DNA from: Desulfuromonadaceae bacterium
GTDB lineage: Bacteria > Desulfobacterota > Desulfuromonadia > Geobacterales > Pseudopelobacteraceae
Reading direction: 5' to 3'
Length of the DNA: 64,000 nucleotides
NCBI GenBank assembly: GCA_028687585.1
Contig: JAQTZV010000009.1
Location: forward strand, 62,001-126,000
The translations under genes were made by a program, and so were the position numbers. Numbering within the stretch: the first letter of the stretch is position 1; every line of letters starts with the position of its first letter. Of the stretch, positions 1 to 64,000 are shown one piece after another. The notes beneath the pieces were generated by a model. The model was given only the letters and a program-made list of their open reading frames with translations. It made no database searches and was not told the DNA's origin.

Positions 1-2
1 TT

Positions 3-515
3 TTCCGCCTTGCCGCCCGGATGCAGGAGGAGGGTTTCCTGCGCTATGCGCTGCCCGCAGAGGGGGAGATCGTCTCCTTCCACGAAATCGGACTACAAGA
101 GCTGGGGTTGGACGTCAATCGCGACCGGGTGCAGTTTTTCCAGGGTGACGCCTGCAATCTGCCGGAAAAATTCACCGGCTATGATCTGGTATTAGCCGCC
201 AATCTGATCGACCGGCTTTACTCACCGCGCCGTTTCCTCTCCACCATTCATGAACGGATCAATCCCGGAGGAGTGCTGGTGCTGACGTCACCCTACACCT
301 GGCTCGAGGAGTACACCAAAAAAGAAGAGTGGCTGGGGGGGTATCGCGCAGCGGGTGAACCGGTCTGGTCGCTGGATGGGTTGAAGGAAGCATTGGCACC
401 GCATTTTACTATGGTTGGAGAGCCGCGTGATGTGCCGTTCGTTATCCGCGAGACAAAACGGAAATTTCAGCATACAGTGGCACAGCTGACCGTCTGGGCG
501 CTTGAAGGAGAATAA
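3..515 (+). CDS. OvoA-type 4-mercaptohistidine N1-methyltransferase domain, 3' part only
   Basis: The open frame enters from the left edge, so the N-terminus is outside the window. The visible 171 residues are the second half of a class I SAM-dependent methyltransferase. Segments NLIDRLYSPRRFL, SPYTWLEEYT and DVPFVIRETKRKFQH are characteristic of the C-terminal methyltransferase domain of OvoA, which methylates 5-thiohistidine in ovothiol biosynthesis. In the known family this domain is usually fused to the FGE-like sulfoxide synthase; whether it is fused or stand-alone here cannot be told. The frame ends with TAA at 513-515 and is followed by an independent gene after 57 bases. Family assignment is from motif memory and fairly secure; the substrate is inferred. 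Confidence 0.75.
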   Translation, partial: FRLAARMQEEGFLRYALPAEGEIVSFHEIGLQELGLDVNRDRVQFFQGDACNLPEKFTGYDLVLAANLIDRLYSPRRFLSTIHERINPGGVLVLTSPYTWLEEYTKKEEWLGGYRAAGEPVWSLDGLKEALAPHFTMVGEPRDVPFVIRETKRKFQHTVAQLTVWALEGE

Positions 516-572
516 AGCAGTCTGCACACGAACAACATCTGCACTACGCAAAACCAACCAGGAGGATAATTA

Positions 573-899
573 ATGAGATGGATTTTTACCGCGTTAGCCA
601 TTGGATTAGCGTTTTCAGAAGGACAGGCGTTTGCCGATAACTTCCGTTGTCCGAATGAAAATATTGTCTCCACCGGAGACAGCATCTCCACGGTAGCGTC
701 GAAATGCGATCCCCCTGCTTTCATGTTCAAGCGAGAGGAGCCGATGACGATTGAAGACAATAGAACAGATAGCAAGACAGGAACCAGAATCATCTACATT
801 GAGGTGCAAGAGTGGACATACAATCAGGGTTTATCACATACGCTGATATTCCGTAACGGCATCTTTTCAGAGATCCGTTTTGGTGGTTTTGCCAAATGA
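573..899 (+). CDS. DUF2845-type exported small protein
   Basis: This 108-residue protein starts at an ATG preceded by AGGAGG with good spacing. Residues 1-21 form a signal peptide with a likely cut after AFA. The mature part has the DUF2845 pattern: FRC near the start, a GDS segment, a second Cys in SKCDPP, then EWTYN and a final FRNGIFSEIRFGGF strand. Members are short periplasmic or secreted proteins of unknown function; the two cysteines may form a disulfide. It lies convergent to the acyl-CoA synthetase, with only nine bases between the stop codons and no obvious terminator hairpin. Confidence 0.75.
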   Translation: MRWIFTALAIGLAFSEGQAFADNFRCPNENIVSTGDSISTVASKCDPPAFMFKREEPMTIEDNRTDSKTGTRIIYIEVQEWTYNQGLSHTLIFRNGIFSEIRFGGFAK

Positions 900-908
900 T
901 TTACAATA

Positions 909-2549
909 TCAGGCATATTTTTCCCGTAACGCAACCTTGTTGACCTTACCCACACTGGTTTTATCGATGGCATCCACAAAACGGACCTTCAGGAGTACCA
1001 CCTGCTTGTTGACCAGCCCCTTGTCGGCATATTCCTTAACGAGGTGGCTGATCACCTTTTCAGTCAATCCGCTGTCCGGACGGGGGATAACCAGTGCCAG
1101 GGGCCGCTCGCCCCATTTTTCGTCAGCTGTTCCGATCACCGCCACCTCGACCACGCCGGGGTGATGGGCGATGATGTCCTCCAACTCCAGCGACGAGACC
1201 CATTCGCCGGCCACCTTGACGACATCCTTGCTGCGGTCGGTAATGCGTACATACCCGAGTTCATCCCGCACCGCCACGTCGCCGGTATGCAGCCAGCCGC
1301 CTTCCCACAATCGTTCGGAGGCTTTGTGATCCTTAAGGTAGCCTTGCGTCAGCCAGGGAGCCCGCACCACAATTTCACCAGGGCTGGAGTTGTCACGCGG
1401 CTGTTCCTGCTTTGCAGCGTCAACGACCTTCAGGTCAACCAGAGGGAGCGAACAACCGGTCTTGCAGCGGATGACCGCCTGCTCATCAGGCGACAGTTCA
1501 AGCATTTCCGGGGTCAGATGGGCCAGGGTCAGTATCGGGCAGGTTTCAGACATGCCGTACCCGGTAAAGACATCAATGCCTTGACTCATGGCATCAATGC
1601 AGAGGGTACGGGACATGGCCGCCCCGCCGATGATCAGTTTCCACCCTGACAGGTCGATGCGCCGGGCGTGCGGATGCTTGAGCAGCATATGCAGAATGGT
1701 CGGAACGCAGTGGGAGAACGTAACCTTCTCTTTTTCCACCAGCTCCAGCAGCAGATCCGGCACATAACGGCCGGGGTATACCTGTTTAACCCCCATCATG
1801 GTGGCTATGTATGGAAACCCCCAGGCATGAACGTGGAACATGGGGGTGATCGGCATGTATACGTCCTGGCGATGGAATCGTCCATGCCCGGACACCGAAC
1901 CGAGTACTCCCAACGTCGCCATTGAATGCAGTACCAGTTGCCGGTGGCTGAAATATACCCCCTTGGGCATTCCTGTCGTTCCGGTTGAATAGAATGTGGT
2001 GGCACGGGTGTTTTCGTCGAAGTCGGCAAAATCGAACTCCGGAGACGCTGCTGCCAGCAGCTCCTCGTATTCACCGCAGAAAGTAATCGTCGTTGCAGGG
2101 GGGGCAGGTTCATCATTCAGCAGGACAAAACCCTTGACCGTATCCATCCGCCCTCGAATCTGCTCCAGGATCGGCAAAAATTCCGAGTTGACCAGCAGGA
2201 AATCGTCTTCGGCATGATCTATGGTGTAAAGGATCTGCTCCGGAGAGAGGCGCACGTTGATGGTATGCAGTACCGCTCCTATCATCGGTATGGCAAAAAA
2301 ACATTCCAGATAGCGGTGCGAATCCCAGTCCATCACCGCTACAGTGTCTCCCGGTTTGACGCCGAGCGAGGTGAGGGCATTTGCCAGTTTTTTAACCCTC
2401 CGGTGCAGTTCGCGGTAAGTGTAGCGGAATGTGCCGCGGTAGACGACCTCTTGATCCGGTGCGTTCACGACCGGACAGAAGAGCAGGTTTTTGATCAGGA
2501 GTTGGTAATCGTAGGCGGACGGGGTACGAACAATAGTGTGGTCAACCAT
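909..2549 (-). CDS. AMP-forming acyl-CoA synthetase (fatty-acid--CoA ligase)
   Basis: The 546-residue product belongs to the ANL superfamily and activates a carboxylic acid with ATP and CoA through an acyl-adenylate. The P-loop-like A3 motif reads YSTGTTGMPKGVYFSH, the A5 region reads GYGMSETCP, the A7 region has LHTGDVAVRDELGY, and the C-terminal lysine motif is KTSVGKVNK. Length and motif order fit medium- or long-chain fatty-acid CoA ligases; the substrate cannot be read from sequence. The ATG at 2549 has GGGAG ten bases upstream on the minus strand. It follows radA on the same strand after 68 bases and may be co-transcribed with it. Confidence 0.88.
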   Translation of the reverse strand: MVDHTIVRTPSAYDYQLLIKNLLFCPVVNAPDQEVVYRGTFRYTYRELHRRVKKLANALTSLGVKPGDTVAVMDWDSHRYLECFFAIPMIGAVLHTINVRLSPEQILYTIDHAEDDFLLVNSEFLPILEQIRGRMDTVKGFVLLNDEPAPPATTITFCGEYEELLAAASPEFDFADFDENTRATTFYSTGTTGMPKGVYFSHRQLVLHSMATLGVLGSVSGHGRFHRQDVYMPITPMFHVHAWGFPYIATMMGVKQVYPGRYVPDLLLELVEKEKVTFSHCVPTILHMLLKHPHARRIDLSGWKLIIGGAAMSRTLCIDAMSQGIDVFTGYGMSETCPILTLAHLTPEMLELSPDEQAVIRCKTGCSLPLVDLKVVDAAKQEQPRDNSSPGEIVVRAPWLTQGYLKDHKASERLWEGGWLHTGDVAVRDELGYVRITDRSKDVVKVAGEWVSSLELEDIIAHHPGVVEVAVIGTADEKWGERPLALVIPRPDSGLTEKVISHLVKEYADKGLVNKQVVLLKVRFVDAIDKTSVGKVNKVALREKYA

Positions 2550-2617
2550 GGTGGCGAGTCTCCCTGCTTGGAAATGGAATATATGCTCAGCGTACGTATC
2601 GGGTTATTCCAATGGTA

Positions 2618-3967
2618 TTATTCAAAGATTGCGTCCATCGCATCTTGAACCGTAGCGACACCTTCTAGGCGGATACCCCTTTTTTTCAGCCGCTTCAAAC
2701 TCCCGGCCGGAATGATGCAGCGCTTAAAGCCGAGTTTTTCTGCTTCGGCAATACGCAATTCAGGCTGGGTAACCGCCCGCACTTCGCCGGCCAGGCCGAC
2801 TTCGCCAAAAACAACCGTGTCAGGAGGGATGGCTTTGTCGAGATGGCTGGATGCAACCGCCATTATCATGGCCAGGTCGGCTGCCGGCTCATTCAGCCGT
2901 GCGCCGCCGGCGGCATTTAGAAAGATGTCTTGTCCGGTCATGTGCAGGCCGACTTTTTTCTCCAGGACGGCAACCAGCAGGGCGAGGCGGTTATGATCCA
3001 CTCCGATGGTTGTCCGGCGCGGAACACCGTACGATGATGCTGTTACCAGCGCCTGAAGCTCAACCAGAAGCGGCCGGCTCCCCTCCAGCGAGGTGGTGAC
3101 GACTGATCCTGATACACCCAGCGGGCGTTCGGATAGGAATAGCTCCGAAGGATTTGCCACTCCGCAGAGCCCCTCCTGTTTCATCTCAAAAACGCCGATT
3201 TCGTTAGTCGATCCGAAGCGGTTCTTGACCGCCCGCAGGATTCTGAAGGGATGGCTGCCGTCACCTTCGAAATAAAGGACTGTGTCAACCATATGCTCCA
3301 GCACGCGCGGACCGGCAATCGAGCCATCTTTGGTTACATGGCCGACGATAAATATCGGGATGTCACTCCCTTTGGCAAGCAGCATCAGTTTGCCGGCTGA
3401 TTCCCGCACCTGGCTGACGCTTCCGGGTGCCGACTCCAGAGCGGACGTCCAGACGGTCTGGATAGAGTCAACCACCATTGCGGCCGGCTTGAGGGCTGCA
3501 GCCTGCGTTAGGATAGCTTCAAGGGAGTTTTCAGCCAGGATCAGAAGGTTTTTGCTTGAAGCGCCAAGTCGCTCGCCACGAAGGCGGGTTTGTGACGCGG
3601 ACTCCTCACCCGACACATACAGGACCTTTCCCGCCTCTTCGGCAAGGGTGTGCATCGCCTGCAGCAGCAGAGTTGATTTGCCGATGCCCGGATCACCGCC
3701 GATGAGAACCAGTGACCCTGGGACAATGCCGCCGCCCAACACCCGATCAAGCTCTCCGATACCGGTCGGCCTCCGTGTTTCAGATTGGGGAGGAACATCG
3801 CAAATCGGTATAGGATGTGCACTTCCTGTTGCGCGCTGTGCATGTGAAACCTTGATAACGGCCTCTTCCGCCATGCTGTTCCAGGCTGCACAGTCAGGGC
3901 ATTTGCCGAGCCATTTAGGGGACTGGCTGCCGCATTTCTGACAGGTAAATATCGTTTTCTGCTTCAT
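2618..3967 (-). CDS. radA: DNA repair protein RadA
   Basis: RadA is a RecA-like DnaB-type branch-migration ATPase in recombination repair. The 449 residues show an N-terminal zinc finger (Cys 9, 12, 23, 26), a Walker A motif GGDPGIGKST at 90-99, a Walker B region ending MVVDSIQT near 170, the family signature KNRFG at 248-252 and a C-terminal Lon-protease-like domain. The ATG at 3967 is preferred to an upstream start because GAGGG lies seven bases before it and the protein then begins MKQKTIFTCQKCG as RadA should; an upstream extension would overlap the divergent HEAT-repeat gene. Length equals the family norm. Confidence 0.95.
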   Translation of the reverse strand: MKQKTIFTCQKCGSQSPKWLGKCPDCAAWNSMAEEAVIKVSHAQRATGSAHPIPICDVPPQSETRRPTGIGELDRVLGGGIVPGSLVLIGGDPGIGKSTLLLQAMHTLAEEAGKVLYVSGEESASQTRLRGERLGASSKNLLILAENSLEAILTQAAALKPAAMVVDSIQTVWTSALESAPGSVSQVRESAGKLMLLAKGSDIPIFIVGHVTKDGSIAGPRVLEHMVDTVLYFEGDGSHPFRILRAVKNRFGSTNEIGVFEMKQEGLCGVANPSELFLSERPLGVSGSVVTTSLEGSRPLLVELQALVTASSYGVPRRTTIGVDHNRLALLVAVLEKKVGLHMTGQDIFLNAAGGARLNEPAADLAMIMAVASSHLDKAIPPDTVVFGEVGLAGEVRAVTQPELRIAEAEKLGFKRCIIPAGSLKRLKKRGIRLEGVATVQDAMDAIFE

Positions 3968-4076
3968 AGAGCCCTCGTGAACATTCAGCCGATGTAATCT
4001 AGATCTGCAGTTTTTTTGGGAAAGACTTTTGCGCGGCAGTATGGCATAATTTCCGCCCCTAATACAAGGAGCGGCA

Positions 4077-5681
4077 ATGTCTTTCCATCGTCCACCAGCT
4101 ACACACGACTCCATCAATGCGCTGGGCACTCTCTCCCGTGCCCTGCGGGCGTGGAAGTTTTATCCGAAAGGACACCCGTCACGTCGCAGCAGCCTCTGCC
4201 TGGCTCATGCCGCGATGCTGCAGCTTCTGGATGGCAATACACTCTCTCTCGCCTGCGGCCGTACCGGTTTCACTCTCCCGGACGGGGAATCCCTGAAAGA
4301 TACTTCCGGGATCTCCACCGGACTGGCCTACGAGCTGTTCATTCGCCGGGTTCAAAAAATTACGTTTTTTCAGGATCTGTATCAAGAGGATGTGGTGGAG
4401 CTGTTTAAACTATTGAGTCTGTCTCCCGAGCAGATTCACCAATCCGGTGGCATGGATGTCATAATGGCTGAACGCGGAATTCGCTCCATCTGGGTAAATG
4501 AATTTGATCTGGCGGCTATCCGCAGAAAGCGTGAAAGGGTAGAACGGACCGGAATTGTCCCACAGGGGATTGAAGAGTCTGAAATCGTTGATGACGCCGG
4601 CTCGGCTGTAGAGCGGCTCTCTCCCGAGCCGGAGGAGCTGCCGGGGGAACAGCAACTGCAGGCGTTGCTCGGTCGAATTGCATCCTGCGTAGACGACGAT
4701 ATATACCTGCTTTTGGTCCGTCAGGCGGTTGCGTGTGTCGACATTCCCCAGATGCGTCATGAACCTGGTTCGCTGTTTCTGCTGATTGATCTGCTTGCCG
4801 GCCACGCCGGCGACGAGCAGCGCAGCCAAGGAATGCGCGAGTGTGCACAATTTGCTATGGAGCAGATCGTCACAACCGGGGATATTTTGTCTGTTGCACT
4901 TGAACAGACAGAACGAGGCACCGAAATCCCGGAAAACGCCTTACAAGCTGTTATAAAAGCAGGTGGTGCGACCGCCATCGTCTCTACAATTGAATTGATG
5001 GGGCGCACCACCTCCCTGAAAACCAGAAAAACGCTCTCCATAGTTCTGGGTAGTCTCGGCGAGGCTGCCGTGCCGGCTCTCCTTACGCTGGTGAATGACT
5101 CCCGTTGGTTTATTACACGAAATATCTGTGCGATTTTAGGAACTATTGCCAGCCGGGAAGCGCTTGATGCGGTTATAACATGCCTTCAGCACTCTGACCT
5201 CCGTGTGCGGAAAGAGGCTATCCGCAGCTTGGTACAAATTGGTGGCGATGAGGCCGAGTCTGCCATTCTCGACGTCCTGCGCGGCCCGGAGACGGTGCTG
5301 TATCCACAGGCGATCGCATCACTGGGGGGGATGAAGAGTAGAAAGTCGTTAATCGACCTCTTACGGATCTTGACTTCAAGTGACCTGTTTTTAAAAAACC
5401 TCTCTCTCAAAATCGATGCTTTGACCGCCATCGCTGCAATCGGAGACCGTCAGGTGACGCCACTGCTTGTAATGCTTATGGAAGAACGACACCTGTTGGC
5501 TGCAGCGCGTGGCCGACAGTTAAAATCTTCCATAGCTGCATGCCTGGGTAAACTTGGAGATGCCAGAGCATTGCCGATCCTTACCAAGCTCAGCTCCAGC
5601 AATGGAGAACTTGGTTCGGCATGCGCCGAGTCAATGAAAATGATAGAAAAAATTGAAGGAAGCCCTGATGGGAACTCTTGA
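4077..5681 (+). CDS. HEAT-repeat protein with FYPxxHP N-terminal domain
   Basis: This 534-residue soluble protein has two parts. Residues 1 to about 150 form a domain with an FYPKGHP motif at 28-34 that is also found at the start of the next gene. Residues about 300-525 are HEAT/PBS-lyase-like helical repeats, for example ITRNICAILGTIASREALDAV and VRKEAIRSLVQIGGDEAE, a protein-interaction scaffold. No catalytic motif is visible. The ATG has AAGGAG seven bases upstream. The last 14 bases overlap the HD-GYP gene, so the two are probably translated together. A role as partner or regulator of the HD-GYP protein is inference from that arrangement. Confidence 0.8.
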   Translation: MSFHRPPATHDSINALGTLSRALRAWKFYPKGHPSRRSSLCLAHAAMLQLLDGNTLSLACGRTGFTLPDGESLKDTSGISTGLAYELFIRRVQKITFFQDLYQEDVVELFKLLSLSPEQIHQSGGMDVIMAERGIRSIWVNEFDLAAIRRKRERVERTGIVPQGIEESEIVDDAGSAVERLSPEPEELPGEQQLQALLGRIASCVDDDIYLLLVRQAVACVDIPQMRHEPGSLFLLIDLLAGHAGDEQRSQGMRECAQFAMEQIVTTGDILSVALEQTERGTEIPENALQAVIKAGGATAIVSTIELMGRTTSLKTRKTLSIVLGSLGEAAVPALLTLVNDSRWFITRNICAILGTIASREALDAVITCLQHSDLRVRKEAIRSLVQIGGDEAESAILDVLRGPETVLYPQAIASLGGMKSRKSLIDLLRILTSSDLFLKNLSLKIDALTAIAAIGDRQVTPLLVMLMEERHLLAAARGRQLKSSIAACLGKLGDARALPILTKLSSSNGELGSACAESMKMIEKIEGSPDGNS

Positions 5682-7059
5682 CAAGTCGAGCGCACTGAGG
5701 CTTATCACGCTTTTTTCCGGCGTCGTAAAGGGGATTTCCTTTTATCCTGCTTCGCATCCGGCAATCAGGCAGCCGCTCGTGGAACTGTACAACATGCTGA
5801 CAACGGCGCTCAGCGTGGAAAAGCAAGTATCATGGGGGTTGATTGATGGCATCATGTTTTATGATGACCACCTCTTTATCACCCCGTCAACAGTAATTTC
5901 CGATCTGACGAACCGAATGGTTGAGAAGGAAATCAACCGGATTGTGGCAACCGCATCCCTTCGCTATGATGAGTTGGAAACATTCGTCAAGCTTTTTTCA
6001 GTCAAGGGGGTGCGTGCCGATACTCTTTCCCGTCAGATGGAGGAAAACAAGATAACCGGCCTGACGCTGATTCGCAACGGCGAAGAAGATGCTGATCCGG
6101 CAAACGATGAGCTTGAAAGCGGCCCCGGCAGCGATCATCTTGAGACGTATAACCGGGCCCTTACTGCTGTCAGGTCAATCTGCCGTGATATTGAACGGGG
6201 CCGCATTCCAAACAGCGCTCCACTGATTCAGATTGTAGACCAGATGGCCGATATCATCATGCTGGAACCGGCGGCTCTTCTTGGACTGACGATGATAAAG
6301 GATTACGACAACTATACCTTCAATCACTGCGTTAACGTCGGTGTTCTGGCGATGGCATTAGGGGCGGCACTTGGCTTGAATTCCATGTCTGTTAGAGATC
6401 TGGGAATTGCCGGTCAACTCCATGACATCGGCAAAACCTTGATCCCAAAGGCTATTCTGAATAAACCGGGCAAACTTTCCAGTGCCGAGTTTGATGAAAT
6501 AAAACGGCATCCTGAGCTTGGATCTAAAATTATCCGTGAAATGGAGGGACTGTCGCCGCATCTTTCCTCTGTTGTGCTGGGCCACCATCTGCACTACAAC
6601 CGGAGCGGATATCCTGAATGGGCAAGCAGGCTTCCATTTAATCAGATGATTGATATCATTGCGGTCGCCGATACCTATGATGCCATTACGACTCTGCGGG
6701 TTTACCAGCATCCGGTCAATCCGAAAAAAGCACTGCACGAGATGCAGTCTTTGACAAATACGATTCTTGCGGGAGGAGTTGTTGAACGGTTTGTAGAAAT
6801 GATGGGCAATTATCCCGTGGGAACGCTCGTGCGTCTTGATAACAACGAGGTTGCGATTGTGTGCCGACCGAATCCGCTGGATGAAAATGCGCCACTGGTA
6901 CGTGTATTGATTGAGGAAGATGGTACGCGCCTGCGCGTTCCGCGGGAACAGGCGCTGACAGATTCGGAGGGAACATGCTACGCCAGAATAGTCGCCGTTG
7001 TTGATCCGTTATTGAAGAGCATCGATGTTGGGCGCTGGATTGCAGGTGGTAATTACTAG
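5668..7059 (+). CDS. HD-GYP domain phosphodiesterase-like signalling protein
   Basis: The 463-residue protein carries the same FYPxxHP N-terminal domain as its neighbour (FYPASHP at 25-31) followed by an HD-GYP domain. Metal-binding HD is at 252-253 in LHDIGKTLIPK, and the GYP signature is HHLHYNRSGYPE around 308-317, close to the consensus. HD-GYP proteins hydrolyse cyclic di-GMP or related dinucleotides; activity here is inferred. No membrane segment or receiver domain is visible, so input would come through the N-terminal domain. The start at 5668 is chosen over an ATG at 5653 because GAAGGAAG sits correctly before it. It overlaps the HEAT-repeat gene by 14 bases. Confidence 0.88.
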   Translation: MGTLDKSSALRLITLFSGVVKGISFYPASHPAIRQPLVELYNMLTTALSVEKQVSWGLIDGIMFYDDHLFITPSTVISDLTNRMVEKEINRIVATASLRYDELETFVKLFSVKGVRADTLSRQMEENKITGLTLIRNGEEDADPANDELESGPGSDHLETYNRALTAVRSICRDIERGRIPNSAPLIQIVDQMADIIMLEPAALLGLTMIKDYDNYTFNHCVNVGVLAMALGAALGLNSMSVRDLGIAGQLHDIGKTLIPKAILNKPGKLSSAEFDEIKRHPELGSKIIREMEGLSPHLSSVVLGHHLHYNRSGYPEWASRLPFNQMIDIIAVADTYDAITTLRVYQHPVNPKKALHEMQSLTNTILAGGVVERFVEMMGNYPVGTLVRLDNNEVAIVCRPNPLDENAPLVRVLIEEDGTRLRVPREQALTDSEGTCYARIVAVVDPLLKSIDVGRWIAGGNY

Positions 7060-7132
7060 CCCTGATAAACAGGATATGTGCGTTAACGAGTTGATTTTCC
7101 GCCAGAAAGCGCAGAAAACCAATTCTAACTTA

Positions 7133-7708
7133 CTAAAGTGGTATTTTGCAGAATGCGCTGGCAGCAGCCTGACGTGTAGAGGCATGCTGTGATGTCAAGA
7201 GCGTTTGAATTCCGGATAATGACAACAGGTCTTTATACCCCGCCAGAGCAGTGGCAGCCTCTGCTTCGAGCACGCCGTCACCTGCAGTCAGGAAGGGGCG
7301 TAATCTATTGAGGATATCCGGAGACGCGGGGAAATTACGCAGCGCAGCTATTGCACGCGCCTGAATGGTTGGGCTTTCATCCTCAAGAAGTTCCAGTAGT
7401 ACCGGAATGGTCTCCGGAAACGCCAGCTTCCCCAATACCGCCACTGCCGCCGAGCGGATATCAACCTCAGGACGACGGGCACAGTAGACAAGCGGCTTCA
7501 GCACTGCCGCTCCGCCGATTTCACCGAGAGCGTGGATTGCACCTATCCGGCTTCCCATATTCCCTGTTTTAAGCGTTTCAAGGATCTCGTCAACACTGCT
7601 GGCTGCTTCCAGGGTTTCGATTGCATCTGCGGCTGCGAGCCTGACCTCTCGCGCAGGATCCTTCAGCAACGGGCGCAAAACGTCTATACGTGCACGGGCT
7701 TTTTCCAT
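7133..7708 (-). CDS. HEAT-repeat protein
   Basis: The 191-residue product consists almost entirely of HEAT/PBS-lyase-type helical repeats: PAREVRLAAADAIETLE, SRIGAIHALGEIGGAAVL, VDIRSAAVAVLGKLAFPETI and TIQARAIAALRNFPASPDI follow one another at about 31-residue spacing. No signal peptide, membrane segment or enzyme motif is present, so it is most likely a small binding scaffold. It converges on the HD-GYP gene and diverges from the flavodiiron gene. There is no convincing Shine-Dalgarno sequence before the ATG at 7708, so the exact start is less sure than the gene itself. Confidence 0.75.
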   Translation of the reverse strand: MEKARARIDVLRPLLKDPAREVRLAAADAIETLEAASSVDEILETLKTGNMGSRIGAIHALGEIGGAAVLKPLVYCARRPEVDIRSAAVAVLGKLAFPETIPVLLELLEDESPTIQARAIAALRNFPASPDILNRLRPFLTAGDGVLEAEAATALAGYKDLLSLSGIQTLLTSQHASTRQAAASAFCKIPL

Positions 7709-7884
7709 GGGTAAAGTGTAGCAGAAACAGCCTGGCGAAACAATTGAGAATGAATTCCCGCTTGTACACGAGATATGAATTCTGATATGTTGGCGAATCT
7801 ATTTGATAATGATTGAAACTAAACAAACCATGCGGCCGCCTCAACGTTGCGGAAAGCTGCACACAACAAAGGGAGATTTCAAAT

Positions 7885-9075
7885 ATGCTCGGACCGATAG
7901 AAATTAAACCGGGACTCTACTGGATAGGATCCGAAGACCCCGATCTCAGGGTCTTTGACGATCTTTTCCCCACTGAACACGGCACCAGTTACAATGCATA
8001 TCTGCTGAAATGGAACGATAAGGTAGTGCTTATCGACACGGTCGAAGAAAAATACGTTGATGAATATATGGATAAGGTCAGATCGCTGGTAGACCCGAAA
8101 ACGATCGATTATATCGTTGTCAACCATACTGAGCATGACCACTCCGGTTCGCTGATGCATCTAATGGGACAGGCCCCGCAGGCAGTGGTCTACTGTACGC
8201 CCGCTGCTAAAAACTTCCTCGGCAACATCCTGAATAAACAGATTTCCTGCCAAACAATTAAAGATGGCGACATCCTTGATCTTGGAGGGCGTACCCTGCG
8301 TTTTATTACCGCCCCGTTTTTGCATTGGCCGGACACCATGTTCACCCGACTGGAAGAAGATAATATCCTTTTTTCCTGTGACGCCTTTGGGGCCCACTAC
8401 TGGCAGACCGGACATATCTTTAACGATGAAGTAGAGGACTTTACCTCAGCACGCCATTTTTATTTTGACTGCATCTTCCGCCCCTTCAAGGACAAAATAT
8501 TATCAGCGGTCGAAAAAATCCGCCACGACGTCATCGATATGATCTGTCCCAGTCATGGACCGATCATCCGTCGAGATCCGTGGAAAGTTATCTGCCAGTT
8601 TGAGGAGTGGAGCAAGCCACCTTCACAGAACAAAAAGATTGTGCTCCTCTTTCTGTCGCCGCACGGCAGCACTGAAAAGATGGCTTCCGCCGTTGCCAGG
8701 GGCGCTGCACGAGACGGCATCGAGGTTGCCAGTTATCACATCAACAGCCTGAACGCCAGCGAGTTGCGCAATCTGATGGAAGAGGCAGATGCCCTGCTGT
8801 TCGGCATCCCGACGTTTAATCGCGACATTGCCAAGCCGATGTGGGATGTGCTGGCGTATCTCAGTACGATAAAGCTGAAGACAAATCTTGCGGGAATTTT
8901 CGGCAGCTACGGCTGGAGCGGCGAGGCCTGCAAAATGGCGGAAGACCGCCTTAAAACCCTCGGCTTCAAGCTGGTGGGCGAAACGGTGCGGACGCAGTTT
9001 TCTCCGGACCCGGAAGTGCTTTCGCAGTGCGAAGCGCTCGGACGAGCGGCGGCTGAAGCGGTGGCCGCCAGATAA
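7885..9075 (+). CDS. fprA: Flavodiiron protein (rubredoxin:O2/NO oxidoreductase family)
   Basis: Flavodiiron proteins reduce O2 to water, or NO to N2O, in the cytoplasm of anaerobes. The 396 residues show a beta-lactamase-like diiron domain with ligands His81, Glu83 and Asp85 in NHTEHDHSGS, His147 in FLHWPD, Asp166 in SCDAFG and His224 in CPSHGP, then a C-terminal flavodoxin domain beginning near FLSPHGSTEKMA. All diiron ligands are present. The ATG at 7885 has GGGAG ten bases upstream and gives the normal length; an ORF start 72 bases earlier is rejected. No rubredoxin gene lies beside it. Likely function is oxygen or NO detoxification. Confidence 0.9.
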   Translation: MLGPIEIKPGLYWIGSEDPDLRVFDDLFPTEHGTSYNAYLLKWNDKVVLIDTVEEKYVDEYMDKVRSLVDPKTIDYIVVNHTEHDHSGSLMHLMGQAPQAVVYCTPAAKNFLGNILNKQISCQTIKDGDILDLGGRTLRFITAPFLHWPDTMFTRLEEDNILFSCDAFGAHYWQTGHIFNDEVEDFTSARHFYFDCIFRPFKDKILSAVEKIRHDVIDMICPSHGPIIRRDPWKVICQFEEWSKPPSQNKKIVLLFLSPHGSTEKMASAVARGAARDGIEVASYHINSLNASELRNLMEEADALLFGIPTFNRDIAKPMWDVLAYLSTIKLKTNLAGIFGSYGWSGEACKMAEDRLKTLGFKLVGETVRTQFSPDPEVLSQCEALGRAAAEAVAAR

Positions 9076-9102
9076 AGCTATCGGTTACATCATAACAACA
9101 AC

Positions 9103-9131
9103 AGAGCGGCGGGCATTGTGCCCGCCGCTCT
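9103..9131. terminator. Perfect 13-bp hairpin between convergent genes
   Basis: The arms AGAGCGGCGGGCA and TGCCCGCCGCTCT are perfect complements around a three-base TTG loop. It lies between the stop of fprA on the plus strand and the stop of the zinc-ribbon ORF on the minus strand, the position of a bidirectional terminator. A long T-tract is missing on both sides. Confidence 0.6.
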
Positions 9132-9143
9132 AATTTAGAGAAG

Positions 9144-9323
9144 CTACGAATTATACTCATGATGATACATCATTACCAGCCGGGCACGGTTCTCAAGACA
9201 GAGCGGGCATAACTCCCCCGCATCCTGCCACACCTCGCCGGCCAACCACTCACCCGCCTCGGCATATTCGGATCGTGGCGCCTGCTCATCGTATTCCTTA
9301 CGGCACATCGTACATGTTTTCAC
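9144..9323 (-). CDS. Small Cys-rich zinc-ribbon-like protein (59 aa)
   Basis: A 59-residue frame starts with GTG at 9323 and ends with TAG at 9144. The protein has CTMC near the N-terminus and CPLC near residue 40, a four-cysteine pattern suited to one zinc ion, with an acidic helix between. The start codon overlaps the stop of the upstream radical SAM gene as GTGA, and a very strong purine-rich ribosome site (GGAGGGGGAGGGGG) precedes it, so it is almost certainly translated by coupling. It falls below common ORF length cut-offs. Function is unknown; a partner of the radical SAM enzyme is the natural inference. Confidence 0.7.
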   Translation of the reverse strand: MKTCTMCRKEYDEQAPRSEYAEAGEWLAGEVWQDAGELCPLCLENRARLVMMYHHEYNS

Positions 9324-11005
9324 AATGTTTCCCCCTCCCCCTCCAGCGCCCGCTCATACTCCCGCCGCAGCATGGCCTGATCCGCAGTTCCGATGATGCT
9401 CCAGGGGAGGATCTCTTCTGCCGAAATAGTCCGCTGTACATAGCTTTCGGTTTCGATTCCGCAGGTTTTCGCCGCTTTTTTGAGGTTAGCCCCCCCGGCC
9501 ATTTCAATCAGCAGCGGTGACAATCGCCGGTCACCTCGTGACAGGAGCGCCTGCAGATACGATTCACGCAGACTTTCGACCTTCAGCTTGACGTTGGACA
9601 GTCGTTTCAGGCGAATCTCCAGCTGCTTGACTTTGCGCTCCAGCGAGGGGAGCGGCTCCATACCGCACCACTGGAACGGCGTGAACGGTTTGGGAATGAA
9701 GGGGTTGACCGATATGGAAATTTCACCCAGCCGTTTATTGGCCCTTCCACGCTCGATGACCCGTTCACGAATCGTTTCGATCAGGCGGATCATTTCGTCG
9801 AGATCGCCATCTGTTTCGCCCGGCAGACCGATGATGAAATAGAGCTTCAGGTTGAGGATATCGTGAGCAATGAGCATGTCACAGGCATCAAGTATCTCTG
9901 CTTCGGTCAGATTTTTGCGGATGGTATCGCGCATCCGCTGCGACCCCCCTTCGGGAGCCAGAGAGATCGTTTTATGGCCGCTGGCAATAAGGGCTTCCAG
10001 CATATCAGAATCAATGCGGTCGATGCGCAGCGATGATACTGATACCTTGGCTCCCTTGGCGACAATATACCGGCAGAGCCGACCGATACCGGCATAATCT
10101 GACACTGCCGCCCCTACCAGTCCAACCTTGCGGCGATGCGTAAGACCTTCATCGATCAGGGCAACGATATGGTCGAACGGCTGTTGACGAAACGCGCCGT
10201 AGATAAAACCGGAACTGCAGAAACGGCAGCCGCGCGGACAGCCACGACTGACTTCCACCAGAAACATATCGCCGAACTCGGTATTGTCGGTCAGAATCTG
10301 TGAAGCGGACGGTTCGTGCTGTTCGAGGCAGACCGGGGTGCGTGTCACCGGCAGCGGCGCACCCGCTTCGGCATCGTAACCGGTCAGTAGGCCATTATGA
10401 AATCGGGGTTGATACAAGGAGGGGACATACACTCCGGGTATCGCCGTGAACGCCTGCAGCAGTCCACGCCTGCCGTTGTCAATCGGGGAAAGCAGCGTCG
10501 CAACCATGGCCGGAACGACATCCTCACCTTCACCGATACAGATGGCATCAAAAAAGTCGGCGACCGGCTCTGGGTTGATAAAAAAGGCCGCGCCACCGGC
10601 AATTATCAGTGGATCGGAGTGACTGCGCTCATGAGAATAGTGCGGAATACGGGCCAGCGAGAGGATCAGCGGGATATTCAGGTAATCAGGTTCAAACGAG
10701 GTGGAAAAGGCGATGACATCAAAATCAGCCAGAGGGGTCGATGTTTCCAGTGAGAGCAGCGGCGTGCCGCTGCGGCGATACTCTTCGAGTTCCTCACGCT
10801 CAGGGAGAAAGGCACGCTCACAGCGAATATCGGCGGAGCCGGCAAGAAGCCCGTAGACTGTTTGAAAACCAAGGCTGCTCATCCCGGTCTGGTAGCGGCT
10901 CGGGGAGACGAGGCAGATCGAAAGGTCACCCACCCGGCCGTATGCCTGGAGATGCGTTTCCGCCCGAAGCAGGACCCGGTGCCGCTGCCGGATATCCCGG
11001 CTCAT
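9320..11005 (-). CDS. B12-binding-type radical SAM protein (TIGR03960-like)
   Basis: The 561-residue protein has an N-terminal cobalamin-binding-like domain (ICLVSPSRYQTGMSSLGFQ, then IAGGAAFFINPEPVADFFDA with GEGED) followed by a radical SAM barrel whose [4Fe-4S] cysteines lie in RGCPRGCRFCSSGF. IIGLPGETDGD is the usual post-barrel glycine motif. The closest remembered family is the unassigned radical SAM group TIGR03960, which in many bacteria is joined or adjacent to a TIGR03936 domain; that second domain is absent here. The substrate is unknown. Its stop codon overlaps the start of the small zinc-ribbon gene. The ribosome site before the ATG at 11005 is weak. Confidence 0.8.
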   Translation of the reverse strand: MSRDIRQRHRVLLRAETHLQAYGRVGDLSICLVSPSRYQTGMSSLGFQTVYGLLAGSADIRCERAFLPEREELEEYRRSGTPLLSLETSTPLADFDVIAFSTSFEPDYLNIPLILSLARIPHYSHERSHSDPLIIAGGAAFFINPEPVADFFDAICIGEGEDVVPAMVATLLSPIDNGRRGLLQAFTAIPGVYVPSLYQPRFHNGLLTGYDAEAGAPLPVTRTPVCLEQHEPSASQILTDNTEFGDMFLVEVSRGCPRGCRFCSSGFIYGAFRQQPFDHIVALIDEGLTHRRKVGLVGAAVSDYAGIGRLCRYIVAKGAKVSVSSLRIDRIDSDMLEALIASGHKTISLAPEGGSQRMRDTIRKNLTEAEILDACDMLIAHDILNLKLYFIIGLPGETDGDLDEMIRLIETIRERVIERGRANKRLGEISISVNPFIPKPFTPFQWCGMEPLPSLERKVKQLEIRLKRLSNVKLKVESLRESYLQALLSRGDRRLSPLLIEMAGGANLKKAAKTCGIETESYVQRTISAEEILPWSIIGTADQAMLRREYERALEGEGETL

Positions 11006-11035
11006 AAATGTGCAACCGGGAACGGTGCCGGAAGT

Positions 11036-11067
11036 TCAAAAGACAAACGCCGCAAGAGCGGCGTTTG
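11036..11067 (-). terminator. Intrinsic terminator after sfrA
   Basis: A perfect 10-bp stem (CAAACGCCGC at 11044-11053 and GCGGCGTTTG at 11058-11067) with a four-base loop is followed on the minus strand by TCTTTTG. It lies 32 bases beyond the sfrA stop and before the radical SAM gene, so it should end the sfrBA transcript. Confidence 0.75.
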
Positions 11068-11098
11068 CTTGATCATATTCAGAGCAGCGGACATGCTG

Positions 11099-13699
11099 TC
11101 AGGCTTTTGAAAGGGAAACATACTGCGGGAACGATGCAGAACCGGTGACTCTGTTGACTGCGGCACCCCTGAAATGCGCCGGGACAAACAGGGCACCTTT
11201 CGAGATCTGGTCCGTCAGCCGTGCTTTCAATGAGACAACCCCGGTATCCGAAGTGATGGCCAGCAGCTCTCCGGTGCTGACGCCGAGCGAGGCGGCATCT
11301 TCACAGGAAAGATCAACATACGCTTCGGGTACAACCAGCAGATTGTTTTTCGACTCGGTCGTCATGGAACCGTTATGGTGCAGTACCGGGCCGATTGTCA
11401 GAGCAAATGGACGAGCTCCCGCTGCCGGAGCAAGCGGGGCAAGAGGCTGACAGGTAAATGAAGTCGTGCGGTTTTTAATGCGTCCCATCCGGCAGCCATC
11501 ATGGTCGCAGACGTCACGGTAGAGACCGGTCAACGATGTTATTTCATGATGCAGGTCAGCAGGTGCCTGTGCGCCACCGGTCGATTTCGGCGCAATCAGG
11601 TTGTGCAGCGCGGTCAGGATAACAGCGTCACTGCGGGAATTTCCCGCCGGTTTGGCAGCGGCGCTGAAGCATTGCACCCGGTTATCCACCGAGGTGAATG
11701 AACCGGTCTTTTCAGCACCTGTTGCAGTTGGGAGGACGACATGTGCAATTTTGGCTGTGTCGGTAAGGAAGAGATCCTGGACCACGAGAAGATCGAGTTT
11801 CAGCAGCGCCTTTTCAATGCGTGAGCGATTCGGCATGAAATGGAGCGGGTCGCTTCCCATGACGTACAACGCTTTTATCTCTCCGGCTTCAATCGCGTCG
11901 ACAATTTGAAACAGGTTTTTTCCGGGAATGGCAGGGACAGTGGCATTCCAGGCAGAACCAAATGTGGTAGCGGCATGCTCGTAGGTATGATATCCGGGGA
12001 GGTACTCGGGACAGACCCCCATATCCAGCATTCCCTGCGTATTGTTTTTCTCGTCGAGCGGATAAATGCCTGCTCCGGTCTCAGTAACGGCTCCGGTCAG
12101 CAGCGCCAAATTAACCGTTCCGGCAACGGCGTTTTTGCTGTCTGCCGAACGGATGACATCAGCACCATAAATCACCGCGGTTCGCCCTCCGGAACAGATG
12201 AGAGCAGCGGTCGCTCGGAACTGCGCTTCAGAGATGCCGGAGATTTGGGTGATGCGCTCAAACGAAAGTGCGTCAAGCGATGACTTGAGGATTTCCAGAT
12301 TGGAAACAGAGACCGGAGAAGCAAGCCCTTCGGCCAACATCGCCTTATTAAGACCGGCGACAAGCCAGGCTTCGCTGCCGGGTCGGCACTGCAGGAACGC
12401 ATTGGCATATTTGTTCATCGAGCTGACACGACTGCCGGCCAGCACCAGTTTTGCATCGTTTTTCGTGGCGGCCTGAATCACGCGATAGGCAAATCCAGCT
12501 GATTCAGCTTTAAGATCTGCTCCGATCACCACGATAGCGGTCGCTTTTTCTATCGCATCCATAGCGAAGGTGCCGCCGCTGTAGCCAAGCATCTCATACT
12601 GAATGATCTGGGAGGGGAGGAAGCCGAGCCGTGCTTCTGAGTCGATGTTATTGGTTCCCACCGCTCCGCGCATGAATTTCTGGAACAGATAACTTTCCTC
12701 GTTGGTTACGCGGGGTGAACCGATACCTGCGACGGCATCCGGGCCGGCAGAGGCAATAATCTGCTGAAATTTTCCGCTTGCAGCTCCCAGTGCCTGGTCC
12801 CATGTTGCCATTCGCAGGGAACCGGACGCATCCTTGATCAGTGGCGACTTCAGGCGGTCAGACGCATTGAATGCGGCATAGCCGAAACGGCCGTTGATGC
12901 AGAGATTGCCCCTGTTATATCCGTCATCAGAGCTGGTAACCCGCTCCACACGGCTATTTGCGACATGGTATTCGATTTCGCATCCGGAAGAGCAGAAGGC
13001 ACAGACGCTCTTCGTTACCGCAAAGCTCCAGGGACGGCCGCGGAATTTGAACGGTTTGCTGATCAACGTGCCGGTCGGACAGGCCCCGATGCAGTTGCCG
13101 CAGAAATCGCAATCAAGCGGCGCACCGGTAATGGTGTCAATGATCGTATTGTCACCGCGGTCGACAACCTCGATGGCTTCACGACCGACGACTTCACGGC
13201 AGACTTTGACACATTTTTCGCAGAGGATACAGCGGTTCGGATCGCTCTCCAGCAGCTTCCAGTCATAACGGATCGGCAAACGCTCCAGCACAGCACTGTA
13301 GTTGTTTTTGTCTACTTTAAGCGAATAGCAGGTATTCTGCAGATCGCATTCACCGGCGGCATCGCAGATCGGGCAGTCGAGTGGATGATTGACCAGCATA
13401 AGTTCCAGAGTCTTTTTACGGGCAGACTCAAGCTCCGGCGATGTCGTGATAACCGTAATGCCGTCCTTGACCGGAGTATTGCAGGCAGTCATAAAGCGCT
13501 CGACACCTTCGACTTTGACGATGCATACCCGGCAGGCACCGGTTGTGGAGATCTTCTTCAGCCAGCAGAGGGTCGGAATTTTAATGCCGATCTGCGCAGC
13601 CGCTTCCAGAATGGTGGTACCGGCAGGCACCGTTACCTGGGTGCCGTCGATGGTGACGGTTGCTGTCGTACTTTTGTCGCTGGGGTCTATGTGTGCCAT
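11099..13699 (-). CDS. sfrA: NADPH:Fe(III) oxidoreductase alpha subunit-like (NuoG/molybdopterin family)
   Basis: The 866 residues resemble NuoG and the alpha subunit SfrA of the Geobacter soluble NADPH-dependent Fe(III) reductase. In order: a [2Fe-2S] ferredoxin domain (Cys 45, 56, 59, 73), a NuoG-type cluster region DCPICDAAGECDLQ, two [4Fe-4S] motifs CILCEKCVKVC and CDFCGNCIGACP, a further CAFCSSGC motif, and a molybdopterin-oxidoreductase-like domain to the end. The neighbour SfrB supplies the nucleotide-binding part. AAGGAG precedes the ATG. In the studied Geobacter enzyme the physiological role is debated and may be NADPH reoxidation rather than iron respiration. Assignment as sfrA rests on domain order and the sfrB neighbour. 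Confidence 0.8.
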   Translation of the reverse strand: MAHIDPSDKSTTATVTIDGTQVTVPAGTTILEAAAQIGIKIPTLCWLKKISTTGACRVCIVKVEGVERFMTACNTPVKDGITVITTSPELESARKKTLELMLVNHPLDCPICDAAGECDLQNTCYSLKVDKNNYSAVLERLPIRYDWKLLESDPNRCILCEKCVKVCREVVGREAIEVVDRGDNTIIDTITGAPLDCDFCGNCIGACPTGTLISKPFKFRGRPWSFAVTKSVCAFCSSGCEIEYHVANSRVERVTSSDDGYNRGNLCINGRFGYAAFNASDRLKSPLIKDASGSLRMATWDQALGAASGKFQQIIASAGPDAVAGIGSPRVTNEESYLFQKFMRGAVGTNNIDSEARLGFLPSQIIQYEMLGYSGGTFAMDAIEKATAIVVIGADLKAESAGFAYRVIQAATKNDAKLVLAGSRVSSMNKYANAFLQCRPGSEAWLVAGLNKAMLAEGLASPVSVSNLEILKSSLDALSFERITQISGISEAQFRATAALICSGGRTAVIYGADVIRSADSKNAVAGTVNLALLTGAVTETGAGIYPLDEKNNTQGMLDMGVCPEYLPGYHTYEHAATTFGSAWNATVPAIPGKNLFQIVDAIEAGEIKALYVMGSDPLHFMPNRSRIEKALLKLDLLVVQDLFLTDTAKIAHVVLPTATGAEKTGSFTSVDNRVQCFSAAAKPAGNSRSDAVILTALHNLIAPKSTGGAQAPADLHHEITSLTGLYRDVCDHDGCRMGRIKNRTTSFTCQPLAPLAPAAGARPFALTIGPVLHHNGSMTTESKNNLLVVPEAYVDLSCEDAASLGVSTGELLAITSDTGVVSLKARLTDQISKGALFVPAHFRGAAVNRVTGSASFPQYVSLSKA

Positions 13700-13719
13700 C
13701 TTAACGGTTTCTCCTTTTT

Positions 13720-13850
13720 ATCCCCCCACCCCTTGCGGGCGGGGGTCAGGGGGCGGGGGCGTTTGCCATGCTCGACTCCGTTGGCAGCTTCACCCACCCC
13801 TCAATCCCCTCCTTTAGGCCCCAGAGGGTCCGTCAAGGGAGGGGAAGTAA
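13720..13850. repeat. GC-skewed extragenic repeat-like sequence between sfrB and sfrA
   Basis: The 155-base gap between the two sfr genes is filled by runs of C on the plus strand, with near-complementary arms (CCCCTCCTT about 13806 and AAGGGAGGGG about 13836) and a second G/C-rich block at 13723-13760. This is the look of the short extragenic palindromic repeats common in this bacterial group. Only one copy is in the window, so repeat status is unproven. It could act as an attenuator that lowers sfrA relative to sfrB. Confidence 0.4.
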
Positions 13851-13854
13851 AATT

Positions 13855-15879
13855 TTACAGTGCCACCATCGCCATTCTATAGCATCTCAGGCAGCGGTCA
13901 GCCTCAACCTGCGCGGTTGTATCGCTAAAGCCGAGTTCGACTTCGCGATAGTTTCCCTTGGCGGCACGTTCGCGGCCATGTACCTCTTTTTGGTTGGCGC
14001 GATCAGAAGAATCGAGCCAGGGGACCGACTCGCCCTTGTCGTAGACACCCAGGTAGGTCAGCAGATCATCGAAGATATCCTGTTCGGAAAGATACGCCTT
14101 CCCCTCTTCCAGCCAGCGCTGAATAACCAGTGCGGCTCGGTGGGCATTACCGATGCAGGCCACAACCGTCAGCGGCCCGATTTCGGCATCACCGCCGGCG
14201 AAGACGCCGTCGCAGTCGGTAATGAGCGAACGGGACAGCATGTTGCCCATACTGTCTTTCAGATCCTTGCCGGCAGCATCTTTCAGAGGGAGATGCTTCG
14301 TAACAACGGTGTTCCACTTGGTAATATCAATGCCCATATCCGGCGGTATGAAACCTAGGTCAGGGTCCTGGCCGATAGCCGGAATAACCGTGTCGCACTC
14401 GACGATAAATTCACTCCCCGGTACCGGCTCGGGACGACGACGACCCGAGGCATCCGGTTCGCCCATGGCCATGCGCACACATTCGACACCGGTCACCTGA
14501 TCGGCGGCATCAACGACAACTCTGGTCGGGAGAACCTGGAATTCAAAACGGACTCCCTCCTCATCAGCACCATCAACCTCCCACACATCAGCCGGCATCT
14601 CCTTACGGGAGCGGCGGTAGAGCAGGATTGATTCTTCGGCGCCTTCACGGAGAGCTACACGGACACAGTCGATGGCAGTGTTACCGCCGCCGACCACGCA
14701 CACTTTCTTACCCATGCCGGTCGGATTGCCCAGATAGGCCTCACGCAGGAAATCGATCCCGCCGGAGAGAAATCCCTTGTACCCCTTGTCCTCACCCTCA
14801 ACCCCCATCGGCTTGGAACGGTGGGCACCGGGTGCCAGAAATACCGCATCGTACTGCTGCTTTAGCTCGGGGAGAGAAATATCTTTGCCGACGCGCATGT
14901 TGTATTTGATTTCTGAACCGACCGACTCAATGATATCGACATCGCGCTGCAGGATGTGGCGCGGCATACGGTAGGCCGGTATGCCGACCGCAATCATGCC
15001 GCCGCCATACCCTTCCGGTAACGCCTCAAAAATGGTTGATTTGTACCCTTCCAGCCCCAGATAGTAGGCGCAGGCAAGTCCGGCAGGGCCGGCGCCGACA
15101 ATGGCGACCTTCTTCTCTTTGGCCGGTTTTGCCACCATGGGGGGGGTGATATTATGCTGCCACTCGTAGTCGGAGGCGGTGCGCTTGAGTACCATGATAT
15201 TGATGGCATCATCGACGTTTTTGCGCCGGCAGGCGGTCTCGCAGGGGTGCGGACAGACACGGCCGCAGACAGCAGGCATCGGCATATTCTCACGGATAGT
15301 GGCCAACGCTTCGCCATACTGATAATTTTTGATTTCCTCTATGTACTTGGGAATGTCGATATGCGAGGGGCACTTGTCCATGCAGGGTGCCGTAATTTTG
15401 TGAATAAATATTGCCGGTTCGGTATTCGGACCGCACGCACTGTTCATGTAGGCCAGGAAATCGGCCCGATAGTGGGTTACCGCGTCGAAAACCGGTACTG
15501 TGGCGCTCTGGCAGAGAGTACACTTGCAGTTTTTCAGCAGTTCGGCCAGTTCACCAACCGTATCCAGATCCGTCTCGGCAGCAGTACGGTTCAACACATT
15601 CTGGAAAAGGTCCATCAGCACCTTGGTGCCCTTCTTGCCGGGAGTGCAGCGGCCGCAGCAGTAGAGTGTCTGGACACGTTTCATATACTCGGCGGTCATC
15701 GCCGGAATATCAACATACTTGTCAAAAACGATGATACCGTCCCACCCCATAAAGGCACGCAGCGGGCGTTCGCCATCAAAGGCGACCGGAAGCTTGTACG
15801 AAACTGCTTGTGCCTCGACTGATTCATTCCTGTTATCTACTACAGTACCGCCCCACGTGGAAAAAACGACCTTTGCCAC
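13855..15879 (-). CDS. sfrB: NADPH:Fe(III) oxidoreductase beta subunit-like (GltD family)
   Basis: This flavoprotein of 674 residues combines a NuoF-type iron-sulfur region (CCGRCTPGKKGT), an Fe-S segment of the GltD N-terminal type (CMDKCPSHIDIPKY and CGRVCPHPCETACRR), an FAD site VAIVGAGPAGLACAYYLGLE and an NADP site VCVVGGGNTAIDCVRVA, as in glutamate synthase small subunit and SfrB. It would oxidise NADPH and pass electrons to SfrA. The frame can start at TTG 15894, but GTG at 15879 is preferred: GGAGG lies five bases before it and the protein then starts MAKVVFSTWGG. It is the first gene of the sfrBA operon. Confidence 0.85.
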   Translation of the reverse strand: MAKVVFSTWGGTVVDNRNESVEAQAVSYKLPVAFDGERPLRAFMGWDGIIVFDKYVDIPAMTAEYMKRVQTLYCCGRCTPGKKGTKVLMDLFQNVLNRTAAETDLDTVGELAELLKNCKCTLCQSATVPVFDAVTHYRADFLAYMNSACGPNTEPAIFIHKITAPCMDKCPSHIDIPKYIEEIKNYQYGEALATIRENMPMPAVCGRVCPHPCETACRRKNVDDAINIMVLKRTASDYEWQHNITPPMVAKPAKEKKVAIVGAGPAGLACAYYLGLEGYKSTIFEALPEGYGGGMIAVGIPAYRMPRHILQRDVDIIESVGSEIKYNMRVGKDISLPELKQQYDAVFLAPGAHRSKPMGVEGEDKGYKGFLSGGIDFLREAYLGNPTGMGKKVCVVGGGNTAIDCVRVALREGAEESILLYRRSRKEMPADVWEVDGADEEGVRFEFQVLPTRVVVDAADQVTGVECVRMAMGEPDASGRRRPEPVPGSEFIVECDTVIPAIGQDPDLGFIPPDMGIDITKWNTVVTKHLPLKDAAGKDLKDSMGNMLSRSLITDCDGVFAGGDAEIGPLTVVACIGNAHRAALVIQRWLEEGKAYLSEQDIFDDLLTYLGVYDKGESVPWLDSSDRANQKEVHGRERAAKGNYREVELGFSDTTAQVEADRCLRCYRMAMVAL

Positions 15880-16115
15880 AAAAACCTCCGCCAACCAACC
15901 CGAAAAACAGGGTTAAGTATTCGGTATTATTGAATAAAATATTTTACATTGATTGTATACAGTATGCATGATTATCACAATAACACCCTATAAATCAAGG
16001 AAAAAACAGTCAGATGTTCTCTGTATACGTAACCGGTTTTACCTTTATTTTATTTGTGATATGCGCGAATATGATTGCCGTTCCAATCCTCACGTACAAG
16101 GAGTAAATACCGCGT

Positions 16116-17258
16116 ATGCCAGAACATCAAAACAGTGACATCGCCTTTCGGCGACTCTTCGAAACCAATATGGGCATTAAACCGGGAGAACGGGTACTTG
16201 TCTTCAGCGACACTATCCGCCCGGACGAAACAGTATCGGCATCAGACCGTGACAGGCGGGTCCGCCTCAATGCCGCAGCGCGTGCCGTCGCAGAATTTGC
16301 TGGGCGGATATACGGCTGCTGCAGTTTTGTTGAATTTCCCGCCACCCCGGCTTCGGGGGCAGAGCCGCCAGAGGAATTGTGGGAAGCAACTTTCGGCAAA
16401 ACTATCATGGCAGGGCTAAAATCAGAGGGCCTGCTGGGAAAGCTTCTCGCCAAGGCGGCATCGCCGGAAGAGATCGGCCGGGCCAGAAAAATTGTTCTTG
16501 ATCAGCAGGGAGACGTTGCTAGAATTATCATTGCATTATCAAACAACTCTAGCAGCCACACCCGCTATCGGGCATTGGCCTGTGCAGCCGGTTGCCGTTT
16601 TGCCAGCCTGCCGCATTTCGATCCGGAGATGTTTCATACATCAATGACCGTTGACTGGAGCGCTCTGGCAGCCCGTACCGCCGGTCTTGTAGCAGCGGTG
16701 AACCGGGCTGAATGGATCAGGGTTACCACTCCAAATGGCACCGGCATGATGATATGCAAACAGGGACGACAGGCTGGCGGAGATGATGGTTTGCTGACAG
16801 CGCCGGGAAGTTTTGGCAATTTGCCGGCCGGCGAAGCGTATTTTGCCCCGTTGGAGGGGAAAAGTCACGGCACCATGGTGATCGAATGGGGGCCGACCCA
16901 TAAGCTTGACGAACCGGTTATTCTGACGGTCGAGAACGGTGTCGTTGTGCAGATTGCCGGCAACGATCCTCATCGCGCCCGACTGGAAGCCAAATTTGCT
17001 GAACATGCCAACTGCCGCAACATAGCTGAACTGGGCATCGGCACCAACGACAAGGCCAGTCGCCCTGATAACGTACTGGAAGCAGAGAAAATTCTCGGTA
17101 CGATTCATATTGCATTAGGCGATAACAGCGGTTTTGGCGGCGCGGTCAGCGCACCATTCCATGAAGATTATGTTTTCTATCAACCGACACTGACGGCGAT
17201 TATGGCGGATGGGAGTGAGCGGGTTATTATTACTGATGGAACGCTCAATCTCGACTGA
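16116..17258 (+). CDS. M29-like (aminopeptidase T family) metallopeptidase
   Basis: The 380-residue protein has features of the M29 aminopeptidase group: an N-terminal alpha/beta part, and a C-terminal part with ELGIGTND, then EKILGTIHIALGDNSGFGG and HEDYVF, where family members place their metal-binding Glu, His and Asp. It likely removes N-terminal amino acids from peptides in the cytoplasm using two divalent metals. AAGGAG lies before the ATG at slightly long spacing (12 bases). The gene diverges from sfrB across 221 bases that must carry both promoters. The family call is moderately secure; substrate range is unknown. Confidence 0.72.
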   Translation: MPEHQNSDIAFRRLFETNMGIKPGERVLVFSDTIRPDETVSASDRDRRVRLNAAARAVAEFAGRIYGCCSFVEFPATPASGAEPPEELWEATFGKTIMAGLKSEGLLGKLLAKAASPEEIGRARKIVLDQQGDVARIIIALSNNSSSHTRYRALACAAGCRFASLPHFDPEMFHTSMTVDWSALAARTAGLVAAVNRAEWIRVTTPNGTGMMICKQGRQAGGDDGLLTAPGSFGNLPAGEAYFAPLEGKSHGTMVIEWGPTHKLDEPVILTVENGVVVQIAGNDPHRARLEAKFAEHANCRNIAELGIGTNDKASRPDNVLEAEKILGTIHIALGDNSGFGGAVSAPFHEDYVFYQPTLTAIMADGSERVIITDGTLNLD

Positions 17259-17329
17259 TGGCTTCCGCCGTCAAGGCTTCAAGAGGGGTTGCGCCTTCAA
17301 CTTGTTACGGTACTGTATTTTCGCCGACG

Positions 17330-17535
17330 GCTATGCTAGTTTCTGTCCGGAAACTCCGGACAAAAACTGCTGGTTTCCGATTTGGAAAGCGGGGATTTTT
17401 TCTTCTGGCAAGGAAATCAAGGATTTGTGCGGAGGCGTACACCGGTACGCCGCACAAACAAAGCCGAAGATTAACGCCGCCAGGGGAAAAAAGCACCCTT
17501 TCCGGGCGGAAACTATGCTACTGTCCGCCCGGTTA
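17330..17535 (+). other. Highly structured leader upstream of the cytochrome gene
   Basis: The 313-base gap before the cytochrome gene has no credible gene but several hairpins. TGTCCGG/CCGGACA encloses a five-base loop at 17344-17362. A 14-bp stem with a three-base bulge spans 17424-17458 (TTTGTGC + GGCGTAC pairing GTACGCC + GCACAAA around ACCG). CCGGGCGGA/TCCGCCCGG pairs 17502-17510 with 17524-17532. The word CTATGCTA followed by CTGTCCG occurs at both ends. This looks like a regulatory leader, but it could not be matched to a known riboswitch class. Confidence 0.4.
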
Positions 17536-17571
17536 CAACTCATAAACATTCTGCAACACTGGAGCACCTCT

Positions 17572-17904
17572 ATGAAATACCTCCTTTTGTTTATTGCCAT
17601 CTCTGCGGTTGCGGTGAGCGGCTGTACCATGTTCACTGCCTGGAAAAGTATTCCGCCACCCGGTGGATGCGACCAGTGTCATACTCTGCCGATCAGTGCC
17701 AACTGGCAGGCTGTTTACAAGCCGGCAACGGTGGCGGATGAGCGCGGTCGCCTCCCCTTCCAGACTCCGGAGTATAATCAGCCTGAACTTGGTGGACAAG
17801 TGTCTCCTCTGGAGGCGAAGAAAGTTGAAGAAAAAGCCTGCTTCGACTGCCACAAAGCTCCCACAAAGTCGCATAAGGATCTGAAAGGGCGCTTTCATCA
17901 TTAA
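17572..17904 (+). CDS. Two-haem c-type cytochrome lipoprotein
   Basis: The 110-residue protein begins with a lipoprotein signal peptide (lipobox VSGC, lipidated Cys18) and contains two c-haem sites, CDQCH at 33-37 and CFDCH at 90-94. It is therefore expected to be attached to a membrane on the periplasmic or outer face and to carry electrons. The open frame continues upstream for 121 codons, but the signal peptide fixes the start at 17572, with GGAG nine bases before it. It lies 56 bases ahead of acnA on the same strand and may share its transcript. A long structured leader precedes it. Confidence 0.82.
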   Translation: MKYLLLFIAISAVAVSGCTMFTAWKSIPPPGGCDQCHTLPISANWQAVYKPATVADERGRLPFQTPEYNQPELGGQVSPLEAKKVEEKACFDCHKAPTKSHKDLKGRFHH

Positions 17905-17960
17905 CTGACACGTGCCCTGCTTTTTCATACCGTTAAACTCCTGTACGAAGGAGACTGAAC

Positions 17961-20618
17961 ATGTCACTTGATTCATTTAAATCGGCCCGGACTCTTGCGG
18001 TACATGATCGCTCCTACCGGATTTTTTCAATCCCCGCTCTTGAACATGCGGCAATTGGCGATGTTGCCCGCCTCCCCTTTTCCCTGAAAATCCTGCTGGA
18101 AAATCTGCTGCGCCATGAAGATGGCCGGACCGTAACAACGGATGATATTACCGCCTTCGGAGAATGGCTTGACACTGGCTCATCTGTCCGTGAGATCGCC
18201 TTCAATCCGGGTCGCGTGCTGATGCAGGATTTTACCGGGGTCCCCGCCGTTGCTGATCTTGCAGCACTGCGGGATGCGGTTGCACGTTCGGGTGGCGATC
18301 CGGCAGCTATCAATCCTTTGATTCCGGTTGATCTGGTTATTGATCACTCGGTACAGGTGGACAGTTACGGTAATCCGGCTGCGTTTGATATCAATGTCGC
18401 CTGTGAGATGGAGCGCAACCGTGAGCGCTATGCCTTTCTTCGCTGGGGGCAGAGTGCGCTGCACAACTTTCGCGTCGTTCCGCCGGGAACCGGCATCTGT
18501 CACCAGGTGAACCTTGAATATCTGGCCAGGGTTGTCTGGCAGGACGAGTCCGGCTCACCAGATCCGGTCGCCTATCCCGATACCCTGCTGGGGACCGATA
18601 GTCATACCACCATGATTAATGGTCTCGGCGTACTCGGTTGGGGGGTCGGCGGCATCGAAGCCGAGGCTGCCATGCTTGGCCAGGCGGTGTCCATGCTGAT
18701 ACCGGAAGTCGTCGGCGTGCGTCTGGAGGGGGGGCTCAAGCCTGGGGTTACGGCCACTGATCTGGTGCTGTCAATTACGGAGTTGCTGCGCAAAGTCGGA
18801 GTGGTCGGTAAATTTGTTGAATTTTTCGGGAAGGGTCTTGATGCTCTTGCACTTGCCGACCGTGCCACCATAGCCAATATGGCCCCTGAATATGGCGCGA
18901 CCTGCGGTTTTTTCCCGGTAGATGCCGAAACGGTCTCCTATTTACGTTTTACCGGGCGGGATGATGCAACAACCGCTCTGGTCGAAGCCTACTGCCGCGC
19001 GCAGGGAATATGGCGCGATGCCGCCACGCAGGAACCGCGCTTCAGTCAGGTCGTAGCGCTTGACCTCGGCACGGTTGTTCCCTGCATTGCCGGACCCCGG
19101 CGTCCGCAGGACCGGGTGCCGCTGGCCGATCTGCTGCAGGTTTCGACTGTGACGCTTCCTGCTGGAGAAGAAGAACTGCAGGTGCCGATCTCAGTGTCCG
19201 GTACCGGATTGGCTCATGGCGCGGTTGTCATTGCCGCAATCACCTCCTGTACCAACACCTCTAATCCGGGAGTGATGCTGGCGGCGGGCCTGCTGGCCAA
19301 AAAAGCGGTGGCAGCGGGATTGACCGTCAAGCCGTGGGTCAAAACTTCTCTGGCGCCAGGTTCACAGGTCGTCATGACGTATCTGAAGCAGTCGGGACTG
19401 TACGATGCACTGGTGCAACTTGGTTTTGACCTGGTCGGTTTCGGCTGCACGACCTGTATCGGTAATTCCGGACCACTCCCTGAAGCCGTTGATGAAGCGA
19501 TCCGGAAGGGTAATCTGGTTACTTCGGCGGTACTGTCAGGCAATCGTAATTTTGAAGGGCGGATTCATCCGCAGGTCAAACAGAGTTGGCTGGCCTCGCC
19601 GCCATTGGTTGTGGCATTCGCCCTGGCCGGCACGACCAGGATTGACCTGACCAGCCAGCCGCTCGGAGTCGGCCGGAGTGGTCAACCGGTCTATCTGCGT
19701 GACATCTGGCCGTCAGTGGAGGAAATTGCCGCACTGCAAAGCTCTCTTACTCCGGACATATTCCGTCAGGGGTATGCCGATGTTTATAGCGGCACGGGTG
19801 AATGGCGGCAGCTGCCGATCGGCACAACCGCCACCTACCCCTGGGAGCCCGCTTCAACCTATGTCAAGGAGCCGCCGTTTTTCGCGTCTGCCCGGTCCGG
19901 GGAAGAAAGAAAGCTGCCGGAAAAGATGCGTATTCTTGCTCTACTGGGCGATTCCATCACCACGGATCATATTTCTCCCGCCGGCTCCATCCGCACGGAA
20001 AGCCCGGCGGGACGCTATCTCCGGCAGCAGGACGTAGCCGTCACCGATTTTAATTCCTACGGCTCACGGCGCGGCAATCATGAAGTCATGATGCGCGGCA
20101 CCTTTGCCAACACCCGGCTGCGCAATGAAATGGTGCCGCAGCTCGAAGGCGGCTATACACTGCACTTCCCGGACGGCGAAGAACTTTCAATTTATGACGC
20201 TGCCATGCGCTATCAGCAGGAGGGGATGCCGCTCGTGATCATCGCCGGAAAAGAGTACGGCTCCGGGTCGAGTCGCGACTGGGCCGCCAAGGGACCGCAA
20301 CTGCTGGGTGTGACTGCCGTGATTGCCGAGAGCTTCGAGCGCATTCACCGCTCAAACCTGATCGGTATGGGTATTCTTCCGCTACAGTTTTTGGAGGGGG
20401 TAACGCGCCGGACTCTTGCGCTGGACGGCTGCGAGACGATGGAGCTGAAACATCCGGAAGGTACGTTGCAGACGGGGCAGATTTTTGCGGCATTGATTCA
20501 TCGTCAGAATGGTCAAACGGAGCAGATAGCGCTGCGCTGTCGCCTGGATACGGTGAATGAAGTTGCCTACTACCGGGCCGGCGGAATTCTGCCGTATGTG
20601 CTGAAGCGGTATCGTTAA
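17961..20618 (+). CDS. acnA: Aconitate hydratase A
   Basis: Aconitase converts citrate to isocitrate in the TCA cycle using a [4Fe-4S] cluster. The 885 residues match AcnA/IRP-type length. Cluster cysteines are in ITSCTNTSNP and GFGCTTCIGNSG; the active-site arginine-serine region of domain 4 is YGSGSSRDWAAKGP, followed by ESFERIHRSNLIGMG. AAGGAGA precedes the ATG at 17961. The stop codon at 20616-20618 sits exactly at the edge of a relic of a response-regulator gene, and the last bases of acnA belong to a direct repeat (see the repeat at 20605). The gene itself looks complete. Confidence 0.95.
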   Translation: MSLDSFKSARTLAVHDRSYRIFSIPALEHAAIGDVARLPFSLKILLENLLRHEDGRTVTTDDITAFGEWLDTGSSVREIAFNPGRVLMQDFTGVPAVADLAALRDAVARSGGDPAAINPLIPVDLVIDHSVQVDSYGNPAAFDINVACEMERNRERYAFLRWGQSALHNFRVVPPGTGICHQVNLEYLARVVWQDESGSPDPVAYPDTLLGTDSHTTMINGLGVLGWGVGGIEAEAAMLGQAVSMLIPEVVGVRLEGGLKPGVTATDLVLSITELLRKVGVVGKFVEFFGKGLDALALADRATIANMAPEYGATCGFFPVDAETVSYLRFTGRDDATTALVEAYCRAQGIWRDAATQEPRFSQVVALDLGTVVPCIAGPRRPQDRVPLADLLQVSTVTLPAGEEELQVPISVSGTGLAHGAVVIAAITSCTNTSNPGVMLAAGLLAKKAVAAGLTVKPWVKTSLAPGSQVVMTYLKQSGLYDALVQLGFDLVGFGCTTCIGNSGPLPEAVDEAIRKGNLVTSAVLSGNRNFEGRIHPQVKQSWLASPPLVVAFALAGTTRIDLTSQPLGVGRSGQPVYLRDIWPSVEEIAALQSSLTPDIFRQGYADVYSGTGEWRQLPIGTTATYPWEPASTYVKEPPFFASARSGEERKLPEKMRILALLGDSITTDHISPAGSIRTESPAGRYLRQQDVAVTDFNSYGSRRGNHEVMMRGTFANTRLRNEMVPQLEGGYTLHFPDGEELSIYDAAMRYQQEGMPLVIIAGKEYGSGSSRDWAAKGPQLLGVTAVIAESFERIHRSNLIGMGILPLQFLEGVTRRTLALDGCETMELKHPEGTLQTGQIFAALIHRQNGQTEQIALRCRLDTVNEVAYYRAGGILPYVLKRYR

Positions 20619-20718
20619 TCGCCGTCGCACCCGGAACATTGCCGACCGCCCGCACCGTCCGGCAATGTTCCGGGTGCGAGGTGTCCGGTTCAAAATATTT
20701 ATGCAGCCGGACGATAAT
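20605..20718. repeat. Direct repeat, left copy, flanking the prkA-spoVR module
   Basis: This segment matches 28705-28819 in the same orientation. Uninterrupted shared runs are about 22 (starting at the acnA 3' end), 19, 17 and 15 bases, separated by diverged stretches. The copy begins within the last acnA codons, so the repeat includes the acnA/regulator junction and not just coding sequence. The right copy is the intact 3' end of the OmpR-type response regulator gene. Confidence 0.8.
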
Positions 20719-20722
20719 TTGC
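20615..20722 (-). pseudogene. Fragment of an OmpR-type response regulator (C-terminal winged helix)
   Basis: Read on the minus strand, about 35 codons encode IIVRLHKYFEPDTSHPEH then CRTVRAVG, which aligns with FIVRLRKYFEPDPSHPKH then FQTVRAVG at the end of the intact regulator at 28715-29422. After TVRAVG the frame is destroyed by the palindrome-forming change described at 20625. No receiver domain and no start remain, so it is a non-functional remnant. Confidence 0.75.
20625..20679 (+). terminator. 20-bp perfect hairpin downstream of acnA
   Basis: Bases 20625-20644 and 20660-20679 are perfect reverse complements around a 15-base loop. It begins seven bases after the acnA stop and could stabilise or end the acnA transcript, although no T-tract follows. 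The same position in the right-hand repeat copy has only a poor palindrome, so the perfect stem arose after duplication. Confidence 0.5.
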
Positions 20723-20730
20723 TCATTAGA

Positions 20731-20946
20731 CCCCATAGTCCTCCCGACCCCCATAGGATCCCCATAGTCCATCCCCATCATTAACTTCACTCTGTTACCG
20801 TAATCTGCGTTCCGTGATTTTCGACAAAATATTGACTTGCCAAAAGCTGAACATAGGTAATAATCAGAATATAAGAACGTAACTGTCCGTTTCATCCGTA
20901 AGCCCCGGATCGGAAGCGGTTATCGACATCAGTACGGAGGACGATC
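20731..20946 (+). promoter_or_regulatory. Putative promoter region of the prkA module
   Basis: After the regulator remnant come three degenerate copies of CCCCATAG (20731, 20749, 20760), then AT-richer DNA. TTGACT at 20832-20837 followed 16 bases later by TAGGTA and a nearby TAATAAT is the best promoter-like arrangement. No gene is seen in this stretch. GGAGG at 20936-20940 is the prkA ribosome site. Confidence 0.3.
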
Positions 20947-23001
20947 ATGGCTGCCTACGAAAAATTAACCCGACATCTTGTTGCTCTGAAGGAAGGTGAA
21001 CGAGTCTTCGAAAATGCCTTTCAGTCCGTGGCGAGGATGATTCTCGGAGAAGGATTCGTGAAAGTGGTGGTGAACGGCAGAACCACCTACGATTTCAAGC
21101 TGTTTCGCAGCGGGAAGAAGCACACGATCGGCATGTTCGACGAGATCAACAGCTTCGTCTCGTACGTGAAGGATGCTGCGGAGGGGGGCTCCAGCAAGGA
21201 AATGGCGTTCGTGCTGGTCGGCGAACCGGGCAACGGCAAAACCTTTTTTGTCGAATTCCTCTGCAGCCAGTACCGGGCTTTCCTGTCGCAAGCGAAGAAC
21301 CGCCGCTATACCTTTCGCTTTAACGGTCTCGCGCAGCTGGGACATTACGGCAAGATCAACATTATCGACTCGCAGACCTACGAAGATCCGCTGATTCTGG
21401 CGATGAACCTGAGTGACCGGGCGGAGGATAACCGCCGCTTCCTGGCCGAACAGGGGGGACTGGACGATGCCGCGATCGACGTCCTCTACGAAAACTATCG
21501 CCCCATGGGCGCCTGCAGCGGCTATATCTGGAACGATATCCGCGACTTTTGCGACGGTAATCTGGAACGGATGCTGGAATTTATCGAGGTGATTCCGGTG
21601 CCGATGAGCGAGAGCCTTGGCACCGTGACCGGCAAGTACCCGGCCAAGGACAAGATCACCTCGTCATCGGTCGATCTGCTCGGCGAAGAATCGATCCAGC
21701 GGCTGCTGCATATTTCCGACACCAACAATCCCTACCGTTTTGATCTGCGGCGCGGCGCCCTGGCCCGGGTCGCCGGCGGCGGCATTCATTTCTCCGACGA
21801 AATTTTCAAGAACAAGAAAGATCTGGTTCAGGTCTATCTGGGGGTCATTCAGAACCGGGCCATTGAGATCGACGGCTATCGCTGGCCGATCGACTCCCTG
21901 ATCATCGCTACCAGCAACAACTCCGAATTCAACCGTTTCCTCTCCGAAAAGGAAGAGGCGCCGATCGTGGACCGCTGCCGGATCTGTTATGTCTCCCACA
22001 ACACCAATTACCGGCTCCAAGAGGGGCTCACCTCCTACGCCATAGGCAGCGAAGCAAAAACAACCCTGTCCAAAGAAGCGCTGCACCAGGATCCGAACCT
22101 CAACTATGCGGCTTCCGTGGGGGTGGTTCTGACCAGGCTTCCCCGTTCGGAGAAGCTCACCTCCATCGAAACCATGAAACTGGCCGCAGGAGAAGTGGCG
22201 GGTGAAAAGAGCATCAAGGCTCTGGCCGAGGTGATCGACACCCTCGGGCAGGATCCCGACATTACCAAGCGCTTCGGCCAGAAAGGACTGGGACATCGCA
22301 GCCTCGGCCGTTCCATCCAGCTCCAGGTGGAAAATTCAGAAACCAACGAAGGGCGCTGCATGTTCGCCTACGATGTCTTCAAAACCCTGGAGCGGGTGGT
22401 ACTCGACTACGTGTCTGACACCAATGACCGGGCAAAGTATTTGGAAGATTTGAAGATCGCCAAAGGGCTGTACCGCGAACGGATCATGACTGAAATGTTC
22501 AATGCCTATATGGATGAACCGTATGCGATCCGCAAGGACGTGATGAATTACGTCAATATGATCATCGGCATTGATGCGGAGAATCTGGGACCTGACAGGA
22601 TGTGGAAATACAAGGACCCCCAAAGCGGCGAACTGCGGGCGCTGAAGATCGACGAACGTTATGTGAAGAGTGTGGAGGAGCGGATCGGGCTGAAAACAGA
22701 GGAACAGCGGGACTCATTCCGCACCTCTATCCGCAAGATATACGGCCAGAAGATTTCCATGGATCCGAATTATGACTTTATGGACAACCTGGAACTGGTC
22801 AAGGCAATCACTGATGTGCGCCTCAAGTCTGATATCGCCGGCGCCGGCAGCCTGATTGGCGCCTTGGCAAACCGGACCAACGAGGAGAACCAGAAGCTGT
22901 ACGACCGGATGATCACAACCATGCTGAACAAACTGGGGTACTGCCGGACCTGTGCACAGAAGACTATCGAGTATTTCTGCACACAGGAGGATGAAAACTA
23001 G
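20947..23001 (+). CDS. prkA: PrkA family serine protein kinase / AAA ATPase
   Basis: PrkA proteins are stress-linked cytoplasmic proteins with an AAA ATPase domain and a C-terminal kinase-like domain, encoded beside YeaH and SpoVR in many bacteria. The 684 residues show Walker A GEPGNGKT at 92-99, an internal segment IHFSDEIFKNKKDLVQ, and SLIIATSNNSEFNRF typical of the family. GGAGG lies six bases before the ATG. It is the first gene of a four-gene unit with a 20-base gap to yeaH. Recent work in other bacteria questions kinase versus protease activity, so the biochemical role should be held loosely. Confidence 0.88.
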   Translation: MAAYEKLTRHLVALKEGERVFENAFQSVARMILGEGFVKVVVNGRTTYDFKLFRSGKKHTIGMFDEINSFVSYVKDAAEGGSSKEMAFVLVGEPGNGKTFFVEFLCSQYRAFLSQAKNRRYTFRFNGLAQLGHYGKINIIDSQTYEDPLILAMNLSDRAEDNRRFLAEQGGLDDAAIDVLYENYRPMGACSGYIWNDIRDFCDGNLERMLEFIEVIPVPMSESLGTVTGKYPAKDKITSSSVDLLGEESIQRLLHISDTNNPYRFDLRRGALARVAGGGIHFSDEIFKNKKDLVQVYLGVIQNRAIEIDGYRWPIDSLIIATSNNSEFNRFLSEKEEAPIVDRCRICYVSHNTNYRLQEGLTSYAIGSEAKTTLSKEALHQDPNLNYAASVGVVLTRLPRSEKLTSIETMKLAAGEVAGEKSIKALAEVIDTLGQDPDITKRFGQKGLGHRSLGRSIQLQVENSETNEGRCMFAYDVFKTLERVVLDYVSDTNDRAKYLEDLKIAKGLYRERIMTEMFNAYMDEPYAIRKDVMNYVNMIIGIDAENLGPDRMWKYKDPQSGELRALKIDERYVKSVEERIGLKTEEQRDSFRTSIRKIYGQKISMDPNYDFMDNLELVKAITDVRLKSDIAGAGSLIGALANRTNEENQKLYDRMITTMLNKLGYCRTCAQKTIEYFCTQEDEN

Positions 23002-23021
23002 ACGGGAACACACAATCTACT

Positions 23022-24401
23022 ATGCGAAACGATCTGCGTACATATCTTGACGAACTGAAAGCGCGCGGCCTTGACGCGGAACGGGAGGCGCGCATGCGGG
23101 CCGAGCTGGCGACGGCATCGGACGGCCATGCTCTGCCGCCGGTCGATCTGCCGCAAAGCAATGAGCTGTCCCGGTTCGGGCGCAGCATCTATGCCGATGG
23201 CGACCTGCTTGTATTGCGCCAAGCAGTAGCTCCGCAGATAAGCGCCGCCGCGCTGGCAAAATCGCTGGATGAACTTCTGGAGCGCGATCGCCAGCGGGAA
23301 CAGGATGGCTTTCCCCGCAAAATCCAGATCGGCAAACTGGTAAAACCGGGGCGTGGCCGCAATGGGAAGGTTGTGGTCGTACCGACCACGGTTGAGGAAA
23401 AGCTGTTTCACGATCCGACGGTACGCCCGTCGGGAGAAGGTGGTTCATCGGGCGGCACCGGCGACGGCGAAGATGGTGAAGTCATCGGCGAACAGCCGGT
23501 CCGTGAGGAGGGAGAACAGCCCGGAACCGGCCCCGGTCAGGGTGGGGGGGAAAACCATGAGCTTGAATCGTCCGCCTATGATCTGGGCAAGTCGCTGGCC
23601 GAAAAATTTCAGCTGCCGAACCTGAAGGACAAGGGGAAGAAACGTTCTTTTACCCGTTACACTTACGATCTGACTGACAAGAACCGCGGTTTCGGTCAGG
23701 TGCTGGACAAGAAGGCGACCCTGCGCAAGATCGTGGAAACGAACATCGCCCTCGGAAACCTCCCCGACGTGTCGGACATCGACCCGACCCGTTTTCTGAT
23801 TGCGCCGCACGACAAGATCTACCGGGTGCTTTCCCGGGAAAAGGATTATGAACCGCAGGCGATGCTCTTCTTTCTGCGCGACTATTCCGGCTCCATGGCC
23901 GGAAAGGTTACCGATCTGATCGTATCCCAGCATGTCCTGATCTACAGCTGGCTGCTCTTTCAGTACGGCGGCCAGGCGGAAAGCCGCTTCATCCTGCATG
24001 ACACCGAAGCCAAAGAGGTGCCTGACTTCTACACCTATTACAACTCACGGGTTGCCGGCGGCACCCAGGTTTCCAGCGCCTATCAGCTGGTTAACGAGAT
24101 CGTTGCCCGCGAGAATCTGGAAAAGGATTACAACATCTATGTTTTTCACGGTACCGATGGCGATGACTGGGATGAAGGGGGCGAAAAGGCGATTCCCGAG
24201 ATACGGAAAATGCTCTCGTATGTCAGCCGGTTCGGAGTGACCATTGCCGAGCACGGCCAACCCGGCTCGACCACGGTTTCCCGTTACCTGCTCGGCTCTG
24301 GGCTTCTCAAGGACAAACCGGACCTGATCAGAATGGATATCATGCAGGAAGATGCGGACGAAACGCGGCTGATCGAGGGGATCAAGAAATTGATATCGTG
24401 A
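23022..24401 (+). CDS. yeaH: YeaH/YhbH family protein (DUF444)
   Basis: The 459-residue protein matches DUF444. The N-terminal half is charged and includes a glycine/glutamate-rich low-complexity stretch around residues 140-185. The C-terminal half is a von Willebrand A-like fold with an intact metal-site motif DYSGSM in FFLRDYSGSMAGK. Family members are co-expressed with PrkA and SpoVR in stationary phase, nitrogen stress or sporulation, and their molecular job is unknown. The ribosome site is weak (GGGAAC), which together with the 20-base gap suggests coupling to prkA translation. Confidence 0.88.
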   Translation: MRNDLRTYLDELKARGLDAEREARMRAELATASDGHALPPVDLPQSNELSRFGRSIYADGDLLVLRQAVAPQISAAALAKSLDELLERDRQREQDGFPRKIQIGKLVKPGRGRNGKVVVVPTTVEEKLFHDPTVRPSGEGGSSGGTGDGEDGEVIGEQPVREEGEQPGTGPGQGGGENHELESSAYDLGKSLAEKFQLPNLKDKGKKRSFTRYTYDLTDKNRGFGQVLDKKATLRKIVETNIALGNLPDVSDIDPTRFLIAPHDKIYRVLSREKDYEPQAMLFFLRDYSGSMAGKVTDLIVSQHVLIYSWLLFQYGGQAESRFILHDTEAKEVPDFYTYYNSRVAGGTQVSSAYQLVNEIVARENLEKDYNIYVFHGTDGDDWDEGGEKAIPEIRKMLSYVSRFGVTIAEHGQPGSTTVSRYLLGSGLLKDKPDLIRMDIMQEDADETRLIEGIKKLIS

Positions 24402-24427
24402 TAACAGGGTAGCCATAAATACAGATT

Positions 24428-24564
24428 GACCTTGCGATCTCCAGGAAACGCGATTTTTTCGCAAGGTCAAGGCGCACAAGGAAATGCAGCGCAGGCGTAG
24501 CAGCGCTACGGTGAGCATGTATTTCCGCAGAGCAACGCGGAGATTGCGAAAAAGGCGCGTTTCT
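24428..24564. repeat. Palindromic MITE-like element ending four bases before spoVR
   Basis: A block of about 122 bases (24443-24564) has imperfect terminal inverted repeats: GAAACGCGATTTTTTCGCAA at its left end and, read on the other strand, AGAAACGCGCCTTTTTCGCAA minus one base at its right end. A further perfect 10-bp inverted pair (GACCTTGCGA and TCGCAAGGTC) spans 24428-24468, and the core has AGCAGCGCTACG-type symmetry. No protein is encoded. Only one copy is present in the window, so mobility is inferred from structure. Confidence 0.55.
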
Positions 24565-24567
24565 ATC

Positions 24568-26199
24568 ATGGAACTTATCAATCAACATACCAAACGTATC
24601 ATGGAAGGGTGCAAGGAGCGCGCCCGGGCTGCCGGTCTTTCCTTTACCGACGAGAGCCTGGAGTACGTCGTCACCAACCGGGATCTGCTGGAACTCTCCC
24701 CCAAGGTGATGATCCCGACGCTCTACGATTACTGGGTTCACGACGTCGAGGTACTGCGGGAGAAAGGGAAGTACGAGCTCTACCCCCACAACCCCTACGA
24801 GACGGTCATCAATACAAGGCCGCCGATATCTTTTTACAACGACAACAACCCGGACTGGCTGAATGTGATGATCTTCTATCATGTCCTGGCTCATATTGAT
24901 TTTTTCCAGAACAACCTCTATTTCCGTAATACCTGGGACTACGACTTTACCGGTCAGGCGCTCTCGGACAAACGGGTCATTGCCAAACTGCGCGCCGAGA
25001 AGGGGCGCTGGGTTGACTATGTGATCGAATTTGCCCGGGGCATCGACAACCTGGTCGACTTCCATGGAGATCTGGCAGATCTCTTCACCCCCTCCGGGGC
25101 GGAGTGTTCGTCCCGGCTCGATTACTATTTTGATGTTTTTCTCCAGGCGGAGAAAAAGGTCTCGGTCAGCGACTACATCAAAGAGGTGGGGCGCTACAAC
25201 GATTGCCTCAAAGAATTTGGCGACCAGGGAGAGAAAACCTTCTTCGCCGAGGCTGAACTCCGTTATCCGGAACTGGAAGCGCATTTTGCCCGGACAGGAG
25301 ATGCGCAGCCGACCAGAAAGCGCGACCTGCTTCGTTACCTGCTGGACAATTCCGAGTTTCTGGCCAGGGACGAGAACGTCTGGATGCGATCGATCCTGGA
25401 AATCGTCCGCAAGACCTCTCTGTTCTTTCAACCGCAGATCCGGACCAAAATCTTGAACGAGGGATGGGCCAGCTACTGGCATGAACGCCTCTTCCTGCAG
25501 GATGACCGCATCAAGGGGCATGAGGTGGATTTTGCCCGGGTCCATGCCGGCGTCACTTCCATGCCTCGGGTCGGAATGAACCCGTATGCACTCGGCATGC
25601 GGCTCTTCAGCCACATTGAGGAGCAGGCCGACAAGGGGCGCCTCTCCTTTGCATTCCAGCGGCTTCTGGACGCCGACCAGCGCAAGAAGTTCGATACCGG
25701 CTCGGCAGCAGGGCATGACTTCATCTTTAGGGTACGGGAAAACCTGTGCGATTACCTCTTCCTGAAAACCTATCTGGATCAGGAGTTCCTCGACCGGCAC
25801 AAGCTGTTTGTTGCCGGCAAGCGACTCGACCAGCAGCGCATGGTGTGGCAGTATTACATCAAAAACCGCAATGCGGAAGAGTATCAAAAGATGATGCTGG
25901 ATTCCCTCTATCATCCTCCGGTTATCACCATAGACCAGACCAAGGGGATCGAAGGTTCCCTTTACCTGAATCACGCATTCGAGGGGAAACAGCTGGTTCG
26001 GGAATATGTTGCCAACACCTTGATGGGAATCGAATACCTCTGGGGGAGCCCGGTCTATCTGGAGACCAGTGAAGCGGAAGTGGTCGCCTCGTCACCCTAT
26101 GCGCCAAGACAGGAAGAGCCCCGGGACGAGGAGATAACCTGGCAGCGGGTGCTGTATTCGATGAATGAGAAGATATTGTCGAAAAAGAAAATTGAGTGA
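24568..26199 (+). CDS. spoVR: SpoVR family protein
   Basis: The 543-residue protein belongs to the SpoVR/YcgB family, named for a role in Bacillus spore cortex formation but widespread in non-sporulating bacteria. Recognisable segments are LYDYWVHDVEVLREKGKY, YHVLAHIDFFQNN, FHGDLADLF, NEGWASYWHERLF and VDFARVHAGVTSMPRVGMN. The frame is open upstream to 24484 but that part lies in the palindromic element, so the start is placed at ATG 24568. No normal ribosome site remains: the element supplies only AAAAAGGCG. A long antisense open frame across the gene is a composition shadow. Function is unknown beyond association with PrkA and YeaH. Confidence 0.88.
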   Translation: MELINQHTKRIMEGCKERARAAGLSFTDESLEYVVTNRDLLELSPKVMIPTLYDYWVHDVEVLREKGKYELYPHNPYETVINTRPPISFYNDNNPDWLNVMIFYHVLAHIDFFQNNLYFRNTWDYDFTGQALSDKRVIAKLRAEKGRWVDYVIEFARGIDNLVDFHGDLADLFTPSGAECSSRLDYYFDVFLQAEKKVSVSDYIKEVGRYNDCLKEFGDQGEKTFFAEAELRYPELEAHFARTGDAQPTRKRDLLRYLLDNSEFLARDENVWMRSILEIVRKTSLFFQPQIRTKILNEGWASYWHERLFLQDDRIKGHEVDFARVHAGVTSMPRVGMNPYALGMRLFSHIEEQADKGRLSFAFQRLLDADQRKKFDTGSAAGHDFIFRVRENLCDYLFLKTYLDQEFLDRHKLFVAGKRLDQQRMVWQYYIKNRNAEEYQKMMLDSLYHPPVITIDQTKGIEGSLYLNHAFEGKQLVREYVANTLMGIEYLWGSPVYLETSEAEVVASSPYAPRQEEPRDEEITWQRVLYSMNEKILSKKKIE

Positions 26200-26224
26200 G
26201 TTACAAAGGGTAACCGGGTGACAT

Positions 26225-28516
26225 ATGTCAAATGTCGATAACGCCATACGGCATCTCAATCGAAAAATCAGCGAACGGGAGCAGAGCCAGACCATCTCCT
26301 TCGATGATTTTCTAAAGATCCTGACCGTTAAACCGGCGGCGGTTGTGCGCAATGTTTTTCAGACCTTTCATGACATGGTCCGCACGTACGTCGGCGTGGG
26401 GCTCGATGAGTACCCCGACGACCCGGAATCGATCAATTATGTGAATTACGACTGTCGCAACCTCTTTGTCAATGATACGGATCGTCCGTTTTTTGCCGAC
26501 CGGCTCTTCGCCAACCGCTTCATTAACCATGTTGACGATATGAAGGGGAGTGCACGGCAGAACAAGATCTACATCTTCGAAGGGCCACCCGGTTCCGGCA
26601 AGAGTACCTTTCTCAACAACCTGCTGCTCAAATTCGAGGAATACGCCAACAGCGAGGAGGGAACGCGCTACGAGGTGGTTTGGAAACTTGATCGGAGGAT
26701 ACTGGCGCAAATCAACGAGACCCAGTTGTCGTCTTTTGTTGACCGGCTTACGAACCTGCTCGATGAATATGAACTGGGGCAGGCCGAACTTGCCGAAATG
26801 AAAAGCTCCATTTACCGCAGCGGCGATTTCGTGGAAGTACACTGTCCCTCCCATGACAATCCGCTCCTGCTGATCCCCAAACGGGACCGGCGCACCTTTT
26901 TCGACGATATCTTCAAGAACGACGAGTTCAAGTGGAAACTCTTTACCGACAAGGAGTACGAGTGGGTTTTCCGGGAGACCCCCTGCACGATCTGCAGCTC
27001 GATCTTCGAAGCCCTGATCCAGCGCCTCCCCACCTCCAAAGACATCTACAGCATGATCCATGCCCGCCCTTACCGTTTCAACCGCCGCCTCGGAGAAGGG
27101 ATCACCGTCTTTAACCCTGGCGACAAACCGATGAAGCAGAACGTCATGACCAACGAACTGCTGCAGCGTAAGATCGATGTCCTGCTAAGTGACAGCAATG
27201 CGGTCAAGTACCTGTTTTCGAGTTTTGCCAAGACCAACAACGGCATCTACGCCCTGATGGATGTGAAGTCTCACAATGCCGAGCGGTTACTGGAACTGCA
27301 CAACATCATCAGCGAGGGAATCCACAAAGTGGAGGATCTGGAGGAGAATGTCAAATCGCTCTTCATCGCCCTGATGAACCCGGAGGATGAGAAGACCATT
27401 GAGGGGTTCCAGTCTTTTACCGACCGGATCGAGTTTATCAATATTCCGTATGTCATGGACCTGAACACCGAGGTGGAGATCTACCGCAACATCTTCGGCA
27501 AGCATATTGAAGAGAATTTCATTCCCCGCGTCCTGCATAACTTTGCCCGCACCATCATTTCCACCCGAATGAATCTCGCGTCGGAGGCGATGCAGGAATG
27601 GATCGGAGATACGGAAAAATACGGGCAGTATTGCGACGAAAACCTTCAGATCCTCAAGATGGAATGCTATACCGGCAATATCCCGGCATGGCTCACGGAG
27701 GAGGATCGCAAGCGGCTCACCGCCAAACGGAGGCGCAGCATTATCGACGAGTCGGAGAAGGAAGGAGTTACCGGTTTTTCCGGCCGTGATTCGATCAAGA
27801 TTTTCGGAGATTTCTATGCGGCCTATGCCCGCAAGGACAAGCTTATCTCCATGTCCAGTCTCAACACGTTCTTCACCAAGAGGCGTACGGACCTGAAGGA
27901 GATGCTGCCGGAAGGATTTCTCGATTCGCTGCTCCGGAACTACAACTATGCGGTATTGCAGGAGGTCAAGGGGGCACTCTACAACTTCAACGAGGAGCAG
28001 ATTGCCCGGGACCTGCTCAACTATATGTTTGCGGTCAGTTTCGAGCCGGGATCGGTAGCGGTCTGTCGCTTCACCAACGAAAAGCTGGAGATCAGCGAAG
28101 AATTTCTGTGCGCAATTGAGGTGAGGCTCCTCGGAACGGCGATTGATGAGAGCACACGTCTCTCGTTCCGGCGCGAAACGCAGAAGGAATATGCATCCCG
28201 GACCCTGACCCAGGAGATTCTTGCAGAAGGGAAAGAGCCAAGAGAAACGGGACTCTACCAGGCGCTTCATGCACGGTATGTTCACAATCTGAAGGAAAAG
28301 GTGCTGGATCCGTTTCTTGACAACGACAACTTCCGACGTGCGATCAAGGATTACGACTCCGAGGACTTCAAAACTTACGACAAACGGATCCGCGACGATG
28401 TCTCGTTTCTTATCAACAACCTTTGCGCCGCCAAGTACCACTACACCAAGCAGGGTGCAAAGGAAGTATGTGTCTATGTGATCGACAACGATCTGGCGCG
28501 CAGATTCAGGTCATAA
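26225..28516 (+). CDS. Second, divergent PrkA-like P-loop protein
   Basis: The 763-residue protein has a Walker A motif GPPGSGKST at 120-128, a preceding helical region that parallels PrkA, and long C-terminal stretches (PYRFNRRLGEG, VMTNELLQRKID, SFTDRIEFINIPYVMD) that resemble PrkA-type proteins without being the canonical form. It is clearly not a duplicate of the first prkA: it is longer, its P-loop differs and global similarity is low. It follows spoVR by 25 bases and is the last gene of the unit. A role alongside PrkA in the same stress pathway is inferred from position. Family assignment to a PrkA-like group is tentative. Confidence 0.65.
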   Translation: MSNVDNAIRHLNRKISEREQSQTISFDDFLKILTVKPAAVVRNVFQTFHDMVRTYVGVGLDEYPDDPESINYVNYDCRNLFVNDTDRPFFADRLFANRFINHVDDMKGSARQNKIYIFEGPPGSGKSTFLNNLLLKFEEYANSEEGTRYEVVWKLDRRILAQINETQLSSFVDRLTNLLDEYELGQAELAEMKSSIYRSGDFVEVHCPSHDNPLLLIPKRDRRTFFDDIFKNDEFKWKLFTDKEYEWVFRETPCTICSSIFEALIQRLPTSKDIYSMIHARPYRFNRRLGEGITVFNPGDKPMKQNVMTNELLQRKIDVLLSDSNAVKYLFSSFAKTNNGIYALMDVKSHNAERLLELHNIISEGIHKVEDLEENVKSLFIALMNPEDEKTIEGFQSFTDRIEFINIPYVMDLNTEVEIYRNIFGKHIEENFIPRVLHNFARTIISTRMNLASEAMQEWIGDTEKYGQYCDENLQILKMECYTGNIPAWLTEEDRKRLTAKRRRSIIDESEKEGVTGFSGRDSIKIFGDFYAAYARKDKLISMSSLNTFFTKRRTDLKEMLPEGFLDSLLRNYNYAVLQEVKGALYNFNEEQIARDLLNYMFAVSFEPGSVAVCRFTNEKLEISEEFLCAIEVRLLGTAIDESTRLSFRRETQKEYASRTLTQEILAEGKEPRETGLYQALHARYVHNLKEKVLDPFLDNDNFRRAIKDYDSEDFKTYDKRIRDDVSFLINNLCAAKYHYTKQGAKEVCVYVIDNDLARRFRS

Positions 28517-28543
28517 TGGGTAAACGCATGATCCTCCGACACC

Positions 28544-28688
28544 TCAATCGCTCTTCCGCTTGCCCCCCTGCTGCACAAATTCCAGCAGATTTTTTCTATT
28601 GGCCTCACCAATGATAATCATTGCCCTGTTACCTCGTACTACCACTCTGAGCGGCCCCTTCTTGACGGCCGTTCCTGTTAACAGCCAT
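28544..28688 (-). CDS. Possible 47-residue protein between convergent operons
   Basis: A frame from ATG 28688 to TGA 28544 encodes a peptide with a plausible strand-helix pattern (GPLRVVVRGNRAMIIIGE then ANRKNLLEFVQQ). It lies just downstream of the response regulator on the same strand. There is no good ribosome site and the region also carries a terminator on the other strand, so it may be a real small protein, the tail of a lost gene, or chance. Weak support. Confidence 0.25.
28568..28595 (+). terminator. Intrinsic terminator of the prkA-spoVR unit
   Basis: CTGCTG (28568-28573) pairs with CAGCAG (28583-28588) around a nine-base loop and is followed by A and six T residues. It is 51 bases past the last gene of the unit. 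The stem is short, so strength is uncertain. Confidence 0.5.
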
Positions 28689-28704
28689 CTGCCGGAACAC
28701 CGAT

Positions 28705-28819
28705 AGCGGTATCGTTAATCGCCGTCACGACTGAACCGATAGCCGACCGCCCGCACCGTCTGGAAATGTTTCGGATGTGAAGGATCCGGTTCAAAATATT
28801 TGCGCAGCCGGACGATAAA
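28705..28819. repeat. Direct repeat, right copy (3' end of the response regulator)
   Basis: This is the intact counterpart of the repeat at 20605. It contains the regulator stop codon plus ten bases beyond it, which read AGCGGTATCG as at the end of acnA. The upstream bases 28690-28704 share only a short TGCCG with the acnA tail. The arrangement is what would be left if a junction of acnA and the regulator had been duplicated when the module at 20.9-28.5 kb came in. Confidence 0.8.
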
Positions 28820-29422
28820 GTTGTCCAGTGTTCTGGTTTCGGTGTCACTGCTGTATCCCCATACGGAGCGGAGCAGCTCGGTGCGATGGATGGGCCGCCC
28901 CTCTTTCTGGAAAAAAAGTGCCAAAACCCGTACTTCCATCTCGGTCAGGTCAATCTCCCCCTGGGCTGTTCGTGCCCGGTACGAAAGCAGAAAGACCTCA
29001 TTGTCGCCAAAGCGATACCCCTCTTCAACCGGCTCCGGCCGATACCATGACGAACGTCGCAGCATCCCTTTGACCCGCAGCAGAAATTCTACCAGATTAA
29101 ACGGCTTGGTGAGGTAATCGTCAGCGCCGTTTTCCAACCCCTCGACCCGGTCGGCATCTTCGGAACGCGCCGTCAGCATCAGGATAGGAACCCGCGGGTC
29201 AAGGATTCTGATGGCCCGGCATGCCTGTAAACCATCCATGCCGGGAAGCATGACATCAAGAATAACCAGATCGAAACGCTCAATTTCAAGAGTTGCCAGA
29301 GCACGCTCGGCGGTTTCAAAATGACTGACCCGGTGCCCCTCTTCTTCCAGATTGAAACAGATGCCGCGAGCGAGGTGAATTTCGTCTTCAACAAGCATGA
29401 TGTGAGGTTTGTCGTCAGTCAT
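28715..29422 (-). CDS. OmpR/PhoB-family response regulator
   Basis: The 235-residue protein has a receiver domain with acidic pocket Asp12/Asp14 region in VEDE, phosphoacceptor Asp56 in VILDVMLPGMDG, and Lys near 106 in YLTKPFN, followed by an OmpR-type winged-helix domain ending FIVRLRKYFEPDPSHPKH. It is transcribed with the histidine kinase gene, which ends nine bases upstream of its start... the kinase stop at 29432 and this ATG at 29422 are close on the minus strand, indicating one operon with the kinase first. The signal and targets are unknown. Its 3' end is duplicated beside acnA. Confidence 0.93.
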   Translation of the reverse strand: MTDDKPHIMLVEDEIHLARGICFNLEEEGHRVSHFETAERALATLEIERFDLVILDVMLPGMDGLQACRAIRILDPRVPILMLTARSEDADRVEGLENGADDYLTKPFNLVEFLLRVKGMLRRSSWYRPEPVEEGYRFGDNEVFLLSYRARTAQGEIDLTEMEVRVLALFFQKEGRPIHRTELLRSVWGYSSDTETRTLDNFIVRLRKYFEPDPSHPKHFQTVRAVGYRFSRDGD

Positions 29423-29431
29423 GGTATTTCC

Positions 29432-30367
29432 TCATGCAGCGGGAAGTTTTACGGTAAACGTACACCCTTTGCCAAGCCCTTCACTGGTAACCCCGACGGT
29501 GCCGCCATACCCCCTGATTACGGTCTCCACGATGTAGAGACCAAGCCCGGTGCCACGGACATTATTGCCCGGGGGCTGCACGCGATAGAAACGTTCGAAG
29601 ATATTTTTACGATTTTTTTTATCAAGTCCCCGACCGTGGTCCTGTACCGTAAGATGAAGCATGGTACCGACTTTGGCCAGTTTAACCGATATTTCTGGAC
29701 TTTGCGGGGAGTAGAGTACCGCATTTTCGAACAGGTTGCGCAGCACCATACTCATTTCTTCGGGATCAACCAGCGCTTTCAGCTCCGGTACGGCATTAAA
29801 TGAGATGCTTCCCCCCTGTGGGAGGGTAGCGTTCTCTCGATCAACATGATCCTGTACGAGGAGGGTCAGGTCGGTCAGCCGTCGATCGGACTGCTTGCGG
29901 CGCTGCTCCAGTCGCGCGGCCATCAGCAGATTATTGATCAGATAATGGAGACGGTCTGTGTCGGCAAGCATGATGCCGACAAAAGAGTCAAGGCGCTCTT
30001 CAGATGGCTTGCGCAGGCGGATTGTTTCCAGGTGGAGCTGGATGGAAGCAAGCGGTGATTTTAGTTCATGGGTCACCTGCGAAATAATATTACGCTGCTG
30101 TAGATAGAGGTTTGACTGGCGGTTCCAGTAAACAAAGATCACATAGACACCGATCAGCATCAGCACCAACATGACCAGCCCCTCTACCATAACCGGCCAG
30201 TTTGCCCCCTGGCCGAGCAGTTCGGGGCGGTATTTTTCCGCCAGTTCACGGAATTCGCGATGCTTGCCGATAAACCAGTAGATCCAGAACACGACCGCAG
30301 TGATCCAGACGAGTTGGATGGCGATCAGGGCCATGATCGGATGAAAGATGCGGCGAAGAATGTTCAT
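29432..30367 (-). CDS. Membrane sensor histidine kinase
   Basis: The 311-residue kinase has two membrane segments (about residues 11-33 and 60-81) with only a short loop of some 26 residues between them, then a dimerisation domain with phosphoacceptor His100 in SQVTHELKSPLASIQ, and an ATPase domain with N box NLFENAVLYS, G1 DHGRGLD and G2 GTGLGLYIVE. The small external loop suggests sensing within the membrane or through a partner. The start at 30367 is chosen because GGGGA lies five bases before it; an upstream ATG at 30460 lacks a ribosome site. It forms an operon with the downstream OmpR-type regulator. Confidence 0.9.
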   Translation of the reverse strand: MNILRRIFHPIMALIAIQLVWITAVVFWIYWFIGKHREFRELAEKYRPELLGQGANWPVMVEGLVMLVLMLIGVYVIFVYWNRQSNLYLQQRNIISQVTHELKSPLASIQLHLETIRLRKPSEERLDSFVGIMLADTDRLHYLINNLLMAARLEQRRKQSDRRLTDLTLLVQDHVDRENATLPQGGSISFNAVPELKALVDPEEMSMVLRNLFENAVLYSPQSPEISVKLAKVGTMLHLTVQDHGRGLDKKNRKNIFERFYRVQPPGNNVRGTGLGLYIVETVIRGYGGTVGVTSEGLGKGCTFTVKLPAA

Positions 30368-30672
30368 TATTTCCCCATGTTCCTGGATTGACCAGCCGAA
30401 GATGATGGATCGTAATACTCCCTTCAGTGTGACGATATCCAGAATCGAGCATAGCGGCATTGATTCATATAATCAAGTATGCCAACGGTTGTTTCGTAAT
30501 TATTGATTTCATAGAATCTGGGAAACGTGGTATTGATGGAGGGTGTTTTCAAACCTTTAAGCCGCTGAAACTGGGGGATTTATAATTTTTTTGTTCGATT
30601 TTTCCGATAATTTAAAAAATATATTTTCCGTCATAAATCCTTTTCATCACCCAAATTAGAATGGAGACGTTT
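30368..30672. other. AT-rich intergenic region
   Basis: This gap of about 300 bases separates divergent genes and has no credible gene. It is visibly richer in A and T than the flanks, with TATAATTTTTTTG near 30581 and runs such as TTTAAAAAATATATTTT near 30611-30627. It should hold promoters for the kinase operon and the glycosyltransferase, but no single promoter stands out. Confidence 0.4.
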
Positions 30673-32034
30673 GTGCCTTTTAAAGAAACCAATGCCTTAT
30701 CAGGATATTCTATTTTATCCCGCAGACCTGTTTCTTATCGGTGGGAACTATTAGTCCGCTTCACCATAATAATTGCCCTCGGTATCGTTTTTTACTGGAG
30801 TATTACCGGCGGGATATTTCAGCCGCTGATAATTGCGCTAAAAAGCTCTCAATGGGCGAGTCTGTTTGTGCGGCCTAGCATGATTTGGGGATCCATGGGG
30901 ATTCTGCTGCTGTCATTTAGAACGGTTCTATGGTTTGGTTACAAAAAATTCCCGTCTGCGGGAATTGCTGACGCACCATCGTTGACGGTCATAATACCGG
31001 CATATAACGAAGGGGCGATGGTCGAAAATACCATAGAATCAGTAGTATCAGCCTGCTATCCAAAAGACCGGCTGGAAATATTTGTCGTTGATGACGGCAG
31101 TAAAGATGATACCTGGCATTATATTCAAGCTGCAGCAATGCGTTATCCTCATCTGGTCACAACAGTCCGTTTTCCTGAAAACAGGGGGAAGCGTGCTGCG
31201 CTTGAAGCCGGTTTCAGGAAAGCCTGCGGAGAAATCGTGGTCACCATTGATTCGGATAGCGTCATTGAACCGCAGACGTTACTCGCCATTGTTGGCCCGT
31301 TTAAGAATCAATCGGTAGGCGCTGTTGCAGGTAAAGTGGTGGTTTATAACCGACATGAGGGAATCATACCCCGAATGCTTCATGTGCGTTTTATTCTCTC
31401 TTTTGATTTTCTTCGAGCCGTACAGTCAACCTATGGTACAGTCTACTGCTGCCCCGGGGCGCTTGCAGCATACCGTACCAGTGTGGTGCGGAAGGTGCTT
31501 GTCCCCTGGATGAATCAGACTTTTTTAGGGCGGCCATGCACGTACGGTGAAGACCGGTCAATGACAAATTTCATTCTGGAGCAAGGGTTTGATACGGTGT
31601 ACCAGCGCAGTTCGGTTGTTCACACGAATGCGCCAACCACCTATACAAGGCTCTGCAAGATGTATTTGCGCTGGGATCGAAGCTATATAAAGGAAGAAAT
31701 CAGATTTGCCCGAATTGTCTGGACTCGCCCGCTCCGTTCAAGGGTCATTGCAATTATTGACAAGGTCATCACAAATCTTCGCTATCCGGTAAACTATGCC
31801 ATTCTCGCGCTGCTCGTTTCGATGTTGATATATGATCCACATACCATTATCAGACTGCTGTTTGCCATCGGACTACTCTCCTCATTGAACATCCTGTACT
31901 ACCTGCACAGTGAGCGCTCCTGGGATTTTGTCTATGGAATATTATACTCATACTTCGCATTTTTCGCTCTCTTCTGGATTTTCCCCGTCGCCATTATTAC
32001 GGTTCGTTCCCGGTCATGGATGACCCGCGGGTAA
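30673..32034 (+). CDS. Membrane glycosyltransferase family 2 (hyaluronan/chitin synthase-like)
   Basis: The protein of about 453 residues has two N-terminal membrane segments, a cytoplasmic GT2 domain and several C-terminal membrane segments. GT2 motifs are TVIIPAYNEG, VVDDGSKDDT, the metal-binding DSDS, the catalytic-base region GEDRSMTN and RWDRSY at the position of the processive QxxRW motif, here lacking the Gln. It probably makes a polysaccharide and moves it across the inner membrane. GTG at 30673 is chosen because GGAG lies six bases before it; ATG at 30661 is the alternative. No other polysaccharide gene is beside it. Confidence 0.82.
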   Translation: MPFKETNALSGYSILSRRPVSYRWELLVRFTIIIALGIVFYWSITGGIFQPLIIALKSSQWASLFVRPSMIWGSMGILLLSFRTVLWFGYKKFPSAGIADAPSLTVIIPAYNEGAMVENTIESVVSACYPKDRLEIFVVDDGSKDDTWHYIQAAAMRYPHLVTTVRFPENRGKRAALEAGFRKACGEIVVTIDSDSVIEPQTLLAIVGPFKNQSVGAVAGKVVVYNRHEGIIPRMLHVRFILSFDFLRAVQSTYGTVYCCPGALAAYRTSVVRKVLVPWMNQTFLGRPCTYGEDRSMTNFILEQGFDTVYQRSSVVHTNAPTTYTRLCKMYLRWDRSYIKEEIRFARIVWTRPLRSRVIAIIDKVITNLRYPVNYAILALLVSMLIYDPHTIIRLLFAIGLLSSLNILYYLHSERSWDFVYGILYSYFAFFALFWIFPVAIITVRSRSWMTRG

Positions 32035-32150
32035 TGCCAAAATAATACAACGGAAAGCGGATATGAGCCGAGTGGGAGTTTGTTTTGAGGTCTCCGCGTC
32101 ACTGATGCCGGGAGAGACTTGTTCTGAATTATGTGGTAGGGAGAAAGTTC

Positions 32151-32753
32151 ATGATTGTTAGCAACGAGACAAGCCTCGCAAATATGATTGAGAAAAGTAC
32201 GAAACTTATTAATCGAACAAATGTATTTTGGGGAACTTCTTCCATTATTATCGTGATAATTGTGGGGTTATTGGATTGGTTTACCGGATATGAATTAAAT
32301 TTTTTCGTATTCTACTTTATTCCAATTTCAATCTGTGCCTGGTTTATAGGGTTGAGCGGTGGAATAATAATGAGCCTTTTTTCCGCAATTGTCTGGTTTT
32401 GGGTTGATATATTGACACAAGCACCTCATGCATCCCAGTATTATGTCGTATGGAACACATTAATCCGTCTGGTCGCTTTCCTATCAATAGGCTATTCAGT
32501 CTTCAAAATTAGTATTTTAAATGCCAGTGAGCACAGTTTGACTAATAATTTGAGACAATCTCTGATGGAGATTAAAACAATGGAAGCGATTCTCCCCATT
32601 TGCTGTCAGTGTAAAAAAATCCGCGATGAAAAAGGGAACTGGCACCAAATAGAGTCGTACATTAGAGATCATACAAACAGTGAGTTTTCGCATGGCTACT
32701 GCCCTGACTGCGGTCAAAAGGCTATGGAGGAAATTAAGCAGTTCAGGAAATAG
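32151..32753 (+). CDS. Small membrane protein with C-terminal CxxC module of sensor proteins
   Basis: The 200-residue protein has three or four membrane segments between about residues 27 and 125, a short helix, and a C-terminal module beginning MEAILPICCQCKKIRDEKG and ending FSHGYCPDC. That module, with two Cys pairs, is often found at the end of PAS or receiver-domain proteins in this bacterial group; here it is joined to a membrane domain without an obvious output domain. It may bind a metal. ATG 32151 is chosen since GGGAG precedes it. Function is unknown. The gene is AT-rich like its upstream neighbour. Confidence 0.65.
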   Translation: MIVSNETSLANMIEKSTKLINRTNVFWGTSSIIIVIIVGLLDWFTGYELNFFVFYFIPISICAWFIGLSGGIIMSLFSAIVWFWVDILTQAPHASQYYVVWNTLIRLVAFLSIGYSVFKISILNASEHSLTNNLRQSLMEIKTMEAILPICCQCKKIRDEKGNWHQIESYIRDHTNSEFSHGYCPDCGQKAMEEIKQFRK

Positions 32754-32799
32754 CATGTTGGGTACGATCGAAATACTTAAGTCATATAACCTGCCGATT

Positions 32800-35301
32800 T
32801 TACCGGCATTCGAAAAACGCTGCCATCCTCGCAAATACCACAGATGAATCCCCTCTGACAATTTCCGTGTCCGGCAGCGAGCGGAGAAAAATTCTGCCGT
32901 AACTCTTGTTCAGCACCCGCCGATCCAGAATAAGCACCGCTCCGCGGTCATCACGACTCCGAATCAGGCGTCCGAAACCCTGGCGGAATTTGATAACCGC
33001 CTGCGGTACAGAAAAATCGCGGAACGGGTCGCCGCCGTCGGCCTTGATTTTTTCAGCACGGGCCTGCTGCACCGGCTCGGTCGGGACCTGAAACGGCAGG
33101 CGGGCGATAATAACCAGGCGCAGCGCGTCTCCCTTGACATCAACCCCCTCCCAGAACGAATCGGTGCCAAAGAGCACGGCGTTCCCCTCTTTGCGAAATT
33201 GTGTCAACAGCGCATGACGTCCGGTATCACCCTGTTTGAGCGAGGTCAGCCCCAGTTTTGCCAGTTGGGGTGACAACGATTGGTAGACGCGATTCAGCAG
33301 GTCGTACGAGGTAAATAGAATAAAGGCGCCGCCCCGTGATATGGTAACTGCCGAAAGGATGTGGCTCTCCAGCGCTTCCCGGTATCCGGGCGCCGTTGGT
33401 TCCGGCATCTCTTCCGGTACGGCGACAAATACCTGGCGGGAGTAGTTGAATGGCGATGCCAGCTGCAGTTCCGACAGCCGTGCTGCCGGGAGCAGGCTGA
33501 ACCCGGTCCTCTTTTTGAGGTAGCTGAACTGTCCACCCACGGTCAGCGTCGCCGAGGTGACGATAATAGTCTTCAGCCGGTCAAGGACGGTTTCCTTGAG
33601 CTGGGCCGAGATATCGAGCGGCGCGGCGGAAATTCTGGCCTGAATACCGCGACTGCTGCGTCTCGTTTCGATCCAGCGGCAGTACCCTTCAGCTTCCGTC
33701 GTGAAGAACAGCAGTGCATCGGCCATGCTCTGCAGTCGCCCCTCAATGCCGCTTGTGTCGAGCAGTTGATCGGCCAGCTTTTCCTGCAGTTTTTCCGGCA
33801 GATCCTTGCAACGTCGGACGAGTGTTCGCAGTGACGATGTATAATCATTGACGGCATCGGCCAGGGAGTGAAGTCGCTGCCGACATTCCTGCCAGAACGG
33901 GGTGCGTTCGACTTCGGGGGTGATCCGCAGCCGCTGCTCCCGATCAGTTGCCGATCCCGCCCCATGCTCAACGCTGTACGCGAGCCAATCCATGGTCTGC
34001 TCGGTTACTCCGGCCAGATCATGGGCTTTCGGAAGCAGGTGGCTTTCCAGCAGTCCCGACAGCTCGGCGTAGAGACCCTCCTCTGATTCCGGCAGATCTC
34101 GGGTAATGCGGGAGGAGATGATAGTCAGCAGGCCGGCCCGGTTGGCTTTTTGCGGCACAAGACGCTGCAGTTGTTTGAGAATGCCGCTCCGGGCTATCGT
34201 CAGCGACAGATGACTGGTGGCAACATCTTCCAGATGATGACCTTCGTCGAAAATGAGGCGGGTAAAGGGGGGGAGGATGGCCGTGGCGTCGTATCCGGTC
34301 TCCTTGCGAAGGACAATATCAGAGAGCAGCAGGGCATGGTTGACCACCAGTACCCGCGCTGCAGATGATTCGCGCCGGGCCCGGTAAAAGAAGCAGCGGT
34401 TGAAATGTTTGCAGCGTGACCGTCCGCACTGGTCGGCTTCGCAGCAGACCTCCTCCCAGGCGGCATGATGCGGCGTGACGGCCAGATCGCTGCGGCAGCC
34501 ATCCTGGCTGCTGTGGCTCCATTCGATGATTGTTGTCAGCTCGGCAGCAGATTCATCCGGAAAAAGCGACGGTTCCGCCTCGGCATGCTCCAGTTTGCGC
34601 AGGCAGGCGTAATTGCTGCGCCCCTTGACCAGTGCCGCTTTGAACTCCACTGCAGCGTTGCGCGCCAGGAACGGGAGGTCTTTGCGGATCAGCTGTTCCT
34701 GCAGATTGATGGTGTTGGTTGAGATCACAACCCGTTCGTTATTGCGCACCGCCCAGAGGATCGCCGGGACCAGATACGCCAGTGATTTTCCGGTTCCGGT
34801 ACCGGCCTCGACCAGCACTACGCGGTCGTCATTGAAGGCTTCAGCAACGGCAAAGGCCATCCGCACCTGCTCCTCACGCTGCTCGTACCCTTTCAGGTGC
34901 GCCATCATGCCGTCATTGGCAAAGACTCTCCCGATCTCTTCAAGAGAAAGCCGCTCCCCTTTTTTTTCGGTATGGGGCGTAACCACCTGATAACAGCGAT
35001 TGCAGTCATTGGTAATAATGGCAAAACCGATACCCTGGTTGCCGCAGACCGACGCAATGTCCATGTCAGCCGGCGATGGTTCAAGATTGCCGGTAGGATG
35101 GTTGTGAATAACGACGTCGCCGCCCGCTGCCCGGGTGATGATGGCCGGTACGGCGATCTTGGTGCCGCGTGCGATGGTCTCGACTTCACAGACGATACCA
35201 TCGACGTTGGTGTGGCCGATAAAGAAAACTTCGTTGCCGCCCGCTGCGGAAATTTCGTGCCGCATCAGAGCGCGGCAATCAGAGGTAAAATGGGTTTCCA
35301 T
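32800..35301 (-). CDS. DinG-type helicase with N-terminal JAMM/MPN+ domain
   Basis: The roughly 833-residue protein joins two domains. Residues about 20-110 are a JAMM metallopeptidase-like domain with the full motif H66-x-H68-P-x6-S76-x2-D79 in VVIHNHPTGNLEPSPADMD. The rest is an XPD/DinG superfamily 2 helicase: Walker A EAGTGTGKS near 165-173, a cysteine cluster region (CCEADQCGRSRCKHFNRC) for a [4Fe-4S] cluster, and DEGHH as the DEAH box. It should unwind DNA 5'-3', possibly R-loops or damaged forks; the JAMM part resembles RadC-type domains. The start is uncertain: TTG 35364, ATG 35328 and ATG 35301 are possible, and the last best fits the domain edge. Confidence 0.82.
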   Translation of the reverse strand: METHFTSDCRALMRHEISAAGGNEVFFIGHTNVDGIVCEVETIARGTKIAVPAIITRAAGGDVVIHNHPTGNLEPSPADMDIASVCGNQGIGFAIITNDCNRCYQVVTPHTEKKGERLSLEEIGRVFANDGMMAHLKGYEQREEQVRMAFAVAEAFNDDRVVLVEAGTGTGKSLAYLVPAILWAVRNNERVVISTNTINLQEQLIRKDLPFLARNAAVEFKAALVKGRSNYACLRKLEHAEAEPSLFPDESAAELTTIIEWSHSSQDGCRSDLAVTPHHAAWEEVCCEADQCGRSRCKHFNRCFFYRARRESSAARVLVVNHALLLSDIVLRKETGYDATAILPPFTRLIFDEGHHLEDVATSHLSLTIARSGILKQLQRLVPQKANRAGLLTIISSRITRDLPESEEGLYAELSGLLESHLLPKAHDLAGVTEQTMDWLAYSVEHGAGSATDREQRLRITPEVERTPFWQECRQRLHSLADAVNDYTSSLRTLVRRCKDLPEKLQEKLADQLLDTSGIEGRLQSMADALLFFTTEAEGYCRWIETRRSSRGIQARISAAPLDISAQLKETVLDRLKTIIVTSATLTVGGQFSYLKKRTGFSLLPAARLSELQLASPFNYSRQVFVAVPEEMPEPTAPGYREALESHILSAVTISRGGAFILFTSYDLLNRVYQSLSPQLAKLGLTSLKQGDTGRHALLTQFRKEGNAVLFGTDSFWEGVDVKGDALRLVIIARLPFQVPTEPVQQARAEKIKADGGDPFRDFSVPQAVIKFRQGFGRLIRSRDDRGAVLILDRRVLNKSYGRIFLRSLPDTEIVRGDSSVVFARMAAFFECR

Positions 35302-35384
35302 AAGGTGCAGCACCATAGCATATCGCATGAAAAAAGGCACCGGTAAACCCGCTGCCTTTTTCAAATACGAACGGGCGCGTTTTG

Positions 35385-35903
35385 TTAGTTGAGTAACAGC
35401 CCAACAACCCCCGCCGCCAGAATAACAATCATCGGGCTGGTCTTGGTAAATTTGAAAACGGCAAAACCGACTGCCAGGAGCAGAAACTCTTTCAGTCCGG
35501 AGAGCGAAGCCGCCCCCAGGTTCCAGGCTGCTGCCGCGATCAGACCGACTACCGCCGGCAGCAGTCCGTCAAGGGTGCTGCCGATAAGGTCAATTTTTTT
35601 CAGGCGCTCGTAATTACGACCGACCATCAGCATCAGTGCGACACAGGGGAGAAAAATAAAAATAGTGGCGACCAGAGCGCCGGGAAAGCCACCGGCACGG
35701 AAACCGGTAAACGTCGCCAGCATTGCCAGCGGACCGGGGGTCAGCTGCGAGAGAGCCAGTCCGTCGAGAAACTGCCGCAGCGTCAGCCACTGGTACTGTT
35801 CAACCATGATATGATTAAGGAGCGGAATGAGTACATAGCCGCCGCCGACAAACATCAGGCCGATGCGGAGGTATATCCAGGCGATCATGATCAGTGACGT
35901 CAT
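35385..35903 (-). CDS. chrA: Chromate transporter, second half-size subunit
   Basis: This 172-residue membrane protein is one half of a short-chain CHR transporter pair. It has the family pattern LRIGLMFVGGGYVLIPLL, a following LSQLTPGPLAMLATFTGFRAGG loop and about five membrane segments. The start at 35903 overlaps the stop of the preceding half as ATGA, with AGGAG nine bases before it; in-frame ATGs further upstream are rejected. CHR proteins export or import chromate or, when not linked to chromate resistance, other oxyanions such as sulfate. The pair works as a heterodimer in other bacteria. Confidence 0.85.
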   Translation of the reverse strand: MTSLIMIAWIYLRIGLMFVGGGYVLIPLLNHIMVEQYQWLTLRQFLDGLALSQLTPGPLAMLATFTGFRAGGFPGALVATIFIFLPCVALMLMVGRNYERLKKIDLIGSTLDGLLPAVVGLIAAAAWNLGAASLSGLKEFLLLAVGFAVFKFTKTSPMIVILAAGVVGLLLN

Positions 35904-36460
35904 CAGCGGCATCTCCTGCGATACCAGGATACTCCGAGAGACCAGAGTGCCGCGCCGAGAAGAATCCATGCGGCATTGAGCTTGAGGAACACCGCAGCAG
36001 TGAAGGCTGCGAGCGCCATCAGGATGCCGCTACCCCCTTTGATCTGCTTGCGTCCCATGTCGACGGCAACGACGATGATCAGGCCGATTACCACCGGATT
36101 AGTCCCTTTGAGGGCGGCCTGCAGCTGGGGCAATTTGTGATAGGTGAAATAGATCCAGGAAAGGAGTGTCACAAGAATAAATGACGGGAGGATAAAGCCG
36201 AAGGCAGCCATAATTCCGCCGAGAATACCCCGCAGATGGTGGCCGGTAAAGGTGCAGACGTTCAGGGAGAATGGCCCCAGGATCTGCCCGAACGCCAATC
36301 CATGCAGAAACTCCTCTGCTGAAATCCACTTTTTTTCGCGGACGCAGACCCGCTCCACCATCGCTACAATGGCCATGCCGCCGCCAAAACCGGTCAGGCC
36401 GATGGTGGCAAAGGTCATGAATATCTCCGTCAGGCTCACCGTTACTGTCTCTGTTTTCAT
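35903..36460 (-). CDS. chrA: Chromate transporter, first half-size subunit
   Basis: The 185-residue membrane protein has the CHR signature FATIGLTGFGGGMAIVAMVE near its N-terminus and GQILGPFSLNVCTFTGHHLRG in the second part, followed by three or more membrane segments. It is the first of a split pair; its stop shares bases with the start of the second half. The ATG at 36460 is chosen over an upstream start because it fits the family N-terminus, though the ribosome site is poor. Immediately upstream lies a remnant of a quinone oxidoreductase gene with a strong ribosome site, so expression may depend on that leader. Confidence 0.85.
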   Translation of the reverse strand: MKTETVTVSLTEIFMTFATIGLTGFGGGMAIVAMVERVCVREKKWISAEEFLHGLAFGQILGPFSLNVCTFTGHHLRGILGGIMAAFGFILPSFILVTLLSWIYFTYHKLPQLQAALKGTNPVVIGLIIVVAVDMGRKQIKGGSGILMALAAFTAAVFLKLNAAWILLGAALWSLGVSWYRRRCR

Positions 36461-36486
36461 GACGGAGTTATAGCAGGAAGGAATAA

Positions 36487-36603
36487 TCAGCGGCAAGGGG
36501 AAATAGTGACGGCCGGCCGCCGGGGGGGAAGTTCAACCGTGATGACACTCATCTTCTCGGGACCACCAAATTCCTCTACCCGTACTGTTCGTACCGTTTT
36601 CAT
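36487..36603 (-). pseudogene. N-terminal fragment of a zinc-type quinone oxidoreductase (Qor-like)
   Basis: A 38-codon frame starts at ATG 36603 behind an excellent ribosome site (GGAGGAAGAGG). Its first 24 residues, VRVEEFGGPEKMSVITVELP, match the start of NADPH:quinone oxidoreductases of the medium-chain dehydrogenase type, then the frame runs into PRRPAVTISPCR and stops. The remaining 300 or so residues are missing. It lies between the TauE-like gene and the chrA pair and looks like the scar of a deletion. It could still be translated as a short leader for chrA. Confidence 0.65.
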
Positions 36604-36628
36604 GAGCCTCTTCCTCCCCGGGAAAATA

Positions 36629-37423
36629 TTAGAATAACCCTGCCAGCATTTTCATTCCCACTATGATCAGTAGCCCCGCAAAAATCTTTTTCAACCGGGA
36701 TACCGGCAACTTGTGGGCCATTCTTGCTCCAAGTGGAGCCGTAGTGACGCTTGCCAGTGAAACTAACAACAGTGCCGGCAGATAGATAAACCCAAGGGTG
36801 TGAGCCGGCAGACCAGGGATATTTGCACCGTTTATTGCGTAGCCGACTGCGCCGGCCAGTGCAATTGGAAATCCGATCGCCGAAGATGTCCCGATTGCAT
36901 GGTGCATAGAGGCATTGCAGCGGAGCAGAAACGGCACCGACATGGTCCCGCCGCCAATTCCGACAAGACTGGAGATAGTGCCGATCAGAGCGCCGGCACC
37001 AATAATGCCACCGGAAGTGTACGGTTTCTTTACAGCTGGTGTGGCGTTCCAAGCTATTCTGGATGCAACGTAAAACAGAAAGAGTACGAAGAATATTTTC
37101 AGGTGACGGGTGGATATCTGTGAAGCAAGCCAGGAACCGGAAAATGCCCCGACCATAATCCCGGGTGCTATCCTGAAAGCAATCGGCCATTCTACAGCAC
37201 CACGCTTGTTGTGCGCCCGCATGCTGGAGAGAGAAGTGAACATGATAGAGGCAAGTGAGGTGCCGAGTGCCATATGCAGGATGTGCGCTTCAGGCATCTG
37301 TTGTGCGGTGAAGAGAAAGGTCAGTATCGGCACGACTATTACGCCACCGCCCAGGCCGAACAGCCCTGCAAATACGCCGGCTGCAATACCGGTAATCAAA
37401 TATAAGAACCAGTAAGTTATCAA
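36629..37423 (-). CDS. TauE/SafE (TSUP) family membrane transporter
   Basis: The 264-residue protein has about eight membrane segments and the two repeated TSUP signatures, GVFAGLFGLGGGVIVVPIL near the N-terminus and GTISSLVGIGGGTMSVPFL in the second half. Family members export or import sulfite, sulfoacetate or related organic anions; the substrate here is unknown. The start is TTG at 37423, with AGAGGTG before it. It lies downstream of the GntR regulator on the same strand, 82 bases away, and may or may not belong to its operon. A link to organic-acid metabolism is only suggested by position. Confidence 0.85.
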   Translation of the reverse strand: MITYWFLYLITGIAAGVFAGLFGLGGGVIVVPILTFLFTAQQMPEAHILHMALGTSLASIMFTSLSSMRAHNKRGAVEWPIAFRIAPGIMVGAFSGSWLASQISTRHLKIFFVLFLFYVASRIAWNATPAVKKPYTSGGIIGAGALIGTISSLVGIGGGTMSVPFLLRCNASMHHAIGTSSAIGFPIALAGAVGYAINGANIPGLPAHTLGFIYLPALLLVSLASVTTAPLGARMAHKLPVSRLKKIFAGLLIIVGMKMLAGLF

Positions 37424-37505
37424 AACACCTCTGAACGCAGCTGAATAATATCTCTCAAACGCCGGGCCATTACACGGACAGACGATAGTCAGCGCACTGC
37501 AAAGC

Positions 37506-38192
37506 TCACACTGATTCGTTCGAAATTCCGAAACTTGACAGCGAGGCGATCAGGTCGGCAAAACGCTCTCCTTGAACGATCACGTGCTTCCTGAGCATTT
37601 CTGCGGCCTGGTCTCCGTCGCCTGCAATAATCGCTTCTACGATGGCCGAATGTTCCAGATAAGAGGTTCGCATGCGGTCCCGGACCCTTACCTGCAATCT
37701 ACGATAGGCACCCAAACGTCGATGCAGGATATCTGCCTCTTCGATCAGAAACCCATTATGACTGGCGGTATAAATCGCCATGTGGAAGCGCTCGTTCCGC
37801 CGGTAATATGCATCCGGATCGTTTTTTTTGTGGGCCTCTTCACATGTGCGATGTGCTTTCAAGAGGGCATGCTGATCAGCGGCTGTCATTCTCCTGGCAG
37901 CCAATCTGCCGCACATCGCCTCAAGCTCAGCCATTACTTCGAACATTTCACACAGACGCTGAGGCGTTATTTCGGCAACAATAGCACCGCGACGGGGACG
38001 CATGTCAATCAGTCCGCTAAAAGCAAGCTGCATCAGTGCTTCGCGGATCGGTGTCCGTGATACCTCAAATTCGTTTGCCATCTCGGTTTCATCCAGCCGC
38101 ATGCCCGGCATATAGCGACCGGTAGCGATCCGCTCTTCAATTATTTCCCGCAGTTTTTCTGACCGGCGTGAATGAACAATTGCGTTCTCCAT
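37506..38192 (-). CDS. GntR/FCD family transcriptional regulator of the malonate operon
   Basis: The 228-residue protein has an N-terminal GntR winged helix (EFEVSRTPIREALMQLAFSGLI, with RRGAIVAEI as wing) and an all-helical FCD ligand domain with metal-type residues in NERFHMAIYTASHN and LEHSAIVEAI. It diverges from the TRAP transporter and malonate genes, the position of MdcY in Acinetobacter, a GntR repressor released by malonate. ATG 38192 is chosen over 38237 because GGGGGTT precedes it. A palindrome TTGTACAA at 38221-38228 lies in its own leader, hinting at autoregulation. Malonate sensing is inferred. Confidence 0.82.
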   Translation of the reverse strand: MENAIVHSRRSEKLREIIEERIATGRYMPGMRLDETEMANEFEVSRTPIREALMQLAFSGLIDMRPRRGAIVAEITPQRLCEMFEVMAELEAMCGRLAARRMTAADQHALLKAHRTCEEAHKKNDPDAYYRRNERFHMAIYTASHNGFLIEEADILHRRLGAYRRLQVRVRDRMRTSYLEHSAIVEAIIAGDGDQAAEMLRKHVIVQGERFADLIASLSSFGISNESV

Positions 38193-38255
38193 GTAACCCC
38201 CAATATTTTTGAACTCCATTTTGTACAAGTAACACAATAATAGATAAAATAATAG

Positions 38256-38296
38256 TTGACATTGTATTCAAAACAAGTATTCTTGTATACAAGAAT
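38256..38296 (+). promoter_or_regulatory. Promoter with overlapping palindromic GntR operator
   Basis: TTGACA at 38256-38261, a 16-base spacer and TATTCT at 38278-38283 form a good sigma-70 promoter. The perfect 18-bp palindrome ATTCTTGTATACAAGAAT covers 38279-38296, overlapping the -10 region. Its core TTGTATACAA is the core of the site ATTGTATACAAT bound by MdcY in Acinetobacter. Repression of the dct-mat-mdc genes by the divergent GntR protein is the direct reading. Confidence 0.7.
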
Positions 38297-38403
38297 GATG
38301 TTTTAGTATGCATATTTAGTTGGAACTTGATTTTTCACTTCCCCTAGTAATCAGTTGTCACAAAGCATCAAACACTTTTTTGCCACACGAAAGGAGAATT
38401 ATT

Positions 38404-39429
38404 ATGGTTGCCAAGTTTTTGGGATTGTGTTCGGCAGTATTATTGGTTGGAGCGTTAAGTGTCGTTGCCGTTCCGCAGGCAAATGCTGCTGCAAGAGTCA
38501 TCAAGATCTCCCACCAGTTCCCGGGCGGGACAATAGATGAAGGTGATTTTCGCGACCGGCTGTGTCGCAAGTTTGCTCAGGAAGTGGAAAAACGTACCGG
38601 AGGAGAGCTGAAATTCGAAATTTACCCGTCAGCATCGCTGGTCAAAGATAAGCAGCAGTTCAACTCCATGGCTTCCGGTGCATTGGATATGTCCCTTTAC
38701 CCGCTAGCCTATTCTGGCGGCCAGATTCCCGAAACCAACATCACACTGATGCCGGCCCTGATTACCAGCTATGAGCAGGGACTGCGCTGGAAGGACGCTC
38801 CGATCGGCAAGGAACTCAGCCGGATTGTTGAAGAAAAAGGGGTTAAAATCCTGACATGGGTCTGGCAGGCGGGTGGAATAGTATCGAAGAACAACCCCAT
38901 CATTGTACCGGCCGATGCCAAGGGACTGAAGGTACGCGGTGGAGGGAGATCGATGGATCTCATGCTTAAGGCTGCTGGCGCCTCGGTCACCAGCATCTCC
39001 TCAAGCGAAATCTACAATGCCCTGCAGCAAGGAGTTATCGACGGGGCGGTGACCTCGAGCGGGTCACTGGTCAGCTACCGGCTTTACGAACACGCCAAGC
39101 ATGTAACCTCGGCACGCGATAAAACATTCTGGTACATGTTTGAACCGCTGATGATCTCCAAAAAAACTTTTGACAGCCTCACGCCGAAACAGCAAAAAAT
39201 CGTGATGGAAGTTGGTGCCTCGCTGGAGAAGTTTGCTGTCGAAGCAGCAAAGGCTGATGACCAGCATCTCAGCAAGGTTTACAGTTCAGCCGGCGCTACC
39301 GTGCATGACATGAACGAGGCCGCGTTCAATAAATGGCGCCAGATAGCGGCCACAACCTCCTGGAAGGATTTCGAAGAGAAAACAAAAAACGGCAAGGCCT
39401 TGATGGATATGGCCAAATCGGTCAAATAG
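38404..39429 (+). CDS. dctP: TRAP transporter substrate-binding protein DctP
   Basis: The 341-residue periplasmic protein starts with a signal peptide ending AANAA-like at about residue 27 and has the DctP fold: HQFPGGTIDEGDFRDRLCRKFAQEV, then GELKFEIYPSASLVKD, and the binding-site arginine region KGLKVRGGGRSMDLML. It captures a carboxylate and hands it to the DctQM membrane pair. The ATG at 38404 has AAGGAG eight bases before it; the frame upstream to 38320 is rejected. Position ahead of malonate genes and behind the GntR operator suggests malonate as substrate. Confidence 0.9.
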   Translation: MVAKFLGLCSAVLLVGALSVVAVPQANAAARVIKISHQFPGGTIDEGDFRDRLCRKFAQEVEKRTGGELKFEIYPSASLVKDKQQFNSMASGALDMSLYPLAYSGGQIPETNITLMPALITSYEQGLRWKDAPIGKELSRIVEEKGVKILTWVWQAGGIVSKNNPIIVPADAKGLKVRGGGRSMDLMLKAAGASVTSISSSEIYNALQQGVIDGAVTSSGSLVSYRLYEHAKHVTSARDKTFWYMFEPLMISKKTFDSLTPKQQKIVMEVGASLEKFAVEAAKADDQHLSKVYSSAGATVHDMNEAAFNKWRQIAATTSWKDFEEKTKNGKALMDMAKSVK

Positions 39430-39439
39430 CTTCGACCGG

Positions 39440-39467
39440 GGCCGCTCAAAATGGGCGGCCTTTCTTT
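39440..39467 (+). terminator. Intercistronic attenuator after dctP
   Basis: GGCCGC (39440-39445) pairs with GCGGCC (39455-39460), followed by TTTCTTT. It lies 11 bases after the dctP stop and ends before the dctQ ribosome site. Partial termination here would give more binding protein than membrane subunits, a common device in transporter operons. Confidence 0.6.
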
Positions 39468-39483
39468 CAGGGAGGTGACTGGA

Positions 39484-39993
39484 ATGAAAAGCGTCTGGCA
39501 GTCATGCACACGTGCGGTACGTTTGTTCAATGGTTTGATGGGCTATCTTTCGGCGATCATTATAGTTGTCTGTACAATTTCCCTGACCTATGAAGTTCTG
39601 GTACGCTACCTTTTCGAAGCACCCACGGAATGGAGCCTGGAATTCAATGTTTTCATGCTGATCGCTGCAACTTTTTTCGCCGCCGCCCACACGCAGGACA
39701 AGCGTGGCCATGTCGGCATCGGCGTGCTGGACGGATTAATGTCAAAACGCTGGAACCGCTGGCGCTACCTGCTGGCCGATGTTCTGTCAATGGCACTCTG
39801 TTCTTTCGTCGCCTACTACACATGGAAACACTGCTACATGGTCTGGGATCAAGGCTGGGTCACCGAGTCAACCTGGGCTCCAAAACTCTGGATCCCCTAT
39901 CTTGCCATGTCGTTTGGCCTGACCACCCTCGTGATCCAATATTTTGTACAAATTGTTGATGAGCACCTCATACCGCTCTGCAAAGGAGAATGA
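39484..39993 (+). CDS. dctQ: TRAP transporter small membrane subunit DctQ
   Basis: The 169-residue protein has four predicted membrane segments and the DctQ core pattern YEVLVRYLFEAPTEWSLEFNVFMLIAATFFAAA followed by HVGIGVL. It forms the membrane complex with DctM and docks the loaded DctP. The ATG at 39484 has GGAGGTGA before it. The stop at 39991-39993 is one base from the dctM start, so the two are translated together. Confidence 0.88.
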   Translation: MKSVWQSCTRAVRLFNGLMGYLSAIIIVVCTISLTYEVLVRYLFEAPTEWSLEFNVFMLIAATFFAAAHTQDKRGHVGIGVLDGLMSKRWNRWRYLLADVLSMALCSFVAYYTWKHCYMVWDQGWVTESTWAPKLWIPYLAMSFGLTTLVIQYFVQIVDEHLIPLCKGE

Positions 39994-39994
39994 C

Positions 39995-41326
39995 GTGGGA
40001 GTATTTGAACTTACCCTGCTCTATACCGGTTCCGCACTGCTGCTGCTTTTTAGCGGGATGCCTATCGCGTTCGCCCTTGGAGGGGTCGCCGTTGCTTTCA
40101 TGCTGATTTTCATGCCGGCGTCCAATCTCCCCCTGGTAGCTGAAACACTCTATGGGGAGCTCAATAATTTTACCCTGCTGGCAATCCCGCTGTTCATCCT
40201 GATGGGGGCTGCCATCGGTAAGACCCGGGCAGCCGAAGACCTGTACGGTTCCGCTCACCGCTGGATGTACAAACTGCCGGGAGGACTGGGTGTGGCAAAC
40301 GTATTCGGCTGCTCGGTGTTCGCTGCGATGTGCGGGTCCAGTCCGGCAACATGTGCGGCGATCGGAGGCATGGGGATCCCCGAGATGCGTAAACGCGGCT
40401 ATTCCGCCGGACTGGCGTCAGGACTGATCGCAGCCGGAGGGACTCTGGGCATTCTTATCCCGCCCAGTGTTACTTTGATCATCTACGGGGTGATCGTCGA
40501 ACAGTCGATCGGGAAACTTTTTATAGCCGGGATAGTTCCAGGGATTGTTCTCACGCTCATGTTTACAATCTATGTAATATTTGCAGCCATCAGAGAGAAG
40601 CGTATGGCTCTGCGGGACAATCCGGAAAGCGAATTGCTCAATGAGGAACGCTTTAGCTGGCAGGAGCGCTGGGAAACTGTGCCGCGGCTTTTGCCGTTCA
40701 TTGCCCTGATCCTGCTGGTTATGGTCGCCATGTATGGTGGTTTTGCGACCCCTTCCGAAGTGGCCGGCGTCGGTGCGCTGGCGTCCCTGATCATGGTCGT
40801 GCTCATATACAAAGTCTATCGCTGGAAAGACATCAAAGACATCCTGAGCGGTACGGCCCGGGAAAGCTGCATGATCATGATGATCATCGCGATGGCCTTT
40901 CTGTTTACCTATGTCATGAGTTATCTGCATATTACCCAGAGTGCGGCGGAATGGATGGTCTCCTTTCAGATGTCAAAGTGGGCTTTCCTCTTCTGGGTTA
41001 ACATCCTGCTGCTGGTTCTTGGGTTTTTCCTGCCGCCGGTTGCCATTATCCTCATGGTCACGCCGGTAATAATGCCAGGGATTCTGGCACACGGCTTTGA
41101 TCCGGTCTGGTTCGGGATCATCCTGACAATTAACATGGAACTGGGTCTGATTACTCCTCCGGTTGGACTAAACCTCTTTGTCATAAACGGAATTGCCCCT
41201 GATATCCCGTTCCGCGAGATCATGAGGGGGGTTATGCCGTTTATCATTCTTATGGCTCTGTCCATTGTCCTTATGACCGCTCTCCCCGAACTGGTCATGT
41301 GGCTGCCGAATCAACTCTACAAGTAA
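39995..41326 (+). CDS. dctM: TRAP transporter large permease DctM
   Basis: The 443-residue protein has about 11-12 membrane segments and typical DctM landmarks: GMPIAFALGGVAVAF at the N-terminus, SSPATCAAIGGMGIPEM, GTLGILIPPSVTLIIYG, and GLITPPVGLNLFVINGIAPD near the end. It carries the transported acid with sodium. The GTG at 39995 follows AAAGGAGA with correct spacing and lies one base past the dctQ stop. Three TRAP genes in this order form a complete transporter; malonate or a related dicarboxylate is the inferred substrate. Confidence 0.9.
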   Translation: MGVFELTLLYTGSALLLLFSGMPIAFALGGVAVAFMLIFMPASNLPLVAETLYGELNNFTLLAIPLFILMGAAIGKTRAAEDLYGSAHRWMYKLPGGLGVANVFGCSVFAAMCGSSPATCAAIGGMGIPEMRKRGYSAGLASGLIAAGGTLGILIPPSVTLIIYGVIVEQSIGKLFIAGIVPGIVLTLMFTIYVIFAAIREKRMALRDNPESELLNEERFSWQERWETVPRLLPFIALILLVMVAMYGGFATPSEVAGVGALASLIMVVLIYKVYRWKDIKDILSGTARESCMIMMIIAMAFLFTYVMSYLHITQSAAEWMVSFQMSKWAFLFWVNILLLVLGFFLPPVAIILMVTPVIMPGILAHGFDPVWFGIILTINMELGLITPPVGLNLFVINGIAPDIPFREIMRGVMPFIILMALSIVLMTALPELVMWLPNQLYK

Positions 41327-41356
41327 CCTCAGATACACATTCAACAGGAGGCATGT

Positions 41357-41893
41357 ATGCTGCCGAAAATTGACACCATTTTACTGGCAACCGCACTTGG
41401 GGGCGGGGCTTCCCATGTACTGTGCTACGCACTCAGTCTGGCCCGTCAATATCGGGCAAAACTTGAGGTCGTGTATGGGCTGGAGCCTTTGAAGCCATAT
41501 GCCCAGCATGTCGCGGGAACCTACATAGATGAGAAGAAACTTGACGATTATCATCAACAGTCAAAAATCAAGATCAGACAGGAACTTGTGGCAATGGTCA
41601 CTGAGCTTTATGGTTCAGATCTTGCCAAGGCCGATGATGAATACCACCCACCATTCAATGTATCGGTGCTGGATGCGGTTCCGGATCAAGCGATTTTAGC
41701 ACACGCGAAGGCTGTCAGCGCTGATTTGATCGTGATGGGAACCCATGAAAGAATGGCTCAAAAAGGGGCATTGATGGGTTCATGCGCCTTCAAGGTTCTC
41801 CATCAGGCCTCCATCCCGGTGTTAATGGTGAGAATACCCGAAGAGCTGAGCGGCTTCAGGCGTAATCCTGACAAACCGGCGATCATGGATTGA
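41357..41893 (+). CDS. Universal stress protein (UspA family)
   Basis: The 178-residue protein has the UspA fold: IDTILLATALGGGASHVLCYALSLARQY at the start and the ATP-binding signature GTHERMAQKGALMGSCAFKVL near the end, then IPVLMVR. Single Usp genes are often placed directly after TRAP transporter genes in proteobacteria (the TeaD arrangement), where the protein binds ATP and modulates uptake. CAGGAGG lies before the ATG. It is 30 bases after dctM and 98 bases before matB. Confidence 0.85.
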   Translation: MLPKIDTILLATALGGGASHVLCYALSLARQYRAKLEVVYGLEPLKPYAQHVAGTYIDEKKLDDYHQQSKIKIRQELVAMVTELYGSDLAKADDEYHPPFNVSVLDAVPDQAILAHAKAVSADLIVMGTHERMAQKGALMGSCAFKVLHQASIPVLMVRIPEELSGFRRNPDKPAIMD

Positions 41894-41909
41894 CGCGCCA
41901 TTGCGCCCA

Positions 41910-41937
41910 TTGACCATGTCGATTCAGCAGATATTTT
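41910..41937 (+). promoter_or_regulatory. Possible internal promoter before matB
   Basis: TTGACC, a 16-base spacer and TATTTT lie in the 98-base gap between the stress protein gene and matB, the largest gap in the malonate unit. It may give separate expression of matB-mdc. Support is by consensus match only. Confidence 0.35.
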
Positions 41938-41991
41938 TCGGCAGGGCGCCTGTTTTCTCAACTGATTTGATTAAGATGGGGATCTTTATAC

Positions 41992-43572
41992 ATGACCAGC
42001 AGCGGAAATAAAAACCTTTATACCGTGCTACAGGTCGGCTTTCCCGCCGATTCAGATGCCGCCTGCCTTCTCTTGCCAAATAATGTCGTAATAAGCTACG
42101 GCATACTGCACCAGGAATCGGCCCGTTACGCCAACCTGCTTGTGTCGCTCGGCGTGCAGCCGGGCGACCGCGTCGCAGTACAGGTAGAAAAAACAGCGGC
42201 TGCGGTTTTCCTCTACCTTGGCTGTCTGCGCGCCGGCGCCGTATTCCTGCCGATGAACGTCGCCTACCAGCGGCACGAAATCGAGCATTTTCTGGATGAT
42301 GCCACTCCCCGTCTCTTCGTCTGCAGACCGGAGTCCCGGGCGCTGGCCGGTGAGCTGGCGGCAAAAGCCTGCGTGCCTCATCTGCTCGAACTCGGGGACG
42401 ACGGCGGGGGGAGTCTTGCCGGATCGGCGGCAGAGCATCAGGACACCTTTGCCACCGTTATCCGGCGCGGTGAAGACCTCGCCGCCATCCTCTACACATC
42501 CGGAACCACCGGACGGCCCAAGGGGGCCATGCTCTCCCACGGCAATCTCGCCGCAAACGCTCAGGTTCTTCATCGTCTCTGGGGCTTCCGCTCCGGAGAC
42601 GTGCTCCTGCACATGCTGCCGATTTTCCACGCCCATGGCCTGTTCGTCGCGATCCACTGCGCCCTGTTGAACGGCAGCCCCATGCTCTTTGAACCGCGCT
42701 TCGACGCCGGGCGCGCCGTGTCGCTACTCCCCAGAGCAACGGTATTCATGGGGGTGCCTACCTATTACGTCCGCCTGCTGGCGGAATCCGGGCTCACCCG
42801 TCAACAGTGTGCCGGCATGCGCCTCTTCATCTCCGGCTCGGCACCGCTTCTGAAGGAGACATTCGACGATTTCAAGACACGCACCGGTCATACAATCCTC
42901 GAACGATACGGCATGACCGAGGGGGGGATGTTCACCTCCAACCCCTACGACGACGAACGGCGCGGCGGGACGGTCGGTTTCCCGTTGCCGGGTACGACGA
43001 TCCGCATCGTGGACGATGCCGGTACGCCGGTGAAAACAGGCGAGGTCGGGAATATTCTGGTCAAGGGAGATCAGGTCTTCGTCGGCTACTGGCGGATGCC
43101 GGAAAAGACACGGGAGGAGTTCACCGAAGACGGTTACTTCAAGACCGGAGATATGGGGCGATTGGATGACAACGGCTATATCACGATCATCGGTCGTTCC
43201 AGGGACCTGATCATCACCGGCGGGCTCAACGTGTACCCAAAAGAAATCGAAGAGATGGTCGACGGTATCCCCGGTGTGGTCGAAACGGCTGTGATTGGCC
43301 GCCCCGATCCGGATCTGGGGGAAGTGGTCACGGCGGTTGTGGTCCGGCAGAGGAACGAGACTGGTGTCTCCTTGACGGAAACCGGCATCATCAGCGCGCT
43401 TAAAGGGACCATTGCCGGATTCAAGGTTCCGAAGCAGGTATACTTTGTCGATGAACTGCCGCGTAACACCATGGGCAAGGTTCAAAAAAACGTGCTGCAG
43501 CAAAAAGTGCTGTCGGGCAACTGGGCCGCTCCGGCAGAAGCGTACGATGAAGGGCGGATCAGGGACAATTGA
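41992..43572 (+). CDS. matB: Malonyl-CoA synthetase (malonate--CoA ligase)
   Basis: The 526-residue ANL-family ligase forms malonyl-CoA from malonate, ATP and CoA. It has the A3 motif YTSGTTGRPKGAMLSHGN, LPIFHAHGLFVAIHCALLNG, which is typical of MatB, the A5 motif ERYGMTEGGMF, the A7/A8 region FKTGDMGRLDDNGYITIIGR and C-terminal NTMGKVQK. Context, right before the malonate decarboxylase genes, supports the substrate. It differs from the acyl-CoA synthetase at 909 in these segments. MatB would let part of the malonate enter as malonyl-CoA, or supply malonyl groups to MdcH for priming the carrier protein. Confidence 0.88.
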   Translation: MTSSGNKNLYTVLQVGFPADSDAACLLLPNNVVISYGILHQESARYANLLVSLGVQPGDRVAVQVEKTAAAVFLYLGCLRAGAVFLPMNVAYQRHEIEHFLDDATPRLFVCRPESRALAGELAAKACVPHLLELGDDGGGSLAGSAAEHQDTFATVIRRGEDLAAILYTSGTTGRPKGAMLSHGNLAANAQVLHRLWGFRSGDVLLHMLPIFHAHGLFVAIHCALLNGSPMLFEPRFDAGRAVSLLPRATVFMGVPTYYVRLLAESGLTRQQCAGMRLFISGSAPLLKETFDDFKTRTGHTILERYGMTEGGMFTSNPYDDERRGGTVGFPLPGTTIRIVDDAGTPVKTGEVGNILVKGDQVFVGYWRMPEKTREEFTEDGYFKTGDMGRLDDNGYITIIGRSRDLIITGGLNVYPKEIEEMVDGIPGVVETAVIGRPDPDLGEVVTAVVVRQRNETGVSLTETGIISALKGTIAGFKVPKQVYFVDELPRNTMGKVQKNVLQQKVLSGNWAAPAEAYDEGRIRDN

Positions 43573-43594
43573 TTTTTATCCAGAGAGGCGCACC

Positions 43595-45256
43595 ATGAAC
43601 AGACCTTCAAGTCAGCCCGCAACCTGGGACAGGGAGAAGCAAAACTACCAGGCGCGTCTCGCCCGGGGGGCAGCATTGGCCAGCGGGCGGAAAGTTTCCG
43701 CCGATGACATCGTGCGACTGCTGGAAGCGGTCATCGAGCCGGGTGACCGGGTCTGCATCGAGGGAAACAACCAGAAACAGGCGGATTTTCTTGCGAAAAG
43801 CCTCGCCAGAACCGATCCGGCGCTGGTACGCGAACTGCACCTGGTACAGTCAGTGCTGGCACTCCCGGAGCATATGGACCTCATCGAACAGGGGCAGGTG
43901 AGCCGCGTTGACTTCTCGTTTTCCGGTCAGCAGGCCGGGCGCCTGGCAACCCTCGTTGAGCAGGGGCGGATCAAGATCGGCGCCATCCATACCTACCTGG
44001 AACTTTTCGGCCGCTACTTCGTCGATCTCACCCCCAAAGTGGCGTTGATCGCCGCCCAGATGGCCGACCGCGACGGCAATCTCTACACCGGCCCGAACAC
44101 CGAGGATACGCCGGCCATTGTCGAGGCTGCCGCCTTCAAAAACGGCATCGTCATCGCCCAGGTGAACGAGGTGGTCGAAAAGCTCCCTCGGGTAGACATC
44201 CCGGCGGATTGGGTCGATTATTTCGTCAAGGCGCCAACCCCCCATTACATCGAGCCCCTGTTTACCAGAGATCCGGCTCAGATTACCGAAATCCAGATAT
44301 TGATGGCGATGATCGCCATCAAGGGGTTGTATGCCGAATATGGCATTACCAGCCTCAATCATGGCATCGGTTTTGACACCGCAGCCATCGAACTGCTGCT
44401 TCCCACCTATGCCGCTGAGTTGGGACTCAAGGGAAAGATCTGCACCAACTGGGCCCTGAATCCACATCCGACAATGATCCCGGCCATCGAGGCAGGTTTC
44501 GTGCAATCGATACATTCCTTCGGCTCCGAGGTCGGGATGGAACGCTATATCGCCGCCCGCCCGGATATCTTCTTTGTCGGCCGGGACGGCTCCATGCGCT
44601 CCAACCGCGCCTTCAGCCAGGTCGCAGGGCATTATGCCTGTGATCTCTTCATCGGCTCGACACTGCAGATCGATCTGGCCGGGAACAGCTCCACCGCCAC
44701 CAAGGGGCGCATCTCCGGTTTTGGCGGGGCGCCAAACATGGGCTCCGATGCCAGGGGACGACGCCATGCCTCACCTGCCTGGCTGCGTGCAGGGAGGGAG
44801 GCGCGCCCCCATGCCGTCATGCCGCGCGGTCAGAAGCTCGTCGCGCAGATTGTGGAAACCTCCCGCGAACATATGCAACCGGCCTTCGTAGAGCGTCTCG
44901 ATGCCTGGGATCTGGCCGAGAGTTCCGGGATGGAGCTGCCGCCGGTCATGATCTACGGCGAGGACGTTACCCATATTATCACCGAAGAGGGGATTGCCCA
45001 TCTTCTCCGCTGTGAAACTCCCGAGGAACGGGAGCAGGCTATCCGTGGCGTGGCAGGCTACACACAGGTAGGTCTGGCGCGTGACCGTCGCATGGTGGAA
45101 AACCTGCGGGATCGCGGGATTATCCGCTATCCCCGGGATCTCGGCATCGATAAACGCATGGCAACGCGGGATCTCCTGGCCGCTCGCAGCATCAAAGATC
45201 TGGTATTAGCTTCGGGTGGTCTCTATAACCCGCCCAAGCATTTCCGTAACTGGTAG
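43595..45256 (+). CDS. mdcA: Malonate decarboxylase alpha subunit
   Basis: MdcA is the acetyl-S-ACP:malonate ACP transferase of the biotin-independent malonate decarboxylase. The 553 residues match the family length and show GDRVCIEGNNQKQADFLA near the N-terminus, TGPNTEDTPAIVEAAAFK, GKICTNWALNPHPTMIPAI and GNSSTATKGRISGFGGAPNMG. The transferase exchanges acetyl for malonyl on the carrier protein MdcC. ATG 43595 has AGAGG before it and lies 22 bases after matB; the open frame upstream overlaps matB and is rejected. It is the first of seven contiguous mdc genes. Confidence 0.95.
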   Translation: MNRPSSQPATWDREKQNYQARLARGAALASGRKVSADDIVRLLEAVIEPGDRVCIEGNNQKQADFLAKSLARTDPALVRELHLVQSVLALPEHMDLIEQGQVSRVDFSFSGQQAGRLATLVEQGRIKIGAIHTYLELFGRYFVDLTPKVALIAAQMADRDGNLYTGPNTEDTPAIVEAAAFKNGIVIAQVNEVVEKLPRVDIPADWVDYFVKAPTPHYIEPLFTRDPAQITEIQILMAMIAIKGLYAEYGITSLNHGIGFDTAAIELLLPTYAAELGLKGKICTNWALNPHPTMIPAIEAGFVQSIHSFGSEVGMERYIAARPDIFFVGRDGSMRSNRAFSQVAGHYACDLFIGSTLQIDLAGNSSTATKGRISGFGGAPNMGSDARGRRHASPAWLRAGREARPHAVMPRGQKLVAQIVETSREHMQPAFVERLDAWDLAESSGMELPPVMIYGEDVTHIITEEGIAHLLRCETPEEREQAIRGVAGYTQVGLARDRRMVENLRDRGIIRYPRDLGIDKRMATRDLLAARSIKDLVLASGGLYNPPKHFRNW

Positions 45257-45267
45257 GGAGATCAAAT

Positions 45268-45585
45268 ATGGAACAGTTTGTCATGAACTTTACGGTCACA
45301 AACCGTCTGGCAACGACACCGTCACCCCGTGTGTGCGGCGTCGTTTCTTCAGGAAATCTTGAAGTACTCGTTGAGAGTGGCGAGCCTGAGGATACCTGCA
45401 GGATAGATGTACATACGCCGGCTGAAGGGTTTCGCGACATTTGGAGCGCGGTTCTGAGAGACTTTGTTGAACGCCAGCCGGTGGGAGGAGTGCGCATCAC
45501 CATCAACGACGCCGGCGCAACCCCGGCCGTGGTGAGCCTCCGCCTCGATCAGGCTATTGACTTCTTCAGGAGTGAGAAACCATGA
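45268..45585 (+). CDS. mdcC: Malonate decarboxylase acyl carrier protein (delta subunit)
   Basis: The 105-residue carrier protein bears the 2'-(5''-phosphoribosyl)-3'-dephospho-CoA prosthetic group. The segment CGVVSSGNLEVLVESG corresponds to the modification site, with Ser28 the likely attachment residue by comparison with the Klebsiella protein. It is not a normal phosphopantetheine ACP. GGGAG precedes the ATG. The last bases overlap the mdcD start as ATGA, giving coupled translation. Confidence 0.92.
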   Translation: MEQFVMNFTVTNRLATTPSPRVCGVVSSGNLEVLVESGEPEDTCRIDVHTPAEGFRDIWSAVLRDFVERQPVGGVRITINDAGATPAVVSLRLDQAIDFFRSEKP

Positions 45586-46481
45586 ACGTGAAACCGATAA
45601 ATTATTTTGAGGCATCGGCACGGACGCGCATTGCATGTCTTGTCGATCCGGAATCCTTCACGGAATTCTGTCCTCCGGAGCTGCGGCACATCAGCCCGCA
45701 TCTGGTGCGACTCAACGCCCCGGTGGCCTTTGACGACGGCGTCATGGTGGGTCGTGCCCGCCTGGCCGGCCACCCGGTGCTTATTGCGAGCCAGGAGGGG
45801 AAGTTCAATGGCGGTGCAGTCGGCGAGGTACATGGCGCAAAGCTGCGCGGATTGTTGGACAAGGCACTCATCGAGCGTCCCGTCGCCGTGCTTTTGCTGG
45901 TTGATTCGGGCGGTGTCAGGTTGCACGAGGCCAACGCCGGCCTGATCGCCATATCGGAATTGATGCGTGCCATTCTGCGTACACAGTCGGCGGGAATCCC
46001 GGTCTTTGCCCTGATCGGCGGCTCCTGCGGGGCTTTCGGCGGGATGGGGATCGTATCCCGGCTCTGCACGGAGGTCATTATCTCCGAGCAGGGAAGAATA
46101 GGACTCTCCGGACCGGAAGTGATCGAGACGGTCAAGGGTGTCGATGAGTTTGATTCCCGGGATCGGGCGTTGGTATGGCGCATTACCGGCGGCAAGGTGC
46201 GGCGAGCCCTGGGGGACGCGACCCGTCTGGTCGGTGACGACATCGGCGCTTTCCGGGCCGCAACCGCCGAACTGCTTGACAAACATGCTGGACGCCCGCT
46301 TAATTCATCAGACTTAGACGATCTCACAGCAGCACATAGCAATTTATCGATACGGGCACAGAGGTATGACACGGCACGGGACGGGCGCATCATCTTCCAG
46401 GAAGCCGGATTTACAGAGCTGGAGAGTGTCGCGCTGTTGCCGGTAGACGACTTCAACCGGCAGCTTGAGGGGTCACCATGA
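45582..46481 (+). CDS. mdcD: Malonate decarboxylase beta subunit
   Basis: MdcD, with MdcE, removes CO2 from malonyl-S-ACP to leave acetyl-S-ACP. The 299-residue protein has the carboxyltransferase-type crotonase fold: GRARLAGHPVLIASQEGKFNGGAVGE, LLLVDSGGVRLHEANAG and an oxyanion-hole region LIGGSCGAFGGMGI. It starts within the mdcC stop and ends within the mdcE start (ATGA at both ends), so the stoichiometric subunits are tightly coupled. No signs of damage. Confidence 0.93.
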   Translation: MNVKPINYFEASARTRIACLVDPESFTEFCPPELRHISPHLVRLNAPVAFDDGVMVGRARLAGHPVLIASQEGKFNGGAVGEVHGAKLRGLLDKALIERPVAVLLLVDSGGVRLHEANAGLIAISELMRAILRTQSAGIPVFALIGGSCGAFGGMGIVSRLCTEVIISEQGRIGLSGPEVIETVKGVDEFDSRDRALVWRITGGKVRRALGDATRLVGDDIGAFRAATAELLDKHAGRPLNSSDLDDLTAAHSNLSIRAQRYDTARDGRIIFQEAGFTELESVALLPVDDFNRQLEGSP

Positions 46482-47194
46482 GCACACTATTCGACCGGCT
46501 GTTTGATTCGGGACACCACGCAGTAACAATAGACGGGGAATTTTTAAGTGGAACTGCGACGGTAGCGGGCGGAGAAGCGGTAGTCATCGGCACGCATAAC
46601 AAAGCAGCAATTAACTGCGGACTTGCGCTCAAGCTAGCCGACGCCATTCTCGCCGCCGTGCGTGAGGACCGCACCCTACTCCGCCCACCCCGCACGATCG
46701 TTTTTCTGGTGGATACTCAGGGGCAGGAACTCTCGCGCCACGAAGAACTGCTTGGACTGAACGGGTATTTTGCCCACGTGGCGCGTTGTTGTGACCTTGC
46801 CAGGAGTCATGGACATCGCTTGGTAACGGTAATCCATGGAGAAGCGGTCAGCGGAGGCTTCCTGGCTTTCGGGCTGATGGCGGACCGGGTCTGCGCCCTG
46901 CCAGATGCCCAGGTGCGGGTTATGGATCTGCGCGCGATGTCAAAGGTGACCAAAATACCTTACGACAAACTGGTGGTTCTGGCGGAAGAGTCGCCGGTCT
47001 TTGCACCGGGAGCCGAAAACTACTGGCGCATGGGGGCGATCCACGAACTCTGGAGTATCGAAGACGACTGGGGTATATGTCTCGCATCCGCAGTGACGCG
47101 CGCCGGGAGTGAAGATGAACGTGCGCTGCTCGGACTCGAACGGGGCGGCAGAATGCTGGCAGCGCCGATCGCTGCGTTGGTGGCTGCCGCGTGA
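46478..47194 (+). CDS. mdcE: Malonate decarboxylase gamma subunit
   Basis: The 238-residue partner of MdcD has the second carboxyltransferase-like fold, with TIVFLVDTQGQELSRHEELLG and IHGEAVSGGFLAFGLMADRV, the latter being the oxyanion-hole loop. Together the two subunits form the decarboxylase core. It overlaps mdcD by four bases and its TGA shares the A with the mdcG ATG at 47194. Confidence 0.92.
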   Translation: MSTLFDRLFDSGHHAVTIDGEFLSGTATVAGGEAVVIGTHNKAAINCGLALKLADAILAAVREDRTLLRPPRTIVFLVDTQGQELSRHEELLGLNGYFAHVARCCDLARSHGHRLVTVIHGEAVSGGFLAFGLMADRVCALPDAQVRVMDLRAMSKVTKIPYDKLVVLAEESPVFAPGAENYWRMGAIHELWSIEDDWGICLASAVTRAGSEDERALLGLERGGRMLAAPIAALVAAA

Positions 47195-47847
47195 TGGCAC
47201 AGATACAACGCCACAATCTGGTCTGGCTTGACCCTGATCTGGATCCGGCGCCATATACCGCTGCTCCCGAGCAGGCATCATTTGTACGGGAGTGGATCGC
47301 GCTTGGGCAACCGCTTGTGGTCGCTCGGCAGCCCAGGCAACAGGTGACGGGTGCCCCTCATATCGCGCTTGGTCTCACCCATCCGCCACCGGCAACACGC
47401 CGGCGCATCTCCGTCTACGTACCAGCAGAAGCGATTCTCCGCCAGAGCGGCCCACTCGAGCTGACCCGGGCGCTCCCCCACGCTCCTCTCTGGGAGGAGG
47501 CTATTCAGCGCATACTGTTTATCTGTAAGGGGGCGGCGGTTACCCCCTGTGTGTATGGTTCGCTGATGTGGCAGGCGGTGAGCCGCTACAATTATCTGAC
47601 GAATGCGAGTGATCTTGATCTCCTGTTTGTTTGTACTGACTCTTCCGACATAAAACTGCTTATAGACTCACTTGCCTCGTGCGAAGTGTCCACCCCGCGA
47701 CTGGACGGCGAGATACTCGTGCCGTCCGGCTGGGCTGCTGCGTGGAGAGAGGTTGCGACGGCATGCAACGCCGGAGGGTCAAGCACTGTTTTGGCCAAAT
47801 CCGGCTACGGGGCGCGGCTGTTTACTCTTGACGAATTTCTCGGGTAA
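47194..47847 (+). CDS. mdcG: Malonate decarboxylase holo-ACP synthase (phosphoribosyl-dephospho-CoA transferase)
   Basis: MdcG attaches the triphosphoribosyl-dephospho-CoA precursor to MdcC. The 217 residues match the family, with a nucleotidyltransferase-like site: YGSLMWQAVSRYNYLTNASDLDLLF, where the G-S and D-x-D residues would bind the nucleotide and metal. ATG 47194 overlaps the mdcE stop; GTG 47191 in the same frame is an alternative. The protein ends LFTLDEFLG with TAA at 47845-47847, just before the ribosome site of mdcB. Confidence 0.9.
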   Translation: MAQIQRHNLVWLDPDLDPAPYTAAPEQASFVREWIALGQPLVVARQPRQQVTGAPHIALGLTHPPPATRRRISVYVPAEAILRQSGPLELTRALPHAPLWEEAIQRILFICKGAAVTPCVYGSLMWQAVSRYNYLTNASDLDLLFVCTDSSDIKLLIDSLASCEVSTPRLDGEILVPSGWAAAWREVATACNAGGSSTVLAKSGYGARLFTLDEFLG

Positions 47848-47860
47848 AAGGGAGCCTGAT

Positions 47861-48730
47861 ATTGAACTGAACCTCCATACTCCGGTCGCGCTACAGCGGG
47901 ATGTCGCACATTTTGTCGATTTTTACCTGCTTGACCAGCTCTGCCTGAATGCCCTGCGCAGTGAGGTGCTCGCATGGCCCAAGCCGGGATTGGTATCGCC
48001 GGTCGACTCAGGAAGCCATCATGACATGCAGTTCGGCACATTCCTGAAGAGCATCGCTGCGCTTGAAGGGACGTTTGCCGAAATGGCGATGGCCGCAGCC
48101 TTCGGGGAAGGGTTTCAAGCGATGATGGCTGCGGGGAGGAGGGCGGAGGCTCGAATGGTGCTTGCAACAGATGGCGCCAACACGCATCGCGGCGCAATCT
48201 TTAACCTGGGGCTGCTAGCCTCTGCTTCAGCGCTGCGACTTAGTAACCCGGCTTTTACGGGGTTAAGTTGCGGAAAAGTGGTTGAACGTGAATGGGGAGA
48301 AAAAATTCTTACCGCACGCTCTTCGTCTGCCGCAACCCATGGTAACCAGGTTTATCAACGGTTTGCCAGGGGGGGGGCGCGGGGTGAAGCGGCCGCTGGG
48401 TTCCCGATGCTGTACTGTTTCGGCATCCCGACCCTGAGTCGCCTGCTTCAGGTTGGGTTCGATGCTGAACGCGCCATTGTCGGTACACTTATGGAGCTGA
48501 TAGAACATGTTGATGACACCAATCTACTCTGGCGCGGTGGGGAAGATGGTCTGGCCTTTGCCAAACAGTCGGCCCGAAATTTCAACTTAAACGGCGGCGT
48601 CGAACATCCTGATTGGCGCGGCCAGCTGAAGGTCATCCACCGCTCGTTCGTTGAACGGAATCTCAGCCCGGGTGGCAGCGCAGATCTCGTCGCCGCGTCC
48701 TGGGTCGCCCATCATCTGGATAAGGGATAG
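47861..48730 (+). CDS. mdcB: Triphosphoribosyl-dephospho-CoA synthase, apparent AUU start
   Basis: MdcB makes the prosthetic-group precursor from ATP and dephospho-CoA. The family signature is intact: LNALRSEVLAWPKPGLVSP then VDSGSHHDM, TDGANTHRGAIFNLGLL and EHVDDTNLLWRGGEDG. About 289 residues are expected. No ATG, GTG or TTG occurs in frame between the mdcG stop and the conserved region. GGAG at 47851-47854 is six bases before ATT 47861, so AUU is the best-placed start. A TTG at 47828, inside mdcG and lacking a ribosome site, is the alternative; the frame is open back to 47672, which overlaps mdcG in another frame. Confidence 0.82.
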   Translation: MELNLHTPVALQRDVAHFVDFYLLDQLCLNALRSEVLAWPKPGLVSPVDSGSHHDMQFGTFLKSIAALEGTFAEMAMAAAFGEGFQAMMAAGRRAEARMVLATDGANTHRGAIFNLGLLASASALRLSNPAFTGLSCGKVVEREWGEKILTARSSSAATHGNQVYQRFARGGARGEAAAGFPMLYCFGIPTLSRLLQVGFDAERAIVGTLMELIEHVDDTNLLWRGGEDGLAFAKQSARNFNLNGGVEHPDWRGQLKVIHRSFVERNLSPGGSADLVAASWVAHHLDKG

Positions 48731-48736
48731 GTCGCC

Positions 48737-49690
48737 ATGGGTACGTTGCGACTAGCCATACTCTGCTCGGGGCAGGCGGGGCAGCAGCGCGCCATGCTCG
48801 AAAACCTGCTGAATGCTCCCGATCTGGCGGGGTTGCGCCGCATTGCATCGGAACTGCTGGGGGAAGAGCTGGAGGTATGGTGGCGCAATCTTACGGATGA
48901 GGCCATCTTTGCCAACGAAATCGCCCAGTTTTCCATTGCGCTCTATCAACTCTCCGTCTGGCAGAGGATCGCACCGCTCATTCCGCAACCGGCCCTGATC
49001 GCAGGTTACTCTCTGGGAGAGCTGGTTGCCTACCATGTGGCCGGCTCGCTGGACGCGGTTGAGACCCTCGTGCTTGTCCGTCACCGCGCACGGCTGATGG
49101 ATGAAGCGGCCGGGGGTATGGCCGTATCGGGCGGCTGCATGCTGCTCTGGCGCGGCAGAGTATCGCGCCGGACACAGGAAGCCAAAGAACGGGGGATGCT
49201 CGCATGCGGTCTCGATACGGCCATTGTCAGGAACCGTGGCGAACAGGTATTGGCCGGGTCGGCCGACGCCGTCGGCCGTTTCCTGGCCGATCCGCAGATT
49301 ATCAATCCCGACATGGTCCGGCTGGCGATCACAACCCCGTCACACAGCCGCTATCTCGTCACCGCCTCCGAAGCGTTCAGGGGCGCACTCGACAACTCCC
49401 GCCTTGCGGATCCGGCCGTTCCGGTCCTGGCCGGCGTCGACGCCACACGTGTGCGTACACGCAGTCAAGCAGTTGATGTGCTCTCCCGCCAGATATCCAC
49501 GACACTCCGCTGGGACCGCTGCATGACTGCCCTTGAAGAGGCGGGTATCAACACCGTTATCGAGCTGGGACCCGGAAACGATCTGGCGAAGCTTGTCGAG
49601 GCAGGGCACCCGCGCATTTCCGCCCGTTCGATTGATGAATTCCACGATTGGTATGCAGTAAGGGAGTGGCTGAAGTCACGCAGCAATTAA
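48737..49690 (+). CDS. mdcH: Malonate decarboxylase malonyltransferase (MdcH)
   Basis: The 317-residue FabD-like acyltransferase moves malonyl from malonyl-CoA to the thiol of holo-MdcC and so primes the enzyme. The catalytic serine is Ser92 in IAGYSLGELVAYHV; the partner region TTPSHSRYL carries the active-site histidine, and NTVIELGPGNDL is the usual C-terminal segment. It follows mdcB by six bases with AGGGATAGG before the ATG. It is the last gene of the operon. MatB in the same unit can supply its malonyl-CoA. Confidence 0.9.
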   Translation: MGTLRLAILCSGQAGQQRAMLENLLNAPDLAGLRRIASELLGEELEVWWRNLTDEAIFANEIAQFSIALYQLSVWQRIAPLIPQPALIAGYSLGELVAYHVAGSLDAVETLVLVRHRARLMDEAAGGMAVSGGCMLLWRGRVSRRTQEAKERGMLACGLDTAIVRNRGEQVLAGSADAVGRFLADPQIINPDMVRLAITTPSHSRYLVTASEAFRGALDNSRLADPAVPVLAGVDATRVRTRSQAVDVLSRQISTTLRWDRCMTALEEAGINTVIELGPGNDLAKLVEAGHPRISARSIDEFHDWYAVREWLKSRSN

Positions 49691-49770
49691 AATGTGGGGG
49701 ACGGATTGGGCTGACTCAACATTCTCGTTTGTACAGGAAGCACATACTCTCTTTTGTGCTCCTTTCTTTG

Positions 49771-49795
49771 GCCGGGGGAAACTCCGGCTTTTTTT
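49771..49795 (+). terminator. Intrinsic terminator of the malonate operon
   Basis: GCCGG (49771-49775) pairs with CCGGC (49784-49788) around a short loop, followed directly by seven T residues. It lies 80 bases after the mdcH stop and before mtnA. Confidence 0.8.
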
Positions 49796-49907
49796 GTATC
49801 CACCATGAGGCGGAGTTGAGTCGAAATGATTGCCTGAATCCGTAGCTCCGTGGTAAAAGTAAGCGCTGAAGTCGTACGAGCACGACTATGTTTCCAAGGA
49901 GCCCATT

Positions 49908-50948
49908 ATGTCCTTCCGTACCATTGAATGGCGCGATAACGCCGTGATCATGATAGACCAGACCCTCCTGCCGGGGGAGGAGGTTTATAATACCTATACC
50001 GATTTTCAGTCAGTTGCCGAAGCGATCAAGGGGATGATCATCCGGGGGGCGCCTGCCATCGGTGTGGCCGCTGCCATGGGGGTCGCGCTGGGGGCGCGCT
50101 CGATCATCGCCGATACCCATGAATCCTTTTTCCGGCAGCTCGATAACGTTTGTGACGTCCTGGGGCGAACCAGGCCGACGGCGGTCAATCTTTTCTGGGG
50201 GCTGGAGCGGATGAAACGGGTTGCGGAAGCGCATCGCGATAAAAAGCTCGATCAGATCCGCGAGGCTCTCAAAAAGGAAGCGATCCGGATTGAGCAGGAG
50301 GATCTCACCATTTGTAAAAACATCGGGAAATGGGGAGCCACGCTGATTCCGGAGGGGGCTACGGTGCTGACCCACTGCAATGCGGGGGGGCTGGCAACGG
50401 CCGGTTACGGTACTGCGCTCGGTGTTATCCGCGCCGCTCACGAAGCGGGAAAAAAGATCCAGGTTTTTGCCGACGAGACCCGTCCCTGGCTGCAGGGGGC
50501 ACGTCTGACCGCCTGGGAGCTTATGAAATCCGGAATTCCGACGACACTGATTTCCGACAACATGGCCGGATTCTTCATGAATCGGGGTGAAATTACCTGC
50601 TGCGTCGTTGGAGCCGACCGGATCGCTGCCAATGGTGACACCGCGAACAAGATCGGCACCTATTCCGTGGCGGTGCTGGCCAGAGAGAACAACATTCCGT
50701 TTTATGTTGCCGCTCCGGTTTCTACTCTTGATCTCACCCTTGCCGATGGCGGCAAGATCCCGATCGAGGAGCGCCCCTTCAGCGAAGTGACCCATATCAA
50801 AGGGATAGCCATCGCGCCGGAAGGGGTCCGGGTGCGCAACCCGTCGTTTGATGTTACTCCGGCCCGGTATATATCGGCCATCATCACCGAAAACGGCATC
50901 GTCACCGGCGACTATCGCATCGGCCTGCGTAACGTAGCGGGAACCTGA
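49908..50948 (+). CDS. mtnA: S-methyl-5-thioribose-1-phosphate isomerase
   Basis: MtnA isomerises methylthioribose 1-phosphate to methylthioribulose 1-phosphate in methionine salvage, or in the related promiscuous purine-salvage side path. The 346 residues match the eIF2B-like family: [16 protein letters not shown], the catalytic Cys157 in [18 protein letters not shown], Asp237 in [12 protein letters not shown] and a C-terminal [16 protein letters not shown] precedes the ATG by seven bases. It overlaps no gene but ends two bases before glnE, so the two probably share a transcript. Other salvage genes are not in the window. Confidence 0.93.
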
Positions 50949-50949
50949 C

Positions 50950-53900
50950 ATGCATATTGAACGTTTTTCCCGGGACTTCAGTCGTATTATAGCCCTCCCT
51001 GATGCTGATCACAGAGTCCCTGAGTTGGCCATGTTTCTCAAGTTACACGGCTATCAGTACGGTATCCGGACCGCTGAAAACATCCTGCTGCTCCGGAATC
51101 TGTTCCCGGTGGAAACACTCCACCGTATCGTTGTCAAAGCATTAAATAGCCCTTCCCCTGACCAGGCTCTGAACTCTTTTGAGCGACTGGCCGGAGTTGT
51201 CCCGCCCGAAAATCTGCGCGAACTGGCGGAACGAAAAAAACGCCTTGCCCAATATATTATGCTCTGCGGCTCCTCACCGTTTCTGGTGAACCTGATGTAC
51301 AAATCCCCCGATGTCGTACGCTGGCTGTTTCTGGAAAACGGCATTGATCGCTCCCGCTCTGCCGAAGATATGCATGCTGCAGTAGCGGCCACGGTTGACG
51401 AATCAACCGATTTTGCCACGCTGCAAAAAGCGCTGCGCTGTTTCAAACGCCGGGAAATTATGCGCATTGCCGCGCGGGATTTGAATGGGCTGGCACCGCT
51501 TGAAGAGATCATGCGGGAACTTGCCGATCTGGCATCATCAACACTGCAGGTCGCATACCAGGTCTGTCGGCGCTGCCTGATCCGCGACCATGGTGTTCCG
51601 GTGCTGGCAGGGGAGAACGCATCGCTCTTTGAGGCGGAGATGACCGTAATCGGCATGGGAAAACTGGGGGGCCGGGAGCTGAATTTTTCTTCTGATATCG
51701 ACATCATCTACTTCTATGAGTCAGATAAAGGGGAAACGTCAGGTATAGAAAGCGGCTCCGGCGGCAAAAAAGGGATTATCTCGCTTCATGCCTTTTTCAA
51801 CAAACTGGGAGAGATGATCAGCAAGGCTTTGTCACAGGTGACGGAGGATGGTTTTGTCTTTCGGGTTGATGTCGGACTCCGGCCGGAAGGAAAATCGGGG
51901 GATGTAGCGGTGTCACTCCGCTCAGCCGAAGTATATTATGAATCCTGGGGGCAGTCATGGGAGCGCACCGCCATGCTGAAGGCGCGACCGGTGGCCGGTT
52001 CGCTGGCGCTTGGTGAGCAGCTCCTCAAAACACTGCAGCCGTTTATCTATCGCAAATATCTCGATTATAACCTGATCGAGGATATGAAACTGATGAAGCA
52101 GAAAATAGATGCTTCGCTGGCCCGTTCCCGGGAAGGAGAGATAAATCTCAAACTCGGGCGCGGCGGGATTCGCGAAATCGAGTTTTTCATCCAGGCCCTA
52201 CAACTGGTTTATGCAGGTAAAAACCCGAAATTGCGGGAACGTAATTCGCTTCGCGCCCTGGACTCACTTCTGGCGGCAAATCTGCTTGGCGAGGATGACC
52301 ACCTAAAACTGCGGGATGCCTATCGCTTTCTTCGTTCGGTCGAACACCGAATCCAGGTAGTGCAGGAACGCCAGACCCATAACCTTCCGCCCAAGGAGGA
52401 AGAGATGCTCGCGCTGTCACGGCGGAGCGGCTATCTGCGCAGCAATGGGCTGGAACGCTTTCGCGAAAAACTGGAAGAACATCGCGGCCATGTATCCTTC
52501 ATCTACGGCACCCTCTTCCATACCCGCGATGCAAAGCTTGAGCAGGAGGTTCACCCGCAGGTTCTCTTTCTTCTTGATCCCAAGGCGGATTCGGATCTGG
52601 TCAAGGATATGCTTGCCGAGCGACACTTCGAAGATGTCGATCGGGCCTACGAAAACCTGCTTTCCCTGCGGAGAGGTCCGGTACGCGCGAATCTTGCCGA
52701 ACGAAGCCGCCGCCTCCTGGATAAAATCGCTCCGTTACTGATCCAGGAACTGTTCGATTCATACGATCCGGACCTGGCGCTTACCAATCTGGAACGCTTC
52801 ATGACGGTTATCGCCACCCGCTCCTCCTATTATGCCCTGCTGGCAGAAAACAGAGCCACGATCAAGCTGCTGGTGTCGCTGTTCGGCATGTCTGAATTCC
52901 TCTCAAAAATATTAATCAGCCATCCGGAACTGCTCGACAGCCTGGTTTCCCGCAGCGGGTCATCCATTGTCAAAGCAAAGGAAACGATGCAGGAGGAGTT
53001 GGCTGCGCTGCTGGAACAGAGTGACTATTTTGAGGACCACCTCAACATACTGCGTCGTTACCGTAATGAAGAATTCCTGCGCATCGGCCTGAACGACATT
53101 CATGGGCGTTTACTGCAGGGGGAAGTTACGTCGCAGCTCAGTATGCTCGGCGAGGTCTGCCTCGTGGCAGCGTTCCGGCTGGCGGTTGCCGAACTGCGGC
53201 GTTTCGGTCATCCTGCCTGGCTGCGAGAGGGGTGCGCTGCCGAGGCACATCTCGCGATCATAGCCATGGGTAAGCTTGGCGGTGGCGAGCTCAACTACCA
53301 CTCTGACCTGGACATCATCTTTGTCTATGACCATCAGGGGTATACCGACGGCGAAAAACAGATTTCAAATCACGAATATTTTGCCAAGCTGGCCCAAAAG
53401 ATAATCTCGATTCTGACCATGCAGACCCGCGAAGGGTACGTGTACAAGATTGATACCCGCCTGCGCCCTTCAGGGAATTCCGGCCCGCTTGTGACCTCGC
53501 TGGATTCATTTCTGGAATATCACCGCAAGGAAGCGCAGATCTGGGAACGGCAGGCACTTACCAAAGCCCGTGTGGTGCTGGGTGATGAGGCGTTGGCCGG
53601 CCAGCTTCACGATATTATCCGCCATACTATTTACGGCACGACCATAGACGATGAGGGAGGGCAGGAGATCCGGCGTCTTCGGATGCGCATGGAAAACGAA
53701 TTGGCTCGGGAATCTGATGGCAGCTACAACATAAAAACCGGCCGCGGCGGTATGGTGGATGTAGAATTTGCCGTTCAATATCTGCAACTGAAAGAAGGAT
53801 GCCACTCTCCTGAATTGCGTACTCCCAGTACGGTCGTCGCTCTCAAGGAAATCAGCACACTGGGGCTGCTCCCGGAAGGGAGCGCCGAGACCATGCTGGC

Positions 53901-54123
53901 CGGATACAAATTTCTTCGCAAACTCGAAAACCGTCTGAGGATCATCCATGATTATTCGGCCAACGACCTCACCGGGACGCGACTCTACCTGAACAAGCTG
54001 GCGCGTCGTATGGGGTACGATCCCAAACTGAAGAATCCGGGTGCTGCTCTGATCTGTGATTACGAGGAGATAACCGGCAAAATACGGGATGTATTTGATC
54101 GGTTGTTTGCGGTTGAAGAGTAA
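50950..54123 (+). CDS. glnE: Glutamine synthetase adenylyltransferase/adenylyl-removing enzyme
   Basis: GlnE adds AMP to, and removes it from, glutamine synthetase according to nitrogen state signalled by PII. The 1057-residue protein has the duplicated nucleotidyltransferase layout: GMGKLGGRELNFSSDIDIIY from about residue 236 (deadenylylating half) and GKLGGGELNYHSDLDIIFVY from about 773 (adenylylating half), each followed by a helical domain with RGGIREIEFFIQ or RGGMVDVEFAVQ. Both catalytic pairs are intact. It begins directly after mtnA with no strong ribosome site of its own, so coupling is likely. Confidence 0.95.
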   Translation: MHIERFSRDFSRIIALPDADHRVPELAMFLKLHGYQYGIRTAENILLLRNLFPVETLHRIVVKALNSPSPDQALNSFERLAGVVPPENLRELAERKKRLAQYIMLCGSSPFLVNLMYKSPDVVRWLFLENGIDRSRSAEDMHAAVAATVDESTDFATLQKALRCFKRREIMRIAARDLNGLAPLEEIMRELADLASSTLQVAYQVCRRCLIRDHGVPVLAGENASLFEAEMTVIGMGKLGGRELNFSSDIDIIYFYESDKGETSGIESGSGGKKGIISLHAFFNKLGEMISKALSQVTEDGFVFRVDVGLRPEGKSGDVAVSLRSAEVYYESWGQSWERTAMLKARPVAGSLALGEQLLKTLQPFIYRKYLDYNLIEDMKLMKQKIDASLARSREGEINLKLGRGGIREIEFFIQALQLVYAGKNPKLRERNSLRALDSLLAANLLGEDDHLKLRDAYRFLRSVEHRIQVVQERQTHNLPPKEEEMLALSRRSGYLRSNGLERFREKLEEHRGHVSFIYGTLFHTRDAKLEQEVHPQVLFLLDPKADSDLVKDMLAERHFEDVDRAYENLLSLRRGPVRANLAERSRRLLDKIAPLLIQELFDSYDPDLALTNLERFMTVIATRSSYYALLAENRATIKLLVSLFGMSEFLSKILISHPELLDSLVSRSGSSIVKAKETMQEELAALLEQSDYFEDHLNILRRYRNEEFLRIGLNDIHGRLLQGEVTSQLSMLGEVCLVAAFRLAVAELRRFGHPAWLREGCAAEAHLAIIAMGKLGGGELNYHSDLDIIFVYDHQGYTDGEKQISNHEYFAKLAQKIISILTMQTREGYVYKIDTRLRPSGNSGPLVTSLDSFLEYHRKEAQIWERQALTKARVVLGDEALAGQLHDIIRHTIYGTTIDDEGGQEIRRLRMRMENELARESDGSYNIKTGRGGMVDVEFAVQYLQLKEGCHSPELRTPSTVVALKEISTLGLLPEGSAETMLAGYKFLRKLENRLRIIHDYSANDLTGTRLYLNKLARRMGYDPKLKNPGAALICDYEEITGKIRDVFDRLFAVEE

Positions 54124-54157
54124 GTGTCGAGTCGTACAGATTAATACTTTCTGCTGC

Positions 54158-54958
54158 TCAGGCGGAAAGTGTTTCGGATTCACCGCTTTCGAGGACAAGA
54201 CGTAATGCCGCATCAATCTTCGCCACATCGACGACGGTATTGAAACAGGGGCCAAAGGGGCGTTCGTTGAGGATGCCGATAACCGGCAGGGGGTAACAGT
54301 CTTTGATCCCGGAGGTCAGGTCACGCTCACAGGCGACTGCTATTACGAGCTTCGGGCGTTTTTCGACAATAACCTTGCGAGCCAGCGTTCCGCCGGTGGC
54401 CACTGATATGTCGATGTGGAATTTCTGGCCGAGATCAACCAGTCCTTTGATGCTGCAGCGCCCGCATTGCAGGCATTTATGGATGTCGCCGGTCACTTTT
54501 ATTTCACAATCCGATAACTGGATGCAGTGCGGCAGCAGCACCAGAATCCGGTCCGGACGTACCTTCATCCGCTGAGAAGTTACCAGGCTGTTGTTCATGG
54601 CGATAAACGACTGACGGATATTATCCGTGTCGAGTCCGATCACTCTCCCCACAAATTCTATAACCGGCAGTAAAAACTTAATCACCACAAGGCGCATGAA
54701 GCGGGTGAGAAAAATATCTTTGCCCAGTGCGGTGGTAAGAACCAGCAGGCCGGTCCCGAGGATGGCAAGTCCGGAAAGTACCACCACGATTAAGCCGACA
54801 ATATGCGGCAGATTAGGGTGGATGTTGGCCAGGCCGCGGTTGGGGATCCACCAGGCGAGAAAAATAACGGCCACTACGATCAGGCAGGTAACACCCATTA
54901 AGGTGACAAAGAGTCGCTTGCGCGGCGGAGTCGCTTCAATTTTTCGGGGGGGAGTCAC
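54158..54958 (-). CDS. DUF116 membrane protein
   Basis: The 266-residue protein starts with two or three membrane segments (about residues 18-37, 50-75 and 85-100) and continues with the DUF116 domain: LPHCIQLSDCEIKVTGDIHKCLQ.. and CGRCSIKGL, a cysteine set that may bind an Fe-S cluster, then VIAVACERDLTSGI and GILNERPFGPCFNT. Its role is unknown. GTG at 54958 overlaps the fmt stop as GTGA, with AGAGGAT before it, and def-fmt-DUF116 form one operon, a gene order common in this bacterial group. Confidence 0.88.
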   Translation of the reverse strand: MTPPRKIEATPPRKRLFVTLMGVTCLIVVAVIFLAWWIPNRGLANIHPNLPHIVGLIVVVLSGLAILGTGLLVLTTALGKDIFLTRFMRLVVIKFLLPVIEFVGRVIGLDTDNIRQSFIAMNNSLVTSQRMKVRPDRILVLLPHCIQLSDCEIKVTGDIHKCLQCGRCSIKGLVDLGQKFHIDISVATGGTLARKVIVEKRPKLVIAVACERDLTSGIKDCYPLPVIGILNERPFGPCFNTVVDVAKIDAALRLVLESGESETLSA

Positions 54959-55914
54959 CGCTGCGAATCCTCTGGGTAGCTACTGCCAAGCAGGGTGCCT
55001 ACGGAGAGAGGACAGCCGGAGAGAAAACTGGCGGCGTCCATACGTTTCTTCCCGGAGAGCTGCAGCTCCTGTAAAAAGAGACTGCCAGATTGGCAAGCAA
55101 CTTCAAAAAGACCTTTTGCAGCCTGCAGAACAATCCCCGGTTCCCCGAAACCGCTACCGACCCGGGTGCGGAAGATTTTCAGCACCTGATCGCCGATTGT
55201 GGTACACGCTCCAGGCCAGACCGCGAGACCACGGACCTGGTTGTGGATCGAACGGGCGTCAGCGTGCCAGTTGATAATGCCATCCTCTTTTTTGAGCATA
55301 GCCGCATAACAGCTGTCGCTGTTATTCTGCGGCTGCGGCACAAGGTCTCCCGCAGCGAGCCGGTCAAGCGTTTCAGCAAGCAGTTCGGCCCCTAATGTTG
55401 CCATGCGATCATGCAAAGAGCCGATGTCTTCGTTTTCATCCAGCGGAGTTTTTTGAGCCAGCAGCATATCGCCGGTATCGAGGCCGACATCCATCAGCAT
55501 GGTAGTGACTCCGGTCTCGGTTTCGCCATTGATAATGCACCAGTTGAGTGGAGCGGCACCGCGGTAGCGCGGGAGCAGCGAGGCATGCACGTTAATGCAG
55601 CCGTGCAGCGGAATTTCCAGTAGCGCTTTTGGCAGTATCTGGCCAAAGGCAACGACAACAATAACATCCGGTTTCAGCTCCCGGATGACGTCAACGAACT
55701 CAGGATTACGAACTTTGAGCGGCTGGTACACCGGGATGCCGTTTTTTTCAGCCAGCTCTTTAACCGGAGGGGACATCAACTTCTGCCCTCGCCCCTTTGG
55801 GCGGTCTGGTTGGGTAACAACCGCCACAATCTGCTCACCGCGATCAATCAGCTTCTGCAGAGTCGGGCAGGCAAAATCAGGTGTCCCCATAAAAATGGTA
55901 CGCCAGCCGGTCAT
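54955..55914 (-). CDS. fmt: Methionyl-tRNA formyltransferase
   Basis: Fmt formylates initiator Met-tRNA with 10-formyl-tetrahydrofolate. The 319-residue protein has IFMGTPDFACPTLQKL at the N-terminus, VVAFGQILP, and the catalytic Asn/His/Asp region NVHASLLPRYRGAAPLNW followed by GVTTMLMDVGLDTGDML. The C-terminal OB-type domain is present. The ATG at 55914 overlaps the def stop as ATGA and has GAGGAGAGG before it. It is the middle gene of def-fmt-DUF116. Confidence 0.95.
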   Translation of the reverse strand: MTGWRTIFMGTPDFACPTLQKLIDRGEQIVAVVTQPDRPKGRGQKLMSPPVKELAEKNGIPVYQPLKVRNPEFVDVIRELKPDVIVVVAFGQILPKALLEIPLHGCINVHASLLPRYRGAAPLNWCIINGETETGVTTMLMDVGLDTGDMLLAQKTPLDENEDIGSLHDRMATLGAELLAETLDRLAAGDLVPQPQNNSDSCYAAMLKKEDGIINWHADARSIHNQVRGLAVWPGACTTIGDQVLKIFRTRVGSGFGEPGIVLQAAKGLFEVACQSGSLFLQELQLSGKKRMDAASFLSGCPLSVGTLLGSSYPEDSQR

Positions 55915-56417
55915 CGCCTCTCCTCTGCCGCTTTGCGGGCTTTTCGCTGAAACAGTTCGCGCTTAAGCGTCGAGAGATGATCGACAAACAGGATACCGTC
56001 CAGATGATCAATCTCGTGCTGAAACGCAATAGCCAGTAGATCTTCGGCATTCCAGGTCCGCTCAGCCCCCTCCAGATCAAGCGCTTTGACGATTACGCGG
56101 GCGTAGCGTTTGACATTGGCAGCATAGTCGAGAACCGACAGGCATCCCTCCTCCTCGTAAGCCTCTCCTTCAGCATGAATAATCGTCGGATTGATTGCGA
56201 CAATCAGGTCGGGCGGTTCGTTTTTGCCGGAGATGTCGATAATAATAACGCGCTGATGGATACCAAGCTGCGGCGCTGCCAGCCCGACCCCCGGAGCGGC
56301 ATACATGGATTCGGCCATGTCCCGGACGAGTTCCCGTACCGAATCGGTGATAATGGTTACCGGGGCAGATTTTTTCTTGAGCTCAGGGTTTGGGTAGGTG
56401 AGAATGGTGCGAATCAT
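55911..56417 (-). CDS. def: Peptide deformylase
   Basis: Def removes the formyl group from new proteins. The 168-residue enzyme has all three motifs: GVGLAAPQ at 43-50, EEGCLSV with metal ligand Cys92, and QHEIDHLDG with His134, Glu135 and His138. It is the first gene of the operon with fmt. AAGGA lies 12 bases before the ATG at 56417, a slightly long spacing. Confidence 0.95.
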   Translation of the reverse strand: MIRTILTYPNPELKKKSAPVTIITDSVRELVRDMAESMYAAPGVGLAAPQLGIHQRVIIIDISGKNEPPDLIVAINPTIIHAEGEAYEEEGCLSVLDYAANVKRYARVIVKALDLEGAERTWNAEDLLAIAFQHEIDHLDGILFVDHLSTLKRELFQRKARKAAEERR

Positions 56418-56515
56418 GGGGTAGTGTGTCCTTAATTGAAATTCAGAGGTAGCGATGATACTATTTCAGAGTAAGAAAATCAATTTCATCTTTACAGGGG
56501 CAACGAGGTGTGAGC

Positions 56516-56725
56516 ATGACGGATCCGGTCAAGGGAATCAGCGGTTCTCGGGGAGCTTCTGCGGGGGGGAGCCATAGCGGCGGCAGTTTCTCAGAGGGTC
56601 ATAAAAAACAGAGCCCGTCAGTTCAGCAGAAAGATCTGATTGAAATATCTCAGGAGGCCCGTAATCGCTTGACTGGCAAAACAAAGAAGGGTCTTTTGGA
56701 GTATCTGAAAGATCTGCTGAGATAA
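56516..56725 (+). CDS. Small hypothetical protein with DLIEISQEAR motif
   Basis: The 69-residue protein has a Gly/Ser-rich, probably disordered first half and a charged helical second half (KDLIEISQEARNRLTGK, then KKGLLEYLKDLLR). The motif resembles the short DxVEIS-x-EAR segment seen in flagellar regulators such as FlgM and in many small Geobacter-type proteins, but length and the rest do not allow a family call. ATG 56516 is preferred to GTG 56510 because GAGGTG lies before it. It converges on the HDOD gene with 17 bases between the stops. Confidence 0.55.
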   Translation: MTDPVKGISGSRGASAGGSHSGGSFSEGHKKQSPSVQQKDLIEISQEARNRLTGKTKKGLLEYLKDLLR

Positions 56726-56742
56726 CCGGTACCTGAATAAAA

Positions 56743-57591
56743 TCAGCTGAAAAAGCTCTTGTCCTTTTCATATGCCGCTCTGAATCGGTCCAAAAGAGTT
56801 TCCAGACGCTGTTCGTTAAAACCGAGCCTCTGAGCCGGTACGGTTTGCACCAGGTCCAGCTCATCATCCGGTTCGCGTATGCCGATGCCGACTTTATGGC
56901 AGAGCATATCGGCCAAACCAACCACACAGGTGAGACTCACCTGAACAGTATCCTCATCTTCTGCAAAATCAAATAAATGATGGTTCAGCACTGCATGCAT
57001 CAGCATGTCAGGAAAATTCCATTTTTTTATAACGAGTCCGCCAACCTCAGAATGTGTGTAGGAATACACCCGTTGTTCGGCATCCTCAAAGGAAAGCCCG
57101 TCATTGTAGCATCTCTGCATAACATCTTGGAACTGTGCGTGGTCCATGGTGTTCATAATTATTTTGCCAATGTCGTGAAACAGTCCGCCGAGGAAGGCCT
57201 CCTCCTCATTCACCACACGGGTCTCTTTTGCGATGATGCGGGCTGCCAGACCGGCCCCAAAGGAGTGTTCCCAGAGCATTTTTTCAGTGAGACCGTACGG
57301 TTGATATACCTGCTTGACAGAAGCTGCAACAACCAGGCTCTTTAATGTTCCGAAGCCGAGCACAACAATCGCATGAGAAAGGGTCTGTATCTGGCGCTGG
57401 CATCCGTAAAAGGAGGAATTTGATATTTTCAGCACGCGGGCGGCGACAGCCGGATCCGAGGCAACAACTTTTGCCAGCTCTTCCGCAGTGGCGCTTTCAC
57501 TCTCGATAAGCTGCATGACTTTAGTAGCAACCACCGGAATAGTCGGCAGGTCGCTGGCGGTCATGATCATCACTTCCAGTTCTCTGTTCAT
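56743..57591 (-). CDS. HDOD domain signalling protein
   Basis: The 282-residue protein has the HDOD layout: LPTIPVVATKVMQLIESESATAEELAKVVASDPAVAARVLKISNSSFYG-type N-terminal region, an HD-like pair FHDIGKII near 155, and a later SYTHSEVGGLVIKKWNFPD segment with NHHLFDF. HDOD proteins act as non-catalytic or degenerate HD regulators of motility and stress signalling. ATG 57591 is chosen over GTG 57609 because AAAGGA sits directly before it. It diverges from the TPR gene, and no receiver or output domain is attached. Confidence 0.86.
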   Translation of the reverse strand: MNRELEVMIMTASDLPTIPVVATKVMQLIESESATAEELAKVVASDPAVAARVLKISNSSFYGCQRQIQTLSHAIVVLGFGTLKSLVVAASVKQVYQPYGLTEKMLWEHSFGAGLAARIIAKETRVVNEEEAFLGGLFHDIGKIIMNTMDHAQFQDVMQRCYNDGLSFEDAEQRVYSYTHSEVGGLVIKKWNFPDMLMHAVLNHHLFDFAEDEDTVQVSLTCVVGLADMLCHKVGIGIREPDDELDLVQTVPAQRLGFNEQRLETLLDRFRAAYEKDKSFFS

Positions 57592-57705
57592 TGTTTCCTT
57601 TATTGTCACATGTTTCTGATGTCGCTGTAGTGGTTACTCAGAATGAGTCATTATCCACATACGATGCTAAAAATCAAGTGTTTAGCCTGATTGTAGCCTA
57701 AATAA

Positions 57706-57734
57706 TTGAAATATTGTCAGGTGATGTGTATAAT
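57706..57734 (+). promoter_or_regulatory. Sigma-70 promoter of the TPR gene
   Basis: TTGAAA at 57706-57711 and TATAAT at 57729-57734 are separated by exactly 17 bases, and the first codon follows 39 bases after the -10 box. One of the best consensus promoters in the window. Confidence 0.7.
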
Positions 57735-57773
57735 CCCGCCGCACTACAGTTACAAGTTAAGGAAACACCCACT

Positions 57774-59642
57774 ATGAAGATCCTGAAAACATACCTGTTG
57801 CTTGTAAGTGCCACGCTTCTTTTGACGGGATTCAGCTGGGGATTAGGCCCTGATCCCTGTAAAGAAGCACTTGAAATTGCGGGGACGCTGAACTCTCTTC
57901 GCGATGAAACTCTGATGCGCCAGGCAGAGGCAAAAATTGTCAACCAATGCCCGGATGGTGCTGCTGCCCATTTTGTCACTGCATTGCAACAGGAGCGGGT
58001 CAGTAACTTTGATGGCGCAATTGAAGAATATCGCCGCGCTCTCCAGCAAGCACCCTCTTTCGCACGTGCCAGTGGCAATCTCGGATTGCTCTATGCGCTG
58101 AAAGGGATGAATGACGATGCGTCATTGGAACTGACTCGCGGTCTCTCTTCCATTCAAGACCCGTATTATCACAAGGCACTGGCCGGGATTTTTGCTGCCC
58201 AAAAAATGTATCCGCTGGCCGCCTACCATTATAACGAGGCTGGTCGTAAACTGACGACTGATGCTTCTGTTTTCGTAAGTTTGGCTGAGATCTACAGCGC
58301 CTCAAATCAGCCGGATAAGGCACAGGAAGAATACCGCAGGGCTCTTGCCATCAATCCCGGCTCTGTGCCTGCACACATCGGTATCGCAACAATTTATCTA
58401 CAGCGAGGCGAGGCGGACAAGGCTCTTGAACAACTGAAACGCGGTGAAGTCGCCGCACCGCAAAATCATGATATTCATCTGTTGCTGGCCGATATATATA
58501 AAAATAAGGGTGATGCCAAGCTTGCAGACTACCATTTGCTGCTGGGCGGTAAAAGCAAGATCGTAAAAGCTGCGCAAAAACCGATTGGCCAATCGGATAC
58601 AAGCAGCGCTGACCATGAGATAGAGAATCTTAAAGCTGCTATCAAGGAACGCCCCGAAGATACGCTTTCATACGAAAAACTCGGCCATATCTACCGTGCA
58701 GCAGGTAAAGACGCGGAGGCAATCGACGCCTTTCGTGAGGCTGCACACCGCAATAGCGCCAACAGTGATGTGTATCTTAGTCTGGGGATTCTGTATGAGA
58801 AAAAGGGACAGATTGATGAAGCTGTTGTCGCCTACAAACGATCGATTAAAGTAAATCCGGCCAACTCCGAAGCTCATTTACGATTGGGTGACATACGCTT
58901 CTCCCGTGGGCTCTTTCAGGAAGCGGTGGGGCAGTATACGGCGTTTCTCAAGTTACGTCCCGAAAGCCCTGATATCCACCTTAAGTTAGGGCGAATATAT
59001 GCGAAAAGTAAAGAAATCGACCTTGCAATTGCGTCGTATAATTCAGTGCTGACCTATAGCCCGAACGACGGTGATGCCAATAGGGAAGTAGCGGCACTGT
59101 ACGCCCAAAAAGGGGACAATGAAAAGGCGCTTCTGTACTACAAAAAAGCACTCTCCATTCAAAAAAACGACAGTGAAGCGCGCAGCGCACTTATTTCAAT
59201 GTATGTGAAAAGCAAGCAGTATGACGAAATCATGATTCTTTTGAAAGAAACGGTTGACCTGAATCCGGATGATCCGGTAAATCATTACAAGCTTGGCCTG
59301 ATTTATGATTTTAAAAAAGAGTATGAGAATGCGATAAGCTCCTATAAAAAGTCGATTGAACTGAAATCTGATAATGCCAGAGCGCTTAATGCACTTGGGC
59401 GGCTCTATATGAAAACCGGTCGGTTGAGTGAGGCGAAAGAGACTTTGGAAGCGGCGAAAAAGGCTGATCCCACTTTGGAGGAAACCTCCGTATTGCTTAA
59501 TAATATTCGCGATGAGTTCAATCCGGAACCGCGCAAAATAAAAAAAAGCAAAAAAGGGAAAACGAAGAAAAGTAAAAAAAGCGTAAAGAAGAAAAAGACC
59601 ACAGGCGCTGCAAAAGCGGCTACTTCAAAGGCGAAAAAGTAG
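57774..59642 (+). CDS. Exported tetratricopeptide-repeat protein with lysine-rich tail
   Basis: The 622-residue protein starts with a signal peptide (LLLVSATLLLTGFSW) and contains about 14 TPR units of 34 residues, such as AIEEYRRALQQAPSFARA and AVVAYKRSIKVNPANSEAHL. The last 40 residues are almost only Lys, Ser, Thr and Ala (KKSKKGKTKKSKKSVKKKK). TPR arrays bind other proteins; the tail could bind nucleic acid, membranes or cell-wall polymers. The ATG at 57774 has AAGGA ten bases before it, and the frame upstream is non-coding promoter DNA. Function is unknown. Confidence 0.85.
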   Translation: MKILKTYLLLVSATLLLTGFSWGLGPDPCKEALEIAGTLNSLRDETLMRQAEAKIVNQCPDGAAAHFVTALQQERVSNFDGAIEEYRRALQQAPSFARASGNLGLLYALKGMNDDASLELTRGLSSIQDPYYHKALAGIFAAQKMYPLAAYHYNEAGRKLTTDASVFVSLAEIYSASNQPDKAQEEYRRALAINPGSVPAHIGIATIYLQRGEADKALEQLKRGEVAAPQNHDIHLLLADIYKNKGDAKLADYHLLLGGKSKIVKAAQKPIGQSDTSSADHEIENLKAAIKERPEDTLSYEKLGHIYRAAGKDAEAIDAFREAAHRNSANSDVYLSLGILYEKKGQIDEAVVAYKRSIKVNPANSEAHLRLGDIRFSRGLFQEAVGQYTAFLKLRPESPDIHLKLGRIYAKSKEIDLAIASYNSVLTYSPNDGDANREVAALYAQKGDNEKALLYYKKALSIQKNDSEARSALISMYVKSKQYDEIMILLKETVDLNPDDPVNHYKLGLIYDFKKEYENAISSYKKSIELKSDNARALNALGRLYMKTGRLSEAKETLEAAKKADPTLEETSVLLNNIRDEFNPEPRKIKKSKKGKTKKSKKSVKKKKTTGAAKAATSKAKK

Positions 59643-59699
59643 TACGATACTGACTGCAGAATTTTTCTCACATCCCGGCATTCCGCGACTGGAAATATC

Positions 59700-62600
59700 A
59701 TGACAGCTCCGAGCGGCACAGATTCCTACTTCCTCTACGATATCCCTATTTCTAACTTCCATTGGCGGTCTCTTGATCTGGGCTCGCTTTCTGACGGCAT
59801 TACTGCGCGAGGTATCCCCCGGATACAGTTTTTTCGGCAACTGGCTTTTAAACTTAACAACGGCCGTCCTCCCGGCTCCTCAATTGTCCATGCCGCTGAA
59901 ATAAACCTGTATGCATCTCTCCAGAAGGCATTCCGCTATCTTATTGACGGCGTTGCTCATGCTCCTGAGACGTCCCTTCTGATCAATACGCTAAAGATGG
60001 GAGGCTTTAGCCCATCCGGTAAGGGGTTACAGACAACGGCACAGCGTTTTGTCGAGCTGTTTCCACCTGCCCCGATTCTCCAGGGGAAAGCCGAACCTGC
60101 CCGCTGGCTGGCTGACAGTCTGAGTAGTCCCGTGCGCACACATCAGCTGCTGCGGGAAATGCTGCTGTTGCGATTGGCCGCAGTAAATCCGGCTATCGAC
60201 AGTTTCCGGGAGCTGGTTGACGACCGGTCTCTGGTTGCCTCATCTCACTACTCGACAATCATTCAGATATTTGATCAATTCCTGAAAGATGGGCCGATAC
60301 TTGCCGAAAAAGGGTGTACCCTTATTGAGGCTCTAATGGCGGCAATCAATGCCTCACCCGATTCGTTGGCCGGTCAGGTCTCCTACCTCCGCGAACAGTG
60401 GCGTGGTATTATGCCATCGGAGCTGCTTCATGACGTGGAAATTGCGCTTGATATTCTGCAGGAGGAACAGCGTGAACGCGGTGGTGGCGGCGGTGACCCG
60501 GGACAGGCTCACGTGCTCGAATTCCGTCGTGCCGGGCATACTTCCGGCGATCTGTCTCCTCCGGGAACAAGTGCCGTTTTTCACGGTTTCGATTATCCTG
60601 CGTATGAAGCATTTTCCTCCGATGCCGACTGGATGTCTCACGTCGTCCTGATGGCCAAGATGGTCTATGTCTGGCTTGATCAGCTCAGTCGTTCCTACGG
60701 CTATGCCATTACCAAACTCGATCAGGTTCCTGATGCCGAACTTGATCGGCTGGCAACGCGGGGCTTTTCCGGACTCTGGCTGATCGGGCTCTGGGAACGC
60801 TCTCCGGCGTCGCAGCGGATAAAACAGATCTGCGGTAATCCGGATGCGATTGCCTCGGCCTATTCGCTCTACGACTACGAAGTGGCTGCCGATCTTGGCG
60901 GCTGGGATGCGCTGGCAAACCTACGGGAACGTGCCGGTCGCCGTGGTATCCGCCTGGCCAGCGATATGGTGCCGAATCACACCGGCATCTATTCCCGCTG
61001 GGTGATTCAGCACCCGGACTGGTTCGTCCAGACCGACTACCCCCCCTTTCCTACCTACCAATTCACCGGAGAAGATCTTTCCTCCGACGGCAATGTCTGT
61101 CTGCAGGTTGAGGACGGCTACTGGAACAAGCGTGACGCCGCCGTAGTATTCAAACATTATGACAGGAACAGCGGCAGGACGCGCTACATCTACCACGGCA
61201 ACGACGGCACCAGTATTCCGTGGAACGACACTGCACAGCTCAATTATCTGATTCCGGAACTCCGGGAAGCGGTCATCAGGACCATTCTGCATGTTGCCCG
61301 TAATTTTCCGATAATTCGTTTCGACGCTGCCATGACGTTGGCCAAAAAGCATTATCAGCGTCTCTGGTTTCCCCTGCGCGGCCTGGGGGGCGGCATCCCC
61401 TCACGCGCTGAACATGGCATGAGCAAGGAAGAGTTTGATACCGTCTTTCCGGTCGAATTCTGGCGTGATGTCGTGGACCGCGTGGCAATCGAGTCGCCCG
61501 GTACACTGTTGCTGGCAGAGGCGTTCTGGATGATGGAGGGGTATTTTGTCAGGACACTCGGCATGCACCGCGTGTACAACAGCGCCTTTATGAACATGCT
61601 CATGACCGAGGAAAACGCCAAGTACCGCACGACCATCAAGAACGTCCTGGAATTTAACCACGAAATTCTCAAGCGTTTTGTTAATTTCATGAACAACCCG
61701 GATGAAAAGACCGCCGTCGCCCAGTTTGGTTCACAGGGCAAATATTTCGGCGCCTGTGTACTCTTGTCTACCATGCCCGGTTTACCGATGTTCGGCCATG
61801 GTCAAATCGAAGGATTCCACGAAAAATACGGCATGGAGTATAAACGCGCCTATTGGGACGAGCAGATTGACGACGGCCTGGTACGTGGCCATGAAATGTG
61901 GATATTTCCGCTGCTGCGCCGTCGCTGGCTCTTCTCGGGATCAGAGAACTTTGTCCTGTATGACTTTTACGTCGGCGGCAGCGTTGATGAGAACGTCTTT
62001 GCCTACTCCAACCGGGCCGGCGAGCATCGGGCACTGGTGCTCTATCACAACAGCCATTCGACAACTTCCGGCTGGATCAGGGACTCGGCTGCATTTCTGG
62101 TTGCGGGGGAAGGAGAAGGGGGGCGGCTCGACCGGACGACGCTCGCCGATGCACTGATGGCACCTGATGAAGACGATTGTTACCTCGCTTTCCGCGATCA
62201 GACTGAAGGGCTGGAGTACATCCGCTCAACACGAGAACTACGCGAACAGGGACTGTATGTCGAGCTCAAAGAGTACCAATTCCACGTGTTCCTGGATTTC
62301 AGGGAAATACGTGATGATGTGGAGGGCTCGTGGCAACAGCTTTACAGGAGTTTGAACGGTTCGGGTGTTGATTCGCTTGAGGAGGCACGAAAACAGCTGC
62401 AGTACGGAGAGTTAAATGCTGCGTTCCGGGCGGTTTTTGAGCTGCAGGCAATAGAGGAAATAACTGTCGCAACTGTTTCAGAGCTGCAACAGAGAGTTGA
62501 CCTGTTTTTGCAGGTAGCCACTGAAGACAAAGCATGTTCGACTGTCGGTAAAACCAAACGGAGAATTTCCCGGAAGAAAATCTCCGCTGTTGAGCATTAT

Positions 62601-63209
62601 GTCGGCTTCACCGGGCTAAGCGGTCACAAGACAACTGCGAGCGCCGCTCGCTCATTGCAGCTCAGGCTTACTGCCGGATTCTCTGGCAGATCGGTGGAAG
62701 CCCTGCTGCTGGCCTTGCTGATACTCCGCGATACCCCATTGGATCCAATCAGCTATGGACTTGACTACACGCTGCGGAGCTTTTTGCCGCGGGATGGCGA
62801 TTCTGACTTTGGCAGTCGCGCGATCATACTGCTCTCAGCACTGCTTGAATGGTGGCGCTCGAACAAACGGAACTCTGCGGACACCGCCCTGCAACAGATG
62901 CAGGCCCTGTTCGAGCTTGAAACGTGCCAGGTTTTTTTGCAGCATCATGAGAGCGACGGGATCGCGTGGTTTAACAAAGAACGTTTTGAAGAGCTGCATG
63001 AGTGGCTGGTGCTGCTGTTGCTGCTGGAGGATTGTAGCGCATCCGCATCTGCCAGAACCATAACGGCAAAGATGGGTGAAGCAGAACGGGCAATCAGTTC
63101 AGGCGTAACGCTTGCCCGGGACGTCGGCTATCGCAGCAGGCTTTTTGTTGACCTGCCTGAGAAGACTGGCGCGCAGCGGGCTCCGAAAAGTACAAAGCTG
63201 GCAAAATAA
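59700..63209 (+). CDS. Large GH13 (alpha-amylase superfamily) protein
   Basis: The 1169-residue protein contains a GH13 barrel in its middle with all four conserved regions: DMVPNH from residue 422, IIRFDAAM with nucleophile Asp542, LLAEAFW with acid/base Glu607, and NNPDE with Asp668 in the usual histidine-aspartate position. About 300 residues precede the barrel and 350 helical residues follow it; neither extension matches a domain recognised here. No signal peptide is seen, so it should act on intracellular glycogen or maltodextrin. It follows the TPR gene by 57 bases. The exact GH13 subfamily and product are not assigned. Confidence 0.8.
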   Translation: MTAPSGTDSYFLYDIPISNFHWRSLDLGSLSDGITARGIPRIQFFRQLAFKLNNGRPPGSSIVHAAEINLYASLQKAFRYLIDGVAHAPETSLLINTLKMGGFSPSGKGLQTTAQRFVELFPPAPILQGKAEPARWLADSLSSPVRTHQLLREMLLLRLAAVNPAIDSFRELVDDRSLVASSHYSTIIQIFDQFLKDGPILAEKGCTLIEALMAAINASPDSLAGQVSYLREQWRGIMPSELLHDVEIALDILQEEQRERGGGGGDPGQAHVLEFRRAGHTSGDLSPPGTSAVFHGFDYPAYEAFSSDADWMSHVVLMAKMVYVWLDQLSRSYGYAITKLDQVPDAELDRLATRGFSGLWLIGLWERSPASQRIKQICGNPDAIASAYSLYDYEVAADLGGWDALANLRERAGRRGIRLASDMVPNHTGIYSRWVIQHPDWFVQTDYPPFPTYQFTGEDLSSDGNVCLQVEDGYWNKRDAAVVFKHYDRNSGRTRYIYHGNDGTSIPWNDTAQLNYLIPELREAVIRTILHVARNFPIIRFDAAMTLAKKHYQRLWFPLRGLGGGIPSRAEHGMSKEEFDTVFPVEFWRDVVDRVAIESPGTLLLAEAFWMMEGYFVRTLGMHRVYNSAFMNMLMTEENAKYRTTIKNVLEFNHEILKRFVNFMNNPDEKTAVAQFGSQGKYFGACVLLSTMPGLPMFGHGQIEGFHEKYGMEYKRAYWDEQIDDGLVRGHEMWIFPLLRRRWLFSGSENFVLYDFYVGGSVDENVFAYSNRAGEHRALVLYHNSHSTTSGWIRDSAAFLVAGEGEGGRLDRTTLADALMAPDEDDCYLAFRDQTEGLEYIRSTRELREQGLYVELKEYQFHVFLDFREIRDDVEGSWQQLYRSLNGSGVDSLEEARKQLQYGELNAAFRAVFELQAIEEITVATVSELQQRVDLFLQVATEDKACSTVGKTKRRISRKKISAVEHYVGFTGLSGHKTTASAARSLQLRLTAGFSGRSVEALLLALLILRDTPLDPISYGLDYTLRSFLPRDGDSDFGSRAIILLSALLEWWRSNKRNSADTALQQMQALFELETCQVFLQHHESDGIAWFNKERFEELHEWLVLLLLLEDCSASASARTITAKMGEAERAISSGVTLARDVGYRSRLFVDLPEKTGAQRAPKSTKLAK

Positions 63210-63229
63210 TTCACAGATTCAAATACTCA

Positions 63230-63270
63230 GAAGACAGAAAGGCTGGCAATTTGCCGGCCTTTCTGTCTTC
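63230..63270. terminator. 19-bp hairpin after the GH13 gene
   Basis: Arms 63230-63248 and 63252-63270 pair over 19 positions with one G-T wobble around a three-base loop. It is 20 bases after the stop. It lacks a clean T-tract but contains TTTCTGTCTTC in the 3' arm. Confidence 0.6.
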
Positions 63271-63628
63271 CATGCTCGATATGATCTAGTAGATGAAAAT
63301 AGCGCCGTAATCACTTTAATCAAGAGGGTTTCCGATGGCTTAAGCTCACTGAATCTGTTATGAATGCTCATTCTGAAGGCACTCTTGTTAAATATGACGC
63401 GGTAATAGAATGGCGCAAACCGTTAACTCTACGTCATTGGATATAGCGGATATGACCTCAAAAAAAGCCCAATCAGTTATCGACAGGTGTAATTGCTGGC
63501 TATTAAATTGTAGTTTGTTTTGTTTTCGGCTGTTCCCTTCCACGGGATCATTTTTTATGCATCAAAATAAATAATTCCCTTTTTGGGAATATTGTGGTAA
63601 CAACTATGTTTACGGAAACCTCCTCCCT
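63271..63628. other. Intergenic region before higBA
   Basis: These 358 bases contain no gene that can be supported. A 28-codon frame from ATG 63360 ends at a TAG with no recognisable product. The region is AT-rich toward its right end, where the promoter of the toxin-antitoxin pair should lie. Confidence 0.4.
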
Positions 63629-63913
63629 ATGAATGTCATCAAGAGAAAAACTCTCATCGAGTATGGTCTTAAATTCGGTGACGCCAAAAGCCAGCTCGAT
63701 ACCTGGTATCATGAAGCTGATAAGGCCAGCTGGAGCGGCCCTCAAGATATAAAAGATCGCTATTCCAGCGCCAGTTTTCTTCCTAAAAGTATTGTCATCT
63801 TCAACATAAAGGGAAATCGATACCGGCTGGTTGTGAAGGTTGATTACCAATCACAATTCGTATTAATCAAGTGGTTCGGCACTCATGCCGACTACGACAA
63901 ACAGAAATTTTAG
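63629..63913 (+). CDS. higB: HigB-type mRNA interferase toxin
   Basis: The 94-residue protein matches the HigB toxin family of the RelE fold: MNVIKRKTLIEYGLKFGDA, TWYHEADKASWSGPQDIK, then SSASFLPKSIVIFNIKGNRYRLVVKVDY and the closing KWFGTHADYDK, which holds the usual catalytic residues. The toxin cleaves mRNA on the ribosome when free of antitoxin. As in other higBA loci the toxin gene comes first, with the antitoxin eight bases downstream. The ribosome site is poor. Confidence 0.9.
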   Translation: MNVIKRKTLIEYGLKFGDAKSQLDTWYHEADKASWSGPQDIKDRYSSASFLPKSIVIFNIKGNRYRLVVKVDYQSQFVLIKWFGTHADYDKQKF

Positions 63914-63920
63914 GTGCAAT

Positions 63921-64000
63921 TATGAAGCTCAAAGTCTTGAAAACAGAAGAAGAGTACGAAACGGCTCTTGCTGAGATCGAGAAACTGATGGACAGTTCAA
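63921..64000 (+). CDS. higA: HigA-type antitoxin, N-terminal part only
   Basis: The frame from ATG 63921 runs off the window end after 26 codons. The visible peptide, MKLKVLKTEEEYETALAEIE then KLMDSS, is the usual start of HigA antitoxins that carry a C-terminal XRE helix-turn-helix. It lies directly after higB and would neutralise the toxin and repress the pair. Confidence 0.8.

Follow-up and report, generated by a model that had tools for sequence, protein, structure and literature searches.

Organization of the Locus

The window, i.e., the whole stretch of 64,000 nucleotides analyzed, belongs to a draft genome assembled in 60 contigs (G000), which we compared with 38 other genomes of the same genus. 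In the window acnA and the gene for an OmpR/PhoB-type response regulator point toward each other, and a module of four genes, prkA1, yeaH, spoVR, and prkA2, is located between them (Table 1). The small protein encoded upstream of acnA may be c-type cytochrome-like. Its gene is the ancestral left neighbor of the regulator where acnA is absent from this position, and it was found to face the regulator directly in 16 of the 39 genomes. Most relatives align to SpoVR only from residue 22–29 onward. The GC content of the module (about 52–59%) does not set it apart. A domain search identified no recombinase among the four genes, the module proteins had no match in PADLOC, and an Rfam scan of positions 17000–33000 gave no match.

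The DNA common to other copies of the module extends from about 20819 to 28517 and is not touched by the direct repeats that bracket it, from which it is separated by a left spacer of about 101 bp and a right spacer of about 187 bp. These spacers matched nothing in the 38 other genomes, and no source was found for them. With positions 20719–20946 as query, five other genomes matched, all starting at 20820 or later.

TABLE 1. Features at the acnA/regulator locus (positions in the window).
Feature	Position	Strand	Support
Small protein, two CxxCH motifs	17572..17904	+	Pfam/NCBIfam: no match
acnA, aconitate hydratase	17961..20618	+	Pfam and NCBIfam; acnA ends compared
Left junction copy: acnA tail (20605–20614) and dead regulator 3' end	20605..20717	+	Self-alignment
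Palindrome left arm, rewritten as complement of 20660–20679	20625..20644	+	
Palindrome right arm, likely template, still regulator-like	20660..20679	+	
Left spacer, origin not traced	20718..20818	.	Matches in relatives begin at 20820 or later
Conserved region upstream of module	20819..20946	+	Matches in other genomes
prkA1, PrkA-type kinase/AAA protein	20947..23001	+	Pfam PF06798 and PF08298 over cut-off; NCBIfam below cut-off
yeaH (DUF444)	23022..24401	+	Pfam and NCBIfam
spoVR	24484..26199	+	Domain search; start codon possibly further in
prkA2, second PrkA-type protein	26225..28516	+	Pfam; NCBIfam: no match
Right spacer, origin not traced	28518..28704	.	Query 28514–28704: self-match only, 39 genomes
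Right junction copy: 10 bp dead acnA tail (28705–28714) and working regulator 3' end	28705..28818	+	Self-alignment
OmpR/PhoB-type response regulator, intact	28715..29422	-	Match in 39/39 genomes
Histidine kinase of that regulator	29432..30460	-	Domain search and relatives

The Direct Repeat and Its Left Copy

The alignment of the two junction copies, which have the same orientation, comprises 114 columns with 84.2% identity (E = 1.5e-25 in a 14-kb self-comparison, E = 4.6e-27 against the whole window). The runs of 22, 19, 17, and 15 bases listed as shared in the original prediction were all found in both copies. As it had proposed, the right copy is the functional end of the regulator, with the stop codon TTA at 28715–28717 on the minus strand, and the ten bases outside the regulator are the same as those of the acnA tail. 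The left copy is a dead remnant fused to the acnA stop: the stop codon of acnA (20616–20618) overlaps a regulator-type TTA (20615–20617), and the last codon and stop of acnA overlap bases derived from the regulator. The remnants are reciprocal, with 95-odd bp of regulator on the left and 10 bp of acnA on the right. A longer acnA remnant was sought in the right copy; a further match upstream (TCTGCCG) was too short to judge.

A search of the host genome with the left copy returned, besides the query itself, the right copy (E = 1.2e-28) and the inverted repeat within the left copy (E = 1.1e-9), and nothing else comparable (next match E = 0.155). A remnant closer to another paralogous regulator had been named as evidence against the proposal; the best match is the neighboring regulator. 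Five synonymous and four non-synonymous differences were found in the 54 bases compared between the copies (P = 0.25–0.39 under the decay null). The copies fit plain decay, and an imported allele is therefore not needed for the window.

The left copy contains a perfect 20-bp palindrome, its left arm being the exact reverse complement of the right arm. The right arm differs from the regulator at 5 of 20 positions, and the left and right copies have 10 differences in the 93 positions outside the rewritten arm. The right copy has no hairpin, and its folding was no better than that of shuffled sequences (z = +1.13). The arms are perfect, with one ancestral-like and the other overwritten, and the palindrome probably arose by template switching. 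The feature in common with quasipalindrome-associated template-switch mutation (e.g., PMC7202029) is that one arm has become the exact complement of its partner, whereas in the window the unchanged copy has little prior palindrome, so that a long tract was rewritten given how little similarity existed beforehand. The repeat had been called decayed. The copies have diverged, but part of the apparent decay is probably this one template-switch event.

The acnA/Regulator Junction in Other Genomes

Ten of the 39 genomes have acnA linked to the regulator. In seven of these the genes are convergent, with roughly 5–200 bp between the aligned ends and no large insert; thus, an empty site exists. The comparison of relatives suggested in the original prediction therefore revealed direct adjacency without the module, and the view that acnA and the regulator were once convergent with touching stops agrees with these seven genomes and with the touching stops still legible in both copies. 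No module gene was found beside the regulator in the flanking stretches of the 38 other genomes, and hence no genome with the module at this place and no remnant.

The other three acnA-linked genomes carry three unrelated inserts at the junction, i.e., different cargo between the same neighbors in different genomes. In a sister species (G024) the insert is 7.3 kb long and bracketed by a longer duplication, which covers about 315–319 bp of the regulator and 40 bp of the acnA tail, with end points that differ from those of the window. Of 16 differences between the G024 copies, 13 are synonymous (P = 0.0008–0.004 under the decay null), and an identical run of 191 bases, as seen between them, was obtained in 0 of 100,000 random placements. 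The G024 regulator copies are mosaic, and the synonymous differences around the identical tract point to recombination between diverged alleles; this evidence comes from G024 only. The foreign-looking 3' end in G024 was nearest to G035 and G000 (58/68), over a stretch too short to name a source lineage. No recombinase domain was found among the nine proteins scanned in this insert (five were without any match), and in PADLOC two of six proteins had matches, to a candidate-system model in one case and to WYL models in the other. The third genome (G032) has a 7.3-kb insert with no duplication detected and no recombinase or mobile-element gene among the four proteins scanned (one without a match). 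The scanned inserts of the window, G024, and G032 are thus all free of detected recombinase or mobile-element genes.

No odd stretch was seen near the end of acnA in G000 or G024 when nine acnA genes were compared. The tree of these genes pairs G000 with G031 weakly (0.49) and thereby differs from the regulator-kinase tree.

The Module at Other Chromosomal Positions

The prkA-yeaH-spoVR-prkA module is present in 15 of the 39 genomes with neighbors that differ among genomes, and only in the window is it located at the acnA/regulator site. It is absent from G031, G008, and G024, which a single loss in this sister clade would also explain. No bracketing direct repeat was found at the 10 other module loci with both flanks on the contig; thus, the repeat belongs to the site. 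The junction duplication of the original prediction goes with the site and not with the module. Synonymous distances pointed to no recent donor of the module. The lowest were found for G018 (0.71 and 0.86 for two contig pieces; core 0.93) and G015 (0.83; core 1.12), so that no close donor was sampled. When the copies of the repeat were dated, as had been suggested, they were found to be roughly 0.31 (0.14–0.57) times as old as the split from G031, G008, and G024.

How the Module May Have Entered

The 114-bp repeat, the lack of a recombinase in the insert, and the presence in G024 of other cargo within a longer duplication fit entry by recombination and not by transposition, in agreement with the original prediction. 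A transposon target-site duplication, which would be short, constant in length, and immediately adjacent to the element, was given a low rank in view of the repeat lengths (114 bp in the window, 319 + 40 bp in G024) and the spacers between repeat and module.

With respect to the kind of recombination, we see about an even chance that a cassette without a recognizable integrase entered the convergent acnA/regulator junction and that the junction was doubled by an additive single crossover. The cassette would have consisted of prkA1-yeaH-spoVR-prkA2 and the upstream region. We infer that the cassette arrived together with a junction copy on the same DNA, e.g., a circle or other additive donor derived from a relative, and that one homologous crossover within the junction (Campbell type) joined this DNA to the genome. 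This would leave one junction copy on each side and spare both genes, with the functional end of acnA followed by a dead regulator tail on the left, and ten dead bases of acnA tail followed by the functional regulator on the right. The right copy would have remained the 3' end of the regulator, while the left copy would have drifted once selection no longer acted on it; template switching may then have overwritten one arm of this copy to give the perfect hairpin just past the acnA stop. In the window and in G024 the insert is flanked on either side by a copy of the junction, and each neighbor has left a remnant at the far end. The empty site in relatives, the varied neighbors of the module elsewhere without bracketing repeats, the missing recombinase, the allele-like differences in G024, an age younger than the split, and the sister genomes without the module also count for an additive crossover. 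Against it count the short homology that 114 bp offers a crossover, the window copies that fit plain decay, the G032 insert without a detected duplication, the module distances without a recent donor, a single loss as another explanation for the sister clade, the spacers without a match, and the failure to find a donor molecule or circle among the 39 genomes.

The same reciprocal remnants would be expected if a small tandem duplication of the junction had first created a neutral joint of dead tails, into which the cassette was later inserted by any means. Tandem duplications would naturally have end points that differ between G000 and G024. However, no doubled junction free of cargo was found among the 39 genomes (BLAST, flanking stretches beside the regulator), both lineages would each have to undergo two events at one spot, and the differences between the G024 copies, which resemble those of alleles, are left unexplained, which makes this course rather unlikely. 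We also consider it unlikely that the module was copied during replication, by synthesis that stopped inside the regulator, copied the module from another molecule, and re-entered slightly upstream in the acnA tail, doubling what lies between. Such copying accounts for the variable repeat length and the missing recombinase, and the palindrome of the left copy is an independent sign of template switching, but such copying predicts copies that are identical at first, which does not fit G024.

If the junction was duplicated only once, in an ancestor shared by G000 and G024, and cargo was exchanged later while the site was cleaned in G031 and G008, this would explain why acnA is fused directly to the regulator stop in both left copies and why the 95-bp regulator repeat of the window lies within the duplicated regulator stretch of G024. 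This is very unlikely, since the G000 left copy is closer to other sequences than to the left copy of G024 (in a short comparison of 58 bases it shows 8 differences to G031, 10 to the right copy of G000, and 14 to the G024 left copy), the estimated age is younger than the split, and no shared sequence was detected between the two inserts when the flanks were compared. The intact 3' end of the target gene and the remnant at the far side would also fit a site-specific island with the regulator 3' end as integrase attachment site and the repeats as its two ends. With no integrase in the four genes of the window, no recombinase domain in the G024 proteins scanned, and repeats of different length and ends in the two species, we find such an island highly improbable. 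That draft genomes are involved brings an assembly artifact to mind, but copies merely 84% alike, outer genes in the same order as in relatives, and a second species with the same anatomy leave this a negligible chance.

Cassettes that enter without an integrase usually leave few traces of entry. Here the trace is legible from the empty site in relatives, the reciprocal remnants, and the G024 scar around other genes, where the copies resemble alleles of different lineages. Returning to the additive crossover, it is a doubtful but conceivable extension that junction doubling is a recurrent, harmless entry route for integrase-less cassettes between convergent genes. The incoming DNA would bring its own junction copy, and the doubled junction would provide homologous arms for clean loss or exchange of cargo. 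In this view the acnA/regulator junction would have made its own docking site, and the window and G024 would represent at least two independent uses of it. As a search criterion to be run across genomes, cargo that lies between convergent genes and is flanked by reciprocal remnants of their 3' ends could show how often additive recombination delivers new genes.

Comparison with Known Systems

Genomic islands at gene 3' ends have an intact target on one side, a 3' remnant on the other, and direct repeats at their ends. The window has the same layout, but here no integrase was found and the repeat has no fixed length.

The locus is an insertion hotspot without a recognizable integrase. Hotspots without mobile elements were described in 2017 (PMC5635113), with a model of double crossover, by which nothing is duplicated. 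The varied cargo between the same genes and the lack of a recognizable integrase are the same, and the mosaic regulator copies of G024 may be a comparable sign of recombination in a flanking gene. The doubling of the junction in the window points instead to an additive event. In the merodiploids formed by natural transformation (Johnston et al. 2013; PMC3784515), recombination with incoming DNA likewise leaves host sequence duplicated. Those tandem duplications span about 100–900 kb and are bordered by repeats, whereas at the acnA/regulator junction about 0.1–0.4 kb is doubled, around foreign cargo.

Insertion at a doubled acnA/regulator junction

In the window a cassette was inserted at a formerly tight convergent junction between acnA and an OmpR/PhoB-type response regulator, and the junction was doubled. 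A sister species has the same anatomy around other cargo. The original prediction placed a direct repeat of the regulator's 3' end on both sides of the PrkA-YeaH-SpoVR module. The left and right copies were found in the same orientation, with 84% identity over 114 columns, identical runs of 22, 19, 17 and 15 bases, and an E value of 4.6e-27 in a search against the whole window. As also predicted, the ten bases past the regulator stop in the right copy are identical to the acnA tail. The host genome (G000) holds 135 protein-level matches to the regulator. A search of this genome with the left copy gave, apart from the self-match, only two clear hits: the right copy (E 1.2e-28) and the palindrome within the left copy (E 1.1e-9). 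The next match was at E 0.155. The left copy is therefore a remnant of the neighbouring regulator and not of a paralog. A search of the 38 other genomes for the source of either spacer gave no match.

Features of the acnA/regulator locus, in order along the window
Feature	Position	Strand	Remark
Small protein, two CxxCH motifs	17572-17904	+	leftmost, before acnA; no Pfam or NCBIfam match; read from its motifs as cytochrome-like
acnA	17961-20618	+	between cytochrome-like gene and left junction copy
Left junction copy	20605-20717		acnA tail and dead regulator 3' end
Palindrome arms	20625-20644, 20660-20679		exact complements, in left copy
Left spacer			about 101 bp, between left copy and module
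prkA1-yeaH-spoVR-prkA2	20947-28516	+	with conserved upstream region
Right spacer			about 187 bp, between module and right copy
Right junction copy	28705-28818		ten bases of acnA tail and 3' end of the intact regulator
Regulator	28715-29422	-	OmpR/PhoB type
Kinase of the regulator			beyond regulator, right end of locus
Candidate second insertion	30661-32753		between kinase and dinG

The palindrome is the sole perfect pair in the 64-kb window (arms of at least 16 bases, loop of at most 40). Its right arm is still regulator-like, with 5 differences in 20, and its left arm is unlike its counterpart. Arms of this kind are usually explained by template switching. Folding was far beyond that of shuffles (z -6.9 as DNA, -6.8 as RNA); the right copy did not fold beyond its shuffles (z +1.1). 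The stem begins six bases past the acnA stop, lacks a T-run and was not classed as terminator-like. Such a stem might make the acnA message more stable.

The interval from the kinase to dinG holds a glycosyltransferase gene and a second small gene, with a GC content of about 43-47% compared to about 52-60% in most neighbouring kilobases. Kinase and dinG abut in the related genome G031. This stretch probably entered the gene cluster as another insertion.

The junction and the module in the genus

The comparison covered 39 genomes of the genus, host included. The regulator was matched in all 39 (split over two contig ends in G021, on two contigs in G034) and was linked to acnA in 10. Seven of these (G031, G029, G036, G019, G033, G007 and G059, the last with just the final 58 residues of acnA on the contig) have roughly 5-200 bp between the aligned ends of acnA and the regulator, so the predicted adjacency without the module does exist. 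The distance is 7-8 kb in G000, G024 and G032. In 16 of the 39 genomes there is no acnA at the site and the cytochrome-like gene directly faces the regulator at 7-134 bp; in two the distance is larger, about 0.73 and 0.94 kb, and in 11 the gene was unmatched in the fetched stretch. G008 (stretch L200) is one of the 16, its cytochrome-like gene ending 7 bp from the regulator, although sister species have acnA there; the regulator-kinase tree joins it to G024 (support 0.57). Therefore, acnA itself is not a fixed occupant of this site. The acnA-regulator spacers of G031 and G059 (oriented L039 and L207), each about 190-200 bp long, carry CACAGAG-type sequences at their ends, inverted relative to each other, and resemble a small palindromic repeat element.

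SpoVR of the module type was matched in 15 of the 39 genomes, and the other 14 have the same gene order as far as contigs reach. Two PrkA-type genes flank yeaH-spoVR, one on either side, and relatives with a complete module on their contigs keep this arrangement. The SpoVR matches of G025 (L068), G022 (L070), G005 (L071) and G018 (L073) contain one or two in-frame stops, which may fall in the weakly matching N-terminus or may inactivate the gene. Module neighbours vary between genomes, some recurring: a few downstream genes and, upstream in five genomes, a gene that we read as aroC. At the 10 module loci whose contigs include both flanks, no bracketing direct repeat was found, and the sole matches between flanks were two short inverted ones; in the four remaining module genomes the flanks are cut by contig ends. 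The SpoVR search did not find the module in G031, G008 and G024, the three genomes that make up the sister clade of G000 (support 0.99, regulator-kinase tree). This tree is compatible with a gain in G000 and also with a single loss in the sister clade.

Age of the duplication

Outside the palindrome the window copies differ at 10 of 93 positions, and the synonymous distance of the regulator from G000 to the three sister genomes is 0.57-0.64. The divergence of the copies could be dated as originally envisaged, and puts the insertion at a fraction of 0.31 (0.14-0.57) of the time elapsed since the split, assuming that the copies were identical at the start and that no conversion has occurred since. 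Conversion would make the insertion look younger and an imported allele would make it look older. The 54 coding bases compared hold five synonymous and four non-synonymous differences. This mix is expected when the left copy simply decays and the right copy is under constraint (P 0.25-0.39), and is only weakly unusual with all changes on the left copy (P 0.03-0.12). These differences fit plain decay, so that the window's sequence by itself offers no evidence of an imported allele.

A second scar around other cargo

In G024 a 7.3-kb insert separates acnA from the regulator. Nine of its reading frames, compared to Pfam, gave one Phd/YefM antitoxin, one Gp49-like protein, which we take to be of toxin type, one helix-turn-helix protein, one WYL-domain protein and five without a match; no recombinase was found among the nine. 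Beside acnA stands a 319-bp duplicate of the 3' part of the regulator, 95% identical to the intact gene. A 40-bp piece of acnA tail (35/40 identical) lies 221 bp past the end of the intact regulator. This acnA piece matches G024's own acnA at 35/41 positions, compared to 23-30/41 for 25 other acnA ends, and that of G000 at 31/40. When the window regulator DNA was searched against the 39 genomes, 3'-end matches of at least 100 bp, excluding whole genes and the split gene of G021, were found in G000 and G024 only. Each other genome's own regulator was also compared to its fetched 3'-side stretch (39 stretches in 38 genomes). This returned G024 and, in G001, a single 57-bp match that falls toward the regulator's 5' part. 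The G032 insert carries a BrnTA pair and an RHS protein, and no regulator remnant was detected at it.

The regulator copies of G024 differ at 16 of 315 positions: four in the first 63, none in the middle 186 and 12 in the last 66. Of these differences 13 are synonymous, as many as would occur with a probability of 0.0008-0.004 when the dead copy is free to drift and the live copy accepts synonymous changes only. The longest identical run is 191 bases, a length reached in none of 100,000 random placements. The 12 differences in the last 66 bases are within the between-species range, 25% of 703 regulator pairs having 12 or fewer. On the simplest reading of these sequences, two functional alleles of different lineages would have been set side by side, with the middle later made identical by gene conversion.

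Origin of the doubled junction

Recombination-based entry, as originally proposed, agrees with a doubled junction at a former convergent site; for the exact route to the doubling we infer the following. One crossover with DNA bearing both cassette and junction would in a single step produce the reciprocal remnants, and would account for the allele-like differences in G024. Less probable routes are tandem duplication followed by insertion and replication-based copying. Transformation is described as making large duplications (Johnston et al., 2013; PMC3784515). A search of the host genome detects the ComEC and DprA families, but it does so in E. coli as well and therefore says little about natural transformation in the host.

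Hotspots without recognisable mobile elements have been described, for which double recombination at flanking core genes was proposed (Oliveira et al., 2017; PMC5635113). The acnA/regulator locus fits a hotspot of the kind described there, to which the junction scar is an addition.
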